This document shows positions 1-27,838 of a stretch of DNA of 27,838 nt, piece by piece. This DNA is from a virus. The notes below the pieces were generated by a model that worked only from the letters and a program-made list of their open reading frames with translations, was not told the origin of the DNA and did not search any database. The stretch covers positions 1 to 27,838 of the IMG/VR virus record IMGVR_UViG_3300042895_002539, one strand, 5' to 3'. The position numbers were made by a program, and so were the translations under genes. Positions within the stretch are counted from its first letter, which is position 1; every line of letters starts with the position of its first letter.

Positions 1-89
1 CCACTCAGGAATATTTCCGTATTTCCGCCCGGTTCCAATACAATACGAAAAAAATCTAATTGTGCAGTAGTGCACATATTTATTACGGT

Positions 90-506
90 ATGAATAAGAA
101 ACAACTACAACAGCAGGTCAATAGATATTACTCCACGTCTTTGCCTTGTCAGATAATAAGCGAGATCATAGGAATAGGCAAAATGCAATTCATTGATTTC
201 ATAAACGGCCATTTTTGGGATGAGTCAATCAATAGGATGAATTACGGTATAGATTGGCAGTTAGATCACGTAGTACCTCAGAATCTATTCGATATAGAGA
301 AGAGAGAGGATCTGATGCTTTGCTTTAACTACATGAACTATATTCCCATGCTGAATCATGATAATAGGTTGAAGGGAGGTTCAATACATTTCTCTGTACA
401 GATACTAAACAAACGTTTGGCTCTGTTTCCAAACAATCCAACATTACACAATTTAATGGCGAGATGCCAAGCAGAGTTGGACTGCAGATGGGCAAAGTAC
501 TCATAA
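90..506 (+). CDS. HNH endonuclease, phage-type
   Basis: A 138-residue protein (from the ATG at 90) that resembles the small stand-alone HNH nucleases common in phage genomes. The region around residues 56-60 (WQLDH) followed by VVP matches the beta-strand and Asp-His of the HNH motif, CFNYMNYIPM (78-87) matches the central Asn segment, and NHDNRLKGG (89-97) matches the closing N-x-x-K helix. The upstream segment with FINGHF at 38-42 fits the usual 'f..hie..F..gM' lead-in. Such proteins cut DNA, often as homing or packaging-associated nucleases. A TTG at 60 could extend it by 10 residues, but an in-frame stop lies at 57-59 and TTG starts are rare in this style of genome, so I prefer ATG 90. 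The N-terminus is shorter than in many relatives, so a slightly degraded 5' end is possible. Confidence 0.72.
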   Translation: MNKKQLQQQVNRYYSTSLPCQIISEIIGIGKMQFIDFINGHFWDESINRMNYGIDWQLDHVVPQNLFDIEKREDLMLCFNYMNYIPMLNHDNRLKGGSIHFSVQILNKRLALFPNNPTLHNLMARCQAELDCRWAKYS

Positions 507-722
507 CTGGTTGGTTACCAATGGGGCCCTCTTTCCATGCAGAACATCTTACCACGGACATATTGGGTATCAACGCGTTATAACTGATTGATTCTCAATG
601 GAGAAGTTTTAAAATAGTTGCTATAATATTTTTTTGGTATCGCTATTTGTGTTACTTTTACTATGTAGCCGCCCACCCCGTAATAGTACGAGCATCGGCA
701 ACCAGATGAAAACCAATTAGTT
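507..722 (+). other. Intergenic stretch with possible tiny ORF
   Basis: This gap holds no gene I can support. A 31-codon ORF (488-583, MGKVLITGW...) overlaps the end of the HNH gene and stops at 581-583. The same frame then stays open to about 711 without a start codon and would encode an aromatic, hydrophobic stretch. That could be a decayed gene, but the evidence is weak. No clear terminator or promoter is visible. Confidence 0.3.
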
Positions 723-1013
723 ATGAGAAAAATGATACAGTCCAATGCAGCCGTTAGTTTCAACGCAGTAGTAACCTATACAGATATATTAGGAAAGCGC
801 CACAATATAGTGTGTCGTAACCGTGCACAAATCAAGCAGGCCAACAGTTTCCTTAGCATGTTCAAGCGCGAAGGCACCACCATCAAAGCTTTGGCTGCGC
901 AGTACAACGTTAAGAACGGTAAGTTTGTAAACGTTGCTGGTCTTATCTCTGATTGTGTTATGGTTGGTTTTAGTAAAGAAGCAGCGAAAAAGATCGTTGC
1001 ATCCTCTCTGTAA
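723..1013 (+). CDS. Small basic phage protein, unknown function
   Basis: A 96-residue protein with an ATG start (TTAGTTATG) that I do not recognise. The N-terminal half has the look of a short beta-sheet (alternating V/Y/T around residues 10-28 with a basic turn GKRHN). The C-terminal half is helical and lysine-rich and ends with AAKKIVASSL. There are no Cys clusters, signal peptide or membrane segments. It was chosen over an overlapping minus-strand frame because codon use, direction and spacing match its neighbours. A small nucleic-acid-binding role would fit the charge, but that is only a guess. Confidence 0.6.
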   Translation: MRKMIQSNAAVSFNAVVTYTDILGKRHNIVCRNRAQIKQANSFLSMFKREGTTIKALAAQYNVKNGKFVNVAGLISDCVMVGFSKEAAKKIVASSL

Positions 1014-1046
1014 TGTAAGCGGGCATTAGTTATAAACAAAACGTAT

Positions 1047-1076
1047 ATTATATGATAAACTAAATTATCACATAAT
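1047..1076. promoter_or_regulatory. AT-rich inverted repeat, possible operator
   Basis: Arms 1047-1058 and 1065-1076 are complementary at 11 of 12 positions around a 6-nt spacer (core TGATAA / TTATCA). A direct repeat of ATGATAAA follows at about 1080. The site lies 33 nt before the next start codon, where an operator or transcript 5' hairpin would be expected. It could also be a weak terminator for the gene ending at 1013. Confidence 0.4.
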
Positions 1077-1108
1077 TGTATGATAAAGTAAACAAATAAA
1101 AGTTATAT

Positions 1109-1462
1109 ATGAATCAATTTAAAGGGGAATTAGTAGAATCAGTAGTAGAGAGCCACGAACAGTTCTTAAGTAGAAGAGGAATGGCCATGTCAGGCATGAT
1201 TGGTAGCTTATCAGCCAGATTAGAGATCATTAATATGAATCTGAGATTTGACATGGAGTACGACGCCCATATGACAGCCGACCAATGGCGCAGATCTGTA
1301 AAGCAGTCAAGAGTGGAGATACTCGAAACTTTGATCAGTTACCAAGAAGCGTGGTCTGCAATGCAAAACTATCAAGCGGGTGAAGTAGGTAAAGAAATGA
1401 GCGATCGCAAGATCAAAGAGTACACCGCGGAGTTAGAGGCACTCGAAACTTTAGCTTTATAA
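1109..1462 (+). CDS. Helical phage protein, unknown function
   Basis: A 117-residue protein that I do not recognise. It is predicted to be almost entirely alpha-helical: heptad-like spacing of L/I/M through residues 20-50 and 65-117, with many E, K, Q and R, suggests a coiled-coil or helical bundle. The composition is near neutral, with a Met-rich patch (MAMSGM) at about 24-30 and no membrane segment. The start follows an A-rich leader with no Shine-Dalgarno sequence, like the other genes here. It stands alone between an inverted repeat and a candidate promoter. Confidence 0.6.
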   Translation: MNQFKGELVESVVESHEQFLSRRGMAMSGMIGSLSARLEIINMNLRFDMEYDAHMTADQWRRSVKQSRVEILETLISYQEAWSAMQNYQAGEVGKEMSDRKIKEYTAELEALETLAL

Positions 1463-1473
1463 TATCGCCAGAA

Positions 1474-1496
1474 TTGGTTATATTTACTTATATTCG
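1474..1496 (+). promoter_or_regulatory. Candidate promoter for the HTH gene
   Basis: TTGG at 1474-1477 is followed 11 nt later by TATATTCG (1489-1496), one base from the Bacteroidota -7 consensus TAnnTTTG. It sits 20 nt upstream of the ATG at 1517. The spacer is shorter than the host consensus, so the call is tentative. A similar arrangement (TTTG, 12 nt, TATATTTG) precedes the gene at 6466. Confidence 0.3.
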
Positions 1497-1516
1497 TTAA
1501 TCAAAACAAACACAAA

Positions 1517-1765
1517 ATGAGCACAAACTCAAACAGACCAAGTAGCTACAACAAGTTAAGCTACATCCAGAAAGTAAGCCGTATTAACCGCAAATTGCGT
1601 AACGGTGACATTACAAACGTAGCTGAGACTACAGGTTTCTCTACAACTCACGTGTCTGACGTGATTGCTGGTAAGTACTTCAACGACAAGATCGTTAACG
1701 AAGCTTACGACGTAACTCGTGGACGTATCAGCAATGCAGTTAAGTTATCTAGCTTAATGGCATAG
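1517..1765 (+). CDS. Small helix-turn-helix DNA-binding protein
   Basis: An 82-residue basic protein whose residues 30-62 read as a helix-turn-helix of the Xre/winged type: GDITNVAETTGFSTTHVSDV has the usual first helix, a glycine turn (TGF) and a Ser/Thr/His-rich recognition helix, followed by AGKYFND and a third helix. Similar short HTH proteins ('..VAEltGyS.sHVSnVlaGrR.n') are frequent in Bacteroidota and their phages. The N-terminal tail is Ser/Asn-rich and probably disordered. It probably acts as a dimeric regulator binding phage promoters; the nearby inverted repeat at 1047-1076 is a candidate site. The gene stands alone after its own candidate promoter and is followed by a structured non-coding element. 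Confidence 0.7.
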   Translation: MSTNSNRPSSYNKLSYIQKVSRINRKLRNGDITNVAETTGFSTTHVSDVIAGKYFNDKIVNEAYDVTRGRISNAVKLSSLMA

Positions 1766-1773
1766 TAAATTAC

Positions 1774-1854
1774 AAGAAGGGGATCGGTGCAAATAGTATA
1801 ACTTGCAGTACACCGGGATTAAAAACCTGGAAGTGTGATACTGATCTCCTTCTT
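1774..1854 (+). ncRNA. Structured RNA element, tRNA-like fold
   Basis: The two ends pair as a 12-bp stem with one G-U (1774-1785 with 1843-1854). Inside are a 5-bp hairpin (TGCAA 1788-1792 with TTGCA 1803-1807, 10-nt loop) and a second hairpin (CCGGG 1813-1817 with CCTGG 1826-1830, 8-nt A-rich loop). The layout recalls the acceptor, D and anticodon arms of a tRNA. However, the T-arm is at best three base pairs, no TTCGANNC loop is present, the 'anticodon' loop has 8 nt and the terminal stem is too long. An alternative fold extends the second hairpin (1807-1813 with 1835-1842). It may be a decayed tRNA, a phage ncRNA or a transcript end; a T/C-rich tract follows. Confidence 0.45.
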
Positions 1855-1905
1855 TTCTTTTAGAACTCGGCAGTATTGCCACCCAAAATATATTAAATTA
1901 AAGTT

Positions 1906-2700
1906 ATGACAAAAGACATCCAGTCGATCTCAATGGATCGCGCAAAGGTAATGGCACCAGCAATCTTCGCTACCGAGCCAGCATCGTACATCAATCAGAA
2001 GCTGTACACATTCACACCAACAACAGGTATCATTGATCAAATGAATGCACAAGGTTGGCAGTTAACAAAGGTACAGCAATCCCAAAGCAAATCAGAGCTA
2101 CGCAAGGACTACGGTATACACATCGTTAGGTTCCAACACCCCGATATCTACATCAAAGACGGTAACGGCGGAGTAGAGGCAAGACCTGAGATCGTAGTAA
2201 TTAACAGTCACGACGGAACAAAGCCACTACAGTTCGAGGCCGGTCTGTTTAGATTGGTATGCGAGAACGGATTGGTGCTTAAGACCCAAGACTTCGGCGG
2301 TTTCAAAGAGAGACACACCAAGTTTACATTGGACTCGCTTAAGACCAAGATCGACGAGAAGATGAGCATCATGAACAAGACCGTTGGTACCATTAGCAAG
2401 TGGGCAGAGAAAGAAATGACAGCAGCAGAGAGAAGAAGGTTTGCGACAGAGGCATTGGCCTTAAGAATCTCAGGAGACAGACAAGCAGAGGAGTACGAGA
2501 TCATGGAGATATTGAACCCTCGTAGAGAAGCGGATAAGGCCAACACTTTATGGCACACGTTCAACCGCGTACAAGAGAACCTGATCAAAGGAGGCTATCA
2601 GATGAACAACCGTACGGCAAGGGCCATCACCAATCCTATGGAGGACATGGTTCTGAATCAAGGCCTTTGGCAGATAGCGGACGGCTTTGTAATGGCTTAG
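1906..2700 (+). CDS. DUF932 family protein
   Basis: A 264-residue protein that matches the DUF932 (phage/plasmid-like, TIGR03299-type) pattern: an N-terminal TLYTF-like start of strand (LYTFTPT, about 32-38), a central RPEIVVINSHDG block at about 94-104, and then the family hallmark AGLFRLVCENGL at about 114-125. The C-terminal half is helical and charged. DUF932 proteins occur widely in phages and plasmids and have been linked to recombination or replication support, but their biochemical role is not settled. The length is close to the family norm, so the gene appears intact. It has an A-rich leader (AAATTAAAGTTATG) and no partner gene within 190 bases on either side. Confidence 0.85.
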   Translation: MTKDIQSISMDRAKVMAPAIFATEPASYINQKLYTFTPTTGIIDQMNAQGWQLTKVQQSQSKSELRKDYGIHIVRFQHPDIYIKDGNGGVEARPEIVVINSHDGTKPLQFEAGLFRLVCENGLVLKTQDFGGFKERHTKFTLDSLKTKIDEKMSIMNKTVGTISKWAEKEMTAAERRRFATEALALRISGDRQAEEYEIMEILNPRREADKANTLWHTFNRVQENLIKGGYQMNNRTARAITNPMEDMVLNQGLWQIADGFVMA

Positions 2701-2719
2701 TAGATAGAGGATTGCAAAA

Positions 2720-2755
2720 GACTTGCTAGTGGAAAAAAAATTCCATTAGTAAGTC
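2720..2755 (+). terminator. Long hairpin after the DUF932 gene
   Basis: Bases 2720-2734 pair with 2741-2755 over 15 bp, including two G-U pairs, around an A6 loop. It sits 20 nt after the stop codon, so a transcript-end or 3'-stabilising role is likely. No T tract follows, so it is not a textbook intrinsic terminator. Confidence 0.45.
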
Positions 2756-2874
2756 GCTAGCAACCCGTTAGCGTCCCACCAACGTCACGATTGTTGTAGA
2801 CAGCGAACTGCTAGGGGGGCCCCCTGTCCCTTAGTCCGTCACCGAGAATTCCCTGGTTTTGGGTTTTATTAAAC

Positions 2875-2882
2875 TATAAATA
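2875..2882 (+). promoter_or_regulatory. TATAAATA box before small-gene run
   Basis: TATAAATA lies 13 nt before the ATG at 2895, after TTTG at about 2858-2861. This octamer is identical to the T4-type late promoter core, and it also fits a loose -10 box. It marks the head of the run of short plus-strand genes from 2895 to 4888. Confidence 0.35.
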
Positions 2883-2894
2883 CAAATATACATT

Positions 2895-3191
2895 ATGAAA
2901 ACAGCAATGCAAGAGTTAATTGAGTTGTTAGAACTTAATACAAGAAACGAACCATTACCATACTTAATTGACGCTATTAAACAAGTTTACATACCAAAAG
3001 AAAAAAAGCAATTACTAAATGCCTATGATCAGGGCGTTGAAGATGAAAATGAAAGAGCTATAGCCGAACACCTACCTAATCACAGTCCGTCTTTTAAATG
3101 CGCGCTTGATTATTATAACCGAGAATACTACAACAAAGAGTACGGAGAGGCCGGGAGAAAATTCACACAGGATCTTATACCAAAAAATTAA
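2895..3191 (+). CDS. Conserved-type phage protein, unknown function
   Basis: A 98-residue acidic protein. The pattern is helical: an N-terminal leucine-rich helix (MQELIELLEL), a KEKKQLLNAYDQG segment at about 52-67, and a C-terminal Tyr-rich DYYNREYYNKEYG at about 71-83. Small proteins ending in a 'YYN.(T/E)Y' motif and containing 'AYD.G' recur in phages of Bacteroidota and are annotated only as hypothetical. No catalytic motif is seen. It is the first gene of a run of short genes separated by 10-25 nt, each with an A/T-rich AAATACAAATAT-like leader. Confidence 0.65.
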   Translation: MKTAMQELIELLELNTRNEPLPYLIDAIKQVYIPKEKKQLLNAYDQGVEDENERAIAEHLPNHSPSFKCALDYYNREYYNKEYGEAGRKFTQDLIPKN

Positions 3192-3201
3192 ATACAAATA
3201 T

Positions 3202-3408
3202 ATGATTAATAAAGATTTAGAAGATATCATAATGAAAGCTAATCAAGAAGTATTAGACATCACGACCAAGTCTGTAACTAGATTCGAGGTTATAGATCAC
3301 ACTAAAAAGAAGGGCGGTCGCATAGTAGTCGAGTACAACGTCAATGTTGAATTGTCCCTACAGGACGAGAACAGAACGTTGAAAGTATTCTTAACGGATA
3401 AAAAATAA
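3202..3408 (+). CDS. Small phage protein, unknown function
   Basis: A 68-residue protein from the ATG at 3202. A longer frame starting at 3106 would overlap the previous gene by 86 bases; the ATG at 3202 lies 10 nt after the previous stop with the same AAATACAAATAT leader, so I chose it. The N-terminus is a helix and the rest looks like a beta-sheet with alternating hydrophobic residues (RIVVEYNVNVELSLQ). Function unknown. Confidence 0.6.
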   Translation: MINKDLEDIIMKANQEVLDITTKSVTRFEVIDHTKKKGGRIVVEYNVNVELSLQDENRTLKVFLTDKK

Positions 3409-3425
3409 CAAATAAAACAAATAAA

Positions 3426-3596
3426 ATGCAAGAATTAAATTTCGTGGTAGTAGAAGCGCACTCAATCTCAGAATTGGAAAAGAAGGTCAACGATCGTATG
3501 GCTTTCGGTTACGTAATTACCAACACACCGTTAGTGATTGACAAGAGCACACAAGGTCAAATCTCGTTCTTTCAAACCATGGTAAAAGCCAAATAG
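3426..3596 (+). CDS. DUF1737-like mini-protein
   Basis: A 56-residue protein. The sequence reads as a beta-strand (LNFVVVEA), then a helix beginning SISELEKKVNDRMAFGY, then a hairpin that ends ISFFQTMVKAK. That is the layout of the DUF1737 family ('yevV.A.s.eELe.kVn.lia.GW.p.Gg...FyQaMv'). A second protein of this type is encoded at 4709-4888. The usual GGW.p.GG turn is only partly kept (GYVITNTP). The molecular role of DUF1737 is not known. It lies 17 nt after the previous gene and 1 nt before the next. Confidence 0.6.
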   Translation: MQELNFVVVEAHSISELEKKVNDRMAFGYVITNTPLVIDKSTQGQISFFQTMVKAK

Positions 3597-3597
3597 T

Positions 3598-3780
3598 ATG
3601 TTAGACCTGCTAATAGATCTCATGGTCAACATCAGTGCCATGGGTAAGGCATCATCAAGACAGGACACCCTTAGGTACGTCCACGAGTGCGAGGACAGTT
3701 TAAAAGCAATCCAATTCAGGCTGCAGAATATCAAGCAGCGCGCGCTCGCCGACAGCCCCGAGGACGTCCAACTTCCGTAA
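3598..3780 (+). CDS. Small helical phage protein, unknown function
   Basis: A 60-residue protein whose ATG follows the preceding stop by one base, so the two are probably translationally coupled. It has two helices: a hydrophobic one (LLIDLMVNI) and a longer amphipathic one (residues about 23-52), then a proline/acid tail. The length and hydrophobicity do not convincingly give a membrane segment. The 3' end is unusually GC-rich for the window (GCGCGCTCGCCGACAGCCCC). Confidence 0.5.
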   Translation: MLDLLIDLMVNISAMGKASSRQDTLRYVHECEDSLKAIQFRLQNIKQRALADSPEDVQLP

Positions 3781-3805
3781 AGGCACAAATAATAAATACG
3801 TAAAT

Positions 3806-3958
3806 ATGAGCAATCGCTTTTTGGATTGGACGACCAAACATTTCGCCAAGATCGCCCTTACACTGGGCATATTGAACCTTTTACTGGGTAACTATGTGAT
3901 TGGCTGTTTATGGCTGCTGATCTGGCTTACCGAGTATCAAGACAAACTAGACATTTAA
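3806..3958 (+). CDS. Small membrane protein
   Basis: A 50-residue ORF with an A-rich leader (GTAAATATG). Residues 14-41 form a long hydrophobic segment (IALTLGILNLLLG, then VIGCLWLLIW) broken by GNY, enough for one long or two short transmembrane helices, flanked by K/R-rich and acidic ends. Topology by the positive-inside rule suggests a cytoplasmic N-terminus. Phages often encode such peptides in host-takeover, lysis or superinfection-exclusion regions, but nothing here says which. Confidence 0.55.
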   Translation: MSNRFLDWTTKHFAKIALTLGILNLLLGNYVIGCLWLLIWLTEYQDKLDI

Positions 3959-3964
3959 CCACTT

Positions 3965-4228
3965 ATGAAAACAGATGAAACAGACAAACCGAGAGGACGA
4001 GATAATGATCGAAATGATTCTAGTAGAAGCGGACTCGTGGGGCCTGAGATGGGAAGTGACTCGGGACGCCAAGCAATACCTAGAGGACAAAACGGCCGCA
4101 GACGAGGTGGAGGCTTACATTTGGGCGTACGAGGATTGGATCAAGTAGCTAGCTCACCCTATCTACAGGTACTCCAGGATATCCACGAAGCCTTGATCTC
4201 AATTAATCAAACCTTAAAGAACAGATAA
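3965..4228 (+). CDS. Overlapping ORF, possibly overprinted
   Basis: An 87-codon frame that starts 10 bases before, and almost completely overlaps, the gene at 3975-4148. Its first 60 residues are Arg/Gly/Asp-rich and low in complexity, as expected from reading another gene out of frame. Its last 25 residues, which lie beyond the overlapped gene, look like a normal amphipathic helix (YLQVLQDIHEALISINQTL). Its stop codon also overlaps the next ATG (TAATG). A genuine short product may therefore use an internal start (ATG at 4049 or TTG near 4134), or the whole ORF may be overprinted. Low confidence on its extent. Confidence 0.3.
   Translation: MKTDETDKPRGRDNDRNDSSRSGLVGPEMGSDSGRQAIPRGQNGRRRGGGLHLGVRGLDQVASSPYLQVLQDIHEALISINQTLKNR
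3975..4148 (+). CDS. Small acidic phage protein, unknown function
   Basis: A 57-residue ORF in a different frame from its overlapping neighbour. Its composition is that of a normal soluble small protein: REDEIMIEMILVEADSWGLRWEV, then KQYLEDKTAADEVEAYIWAYEDWIK, acidic with regularly placed aromatic residues. It fits a beta-strand followed by helices. Because its amino acid use is far more natural than the alternative frame, I take it as the main gene here. Function unknown; there is no known motif. Confidence 0.55.
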   Translation: MKQTNREDEIMIEMILVEADSWGLRWEVTRDAKQYLEDKTAADEVEAYIWAYEDWIK

Positions 4229-4698
4229 TGAAACGTATCACCTCAGAGCAATCCAGGTTCTATGTGCCTCTGGACATAGCAAACGACAAGTACGCCTTGC
4301 AACGTGCCAAAGCGTTTACTGTTACCGCTACAGAGGACGGATGGGAGGACGTTGTCTACTTTGGCGAAGCGATTCTAGACCCAACCGGTAGCGTTAGAAA
4401 ACCTCAATGGGTGTACGTTTTGGTGAACAAGGGCATGCCGGGAGTGTGCAAGATTGGTATGACAACTACTAGCGTAGATCAACGAACCCGTGAGATTAAC
4501 GCGTCGACGGGAGTTATTACGCCTTGGTTCTCGGTATACAAACACAAGTGCATCAACGCTAAAGCCATTGAGCGGGCCGTGCACGAGAGACTGGAGCGGT
4601 TCGGTAAACGAGTTAACAAGAAGCGAGAAGGCTTCGACTGCACCACAGAATTGGCAGTCGCTACCATAAAAGAGATCGCCGAAGCATACGAAATTTAA
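4228..4698 (+). CDS. T5orf172 / GIY-YIG-type nuclease domain protein
   Basis: A 156-residue protein with a C-terminal T5orf172 (MUG113-like) domain of the GIY-YIG nuclease superfamily. VYVLVN (62-67) is the first strand with the catalytic-type Tyr, followed by PGVCKIGMTT (71-80) in place of YIG. Then come R86 in the first helix, STGV.TPW (93-100), and the helix AKAIERAVHERLERFGKRVN (111-130) with the conserved Glu, followed by REGF (133-136). The N-terminal 60 residues are an additional segment without a recognised motif. In phages this domain is found alone or on DNA-binding proteins and is presumed to act on DNA. Its start overlaps the upstream stop as TAATG. Confidence 0.8.
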   Translation: MKRITSEQSRFYVPLDIANDKYALQRAKAFTVTATEDGWEDVVYFGEAILDPTGSVRKPQWVYVLVNKGMPGVCKIGMTTTSVDQRTREINASTGVITPWFSVYKHKCINAKAIERAVHERLERFGKRVNKKREGFDCTTELAVATIKEIAEAYEI

Positions 4699-4708
4699 AC
4701 TTACAAAT

Positions 4709-4888
4709 ATGAAAATAGAACGTTACGAGGTCGTGTACGCAAACAGCGAACAGGCTTTTATAGAAAAGATCAATGAAATGATTAAGCAAGGCTGGCAACC
4801 CTTGGGCGGTATGGCCGCAAACTTCCAATCCAATGGGCAGTTCCAACAAACAGTGTATCACCAAGCAATTGTACTGTACGAGCAGTAA
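4709..4888 (+). CDS. DUF1737-like mini-protein, second copy
   Basis: A 59-residue ORF with the DUF1737 pattern: RYEVVYANSEQAFIEKINEM, then the family turn KQGWQPLGGMAA, then QFQQTVYHQAIV. The GW.PLGG turn is better kept than in the copy at 3426-3596, and the shared strand-helix-strand layout suggests the two are paralogues. Function unknown. It lies 10 nt after the nuclease gene with the leader ACTTACAAATATG and closes the left cluster of small genes. Confidence 0.7.
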   Translation: MKIERYEVVYANSEQAFIEKINEMIKQGWQPLGGMAANFQSNGQFQQTVYHQAIVLYEQ

Positions 4889-4984
4889 TTTTCTATTTCT
4901 AGATTTACTGGTCTACTGGGACGAAGGTGCGTTTTCTAATTGATATGGCTCGATATTTATTAACGTATAATTAAACAAGATTAC

Positions 4985-6184
4985 ATGAAGAATAACTTCG
5001 ACTTAAAAGGCTACATGAAACAGAATCAAGTTGGTTCGTATCAACAGCTGAACGAAATGTGGTATCAAGACATTAACCAAGCTTTGGGCGATTTCAACAC
5101 TATTACTGAAGAAACTATAGACGAAATGGGAGGAGTAAAAACAGTGGGAGATAAAGGCAAAATGGCCACTCCAAACTCAAGACCTAACTTGGGACGTCAT
5201 AGATCGAGCGATATGCTAGATAAGATGAGCAAGAAAGATCACGATAAAAATACTGTGGTTGGTGCTAAAGCTGCGGCTTACAAAGCTCCACACATGAAAG
5301 AAGAAGAATCTGAAAGAGAAAAAGCTATGTATGCTAATACAGATCCTAACATAACAGATCCTATAAACCAAGACGATATTTTTGTTGGATCTGACAAGGC
5401 AAAATGGGACAACTATGGAAACGAAACTTCTGAGTGGGATACAGAAATAGCTGGACAAACTGTAAACGGTTGGACCGCAGAAGAAACTCAAGGCGGCGCA
5501 ATAGCATGGCAAAATCCTAAATATCCTAACGCGCATATCTATGCTACGCCAGGTTGGGAAGGAGTTGACGGTATTGCTTTCGAACTTCACGATTCAGAAG
5601 ATGGATATATGGACGAGCCAAAGATACAAAAAGTAATTGGATCAGGTACAGAAGCATGGAAAACTAAAGAGGGTTATATGGCTTTAATGGCTAAGGCATT
5701 TACTGTAGTAGAAAAAATGCTTATTCCTTCTGACAATATGGATGAAGATCATGGCACGCAAGTTAACCACGATATGAACGATGATATTTCTATGGATTAC
5801 ACAGAGCCTGAGCATATGGTTCAGAACGAAGGCATACAAGATTATAATCATACTTTTGAAGAAGATATTATGGATTTATTAGATGATGGCGTAAGCAAAC
5901 CTGAAATATTAACTCACTTTAAAAGTATTTTAAAAAATGCTAATCCTCGTATGGAAGAATCTATAGAAGAAGATGCTGATCCATTCAGTTCTATCAAAGG
6001 CGGTATCGATAAGATTACACAAGGAGATGACGGCGATATGGATATGAGCGACGACGATAGATTCGATCAATTGGGTGGAGATAAAATAAAAGCAGGTATC
6101 GAAGGTTTAATGGGTGATGGATTCGACTACAGAGAAATTTTACAATTCGTTAAAGATACAATTGCTTCTAAGAGAAATTATTAA
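4985..6184 (+). CDS. Acidic Met/Asp-rich protein, unknown function
   Basis: A 399-residue, strongly acidic protein with unusually many Met, Asp, Glu, Asn and Gly residues. Several parts can be told apart. Residues 1-115 are polar and probably disordered (two KM.KK-like patches). Residues about 135-240 form a likely globular domain rich in Trp (NGWTAEETQGGAIAWQNP, YATPGWEGVDGIAFELHD). Two similar helical pieces near the C-terminus, HTFEEDIMDLLDDGVSKPEI (about 288-310) and about 365-392 (FDYREILQFVKDTI), look like a repeated 'helix-DG-xxx-EI' motif. No enzyme motif is visible. A structural or scaffold role in the phage is possible but unproven. It has its own leader and lies 11 nt after a TATAATTA-like box. 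Confidence 0.55.
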   Translation: MKNNFDLKGYMKQNQVGSYQQLNEMWYQDINQALGDFNTITEETIDEMGGVKTVGDKGKMATPNSRPNLGRHRSSDMLDKMSKKDHDKNTVVGAKAAAYKAPHMKEEESEREKAMYANTDPNITDPINQDDIFVGSDKAKWDNYGNETSEWDTEIAGQTVNGWTAEETQGGAIAWQNPKYPNAHIYATPGWEGVDGIAFELHDSEDGYMDEPKIQKVIGSGTEAWKTKEGYMALMAKAFTVVEKMLIPSDNMDEDHGTQVNHDMNDDISMDYTEPEHMVQNEGIQDYNHTFEEDIMDLLDDGVSKPEILTHFKSILKNANPRMEESIEEDADPFSSIKGGIDKITQGDDGDMDMSDDDRFDQLGGDKIKAGIEGLMGDGFDYREILQFVKDTIASKRNY

Positions 6185-6202
6185 TATCAAAAAATGTAAG
6201 TT

Positions 6203-6373
6203 ATGCAAGTTTTGATAGTGGAAGAGGTGGACGAACAAGCAATAGAATGCGACGAAATAAAACTAGTAGCATTCAGACCTAAAATGAGAGCACTCTGTTT
6301 CGAAGAGACTACTCAGTTCGAAGAGGCAAAACTAAAGTTAAAAGAACTCGGTGTTACATACGAATTATTATAA
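6203..6373 (+). CDS. Small acidic phage protein, unknown function
   Basis: A 56-residue ORF starting ATGCAAGTT after an A-rich leader and ending just before a clear hairpin terminator. It reads as a beta-alpha-beta unit: MQVLIVEEVD, then LVAFRPKMRALCFEETTQFEEAKLKLKELGVTYELL, an acidic ferredoxin-like half-domain. No motif identifies it. Its position between the acidic protein and a terminator suggests it is the last gene of that transcript. Confidence 0.55.
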   Translation: MQVLIVEEVDEQAIECDEIKLVAFRPKMRALCFEETTQFEEAKLKLKELGVTYELL

Positions 6374-6376
6374 GAG

Positions 6377-6399
6377 TAGGGGCCCCAGCCCCTATTTCT
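6377..6399 (+). terminator. Intrinsic terminator
   Basis: TAGGGGC (6377-6383) pairs with GCCCCTA (6388-6394) over 7 bp around a CCCA loop and is followed by TTTCT. It separates the upstream pair of genes from the operon that starts at 6466. Confidence 0.7.
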
Positions 6400-6442
6400 A
6401 TGTTACTAGGAACTTAAACGAATAGATTTGATAGATTATTCG

Positions 6443-6450
6443 TATATTTG
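6443..6450 (+). promoter_or_regulatory. Candidate Bacteroidota-type promoter (-7 box)
   Basis: TATATTTG fits the Bacteroidota -7 consensus TAnnTTTG exactly and lies 15 nt before the ATG at 6466, directly after the terminator at 6377-6399. TTTG at 6427-6430 is a possible upstream element, although the 12-nt spacing is shorter than the host norm. It would drive the five-gene operon 6466-10292. Confidence 0.5.
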
Positions 6451-6465
6451 ATTACAATAAAAGTT

Positions 6466-7239
6466 ATGAGATTACAGACATCACCTTACCTCACCAGACA
6501 GGAAGAGTACAGAGAAGACCCTTGGAAAATGCTAATGGTCTGTTTCATGCTAAATCAAACACATCACAGACAAGTAGACGAAGTTAGAGAACACTTCTTT
6601 AACAAATGCAACACAGCAGAACGTTTAATCGACTGCCCTGACGCAGAGGTCATAGCAATAATCAAGCCTTTAGGTTTTTATAACAAAAGAGTAAAAGCTT
6701 GGAAACAGTTCTCCTATCAGTGGTTGGACTTAGTAAAAGAATACGGCAATCCTATTTATATTCCTGTTCATAAATTAATTGGACTTAAAGGAGTTGGTAA
6801 GTACGCAATAGATTCATGGAGAATATTCCAATGTTTCGATTACGAAGTAGAACCAGAAGATCACGTACTAAACTTCTACGTTGAGTGGGCAAGAGTAGAA
6901 AAAGAAAGAGTACTAAGAGAGCAAGCCACACCTAAGCCTATGACAGTTTATTACGCACACTACACTAATTCGAGAGAGGAACAACCTAATTGGAATAATT
7001 TAAAAGATTATGTTTGCTGTGTTATGGCAAGAACTCAAGGTGAAGCTATAGAGAAAACTAAACGCATTGCATTAAAACGTGAAGGCGCAGTGCATCTTAA
7101 AATTGCAGGTATCGGATTTGGTAGAGAGGAGTGGGTAGACGAAGAGCATTGGTTGGATACTGACGAATCTTATTACAGCGTACACGTAGACGCAATGCAA
7201 AAAAGAATGGAAGCAAGAAGACAATTAGAAAACAAATAA
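6466..7239 (+). CDS. MBD4-like HhH-GPD DNA glycosylase
   Basis: A 257-residue protein; residues 13-145 match the glycosylase domain of MBD4 segment by segment. DPWKMLMVCFMLNQT (18-32) corresponds to MBD4's DPW.LLIATIFLN.T, and KPLGFYNKRVKAWKQFS (67-83) to KPLGLYDLRAKTIVKFS. GLKGVGKYAIDSWRIF (106-121) is the helix-hairpin-helix followed by D-S-W-R-I-F, and PEDHVLNFY (130-138) carries the catalytic-type Asp132. MBD4 enzymes flip out and remove T or U opposite G, giving an abasic site. Residues about 160-257 are an extra domain not seen in MBD4, with GIGFGREEW and many Tyr/His. A TTG at 6448 would add 6 residues, but it lies inside the -7 box, so I chose ATG 6466. This is the first gene of the operon. 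Confidence 0.85.
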   Translation: MRLQTSPYLTRQEEYREDPWKMLMVCFMLNQTHHRQVDEVREHFFNKCNTAERLIDCPDAEVIAIIKPLGFYNKRVKAWKQFSYQWLDLVKEYGNPIYIPVHKLIGLKGVGKYAIDSWRIFQCFDYEVEPEDHVLNFYVEWARVEKERVLREQATPKPMTVYYAHYTNSREEQPNWNNLKDYVCCVMARTQGEAIEKTKRIALKREGAVHLKIAGIGFGREEWVDEEHWLDTDESYYSVHVDAMQKRMEARRQLENK

Positions 7240-7250
7240 AAAATAAACAT

Positions 7251-7547
7251 ATGAAAACTTTGATCAACACAGATTCAAATGGCGCAACTAAAAACGTAAA
7301 AGACATTATCTTTTGGGGTAATGGAGACACTTTTAAATTAATAAGCAAAGCATCTTCAATAGAAGAGGGTTGGATGAAATCAACCAAAGCAATGGAAATT
7401 GCAGGAGTTGGTTGTGTAGTCCAAGTAACAACTCAACAAGGCGACAATATTGCAGAAGCACTAACGTTTGTTCCTAATACTGAAATAGAAGAAACAATGC
7501 ACGAGGTTGATGGATTAGTTTCAAGAAGATTAGTAAAATGTTTATAA
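7251..7547 (+). CDS. Conserved-type small protein, unknown function
   Basis: A 98-residue protein beginning MKTLINTDSNGATKNVKDI, 12 nt after the glycosylase gene. The body is a likely beta-sheet with IIFWGNGDTFKLISKAS, WMKSTKAMEI and GVGCVVQVTTQQGD. Proteins with this arrangement ('INTDSNGAT..VKD..FWG.GDTF.LISKA', '..VQVTTQQ....AEAL') recur in phages of Bacteroidota without a known role. It lacks catalytic motifs. Its place inside the operon suggests a small accessory or cofactor-like part, but this is inference. Confidence 0.65.
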   Translation: MKTLINTDSNGATKNVKDIIFWGNGDTFKLISKASSIEEGWMKSTKAMEIAGVGCVVQVTTQQGDNIAEALTFVPNTEIEETMHEVDGLVSRRLVKCL

Positions 7548-7555
7548 ATTAAAAT

Positions 7556-8728
7556 ATGATTACAGCAAACCAAAAGTGGATTACAACCACACCGTATTAC
7601 GAAGAATTTTTACGCTATTACCAAATGGCTAAAACACAACAAGAAGAGTGTAACTTAGGAATTATAAAACATGCAGATAGCTCTGTGCCCGATGACTTAA
7701 TGAAACACGTTGAACTATACGACGTTGTTGAAAGAAAGTACGCTGGATTCTCACAGATAGTTAACGATGTTTTTTATGGTTTTTCCGAAGATCACCCTTA
7801 CTGGAATAAAATGACTCAAGGTCATATGACAAAACAGAGAGAAACCGTTTCTAAAAATTGGACAGGCAAGCGCAGCGTGTTTGGTTTAAAGGAGTGGATC
7901 TATTTGTTCTTGTTTCACAGATTAACAGGTTCTGGTATTAACTACTCGATGAAGCCTTCAGGCTATCACAACACGCTCTTGTTCGAGATGCATCAAGCTG
8001 ACAATATACCTCAGCTGATAGACATCATAAAAGGAGCCACTAAACCATTCTACACATCGGTAGGCTATCAGTTCCCAAGTTTTCCTAAACCTCAAGGCAA
8101 TTACAAACGTGGAGGAGATTATTTCCTTTGTGAATTCGTTCCACAACTTGCAGAAGACGTAGCTAGCTTCTTAGAGAATGGCGATAAAAAAGACTTGAGA
8201 GAAGTAGGAGACTTTATGTTTAAGTGGAATACAGACAGAGGCCTTAGAGCTTTCAGATTTCAGTACGCTGCATTTATTGCTGACATAGCCGATTGGTTCC
8301 CTGAATTCGTTAACCGCGAAAGTCCATTTTATTACGGTACGAATGCAAAGGAGTGCGTTAGCTATTTAGCAAAGAAGTCTACTAAAATGCAAGAAGAAGT
8401 ATTTTTGGATTCAGTAATGATGAAGATATACGACGACACTGGCAGTTATCCGTACAACGCAGAGGACGTAACGTGTGACTCAATTCGATGGATTGAGAAC
8501 TACGTAAAACCCGGAGCAGACTACGATCACTTAGATTTCGATCATGTATGGAACAGCAGCGGTATTATAGACCATCCATACGGTCGACAGAAAGCAATGT
8601 TAGATCTTGGTCTTGTCCCAAGTTTTAACGGTATTACAGAACACCCTTCCGATGACAAGGTACTTAAATCACTTCTTATAACAGAAGAGCAATACAAGGA
8701 CAGGGTACAACAACATTATAACAAATAA
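7556..8728 (+). CDS. Possible glycosylase-fold thymine-modification transferase
   Basis: A 390-residue soluble protein that resembles the alpha-glutamyl/putrescinyl-thymine pyrophosphorylase (aGPT-Pplase, amino-acid:DNA transferase) proteins of phages with hypermodified thymine. Visible hallmarks are LFLFHRLTGSGINY (117-130), SGYHNTLLFE (135-144), FRFQYAAFIADIADW (233-247) with ESPFYYGTNA (255-264), and NAEDVTCDSIRWI (301-313), which parallels the 'EN.LCE..KY' motif at the catalytic-Asp position of this HhH-glycosylase-derived family. The gene at 9288 carries the same NxEDxTC motif, so the two are probably distant relatives. Such enzymes replace a pyrophosphorylated 5-hydroxymethyl-uracil group by an amino acid or polyamine. 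I have recognised motifs only, so the specific reaction is an inference; an unrelated helical protein is the alternative. Confidence 0.45.
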   Translation: MITANQKWITTTPYYEEFLRYYQMAKTQQEECNLGIIKHADSSVPDDLMKHVELYDVVERKYAGFSQIVNDVFYGFSEDHPYWNKMTQGHMTKQRETVSKNWTGKRSVFGLKEWIYLFLFHRLTGSGINYSMKPSGYHNTLLFEMHQADNIPQLIDIIKGATKPFYTSVGYQFPSFPKPQGNYKRGGDYFLCEFVPQLAEDVASFLENGDKKDLREVGDFMFKWNTDRGLRAFRFQYAAFIADIADWFPEFVNRESPFYYGTNAKECVSYLAKKSTKMQEEVFLDSVMMKIYDDTGSYPYNAEDVTCDSIRWIENYVKPGADYDHLDFDHVWNSSGIIDHPYGRQKAMLDLGLVPSFNGITEHPSDDKVLKSLLITEEQYKDRVQQHYNK

Positions 8729-9288
8729 TGGCTTACACAACAAACAAATCTGCAAAGCAGACAAAAAACATCCACATCCAAGGATTAACAGGAGAAAAAA
8801 TATTTAACAACGTTATGCAAGATATGGGCTACAAAGTCCACATCAATCCAGATCCATACGGATACAACGATCACTTAGTATTTTTTGATAGACAAACTCC
8901 AACCATTACTCAATTAAAAACGATTTCTCCTTATCATCAACACAATTGTTGGGCATTAGATGCCGATTCAGGTAAACAAGTAGAACACGCTTTAAAGTGC
9001 GAGAAACTTTATATCTTAAGTATTCCTATGGTATGGGAAAACGAATATGACGGTTGGTTACTAGAAGTGGATCTTAACATTCTAAAGACTGAACCAAATT
9101 CAATTAGACCTTTACCTAACAGCACGCAAAACTCTTTGATTATTCCAAGATCTGAACGCTACGTTAGAAAGATATACAAGTTGAATAAAACAGAAGAGGA
9201 TATCATTCTAAAATATGCTGTATCCGATTATGCAAAGAAACCTTCTACCTTTATTAAAAGACCAAACACAAGAAAAACTAAAAAATAA
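8728..9288 (+). CDS. Possible PD-(D/E)XK-fold nuclease with QxK motif
   Basis: A 186-residue protein, TAATG-coupled on both sides. Residues 18-64 follow the restriction-endonuclease core: a first helix with a conserved Glu (GLTGEKIFNNVMQDMGYKV, E23), Asp48 in YGYNDHLVFF, then strand TITQLKT (59-65), giving E...D...QxK. A QxK instead of ExK is known in Mrr-type and some other family members. The rest has HQHNCWALDADSGKQVEHAL, then a hydrophobic strand (KLYILSIPMVW) as in the next core strand, and a basic Lys/Arg-rich tail (about 165-186) suited to DNA contact. It lies between two candidate modification enzymes, so it may be specific for, or protected by, a modified base. The nuclease call needs a fold search; it may be catalytically silent. 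Confidence 0.4.
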   Translation: MAYTTNKSAKQTKNIHIQGLTGEKIFNNVMQDMGYKVHINPDPYGYNDHLVFFDRQTPTITQLKTISPYHQHNCWALDADSGKQVEHALKCEKLYILSIPMVWENEYDGWLLEVDLNILKTEPNSIRPLPNSTQNSLIIPRSERYVRKIYKLNKTEEDIILKYAVSDYAKKPSTFIKRPNTRKTKK

Positions 9289-10292
9289 TGAGTGAAATTT
9301 TATTTCCAAACACTTGCGAAGTAGAATTTAAAGGCAAAAAACCAAAGGACTCTTGGATGCGAGATTGGTCGTTAGATCAGCGTATCGAAAAGTTCTTTGA
9401 GTTCTGCCAAAAATTCGATAACAGAAAAGATTCTCTATTAAAATCAGAGTATCAAATCTTTTCACATCGCTTGCATTGGCACGAGCATCCTTACTGTTAC
9501 TACATGAGGGACAACGTTACAGACAACGCGCTAAGAATGTTTTATACTTTAGTGTTTAGTTTTAGTAACGAACATTGGGGCACATTCATGAAATTGGCAA
9601 AAGAAGGCATTGATTCTACTAAGGATCACTTCGTTAACAATCGACACGCAAGAAACGATCTATTCCAAATCTACTATCCAAAGGGTACAGACGTTAAGAG
9701 CTGGTTGCTACACGGACCTAGAATTGCCGGTCAAGAATTGGCCTACGTTTTACAGGACGTTGAAGATGGTAAGCGTGGAAAGTACACAATGATGGAGTTT
9801 GCAAAGATTCTTGAGAAATACTTTAAAGAGCATCAAAACTTTAGAAGTCCTTTGTATCCATGTAAGAACACTGCAAGATATATCGCAATGAGTTATCCAC
9901 ACTTGGTAGATCCTGAATCGATTCTATTCGGCGGTACTGGTCACTTCGATGGATTGCACCAGATATTCGGTGGTCAGAACCTAAACGGTAAAGTTAAGTA
10001 CACTATTAACGAAGCTGGAGTATTCACACCTGAGAACAAACAGGCAGAGCAATGGTTGTATCAGATGGATCTGCTAGTGAATCACCCGTTAAACCCAATG
10101 ACTGAACAGAAGTATCTGAACATTGAAGACAAGACCTGTTTCTTTTGGAAGCACATCGCAATCTCTCATGGTGAAAAGAAACCGACCAAGAACATTCCTT
10201 ACACTTGGATCTTTCCGGACACATTCAGTCTGGCTCTAACAGATCAAGAAGAGTTTATGAATGGAATTGAACACAGAGGTTTAATGTATTAG
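9288..10292 (+). CDS. Possible second glycosylase-fold modification enzyme
   Basis: A 334-residue protein, last gene of the operon. It shares two motifs with the product of 7556-8728: RSPLYPCKNTARYIAMSY (186-203) is like ESPFYYGTNAKECVSYL, and LNIEDKTCFFWKHI (277-290) is like YNAEDVTCDSIRWI. The ED dipeptide is where glycosylase-type aGPT-Pplase and HMUDK-helical domains keep their key acidic residue. It also has a Trp/His-rich segment (SHRLHWHEHPYCYYMRD, 59-75) and GGTGHFDGLHQIFGG (215-229). It is thus a candidate amino-acid:DNA transferase or the helical domain of an hmdU-DNA kinase. No P-loop (GxxxxGK[ST]) is present, so a kinase half is missing. The start overlaps the previous stop (TAATG). 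Confidence 0.4.
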   Translation: MSEILFPNTCEVEFKGKKPKDSWMRDWSLDQRIEKFFEFCQKFDNRKDSLLKSEYQIFSHRLHWHEHPYCYYMRDNVTDNALRMFYTLVFSFSNEHWGTFMKLAKEGIDSTKDHFVNNRHARNDLFQIYYPKGTDVKSWLLHGPRIAGQELAYVLQDVEDGKRGKYTMMEFAKILEKYFKEHQNFRSPLYPCKNTARYIAMSYPHLVDPESILFGGTGHFDGLHQIFGGQNLNGKVKYTINEAGVFTPENKQAEQWLYQMDLLVNHPLNPMTEQKYLNIEDKTCFFWKHIAISHGEKKPTKNIPYTWIFPDTFSLALTDQEEFMNGIEHRGLMY

Positions 10293-10314
10293 GAGCATAT
10301 AGTTAGTAAATAAG

Positions 10315-10340
10315 AAAGGGAGCTCATTTGGGCTCCCTTT
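10315..10340. terminator. Bidirectional terminator between convergent blocks
   Basis: AAAGGGAGC (10315-10323) pairs with GCTCCCTTT (10332-10340), 9 bp with an 8-nt loop. It is followed by TATTTTG on the plus strand and by TCTTATTT on the minus strand. It sits between a plus gene ending at 10292 and a minus gene ending at 10370, and can end both transcripts. Confidence 0.8.
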
Positions 10341-10369
10341 TATTTTGTCTTAATATTCTATCGTAAATT

Positions 10370-10870
10370 CTATTCCTCTTCGGCCTCGAGCTCGGGTGTG
10401 ATTGGATTAACGTCCCTGCGGTACCATTTGCCGGCTATATTCTCGTTATAGCTCTCTACCTCTAAAACTCTTAGTGTCATTTGATAATAGGTCTCCCAAT
10501 AGCTCATCTGTTTCTTGGTGGTGCATAACCTTAATATCTCTCTAGTGAATATATCTTTACCAAACAGTTTAATATCGTCTATGATCAACTTACTAGATCC
10601 GTAGTAGTCGACCCAATTGCTCTCTTTGATCTCCTTTCTTTTCTTTGGGATACGTCCTGGTTTTACCCACTCTGAAATTTCCTTCTTCGTTAAGGTCTTT
10701 GTTAGAACGTTTCTAAGGATTTTTTTACCGATATAGAATTTACCGGTCTTATTGTTAGTAACTTTGTAGACAAATCCAACTACATTCTCTGGAAAATCAG
10801 AAAGCTGAGTAAGCGGTTTTACAAAATTAACGGGATCGTAATTACCATCGTACGTAAACCAATTTGACAT
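10370..10870 (-). CDS. SegE-like GIY-YIG endonuclease
   Basis: A 166-residue protein matching the SegE-type GIY-YIG nucleases of T4-like phages. GFVYKVTN (32-39) and GKFYIGKKIL (43-52) give the GIY...YIG pair; R53 is near the family's catalytic Arg. ESNWVDYYGSSKLIIDDIKLFG (82-103) matches the 'e.n.W..YyGSs..l..di...G' block, and WETYYQM (124-130) supplies the conserved Glu. These enzymes nick or cut DNA and often act as homing endonucleases that spread between phage genomes. This is the last gene of the minus-strand block, 22 nt after its neighbour. The C-terminus ends in a run of Glu residues. Confidence 0.8.
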   Translation of the reverse strand: MSNWFTYDGNYDPVNFVKPLTQLSDFPENVVGFVYKVTNNKTGKFYIGKKILRNVLTKTLTKKEISEWVKPGRIPKKRKEIKESNWVDYYGSSKLIIDDIKLFGKDIFTREILRLCTTKKQMSYWETYYQMTLRVLEVESYNENIAGKWYRRDVNPITPELEAEEE

Positions 10871-10892
10871 AGACTATTTTCTAATAAATATC

Positions 10893-11198
10893 TTAGCTAT
10901 CCCAACGAATAACGAATGTAATATCTGTATTAGACGGAATTGGGTAGGGAGTAGAAAGCTTTCCAACTACTAATAATTCGTCAACATCGTTGTATAATCC
11001 TACTGTGGTAGCGTAAGGTCTGAAGTTGGATCCGGTCACTACGTCTATGTAGGAACCAGAGGTACCGTCCTTTATGGCACTTGGATTTAGGGTATAGTTA
11101 AAATCATTTTCATTTACTAGACACCTAACTTCGTTTTGGTAGATAGTTGATTCCGCCAAAAAGGAGATGGAATATGGAGTGGCTTGTATTACTGGCAT
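10893..11198 (-). CDS. Small virion protein, paralogue of a structural C-terminus
   Basis: A 101-residue protein that aligns by eye with the last 80 residues of the product of 23097-24140. NENDFNYTLNPSAI (29-42) corresponds to RNAEYNYTSNPSLI, YATTVGLYNDVDELLVVGKLSTP (62-84) to FITTVGMYNTNNELLAVAKLSKP, and ITFVIRWDS (93-101) to ALIRVKLDW. This looks like a beta-rich phage structural module used both alone and as the C-terminus of a larger protein. It is probably part of the tail or baseplate, judging by the cluster. Start ATG follows the leader AATATTTATACTTAGC. Confidence 0.65.
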   Translation of the reverse strand: MPVIQATPYSISFLAESTIYQNEVRCLVNENDFNYTLNPSAIKDGTSGSYIDVVTGSNFRPYATTVGLYNDVDELLVVGKLSTPYPIPSNTDITFVIRWDS

Positions 11199-11212
11199 GC
11201 TAAGTATAAATA

Positions 11213-13453
11213 TTAGTTCTCTCGTCTTTCCTCAGGTGTATAATGAGCTATTCTATTATGATTTATTGGACTAGCTAATAATACCGCAGGTTTTAAATTT
11301 CCCTTTTTAGTCTCTTGGAACATATAACTCATCCAAGTCTGTTCGTAGGGGCGATCCCACGTTACGTCTAAGAACATCTTCTGATTGCCCTTCTTTCCAC
11401 ATAATGTTGGCCAATTGCAATAGTATATTTCTCCTTTAACATAAGACAGACCGTCTACGACTTCTATTGTGTCTAATTTTGTTTTAGGACAATTAAGATC
11501 CAAACCCGCAGTTGGCAATCTATCGTAATCTGGCCAGAATTCTGATCTTACCGATTGAGGAACATTGTACCATGACACTTGAATGTTATTGTCCATGTAT
11601 ACTTCCGTGTAAGATAACTTTAAAAAATCTATATCTGAACCTTCCACGATCTTTAAAACTTTATCGTACAAATTCGGTACATAAGTTCTAAATCCGTTTC
11701 TACAAATCCCTTCAGAGGCCTCGTATATTCCCATATCGTCTTCTAAGAACAGATAATAATCGCTATCCGACTCTTGAAAATGTTTAGCAGCTCTAAATCT
11801 TCCACCATTTATTCCAGTATTTTCGTTGGTAATAATATGTTCAAAGTTATATTTGTCACATATCTCTTTATTGGCAATTCTTGCTTCTTCGTTGGTAGAA
11901 TTGTCTATTAATATATTTCTTGTTTTTGTCAACCAATTATCGTGCTTCAACCAAGTTTGAATGGTATGTTCTACTTGATGAGGGAAATTAAAAGTTAACA
12001 TGTACACAGAAACTTTTAACTTACTAGGATCTACTGTCTTCTTGTATAATTTAATATTTTTTTCCGGTATGGGTTCTAATACTACTTCGTTCTTAGCCAA
12101 TGCGTCTATAAATTTAACAACTAAGCCGTTATCGTCCAAAGCGAACCTTCTAAATTTTTCAGGTTCCAAATAAGACATAATAGTGAATATGCTTTCTTCA
12201 GTGCCCATGTATCCTGATTGTAAAGTATCGTTGACCAAATGCCAATACGTACCGTTAGCACTTCTAATAGCATCGATATGTCCACCGAATAAACCGCCTC
12301 GACAAACGTACTCTACTTTAGATCCAGCGAATCTATTCATGCCGTCTATTTTAAAACCATGAATTTCGTCTCTAGCTTCGTAAGGGTAACTTAAGAATAA
12401 GAACGGATCCAAATGTGGAATTAAGTTATCCAGCACTTTATCGTCGGTAAAATATTTTTCGTAAACCGTATTAGTAATTCCAGCGTCTAACCAAATAAAA
12501 TAATTGGATTGAAAAGGATTCCACACAGTAACGTTGTGAAGCATGCTAAACTTGGACATTACTATTGGATTGTACCATTCTGATACTGCTTGAGGACTAT
12601 TCTTTAACCATCCACCTTCTCCTGTTAAATTTAACCATTCTTCACTCGTTCTAATTTCTTGAGTTTTATCCCAAAAAGAACTGTAAAGATTTTTCATATC
12701 AGATAATTCCCAAACTTTAACGTAAGTGTTATGCGGACTTCTTATCTCCCAAACTATGTGTTCGTATTCTTCTGGAATATGCACAAACATTGCGACTTCT
12801 GTCTGTAGTATTTTTCTAAAGTGAGAAAGGTACTCTTCAAAAGATCTACCTGGTCTGCCTATATCCCAAAGACCTGTTACAACGGTTAAGTCCGATTTAA
12901 CTGTATCTTTTCTTGGGCCTTCTATGATCGGCACTATATTTTTGTTAGCTTCGTTATCTTTTACAAAAACTCCATAATCGTATCTAGTGGCCAATGCTTT
13001 GAAACCTTTATATTTTGCTAAAAAACTTTCTTGAGTTAATTCTGTTTGTTTATGTATTTCAAGATCGTTGTCAAAATGCGCTTCTTGTTCTGAATTATAG
13101 GGAATAGCTATAATTAAATCGTTACACTTATCGTATAATTTTTCTACTAATTTGATACCGTCTTCTTCTGATATGTGTTCTAATACGTCTCCAAAAATAA
13201 TTAAATCGTAATAATTAAATTCAAAATCTAAGATATTCTGAACGAATACATTTGCGTATTTTTCTCTTAAACCGTATCTTTCTACGTAGGGCTCGAAACC
13301 TTCTATTGCGTCCATCTTATAAAAGTGATCTTTAAGATAGTCAAAATATATACCTGCACCGGCTCCAATATCTAACACAGAACTAGTGCGATTGAATTTA
13401 TTTTTTATGAAATTTAAAGTTTCCTTTTTATAAACATTTGTTGAAAACGGCAT
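11213..13453 (-). CDS. Methyltransferase / HtrL-YibB / GT2 fusion protein
   Basis: A 746-residue fusion of three enzyme-like domains. Residues 20-165 form a class I SAM methyltransferase: VLDIGAGAG (26-34) binds SAM, LIIFGDVLEHI (84-94) is the motif IV region, and CNDLIIAIPYN (110-120) follows it. Residues about 188-445 match the HtrL/YibB family: VVTGLWDIGRPG (191-202), YFIWLDAGI (318-326) and GGLFGGHIDAI (386-396), a glycosyltransferase-related fold found in capsule and LPS loci. Residues about 478-746 are a GT2-like GT-A domain: KVSVYMLTFN (480-489), ILIDNST (514-520), ENTGINGGRFRA (544-555) and the DxD-type LEDD (570-573). It probably transfers and perhaps methylates sugars on a phage glycan. 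It starts one base after the upstream stop (TAAGATG). Confidence 0.75.
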   Translation of the reverse strand: MPFSTNVYKKETLNFIKNKFNRTSSVLDIGAGAGIYFDYLKDHFYKMDAIEGFEPYVERYGLREKYANVFVQNILDFEFNYYDLIIFGDVLEHISEEDGIKLVEKLYDKCNDLIIAIPYNSEQEAHFDNDLEIHKQTELTQESFLAKYKGFKALATRYDYGVFVKDNEANKNIVPIIEGPRKDTVKSDLTVVTGLWDIGRPGRSFEEYLSHFRKILQTEVAMFVHIPEEYEHIVWEIRSPHNTYVKVWELSDMKNLYSSFWDKTQEIRTSEEWLNLTGEGGWLKNSPQAVSEWYNPIVMSKFSMLHNVTVWNPFQSNYFIWLDAGITNTVYEKYFTDDKVLDNLIPHLDPFLFLSYPYEARDEIHGFKIDGMNRFAGSKVEYVCRGGLFGGHIDAIRSANGTYWHLVNDTLQSGYMGTEESIFTIMSYLEPEKFRRFALDDNGLVVKFIDALAKNEVVLEPIPEKNIKLYKKTVDPSKLKVSVYMLTFNFPHQVEHTIQTWLKHDNWLTKTRNILIDNSTNEEARIANKEICDKYNFEHIITNENTGINGGRFRAAKHFQESDSDYYLFLEDDMGIYEASEGICRNGFRTYVPNLYDKVLKIVEGSDIDFLKLSYTEVYMDNNIQVSWYNVPQSVRSEFWPDYDRLPTAGLDLNCPKTKLDTIEVVDGLSYVKGEIYYCNWPTLCGKKGNQKMFLDVTWDRPYEQTWMSYMFQETKKGNLKPAVLLASPINHNRIAHYTPEERREN

Positions 13454-13454
13454 C

Positions 13455-15221
13455 TTAGTAAATTAATTTTTTAGTATTTTCGTGAAACATGTAACCCTCC
13501 GACTTAACCTTATCTATTCTATAGTTTAATACTTGACCTTCGTCTCCTATTAATCTATATGTAGTATCGTCACCCTCTATGTTAAATTCTATAACAAGAG
13601 ATTTTTTAACTCCGTAACAAGGATCCGGTATAACACGACCCATGGTATCCATAGCCACAATAATGCCGCTAACTCCTTTGCCTTCGTTATTATTTATATT
13701 CTCTTGCACAAATTCTGTGAAATCCACCTCGTTAGTTTCCGTAGGTCTATTTCTATCGTGTTCGTTTTCAGGCTCCATTAAAGTCATAAACTTAGCGGAT
13801 TTTAAAATCATTCTTTTATCTGCTAAAGAATTAGGATTTTTATATGATGCTTCTGGAATAGAAGTAAATTTATCCCTCCATCCAAATCTTTCGTAAAATT
13901 GATAGCACGTATAATCCACTCTAAACATATTGATCCATGCTTCACTAGACCATCTATCGTATGTACTTTCGTAAGGATATGGATTGTGTCTTAAGTAATG
14001 CGAGTTAGCCCACCAAAAATTACCACTAGGCCAACCTCTACCAAAACTATCTGATACATTACATTGATCGTATACTTTTAATTTTTCCAAGCAATTTTTA
14101 TAGTTATCAATCATATAGTACTTGAGCATTTCTATGAATGACGCATCGCCAATCCTCTTCCATTCGGAATGTTCGTTGGTATCAGTAGGTACATTAGTAA
14201 CTCCTTTACTATGGAAGTACATAATAAGTCCATCACTTTTTTGAGACTCTATCCATGCTTTTACAATACCGTAATGTTCGAATCTATTATCGTAAGCTTT
14301 AGTAAAATGAACTTTATCATGGCCTTCAAATACTTCTAATATTTTATTGTAGCTTTCTTCGTCTTCTCTAAATTCTAATGAGCATACTACGTGCATTTCA
14401 TCAAGATCATTGTACAAGCCTGATTCTTTAATGCGCTCTAAATCTTTTTTGGCTAAGTTGATAAAGTCTCCTTTGCAGTAAATAAAGTAGATAACTTTAA
14501 TTTTTTTCGTCTTATCAAATTCTCCATATTTGGCTTCGTAGATTTTATCTATGTCCCTATTTTTACTGTAAGCGTATGCGTAGGCATGGAATATAAAACT
14601 ATTGGGACCGTATCTGTGACTATTAAAAACGTTTCTATCTAATATTTTTATGCGATCTTTTAAAGACAGATCTTTTTTAAACATTACGGCTAAACAAGTT
14701 TGTTCGTGCCATAAAGAAGACTTAAATATATATCTCATTTCAGGCACATGCATTCCACCTGCCCAGTTCATTAGATCGTTAGCTTCCTGACCAGAGGTAT
14801 CCAATCTAGCTTCCCACCACTTCGATAAAAATTCTTTGGACCAATCATTATTTTTAATTAAAATAACTCCAGTGTTTGCAATGCTGTGTGCGCCTACATC
14901 ATCAGCCAAAATTAAATCGTAGGCATCGTCTACATATTTTTCTATTCTCTCTGATATGTTGCAAAATAATGCATCGATGTCCAAGAACAAGTACCAATCA
15001 TAATCTGGTTTTTCATTGATAACTTCATTCAATAGGTTTACTTTGTACCACTGAATGGACATTTCTTCTTTATTGCAAAATATTTTTATCTTATCGTTAT
15101 CTTTTTCTATGTGATAATCGTAACCATTCTTATCACAATATTGTTTATTTAATTGTTCTGAAAACGGAGCGTATTCTAAATTATCTGTATAGTATTGTAC
15201 TACTAAAATTTTCTTTTTCAT
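13455..15221 (-). CDS. GT34-like glycosyltransferase with a second GT-type domain
   Basis: A 588-residue protein. Residues 1-235 resemble the GT34 (galactosyltransferase GMA12/MNN10) family: KILVVQYYTDN (4-14), YDWYLFLDIDALF (74-86) with DID at 81-83 as the metal/UDP-sugar DxD motif, and SIANTGVILIKNNDW (113-127). Residues about 240-470 form a second domain of a type often found with glycosyltransferases. It has YFHSKGVTN (335-343), SEWKRI (352-357) and SGNFWWANSHYLR (399-411), which recalls proteins annotated as sugar transferases in polysaccharide loci. The C-terminal ~100 residues are a separate segment. The start is one base from the upstream stop (TAATATG). It probably extends the glycan begun by the GT60-like enzymes upstream. 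Confidence 0.65.
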   Translation of the reverse strand: MKKKILVVQYYTDNLEYAPFSEQLNKQYCDKNGYDYHIEKDNDKIKIFCNKEEMSIQWYKVNLLNEVINEKPDYDWYLFLDIDALFCNISERIEKYVDDAYDLILADDVGAHSIANTGVILIKNNDWSKEFLSKWWEARLDTSGQEANDLMNWAGGMHVPEMRYIFKSSLWHEQTCLAVMFKKDLSLKDRIKILDRNVFNSHRYGPNSFIFHAYAYAYSKNRDIDKIYEAKYGEFDKTKKIKVIYFIYCKGDFINLAKKDLERIKESGLYNDLDEMHVVCSLEFREDEESYNKILEVFEGHDKVHFTKAYDNRFEHYGIVKAWIESQKSDGLIMYFHSKGVTNVPTDTNEHSEWKRIGDASFIEMLKYYMIDNYKNCLEKLKVYDQCNVSDSFGRGWPSGNFWWANSHYLRHNPYPYESTYDRWSSEAWINMFRVDYTCYQFYERFGWRDKFTSIPEASYKNPNSLADKRMILKSAKFMTLMEPENEHDRNRPTETNEVDFTEFVQENINNNEGKGVSGIIVAMDTMGRVIPDPCYGVKKSLVIEFNIEGDDTTYRLIGDEGQVLNYRIDKVKSEGYMFHENTKKLIY

Positions 15222-15222
15222 A

Positions 15223-16302
15223 TTAACATACGGTATAAGCTACACTAGGCCACTGATTTCTTTTTCTCATGCAGCCAATAAGTTCTTCGTTTATTTTTAA
15301 AAATTCCTCTAATGTTTTTGCTGGAAGTAAATTGACTCCTTTTCCATTACAATCCGGATCAAAGTGCCATGGCGGTCCCCAAAATCTATCTTGGAAAAAT
15401 ACTCTTAATTGATACAAGCGTCCTGGAAAATGGGATAACTCAATATCGTTTATTTGACTTGTTAAAGCCAAAGGAATAACATCGCATAACATATAATTAC
15501 CGCATCTATTAACATCGTACAATCTTGGCTGTTCTAAAAACAATTTATAGATATCGTTATAAGAATTAAAGAATCTATCTAAAGTTTCTACATTTTCAAA
15601 ATTGTAATATCTAATGCAACCTTCCAAAGTGGCCAATTCTTGCAATATATTCCAACGATCTAATTCGCCTCTCTCTTCATAGTACTTGTAAGTTACCGCA
15701 GAACAAGCCTGTAAAACTTTTGTGCTATCTGTAGATCCTATAGTTTTACCGTAGATAAATTCCATTTTTTGTTGATCGTCCACTTGACAAAATTTGATAA
15801 CTTCGTAACCAGATCCTCTAATGGAATTAACTTTAGTATCGAACACACTCCAATACTCTTCTTCTGATATCGCTCCTGAAACTAATCTATTGTAAGGTAT
15901 TTCTACGTCGCTATCTATAAAAAGAGATTTATTAATTCCTAGTTTAGATATATTTTTAAGATTATATCTTTGAAGTCCATAACTAGGCAGCAATTTTTTT
16001 TCGTCGCTATTGTATCTTAGTTGTTTAGCATATTCGTAGTCGTCGATCTTTTCCTCAGGAAGAGGTTCGAATGTTTTACTAAATTCGTCGTCTTTTCTTA
16101 AATCCTCTATATCCACCACATCTATAATCATATCTCTCATAGATTGATCAAGACCAACAAAGTCGTTTACGTGATCAGTCAATACTACGTATTTCATCAA
16201 TGGATTATAGCCCGACTTCAAAGCCTCTTCTATTTGAAATTTAATTCTATTTCTATAAGTAGGACCAAATCCCCAAGTCGATATAATGATATCTTTATTC
16301 AT
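15223..16302 (-). CDS. Putative glycosyltransferase with DxD motif
   Basis: A 359-residue protein with GT-A-like features: an N-terminal KDIIISTWGFGPTYRNRI (3-20) start, KYVVLTDHVND (37-47) typical of a second strand, KSLFIDSDVEIPYNRL (125-140) with D130-S-D132 as the DxD motif, and a C-terminal HFDPDCNGKGVN. It does not give a clear family assignment. Its position within an unbroken row of glycosyltransferase genes (TAATATG junctions) supports a sugar transferase role. The nucleotide sugar is not identifiable. Confidence 0.55.
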   Translation of the reverse strand: MNKDIIISTWGFGPTYRNRIKFQIEEALKSGYNPLMKYVVLTDHVNDFVGLDQSMRDMIIDVVDIEDLRKDDEFSKTFEPLPEEKIDDYEYAKQLRYNSDEKKLLPSYGLQRYNLKNISKLGINKSLFIDSDVEIPYNRLVSGAISEEEYWSVFDTKVNSIRGSGYEVIKFCQVDDQQKMEFIYGKTIGSTDSTKVLQACSAVTYKYYEERGELDRWNILQELATLEGCIRYYNFENVETLDRFFNSYNDIYKLFLEQPRLYDVNRCGNYMLCDVIPLALTSQINDIELSHFPGRLYQLRVFFQDRFWGPPWHFDPDCNGKGVNLLPAKTLEEFLKINEELIGCMRKRNQWPSVAYTVC

Positions 16303-16303
16303 A

Positions 16304-17572
16304 TTAAATTTGATGTTCTACCCTTTCGCACCAACCTCTTTCGTTGCTATACGCCCAAAAAACAACTCTTTTTGGATCTTTATCCGTTAAGAAAAATTCT
16401 TCGTAATGTATTTGTTGACCTTTATGCATAAAGTTTTCTAATTCAAAACCTGTTATGTATTTTTGATTCAATGCTTCACCGTTCTCATCATCAAAAGCAA
16501 TCAAAATATGATTATAATCCGCGCCAGGCAAATCGTGTCTGTGTACAGTTACTAAATGATAAAAAGATTTCATGAAAGATTGTTCCCATAAATCATTGTC
16601 TTCTATCAGAGGATTTGGAGGATAGTTATTATCTAATGTATACTTCTGAACCGCTCTCTTTTTAAAGTTAAAACCTGCGTACTTTTCGTAATCTCTTAAG
16701 GTTCTAACTGTTCCTAAATCGTATCCCGTTAAATCTATATTAGGATCTTCCTCTGTTCTTAATAGTACTCTAATCTTCTTTCTTGCTAAGTCTTGTTTAT
16801 TGAACCAATCCACGCCTAACTTATGATCGTCATCCCATTTCAACATGCCTGCTCGCTCTTCTCTCATTGTAGAATGCCAAACAACTAATTTGTGAGGATG
16901 GAATAAATCGTATCCGTGAGTGTAAGATCTAACAGTTAGGTTTAATTCTTCTCCACTAAAGTAAATGTCTGGATCGTGCCTAATCTCCTTTGCCCATTCA
17001 GCTCTTGCAAAACAGAAGTGACCTGACAAGAATCTACTCATTGGTGGTTCTGTCATGTCTTGCCAACCGTGTAATAGTCCTGGTCTAATGAATATTGTTC
17101 CGTGAGGGTAGAAACATGCAAAGGTCTGCTGCCATGGCTCCATAGTGCGTCCTTCTGGATCGTTAAACGGAGTATACAATGGCAAATAAGCCGCTAGGAT
17201 TGGTTTGTAGCCTTGAGCTTCTAAACCGCTATGCATTTCGATTAGGGTCTCGTCCCAATTCTTTGCGAATCTGTGATGCGAGTCCAATTGTAATATATAA
17301 TCTTGGTTGGTTAAAAGCTTTTCGTTAATTTGAGCCCTTGCCCAAGGTAAACCTTTTGCTTCTTTGTACGGAACTTCTAGAACATGAAAACGTTTGTCAC
17401 CTTCGAATTCTGTCAAATCGTCGAATCCATCTGTTTCACAATATTGCTTACAAATACCAAAGTGAATGCGCTTTGGGTATTTAGCATTTTCCAATGCATT
17501 TTTTATGGTTGGTACCAATTCCGGATCTCGGTAAGCTGGTAAGTGTACAAATATAGTTGATTTTTTACTCAT
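16304..17572 (-). CDS. GT60-like polypeptide GlcNAc-transferase homologue
   Basis: A 422-residue protein matching the GlcNAc-transferase family PF11397 (CAZy GT60). The marks are TIFVHLPAYRDPELVPTI (6-23), IHFGICKQY (36-44), GLPWARAQI (74-82), DYILQLDSHHRFAKNWD (91-107) with Asp-Ser-His in the place of a DxD motif, FLSGHFCFA (181-189), and YFSGEELNLTVRSYTHGYDLFHP (204-226) with conserved Glu208-Glu209. Eukaryotic GT60 enzymes put alpha-GlcNAc on hydroxyproline of Skp1 or on Thr of mucin-type proteins. A paralogue lies directly upstream, with an 8-base overlap. The repeat protein at 18882-21941 is a possible acceptor. The C-terminal ~100 residues resemble no known module. Confidence 0.8.
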   Translation of the reverse strand: MSKKSTIFVHLPAYRDPELVPTIKNALENAKYPKRIHFGICKQYCETDGFDDLTEFEGDKRFHVLEVPYKEAKGLPWARAQINEKLLTNQDYILQLDSHHRFAKNWDETLIEMHSGLEAQGYKPILAAYLPLYTPFNDPEGRTMEPWQQTFACFYPHGTIFIRPGLLHGWQDMTEPPMSRFLSGHFCFARAEWAKEIRHDPDIYFSGEELNLTVRSYTHGYDLFHPHKLVVWHSTMREERAGMLKWDDDHKLGVDWFNKQDLARKKIRVLLRTEEDPNIDLTGYDLGTVRTLRDYEKYAGFNFKKRAVQKYTLDNNYPPNPLIEDNDLWEQSFMKSFYHLVTVHRHDLPGADYNHILIAFDDENGEALNQKYITGFELENFMHKGQQIHYEEFFLTDKDPKRVVFWAYSNERGWCERVEHQI

Positions 17573-18830
17573 AATTTATTTTTTGTTCTATTCTTTCCAA
17601 CCAATCTTTTGTTTTAGAATGTGGCCAAACTCTCCAAGAATAAGGTTTCTCTGAATTTTCAAATTCTCTCCAAATGTGAATAAATTTATCTTCTGGATCG
17701 GAATTCATTAAGCTCTTTATTTCTACTTCAGATATGTCTTCTCTATATAAATCTTCTCCATTTTCCTTTAAAAAAGACACTGCAAAATTATCGTAATCGG
17801 TTTCTATTAAAGATCCTTTGTAAATGTCAATACAGTGTTTTTGTTTGAATGCTAACCCCGATTCATAATCTCCTTTTAACGGCGGAAATTTATTATTTAA
17901 AGTTTCTTGATGAATTTGTCTCGTGCTAAATTTTAAACCTGCATAAGCTTCGAACTCGTAAAGCTGTCTTACTTTACCAAAACCGTACTGGCCCATCACA
18001 GCATTTCTTTGACAAGGCGCGCAACCTGGGTCCATTCCAAAAAGTTTTCTAAATCTTGTATAAGACTCGTCGTCCTTTTGTTTCCAATCTTGACTGTCGT
18101 CCCAATGTTTTTTCTTTCCAGATCTAGTGTATTCGTGCCAAACTATGGGTTTGTGAGGAGAAAACAAGTCGTATCCGTAAGTAAAGGCTCTTGCCGCTAA
18201 AGAGCTTTCTTCTCCATGAAAGTATAAGTGAGGGTCGTAAGGGACTTCTACAGCGAAGCTTCCCAAAGTAAAAATAAAGTGAGCAGAAATAAATCTAGCT
18301 CTAAAAGGTTCCGTTAATCCTTGCCAATTGTCTATGTGATGAGGTCTTAGAAATATTGCGCCAGCTGGCATGAATCTATCTATATTCAATCCCCAAACTT
18401 CATTAACTCTACCGTTAGGATCGTTTTCAGGAAAGTATCCAGGAATATATGCAGACAGTACTGGTTTTTTGTGACCTTTACACCTTAGATAATTTAACCA
18501 ATCTTTTAGTGTTGCGTCCCAGTTCTTTGAAAATCTGTGATGGGAATCTAATTGGAAATAGTAATCTTCTCCGTTGTAATACTTTTGTATTTCGCTTCTC
18601 ATCCAACAAACACCTTTAGCGTCTTTGTAATCGACGTCTATTATGGTGAATCTTGGATCGTATTCGTATTTTTCCAAAGTGTCCCAAGCGTCTTCTTTGG
18701 AGCGCTGCCACCCTATACATATGTGAAGATCCTCAGGATTCTTTGCGTTAGAGAGTAGGTCTTCTAGTGTGGGTAGTAGTTCGGGGTCTCTATAAGAAGC
18801 AATTGAGATAAAAATTTTACTGTTTTTCAT
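17565..18830 (-). CDS. GT60-like GlcNAc-transferase homologue, second copy
   Basis: A 421-residue protein collinear with the product of 16304-17572. It has IFISIASYRDPELLPTL (6-22), ICIGWQRS (37-44), GVCWMRSEI (73-81), DYYFQLDSHHRFSKNWD (89-105), FISAHFIF (about 180-187) and YFHGEESSLAARAFTYGYDLFSP (about 204-226). The same catalytic positions are kept, but the nucleotide sequence differs strongly, so this is an old duplication. Two copies suggest separate acceptor sites or sequential sugar additions. A Shine-Dalgarno-like AGAAAGG lies 6 nt before the start, rare in this window, and may mark the first gene of a transcript of glycosyltransferases. Confidence 0.8.
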   Translation of the reverse strand: MKNSKIFISIASYRDPELLPTLEDLLSNAKNPEDLHICIGWQRSKEDAWDTLEKYEYDPRFTIIDVDYKDAKGVCWMRSEIQKYYNGEDYYFQLDSHHRFSKNWDATLKDWLNYLRCKGHKKPVLSAYIPGYFPENDPNGRVNEVWGLNIDRFMPAGAIFLRPHHIDNWQGLTEPFRARFISAHFIFTLGSFAVEVPYDPHLYFHGEESSLAARAFTYGYDLFSPHKPIVWHEYTRSGKKKHWDDSQDWKQKDDESYTRFRKLFGMDPGCAPCQRNAVMGQYGFGKVRQLYEFEAYAGLKFSTRQIHQETLNNKFPPLKGDYESGLAFKQKHCIDIYKGSLIETDYDNFAVSFLKENGEDLYREDISEVEIKSLMNSDPEDKFIHIWREFENSEKPYSWRVWPHSKTKDWLERIEQKINYE

Positions 18831-18881
18831 AACGTACCTTTCTGTAATATAACTAATTTACTTTATTTTTTCAAATTTAAT

Positions 18882-21800
18882 TTAAGGACATGTTGTAACT
18901 GGAGTAGTTGCAGTACCTTGAACGTAATTTTGTGTTGCTGAATAAGTCGGTGTTAAAGAAGCTATATCAAATGTTGATGTATATTCTCCTATATCTGCTC
19001 CACCAAAAGTAATCCCTCCACTACAACTAGTTCCACTGTATATAATTACTGAATCATTTATTGTGTTAAATAGATCTCCGGTCCATAGGAATTGAACTGT
19101 AACATTTGTATCAACATTAACATTACCAGTAGTCCAAGCATATACTGTTATGTCACCGTTTCCATCTGCAGTTGTTTGTGTTCCTATATTAATAGTTACA
19201 GGAGTAGGACATGCTGTATAGTTGTTTATTGTACTACCATCTAAATCGAATGAATATCCATCTTTGAAGAAATATCCTCCATTATTATCCCATAAATCAT
19301 TACTATAACTATTAGCATACAATGTTGTACCAGCTCCAAAAGTACCATCATAATAAACAGTGGCAGCTATACCACCTGTTCCTGTTGTGCAAGCGGAAGC
19401 TGATGACGCAAATCCTACTGGGTTATTTGTTTCACCGCCGGAATAACTATCAAAGTATATAGTTGCAGAGTTTGCATGATTTGGTCTACAAACTGGTTCT
19501 GGAGCGAAAGTGCCGTTATTTATAGCGCCAAATACCTTATAAGTAATGCCTGGTAATGGAGTGAAAATATAACTATGTGTAGTTCCGTTTGGAGTAGATG
19601 GATTAATAAAAAGACCGCTGCCAGCTGTTATACCTGTTGATGTATTAGTTATAGAAAGAGTTAAGTAAGCACCTGTTAACGCTCCCCAATTTGAAATAGT
19701 TGAAAAATAGGTCATTGTAACTGTATGAGATGTATTAGCAGTTACACTATAATTAGTTGATTGTATCTGCCATGCTCCAAGACCACGACATCCTACAGTT
19801 GTAGATCCTTGATTTATAAATGTATCAGTAGAGAATATAGCTCCGTTACTATCAAGTTGAGTTTGACCTGGTACATATACTCCTGTCATATTACTGGAAT
19901 CGGTATTAGAATCGTAGTTTTGATGGTATAATTGTATAGTGGCCGGTATTGGAGAAGGCGTCGGTGTTATACTAGGAGTTACTGTAGAAGAGGGAGTAAC
20001 TGTAACAGACGGAGTAACTGTAACAGACGGAGTAATACTGGCGCTTGGAGTTATACTTGCTGATGGTGTAATACTAGCCGATGGTGTAATACTAGCTGAC
20101 GGCGTTATTGATGGCGTTCTTGTAACTGAAGGCGTAATGGTAACACTTGGAGTTATCGTAACACTAGGAGTAATACTAGCGCTTGGAGTAATAGAAGGCG
20201 TAACGGTAACTGATGGAGTTCTAGTTACAGAAGGAGTAACTGTAACAGAAGGAGTTATACTTGCACTTGGAGTAATACTTGCTGAAGGAGTTATACTAGG
20301 CGTTCTTGTAACCGAAGGTGTAACGGTAACTGATGGGGTTCTAGTTACAGAAGGAGTTATTGTTACTGACGGTGTTATCGAAGGCGTCCTTGTAACAGAC
20401 GGAGTAATTGTTGCCGAAGGAGTTTGACTTGGAATCGTTCCGCAAATTCCTCCTAATATATAAGCGCCTCCAGTAGGAACAGATCTAGAACATACTGGTC
20501 CGTAAGATGCTCCACCTATAACCTGTTGATTTTGTAAAACTCCAGTAGTACAATCATACCACGAATAAGTGGTAGTTGTAGAAGGAGTTAATGTATAGTT
20601 GTAGCAAGCAAAAGGCGTAGTTGTAACGCTAGGAGTGATTGTTACGCTAGGAGTAATAGTCGCAGATGGAGTAACTGTTACGCTAGGAGTAATAGACGGT
20701 GTTACAGTAACCGAAGGAGTAATACTTGCAGAAGGCGTAATTGTAACCGAAGGAGTAATACTTGCAGAAGGCGTAATGCTAGCTGACGGTGTTATAGAAG
20801 GTGTTCTGGTAACGGATGGAGTTACGGTTACACTTGGAGTTTTGCTAACAGACGGAGTAATACTTGAAGACGGTGTAACTGAAGAGGTTACCGTTACGCT
20901 TGGAGTAATACTTGGCGATGGCGTTATACTAGCGGAAGGCGTAACAGAAGATGTAACTGTAACTGAAGGCGTAACCGTAACTGATGGTGTTATTGATGCG
21001 CTTGGTGTAATGGAAGCACTTGGTGTAATCGAAGGCGTCTTAGTAATTGACGGAGTCACTGTCACGCTAGGAGTAACGCTTGCGCTAGGCGTTATAGAAG
21101 GCGTAACGGTTACAGACGGTGTTACAGTAACTGATGGGGTTACAGTTACACTAGGAGTTACGCTTGATGATGGTGTTATACTAGCCGATGGTGTAATAGA
21201 TGCACTAGGCGTTATTGAAGGGCTAGGAGTAATACTAGCGCTAGGTGTTATAGAAGACGTTACTGTAACGGAAGGCGTAACTGTAACAGAAGGCGTAACT
21301 GTAACAGATGGAGTAACTGTAACCGAAGGCGTAATACTCGCAGATGGAGTAATAGACGGAGTAACAGTAACTGAAGGAGTAACGGTAACCGAAGGCGTAA
21401 CTGTTTCTGAAGGAGTAACAGTAACAGAAGGCGTTACCGAAGGAGTAACAGTAACTGAAGGAGTAACAGTAACACTAGGAGTAACAGTCACACTAGGAGT
21501 AACAGTAACACTAGGAGTTATTGATGAACTAGGTGTAATTGTAACAGAAGGAGTAATACTCGGTGTAACTGTAACGGATGGAGTTACGGTAACAGAAGGC
21601 GTAACCGTAACCGAAGGTGTAGCTGTAGGCGTAATAGTAACCGAAGGAGTAATAGTAACACTAGGAGTTACTGTAACTGAAGGCGTAACACTTGGAGTAG
21701 GAGAAGGACTTTGAGGAACTAAAAATACCTCTACAAAATTAGTATTTGCAAAAGGATTCAAATTTTCTAATACAACTCTAATAGTAAAAGCATTTATATC

Positions 21801-21941
21801 CACCGTATATCCAGAAATTAAATCAGCTAAAGATACATCAGACGCTACTAAAACCATTGGATTAACCAGGTCTAAATCGTAGTATACATTAAATGGACCT
21901 ACTGCATCCCCATAATTCGTAAGTTGTATTGTTACTAGCAT
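18882..21941 (-). CDS. Mucin-like Thr/Ser/Pro-repeat virion protein
   Basis: A 1019-residue protein in five parts: a beta-rich N-terminal domain (1-77); a repeat block of about 365 residues built from hexapeptides such as SVTVTP, SASITP and SVTRTP; a Cys-containing insert of about 60 residues (CYNYTL..., CTTGVLQNQ...); a second repeat block of about 160 residues; and a C-terminal region of about 350 residues with Cys pairs (SACTTGTGG..., YTACPTP..., TSCSGG...). The C-terminus looks like a phage adhesion or receptor-binding part, and the N-terminus would attach it to the virion. The Thr and Ser every 2-3 residues and the lack of charged residues are typical of heavily O-glycosylated stalks. 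It is followed by two GT60-like genes. No signal peptide or membrane segment is seen. Confidence 0.75.
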   Translation of the reverse strand: MLVTIQLTNYGDAVGPFNVYYDLDLVNPMVLVASDVSLADLISGYTVDINAFTIRVVLENLNPFANTNFVEVFLVPQSPSPTPSVTPSVTVTPSVTITPSVTITPTATPSVTVTPSVTVTPSVTVTPSITPSVTITPSSSITPSVTVTPSVTVTPSVTVTPSVTVTPSVTPSVTVTPSETVTPSVTVTPSVTVTPSITPSASITPSVTVTPSVTVTPSVTVTPSVTVTSSITPSASITPSPSITPSASITPSASITPSSSVTPSVTVTPSVTVTPSVTVTPSITPSASVTPSVTVTPSITKTPSITPSASITPSASITPSVTVTPSVTVTSSVTPSASITPSPSITPSVTVTSSVTPSSSITPSVSKTPSVTVTPSVTRTPSITPSASITPSASITPSVTITPSASITPSVTVTPSITPSVTVTPSATITPSVTITPSVTTTPFACYNYTLTPSTTTTYSWYDCTTGVLQNQQVIGGASYGPVCSRSVPTGGAYILGGICGTIPSQTPSATITPSVTRTPSITPSVTITPSVTRTPSVTVTPSVTRTPSITPSASITPSASITPSVTVTPSVTRTPSVTVTPSITPSASITPSVTITPSVTITPSVTRTPSITPSASITPSASITPSASITPSASITPSVTVTPSVTVTPSSTVTPSITPTPSPIPATIQLYHQNYDSNTDSSNMTGVYVPGQTQLDSNGAIFSTDTFINQGSTTVGCRGLGAWQIQSTNYSVTANTSHTVTMTYFSTISNWGALTGAYLTLSITNTSTGITAGSGLFINPSTPNGTTHSYIFTPLPGITYKVFGAINNGTFAPEPVCRPNHANSATIYFDSYSGGETNNPVGFASSASACTTGTGGIAATVYYDGTFGAGTTLYANSYSNDLWDNNGGYFFKDGYSFDLDGSTINNYTACPTPVTINIGTQTTADGNGDITVYAWTTGNVNVDTNVTVQFLWTGDLFNTINDSVIIYSGTSCSGGITFGGADIGEYTSTFDIASLTPTYSATQNYVQGTATTPVTTCP
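19945..20432 (-). repeat. TPS-repeat block 2
   Basis: About 490 bases of imperfect 18-bp (six-codon) repeats encoding x-T-P-S-(V/A/S)-(T/S). Wobble positions differ between copies. Variants with Arg (VTRTP) are concentrated here. Confidence 0.9.
20613..21712 (-). repeat. TPS-repeat block 1
   Basis: About 1100 bases of six-codon repeats encoding (S/A)-(V/I)-T-(V/I/K/R)-T-P-like units with no charged residues except occasional Lys/Arg. The protein units are far more alike than their codons, since Gly/Val-codon wobble bases on the plus strand vary between copies. Confidence 0.95.
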
Positions 21942-21971
21942 GTCTATTTAATAATTATATCTTTTTAGTTT

Positions 21972-23090
21972 TTAGCATGGTCCTCCTGCTACTGTTACTT
22001 CTCCAACTGTATTAATTATGAAAGAGTAAGCGGTTCCAACTCCGCCAGCTCTCAACGCAATCCAGTTACCATTTCCATTAGTTAGTGTGCCTGGATATGA
22101 ATCGTAGAATAAATCGCCTGCTACTATTGAAGCTAAGCTAGATTTTAAAGAGTAGTACGCTCTAGTACTAGTTATGTTAAAACAAGCATTCGCTTTACTA
22201 CTGTCATCAGGGGTCGATCTACCTAAATAAGCGTATATTGTATTACCGCTAACCGATGGCGTAACAGTAACTGATGGAGTTACGGTAACTGAAGGAGTAA
22301 CCGTAATTGATGGAGTTACGGTAACTGAAGGAGTAACCGTAATTGAAGGCGTAATTGTAACTGATGGGGTTACGGTTACACTAGGCGTTATAGAAGGAGT
22401 AACAGTAACTGATGGTGTAACGGAAGGCGTAACTGTAACAGAAGGAGTTACAGTAACTGATGGCGTAACGGTTACACTAGGGGTTACGCTTGGTGTAGGA
22501 GTAGGCGCAACTATAGAAACTGTAAAATTAAAATTATTATTAAATAACGCAGAAACATAATCTTGATTAGTGAATGTAATTATACCTTGAGAATATAATA
22601 TATTTCCAACATGAGCGTAATTGGCTTTTGCGTCTATAATATTTCCATTACCGTCATCTATTAATTTATAACTAGTACCATTAGTACTAGATATTGCTAG
22701 CGTATTTCTACTTATATTTTCTCCAAATACCGTTCTTGGAATCGCTAAAAAACTAGTTCTTGCATTACTGCCCGTAGAAAAAATTCTAATATCTGCGTCC
22801 ATACTTCCAGACGCCGCTGTGGATTGTAAAGAAGAATCCCATGCACTACCAGTTCCCAATAAAGATCCTGTTATATAATTGGTATAGTAAAGCTGTTTAA
22901 CTAACCTATAGTTGTTATTATAAGTCATAGCGGTAACTGGGTCTAAACTTGCTGTAGGACCGTTAACACCGCCGTTTATAGTAACTCCTAAGTCTGAAAA
23001 AGATTGGCTTGAGTAAGAAGCTGAATACTTTAATTTTATTGGAGTGGCAGTTATGTCAGAAAACCGTATAGTATTCTTGGATAAACTCAT
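21972..23090 (-). CDS. Phage structural protein with short TPS stalk
   Basis: A 372-residue protein. Residues 1-195 are a beta-rich structural domain of the type that recurs in large phages of Bacteroidota (FLAIPRTVFGENISRNTLAI at about 114-133, YKLIDDGNGNIIDAK, HVGNILYSQGIITFT). A TPS-repeat stalk of about 87 residues follows. The C-terminal ~90 residues form a Cys-bounded module: NACFNITSTRAYYSLKSSL, GDLFYDSYPGTLTNGNGNW, and a final GGPC. The same 'AC...YY...G..LY/FY..S..G...C' layout occurs near the end of the 1019-residue protein. It looks like a fibre-like virion protein; the stalk and tip may be exchangeable parts. Six bases separate it from its upstream neighbour. Confidence 0.7.
   Translation of the reverse strand: MSLSKNTIRFSDITATPIKLKYSASYSSQSFSDLGVTINGGVNGPTASLDPVTAMTYNNNYRLVKQLYYTNYITGSLLGTGSAWDSSLQSTAASGSMDADIRIFSTGSNARTSFLAIPRTVFGENISRNTLAISSTNGTSYKLIDDGNGNIIDAKANYAHVGNILYSQGIITFTNQDYVSALFNNNFNFTVSIVAPTPTPSVTPSVTVTPSVTVTPSVTVTPSVTPSVTVTPSITPSVTVTPSVTITPSITVTPSVTVTPSITVTPSVTVTPSVTVTPSVSGNTIYAYLGRSTPDDSSKANACFNITSTRAYYSLKSSLASIVAGDLFYDSYPGTLTNGNGNWIALRAGGVGTAYSFIINTVGEVTVAGGPC
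22247..22508 (-). repeat. TPS-repeat block 3
   Basis: About 260 bases encoding roughly 14 six-residue units (SVTVTP, SITPSV) in the middle of the 372-residue structural protein. The same unit as in the large repeat protein next to it. Confidence 0.9.
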
Positions 23091-23096
23091 TTTTTA

Positions 23097-24140
23097 CTAC
23101 CAGTCTAATTTTACTCTAATTAATGCTTCTTTTGTGAAATCTTTTACTAAGGGCTTCGACAATTTTGCAACTGCCAAAAGTTCGTTGTTTGTATTGTACA
23201 TACCCACGGTAGTGATAAAGGTCTGAGGACTATTCACAAAGTTGGAATATACAAAACTACCAGAAATATCTATTAATGAAGGATTTGAAGTGTAATTATA
23301 CTCTGCGTTTCTAACTCTAACAAAAACGTAATCAGAAGATATAGTCTCTTGAGAATTTAGCGCGAAAGAACTACCAGAATTTATTGTTTCGAAAGCTGTA
23401 TAATTGTTGTATCCTTGGTTTGCGACAGTTACCGCAGAATTCCAAGTGATACCTAAACCACCACCTCCAGTACCAGTCGGTAAACTCAATGCTTTAGGAT
23501 TCAATAAAATCAAACCAATATCAGGTAAGAAAAGACCGTAAGATCCTGAAGGCGTATATCCTTTTGCAGGAGCTCCAGCTATTAAAGGACTATTTGCAGC
23601 AGTACCATTAGAACCCGAAATAATATCGAAAGCTCTACCACAATCTAGATATGTTATTGTAGAAACGTCGTTTGAGTTATCTGTTAATTTTAATTTTTGA
23701 GCGTAAGTACCGTATCCCAATTGTAAATTAAAAGTGCCTGGGAATAAACTACCCTTATATCTATTTCTATCGATAGGAATGGCGATAAGATCTAAAGAAG
23801 AAGTATTTCCGGTGCCAAAGTTTAAGTTAGCAGTAGAATCTCCGTATATTAAATTCCTATACTGTCCAAATGTTATTCTAGTTGGGGTATTTTGCGGTAC
23901 TAAACTATTTAAAGGAACAGATCCTGATCCGTATTGATGACCGTATGCGATAGAAAATTGTACTGCTGCGGCAGTAGCCGTAGAAGCAGTTTGATAAACA
24001 TCTACATAGTAGCTACCGGTAGCGTTTCCACTTAGCGTATAAAAAGAAGTCAAAGTAGGCGCATTGGTGCTCCAAGCCGGTGCCGTTACGGAATCAGAAG
24101 ATATCACAAAATCCGATGAAGCAAATTGAGTAAAAGACAT
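23097..24140 (-). CDS. Phage structural protein (tail/baseplate type)
   Basis: A 347-residue protein rich in Ser, Thr, Gly, Tyr and Asn, with few charged residues and alternating beta-strand patterns, as in phage virion proteins. DLIAIPIDRNRYKGSLFPGTFNLQL (about 116-140) resembles a motif seen in structural proteins of large myoviruses. The C-terminal 80 residues form a module repeated alone as the product of 10893-11198. There is no signal peptide, which fits cytoplasmic assembly. It is 10 nt downstream of the 24151 gene, and is probably expressed with it. Confidence 0.7.
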   Translation of the reverse strand: MSFTQFASSDFVISSDSVTAPAWSTNAPTLTSFYTLSGNATGSYYVDVYQTASTATAAAVQFSIAYGHQYGSGSVPLNSLVPQNTPTRITFGQYRNLIYGDSTANLNFGTGNTSSLDLIAIPIDRNRYKGSLFPGTFNLQLGYGTYAQKLKLTDNSNDVSTITYLDCGRAFDIISGSNGTAANSPLIAGAPAKGYTPSGSYGLFLPDIGLILLNPKALSLPTGTGGGGLGITWNSAVTVANQGYNNYTAFETINSGSSFALNSQETISSDYVFVRVRNAEYNYTSNPSLIDISGSFVYSNFVNSPQTFITTVGMYNTNNELLAVAKLSKPLVKDFTKEALIRVKLDW

Positions 24141-24150
24141 ATGTTAGATA

Positions 24151-24810
24151 TTATAGATTTGTTTTAATAATTGTTACAGGAACACTTATTCTTGCTCCAG
24201 AATCTCTACCAACAACTATCAATGTGGTTTGTAATTGAGAAGCTCCTCCGAATAAAGTATTAACCGTAGTAGCCGTCAAATTTATGGTGGTACCTATCAC
24301 AGTCTTACTTACGTTAGTTCCTATGGTTGTAGTAGCATTTAAAGAAGTAACTTCAGGAGTGTTAATTCCAACTCCAACAAAATTACTCATTGTTCTAACG
24401 TCACCTATCGTTACTACATATCCTGATTGTTCGTAAGTACTTGAAGCTCCTAAATAATTTAAAGTTTGAGGAGTTATAGATAAAGAAGCGCCTTGACGAA
24501 GACTGATATTGTTGTATCCGATATCTAAAACAGGAAGTTTAGCAGTACCCCTAGGTAATGTTATTAGTTTATACCTCATAATCTCAGTGTCGTCAGGATA
24601 TGCCTGAAGGATTGGCATATTTTCTATGGCCTCTCCATAGTAAGCTGATCCTGAAGGATGTGTTGGATTGTACAGGGTATAGTCGATCTCGTCATCGGAC
24701 AAAGAAAATTGCGTGATTTGGAAAGAACCATTGTTTCTGGCCAATAGCTCTCGGCCCTTTTTTGTTAGAATGGCATCCACCACGACTGAAGTACTACTTA
24801 AATAAGACAT
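24151..24810 (-). CDS. Phage structural protein, conserved N-terminus
   Basis: A 219-residue protein. The N-terminus VDAILTKKGRELLARNNGSFQITQFSLSDDEIDYTLYN (about 11-48), followed by HPSGSAYYGEAIENMPILQAYPDD (about 51-74), is a pattern found in virion proteins of large phages of the Bacteroidota and cyanophage T4-like groups. The remainder is Thr/Ser/Val-rich and probably beta-structured. It is presumed to be a tail- or neck-associated protein; the exact position in the virion cannot be read from sequence. A 28-nt leader with AATATTTATT precedes it. Confidence 0.65.
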   Translation of the reverse strand: MSYLSSTSVVVDAILTKKGRELLARNNGSFQITQFSLSDDEIDYTLYNPTHPSGSAYYGEAIENMPILQAYPDDTEIMRYKLITLPRGTAKLPVLDIGYNNISLRQGASLSITPQTLNYLGASSTYEQSGYVVTIGDVRTMSNFVGVGINTPEVTSLNATTTIGTNVSKTVIGTTINLTATTVNTLFGGASQLQTTLIVVGRDSGARISVPVTIIKTNL

Positions 24811-24838
24811 ATAAAATTGGCTTTAAAAATAAATATTG

Positions 24839-27838
24839 TTAAATTAGGTTTTGTTGTTTTAATGCTTTGACTACGTTACCAGAATTTTCTCTGGCTATTG
24901 GATCTATATATTCGGGAAATACTAAACCATCATCGGTAACGTTTGAAGATCCTGAGAATGCGAAAATTAGATTGGTTTCGTCCGGGCTTCTTTTCAGCAC
25001 TATGTATTTAGAGATGTACCCGGGTATGGTATCTGAATCAGTTTCTTTTGGATTTAAAGTTCTATCCAAAGTAAAATCCACGAAGCTAACAGAGCCACTA
25101 TTTCCAAATAACACCTCGTTGACTCTATACTCTGATTCATTATATGATCCCCAACCACTTGTTGCGTTATAAAGTCTGATTAAGTCCATTTGTTCTAGAA
25201 CGAAATTGCTAACCACAGACTCTAATCCTGTTGCAACATTTTGTTCTATAAACATATTATAATATGCAGATTGCGTTGCAGATAGTCTTATTGTTCTATC
25301 ATCTAGTGCGTACCATCTGCTGTCTAAATCTGTAATCGATTCTAAATAAACGCTACTTGAAACTGTTCCTCCACTTGGATTATATAGTTCTTCACTATTT
25401 ATAGTAACTTGTAAATTATCAAAACTGTCCCAATTAAAAGGAGACGCTGGTAAATTTTGATTAAAATAAAATGGAGCTGTCTGCGTTGCTGCAATATAAG
25501 TGGTAAGAGTGTACGTGTTATAGGGAGCAAGATAAAATTTACTTAGATTTTCTACTGTTATGCTAACGTAAGTGTCATATGCAGCGTTAGGCGTCACTTT
25601 AGCAGTTGCCGTAAAATCTACTATTATAATACCAGGTGAAGTTGTACTATCTGCAGTAGCTGAGAATGATCCCCAATAACCTTGATCAGATGGGGATAAA
25701 GTAGTATACGTAGGAGTAGTGGTGCTTGACAACGTAACTATGGGAGTATTTAAAAAATAACGCTTATTATTAGTTAATCCATCTACACTATGTAAAATTG
25801 GATTGTACTTAAAACCGCCCTCATAAAGATTTACCTCTTGATTATTTGTAAGATATTGGGCTATATTGCTATTTGGACTGTAGTTAAACAATGATACGTT
25901 TGTGTTTTCTCCCGACTTAAATACATTTTGTACTGTAAATATATTTTTATTGGCTTTGGTTAAATCTAATACATTTTGTTGATTATCAATAATATATTTT
26001 ATCTGTGCGTTTACTCTGTTGGGTAATTGAAAAGAAGACGAGTACATATCAACCAAATAACCGTATTGGTATTTTAATTTATCAATAGCGGCCGTACTAC
26101 CATAAGAGCTGTCTCCTATTGTATAATCGTTGTAAGTTGCGCTAATTGTTTTTGATCCATAGTATCTAGGAATTGTAAAACTTTGTAATGCGTAGTTTGA
26201 ATCTTGTAGCTCTGCGTAAGGTATATTAGGATTATTGTATGCTGCGTTATTATCGTAACCTGGAACTTGACTTGCGGATATGGATTGAGTTACTATTCCG
26301 TAATTTATAGGCTTAGATTGATTAGATGTGTAATCCAAATCAAAATATTTTCTAGATCTAACTGAACCCGTAACGTTTTGATACAAGGCTATTAAAGAGC
26401 TGGTCAGATTGGATATGGACGCCGCGCTGCTAGATAGGTTATTGTTGTACTCTATCTGAGGGAAACTTTCGTAATTTGTAGCTGTTATTATCGACCCGCT
26501 AAACTCACCGGTAAATTTTTCCACGTCTTGAGAAGAAGAATACGGTACGTATCCGACCAAAGTTAATAGAGGAGAAGTCCAAGCGGTAGATCCAGATATA
26601 GAATTAGCTGCTGATCCGGTTATAGTTACCATTTCTATGGACTGAGAGTACTGATTGATACTCATACTCGGCTCGTTTCTTGCGTACTTGTTTCTCTCAA
26701 GCATGTGAGACTTAATAACTATTCCCGTAGTCACATTGGCTCTCGCAGGCACAAAATCTTTAATAGTCTTAAACAAACTATTGTTATAGAATTTGATCAA
26801 TCTAATGTACTCCCAAACGCTCTTTGGCTTATTATAAGATTGGAAATAAGTCGTCTTTAAAGTGTCTAGAGCAGGATAAGATCCAGATGAAGCGTAAGTT
26901 GGGTTTCCTATATATTGATCTATAGATCCAGTAATTACACCCGATCCAGAGATGTAATCATTTACTGTATTGGAAGGACTAAAAGCAACTTCTATATTAG
27001 TAGAGTTTAATCTATCGTTATTAGAATAGTATTGAAGCGTTGTATCAGGAGAAAGAAGCGAAGATGATATCGTTGTACTTCCAGTCACCTGTCCATTACT
27101 ACCAGTTGCTATTGTTATTTTATAATTTGTAGTGTCTAAATCGTATATACCAGCTGAAGTTTGTCTATCAACTCCTCCGAATTCTTTAACACTTAATATA
27201 GAATCAGGTATACCATAACAAGCAATTAATGCTTTTATCGATCTTTGAGTACCTCTAGTTTTTAATAAATAGGGTAGATTGTGATATAGTCTTTTATATA
27301 ATTCGTCTTGTATTTCTTGACCTGGCAAGGTAGCTATACTAGAAGTTACATAATTTGTAATTAGCTCTGATCCTGTTGGAGGTAATAAACTACCGTCTTG
27401 ATTTATTCCAAATAAAGAATAGTATAGGTTATCTGAAACGCTTGTATTAGTATACAATTCCATTCCCAAACCTTTTAACGCGTCTGAAACCAGATCCAAA
27501 GAAATTCCTGTATTTGGATTGTTGGTAGCATCAAATCTTTTGGTTACGTCTTTATAATAGATCCAAATATTATCGAAGTGTTGACCAATCATATCTAAGA
27601 AAGTAAGATACGGTTGATTATTTGGATCGTCTAATAGATATTGAGGAATGCTGTATCGTAAATAATCCTTATTAGAATAATCATATAAAGAAGCAGAGTA
27701 TAGTACAGATGCAGTCGTAGGCGTAGTTGGAGAATCTGCGGATCCTAACCAATTTGAAGCCTGTGAAGACGAGACAGAATAAAGAGTATAGGGTTGAGTG
27801 TTGTTTCTTTTCGGCCAAGTCCAACTACCAGAGTTAAA
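24839..27838 (-). CDS. Very large virion structural protein (N-terminus beyond window)
   Basis: The frame stays open from the stop at 24839 to the right edge, 999 residues in the window, so the true start lies outside. An internal ATG at 27592 is preceded by 82 open codons (ending in QPYLTFLD) and is not the start. IWIYYKDVTKRFDATNNP at about 90-108 of the visible part, LYKRLYHNLPYLLKTRGTQRSIKALIACYGIP at about 185-216, and Ser/Thr/Asn/Tyr-rich beta stretches are typical of large tail, baseplate or fibre-linked proteins of T4-like phages of Bacteroidota. No catalytic motif is seen. It lies at the head of the visible minus-strand structural block. Confidence 0.7.
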   Translation of the reverse strand, partial: FNSGSWTWPKRNNTQPYTLYSVSSSQASNWLGSADSPTTPTTASVLYSASLYDYSNKDYLRYSIPQYLLDDPNNQPYLTFLDMIGQHFDNIWIYYKDVTKRFDATNNPNTGISLDLVSDALKGLGMELYTNTSVSDNLYYSLFGINQDGSLLPPTGSELITNYVTSSIATLPGQEIQDELYKRLYHNLPYLLKTRGTQRSIKALIACYGIPDSILSVKEFGGVDRQTSAGIYDLDTTNYKITIATGSNGQVTGSTTISSSLLSPDTTLQYYSNNDRLNSTNIEVAFSPSNTVNDYISGSGVITGSIDQYIGNPTYASSGSYPALDTLKTTYFQSYNKPKSVWEYIRLIKFYNNSLFKTIKDFVPARANVTTGIVIKSHMLERNKYARNEPSMSINQYSQSIEMVTITGSAANSISGSTAWTSPLLTLVGYVPYSSSQDVEKFTGEFSGSIITATNYESFPQIEYNNNLSSSAASISNLTSSLIALYQNVTGSVRSRKYFDLDYTSNQSKPINYGIVTQSISASQVPGYDNNAAYNNPNIPYAELQDSNYALQSFTIPRYYGSKTISATYNDYTIGDSSYGSTAAIDKLKYQYGYLVDMYSSSFQLPNRVNAQIKYIIDNQQNVLDLTKANKNIFTVQNVFKSGENTNVSLFNYSPNSNIAQYLTNNQEVNLYEGGFKYNPILHSVDGLTNNKRYFLNTPIVTLSSTTTPTYTTLSPSDQGYWGSFSATADSTTSPGIIIVDFTATAKVTPNAAYDTYVSITVENLSKFYLAPYNTYTLTTYIAATQTAPFYFNQNLPASPFNWDSFDNLQVTINSEELYNPSGGTVSSSVYLESITDLDSRWYALDDRTIRLSATQSAYYNMFIEQNVATGLESVVSNFVLEQMDLIRLYNATSGWGSYNESEYRVNEVLFGNSGSVSFVDFTLDRTLNPKETDSDTIPGYISKYIVLKRSPDETNLIFAFSGSSNVTDDGLVFPEYIDPIARENSGNVVKALKQQNLI

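Follow-up and report, generated by a model that had tools for sequence, protein, structure and literature searches.

The window analysed here, i.e. the whole stretch of 27,838 nucleotides that makes up positions 1 to 27,838 of IMG/VR virus record IMGVR_UViG_3300042895_002539, comes from an uncultured phage and contains a gene for a mucin-like repeat protein of 1019 aa (18882..21941; all features given below are on the minus strand unless a plus sign is shown). The protein begins with a 78-aa N-terminal anchor that is conserved in relatives and common to 7 loci, continues with TPSVTV/TPSASI repeats at residues ~79-435 and ~501-660, which are separated by a short Cys-containing island, and ends in a variable C-terminal tip of ~360 aa that is matched only in the near-identical loci L005 and L006. 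The original prediction of a 1019-residue protein with more than 500 Thr/Ser/Pro repeat residues is borne out, as the ORF is present and the two blocks add up to about 517 residues (357 + 160). Ser and Thr account for 184 of the 357 and 80 of the 160 residues, and charged or aromatic residues are nearly absent; long Ser/Thr/Pro-rich tandem repeats with few other residues are what is expected of a mucin-like sequence. At the DNA level the 30 identical TPSVTV units are spelled in 27 ways; they diverge at 57% of third codon positions vs 7% of first and second positions, while Ser is encoded by TCN and AGY codons alike. The maintenance of TPSVTV in spite of such varied DNA indicates that selection acts on the protein, and judged from these codon patterns the repeat is not a product of chance. 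We discount the ORFs 19939-20427(+) and 20635-21714(+) on the opposite strand, which mirror the repeat.

The repeat gene lies upstream of two genes for GT60-type glycosyltransferases (PF11397), of 421 aa (17565..18830) and 422 aa (16304..17572), and stops 51 nt before the start of the first; the two GT60 ORFs share 8 nt. Known members of GT60/PF11397 are polypeptide GlcNAc-transferases, among them the Trypanosoma O-GlcNAc-transferase acting on mucins and Skp1 Gnt1 of Dictyostelium; they use UDP-GlcNAc as donor and Thr or hydroxyproline of a polypeptide as acceptor. The proposed assignment of both genes to this family was confirmed by the motifs YRDPEL, QLDSHHRF and GEE as well as by profile matches (238 and 191 bits, E = 2e-70 and 5e-56; curated cut-off of PF11397 = 21 bits). 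The second enzyme is 40% identical to the first and has the same active-site residues. Moreover, D95xH97 (DSH), H232 and G206-E207-E208, which we take to be catalytic from what is known of GT27, are invariant across 47 phage GT60s, including both paralogs in the window.

Structure prediction, which had been suggested as a check on these enzymes, places the 421-aa GT60 nearest to the GT27 fold: the best 32 PDB structure matches of its AlphaFold model (pLDDT 92) belong without exception to the mucin-type polypeptide GalNAc-transferases, which attach the first sugar of animal mucins (E down to 2e-10, TM about 0.4-0.5). A sequence search of the PDB with the 47-row GT60 profile gave only insignificant matches to fatty-acid-binding proteins, rejected as chance, and PF11397 was the sole family match of the GT60s, with no ricin-type lectin domain found. 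Because of the missing PDB sequence match and lectin domain, we do not file these enzymes as GT27.

The genes on both sides of this trio extend the picture. A second repeat protein of 372 aa (21972..23090) combines a ~192-aa N-terminal domain related to immuto_165 of the Flavobacterium phage immuto (predicted structure with pLDDT 47), ~95 residues of TPSVTV repeats and a C-terminal domain. Downstream of the GT60 pair lies a cassette of three genes (11213-16302): a 359-aa gene product without a recognised family, with relatives in 8 near-clade loci (15223..16302), a probable glycosyltransferase of 588 aa with a GT34/DUF273-like N-terminal half (13455..15221), and a multidomain sugar-modifying enzyme of 746 aa (11213..13453), with 30 relatives among near-clade proteins, in which a SAM methyltransferase is joined by an HtrL_YibB-like domain and by a GT2 match that is weak and falls short of the cut-off. 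Neither the 372-aa protein nor the cassette featured in the original prediction. The neighbours of GT60 genes comprise GT10, GT2, GT34 and GT7 transferases, FkbM methyltransferases, carbamoyltransferase, GDP-mannose dehydratase and DegT; in a sample of GT60-negative contigs no such sugar-enzyme genes were found beside the repeat genes. Another adjacent initiating transferase in repeat phages lacking GT60 was also considered but gained no support, since Pfam assigns the neighbours in this sample to structural and replication genes and to no transferases.

The remaining genes of the region are syntenic with the tail of immuto (Immutovirus). Homologs of immuto_164 (347 aa, 47%; 23097..24140), immuto_163 (71%, 219 aa; 24151..24810) and immuto_161 (24839..27838, a large protein with its 5' end cut by the window) are tail/baseplate-region proteins for which PHROGs and Pfam searches gave no family for the large ones, and a stand-alone ORF of 101 aa (10893..11198), left beyond the cassette, is a homolog of the last ~100 aa of immuto_165. 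In immuto, where the order is baseplate wedge - 161 - 163 - 164 - 165 - tail fibre - tail spike and 161 is three genes away from the wedge gene, the tail fibre and tail spike genes occupy the place that is taken here by the repeats and the glycosyltransferase cassette; immuto itself has neither GT60 nor repeats. The repeat proteins are hence encoded within a tail/baseplate operon, and the earlier suggestion that the long one is a virion protein, itself deduced from its sequence, gains from this synteny and may well be correct.

Repeats and GT60 genes also occur together far beyond this locus. Among viral records with a length of 60 kb or more, repeats (at least 2 motifs) are present in 26 of 28 with GT60 and in none of 24 without (p = 1.5e-12, with related sequences that are not independent), which is the opposite of GT60 being common in related phages that lack a repeat protein, the finding that was to have spoken against the proposal. 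PF11397 is found in 19 of 80 repeat-selected contigs vs 2 of 99 control records, the latter being one record in each of two control sets and both repeat-rich. All three cultured phages with GT60 are rich in repeat motifs (XacN1 64, Stenotrophomonas phage RAS14 38 and CM1 38), compared with 0 or 1 in each of 14 related GT60-negative genomes. Among the repeat ORFs of XacN1 are ORF369, 370, 372, 350 and 236. The exceptions are G030 and G043 (at least 60 kb) and the shorter L025 and L027, which have GT60 without repeats. The pairing, which had been put forward as a novelty, is thus real and far more widespread than could be known from a single locus.

The repeats could instead be plain flexible or rod-like linkers that share phage lineages with GT60 without any functional link. 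Thr/Pro repeats are widespread in phage contigs, and 61 of the 80 repeat-bearing contigs have no GT60 in the record, partly since the records are fragments, indicating that repeats can exist without GT60; the relatedness of the sequences noted above also favours this explanation. However, GT60-negative members of both the T4-like gp23 relatives and the XacN1 relatives lack the repeats, and physical adjacency of repeat and GT60 changed at least 4 times on the GT60 tree, having arisen repeatedly. Bacterial genomes point the same way. In Burkholderiaceae, GT60 adjoins the gene for a VgrG spike protein of the T6SS that bears Ser/Thr-Pro repeat tails, and only such GT60-adjacent VgrGs carry the tails, which are missing from 16 other VgrGs of the same genomes. 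We therefore consider mere linkers improbable. Against a functional link, no clear repeat partner lies within 10 kb of the bacterial GT60 genes in the Serratia, Enterobacter and Erwinia loci.

Slightly less probable still is that the target of the sugar cassette is the host surface (its O-antigen or another polysaccharide), for instance in superinfection exclusion, and that the cassette stands near the tail genes only since host-range genes cluster. Phage transferases that alter host antigens are common, and the GT10, GT2, epimerase and carbamoyltransferase genes in the cassettes are typical of surface glycans. On the other hand, the initiating enzyme belongs to PF11397 and has a polypeptide-transferase-like fold, the repeats track GT60 genome-wide even where the two are not adjacent (in G028 the repeats are at 35-38 kb and GT60 at 110-112 kb), and the repeat association recurs at the VgrGs. 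That the GT60s glycosylate phage DNA, a modification well known from the glucosylated DNA of T4, or another phage protein, leaving the repeat proteins out as substrates, is very improbable given the polypeptide GalNAc-transferases among the best fold matches and the tight linkage of GT60 to structural rather than nucleotide-modification genes.

We accordingly favour, with a probability of roughly three in four, a phage-encoded mucin-type O-glycosylation module in which the phage's own tail repeats are the acceptors of the GT60s. That the phage glycosylates its own repeats, as originally predicted, is partly supported, and well so on indirect grounds: the GT27-like fold, the conserved active site, the co-occurrence against four kinds of control and the virion glycoproteins published for XacN1 (PMC5852040). 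In the model, whose acceptor and donor sugar, sequence of steps, placement in the virion and function we infer, both repeat proteins would be tail-associated, fibre- or stalk-like proteins of the virion, anchored by a conserved N-terminus, the long one having a variable tip in addition. The GT60s, probably soluble GT-A transferases with a fold like that of polypeptide GalNAc-transferases, would add the first sugar to repeat Thr/Ser in the host cytoplasm, and the downstream transferases and methyltransferase would then extend and finally cap the glycan, giving a stiff, hydrated and glycan-covered stalk. The protease resistance and decoy glycans first proposed for such a fibre would be possible benefits. 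The outer sugars may differ between phages, as we propose that exchange affects the downstream cassette and leaves the GT60 pair in place. The pairing of repeats and GT60 across very different phages and on T6SS spikes makes it probable that phages produce sugar-coated 'bottlebrush' proteins of their own.

The T6SS link suggests that the same glycosylation trick is used on bacterial contractile machines. It is possible, at somewhat less than even odds in our view, that PF11397 and Ser/Thr-Pro repeats together make up a general module of mucin-type O-glycosylation, so far unrecognised, that acts on contractile tail machines. It would serve phage tail fibres or stalks as well as VgrG spikes, and exchange of its downstream enzymes would diversify the glycan on display. 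A literature search on VgrG glycosylation yielded nothing relevant, nor did searches on mucin-like or threonine/proline-rich phage proteins, and 'PF11397' returned one unrelated paper on an alga.

Mucin-type O-glycosylation is usually seen as a eukaryotic trait. If our reading is true, phages possess a compact version whose enzymes share the fold of the eukaryotic ones and whose substrates are dedicated repeats; this would account for a large class of phage proteins with Thr/Ser/Pro repeats. Swappable glycans would then join the list of things that phages evolve at their tails, and the GT60s would be a source of soluble, E. coli-friendly mucin-type glycosyltransferases.

Virion glycosylation itself is already known; the mucin/GT60 system seems to represent a new and widespread variant of it. 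The Xanthomonas phage XacN1 and mycobacteriophages (Freeman et al. 2023, cited in PMC10955285) have phage-encoded glycosyltransferases and virion glycoproteins of the kind proposed here, and XacN1 shares the GT60 family (ORF334, with a second transferase, ORF328). However, the portions consulted of PMC10955285 and PMC5852040 draw no link from GT60 to mucin-like repeats, and the latter, in its main text, gives neither the names of the XacN1 glycoproteins nor the method of detection, while naming a public proteome (PXD008065). Chlorella virus PBCV-1, cited in PMC5852040 for its capsid glycosylation, also encodes its own glycosylation machinery, but it is an algal virus in which the major capsid protein is modified and not a mucin-like repeat protein. 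The predicted phage enzymes are like CAZy GT60 in that the PF11397 profile covers nearly their whole length, in the DxH motif and in the adjacent Thr-rich candidate acceptor, whereas they are shorter (profile positions about 46-99 are unmatched) and occur in tandem pairs. With GT27 and animal mucins they have in common the nearest solved fold, the DxH/His metal motif and a Ser/Thr/Pro tandem-repeat partner; they differ from GT27 by the lack of a PDB sequence match and of a found lectin domain, and from the setting of animal secreted mucins in that their partner is a protein of the phage tail region.

All of the tail, repeat and cassette genes described here lie on the minus strand of the window, a 27.8-kb fragment from an uncultured virus record. 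In transcription order, three tail-region genes (24839-27838, 24151-24810 and 23097-24140), recognized as ORFs and by synteny with phage immuto, are followed by a small repeat protein (372 aa, about 95 of them repeat residues; 21972-23090), a long one of 1019 aa (18882-21941), two PF11397 genes identified by Pfam profile (17565-18830 and 16304-17572), three cassette genes (15223-16302, 13455-15221 and 11213-13453), a 101-aa ORF beyond the cassette (10893-11198) and, at the cassette edge, a SegE-type GIY-YIG endonuclease (10370-10870). PHROG 447 and the immuto annotation both call the last 'NAD synthetase', a name that looks wrong given its Pfam match.

Both PF11397 (GT60) ORFs score far over the Pfam cut-off and also match PHROG 24687 'glycosyltransferase'. 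A sequence search of the PDB found no match, and the 32 best PDB matches of the AlphaFold model (pLDDT 92, pTM 0.87) are polypeptide GalNAc-transferases of family GT27 (E down to 2e-10). These enzymes start mucin-type O-glycans and bind metal through a DxH motif and a further, distant His; the residues invariant among 47 phage GT60 relatives, including D95xH97, H232, G206-E207-E208 and W243-D244-D245, fit the GT27 pattern.

In the 1019-aa protein, TPSVTV/TPSASI repeats span 357 and 160 residues and are practically devoid of charged and aromatic residues. At the DNA level the 30 identical TPSVTV units are spelled in 27 different ways, with 57% difference at third positions versus 7% at positions 1 and 2, and this synonymous spread indicates that selection keeps the protein sequence. 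Long antisense ORFs overlying the repeats, 19939-20427(+) and 20635-21714(+), were dismissed as a by-product of the codon pattern. The N-terminal 78 aa are conserved in relatives while the tip is common only to near-identical strains, which, judged by sequence, suggests a tail fibre.

By capsid and tail genes, the closest cultured relatives are the Flavobacterium phages immuto, in which a baseplate wedge gene is followed by genes 159 to 165, tail fibre, tail spikes and the SegE-like gene 170. The window retains homologues of immuto 161, 163, 164 and 170, and in the place of immuto's fibre and spike genes it has the repeat genes and the glycosyltransferase cassette. Counterparts of immuto_165 (L439:11018-12091) lie on both sides of this cassette: the small repeat protein corresponds to its N-terminal part, weakly in pairwise comparison and clearly in alignment, and the 101-aa ORF to its C-terminal 100 aa. 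A single ancestral tail-region gene has thus been split, with the N-domain fused to repeats and the C-domain kept as the separate ORF.

An alignment-based scan gave at least 541 viral GT60 relatives, of which 80 were kept. In the window's own clade most GT60s come as tandem pairs, and a repeat ORF lies either just upstream of the pair or between its two members. From phage to phage the repeat text varies widely (TPSVTV, PTPTKT, STPTISVT, TPSNTPSIT) with Ser, Thr and Pro constant. The adjacency requires at least four changes on the maximum-likelihood GT60 tree. Because more distant single GT60s often have no repeat gene within 10 kb, we counted the DNA motif for TP[ST]xTxTP across whole records, and found it in 35 of 50 GT60-positive ones. 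Among records of at least 60 kb, two or more motifs occur in 26/28 with GT60 (including those from control sets) versus 0/24 without (Fisher p = 1.5e-12, which overstates certainty since related records are not independent). PF11397 was present in one of 50 T4-like contigs picked by gp23 (166 motifs), the other 49 including one record with 2 motifs, and in one of 50 contigs picked by an arbitrary 15-mer (31 motifs right beside the gene), where three other records had 4, 1 and 1. Of 50,697 phage records, complete genomes, three carry GT60, all with 38-64 motifs, although CM1 and RAS14 count as one, since they agree in motif count and closely resemble each other in length and in their matches. 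Fourteen related GT60-negative genomes (RaK2, PA5oct, Munch, 121Q, XaC1, immuto and others) contain at most one motif each. In reverse sampling, PF11397 occurred in 19 of 80 contigs picked by repeat, two of them weak matches. Viral contigs widely encode Thr/Ser/Pro-repeat proteins (loci L100-L179), and in about three quarters of the records sampled no GT60 is seen.

Downstream of the GT60s the cassette varies, with GT10, GT2, GT34 and GT7 transferases, HtrL_YibB, FkbM and other methyltransferases, carbamoyltransferase, GDP-mannose dehydratase and aminotransferase. Beside repeat genes in the sampled GT60-negative contigs we found no sugar enzymes, the neighbours being structural and replication genes. 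In Xanthomonas phage XacN1 a carbamoyltransferase gene directly follows the GT60 gene, ORF334. This phage has over a dozen Thr/Ser/Pro-repeat ORFs, mostly annotated hypothetical (e.g. ORF174, 180, 232-237, 350, 369, 370, 372, 384; L420-L435), several of which adjoin tail sheath or head completion genes. Proteomic analysis of XacN1 indicated 'at least two glycoproteins' (Supplementary Fig. S4), for which its authors suggest phage-encoded glycosyltransferases, listing ORF328 and ORF334; the main text gives neither their identities nor the detection method (PMC5852040).

Scanning bacterial and archaeal genomes yielded 228 confirmed GT60 relatives (80 kept), several of them adjoining Thr/Ser/Pro-repeat proteins. 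At 13 Burkholderiaceae loci (L481, L494, L496-L498, L500, L502-L507, L521; about 9.9-18.9 kb), a T6SS VgrG that carries a Ser/Thr-Pro repeat tail at its C-terminus lies about 4 kb from the GT60. Rhs and IcmF genes accompany it in the loci checked for them. The tail text differs among loci (TPTP, PPPSET, TPDE, PEPST, PSDE). By a simple Pro-Ser/Thr criterion a tail is present in 12 of these 13 orthologous VgrGs, which represent one lineage (in the 13th there is a Ser repeat of the AASDEEP type), versus 0/16 VgrGs of the same genomes with no GT60 within roughly 6 kb either side, or less at contig ends. The pairing thus recurs in a different biological setting. GT60 genes of Saprospiraceae and Jiulongibacter also adjoin TP-repeat proteins (L455:8516-9661 and L458:8950-9738), the former with a secretion-sorting C-terminal domain (PF18962). 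The mucin-like protein/GT60 pairing of the original prediction is real and general.

The analysis shows the genes, fold, active site, synteny and association, and acceptor, donor, virion location and function are inferred. Most likely, the GT60s would start O-glycans on repeat Thr/Ser in the cytoplasm, other cassette enzymes would elongate and cap them, and the tail would then bear a glycan bottlebrush. Such a coat might serve in protease resistance, hydration, lectin binding or shielding against surface defences. The pairing connects two large classes of unexplained genes and can readily be tested; glycosylation of phage virions is already known in other forms.
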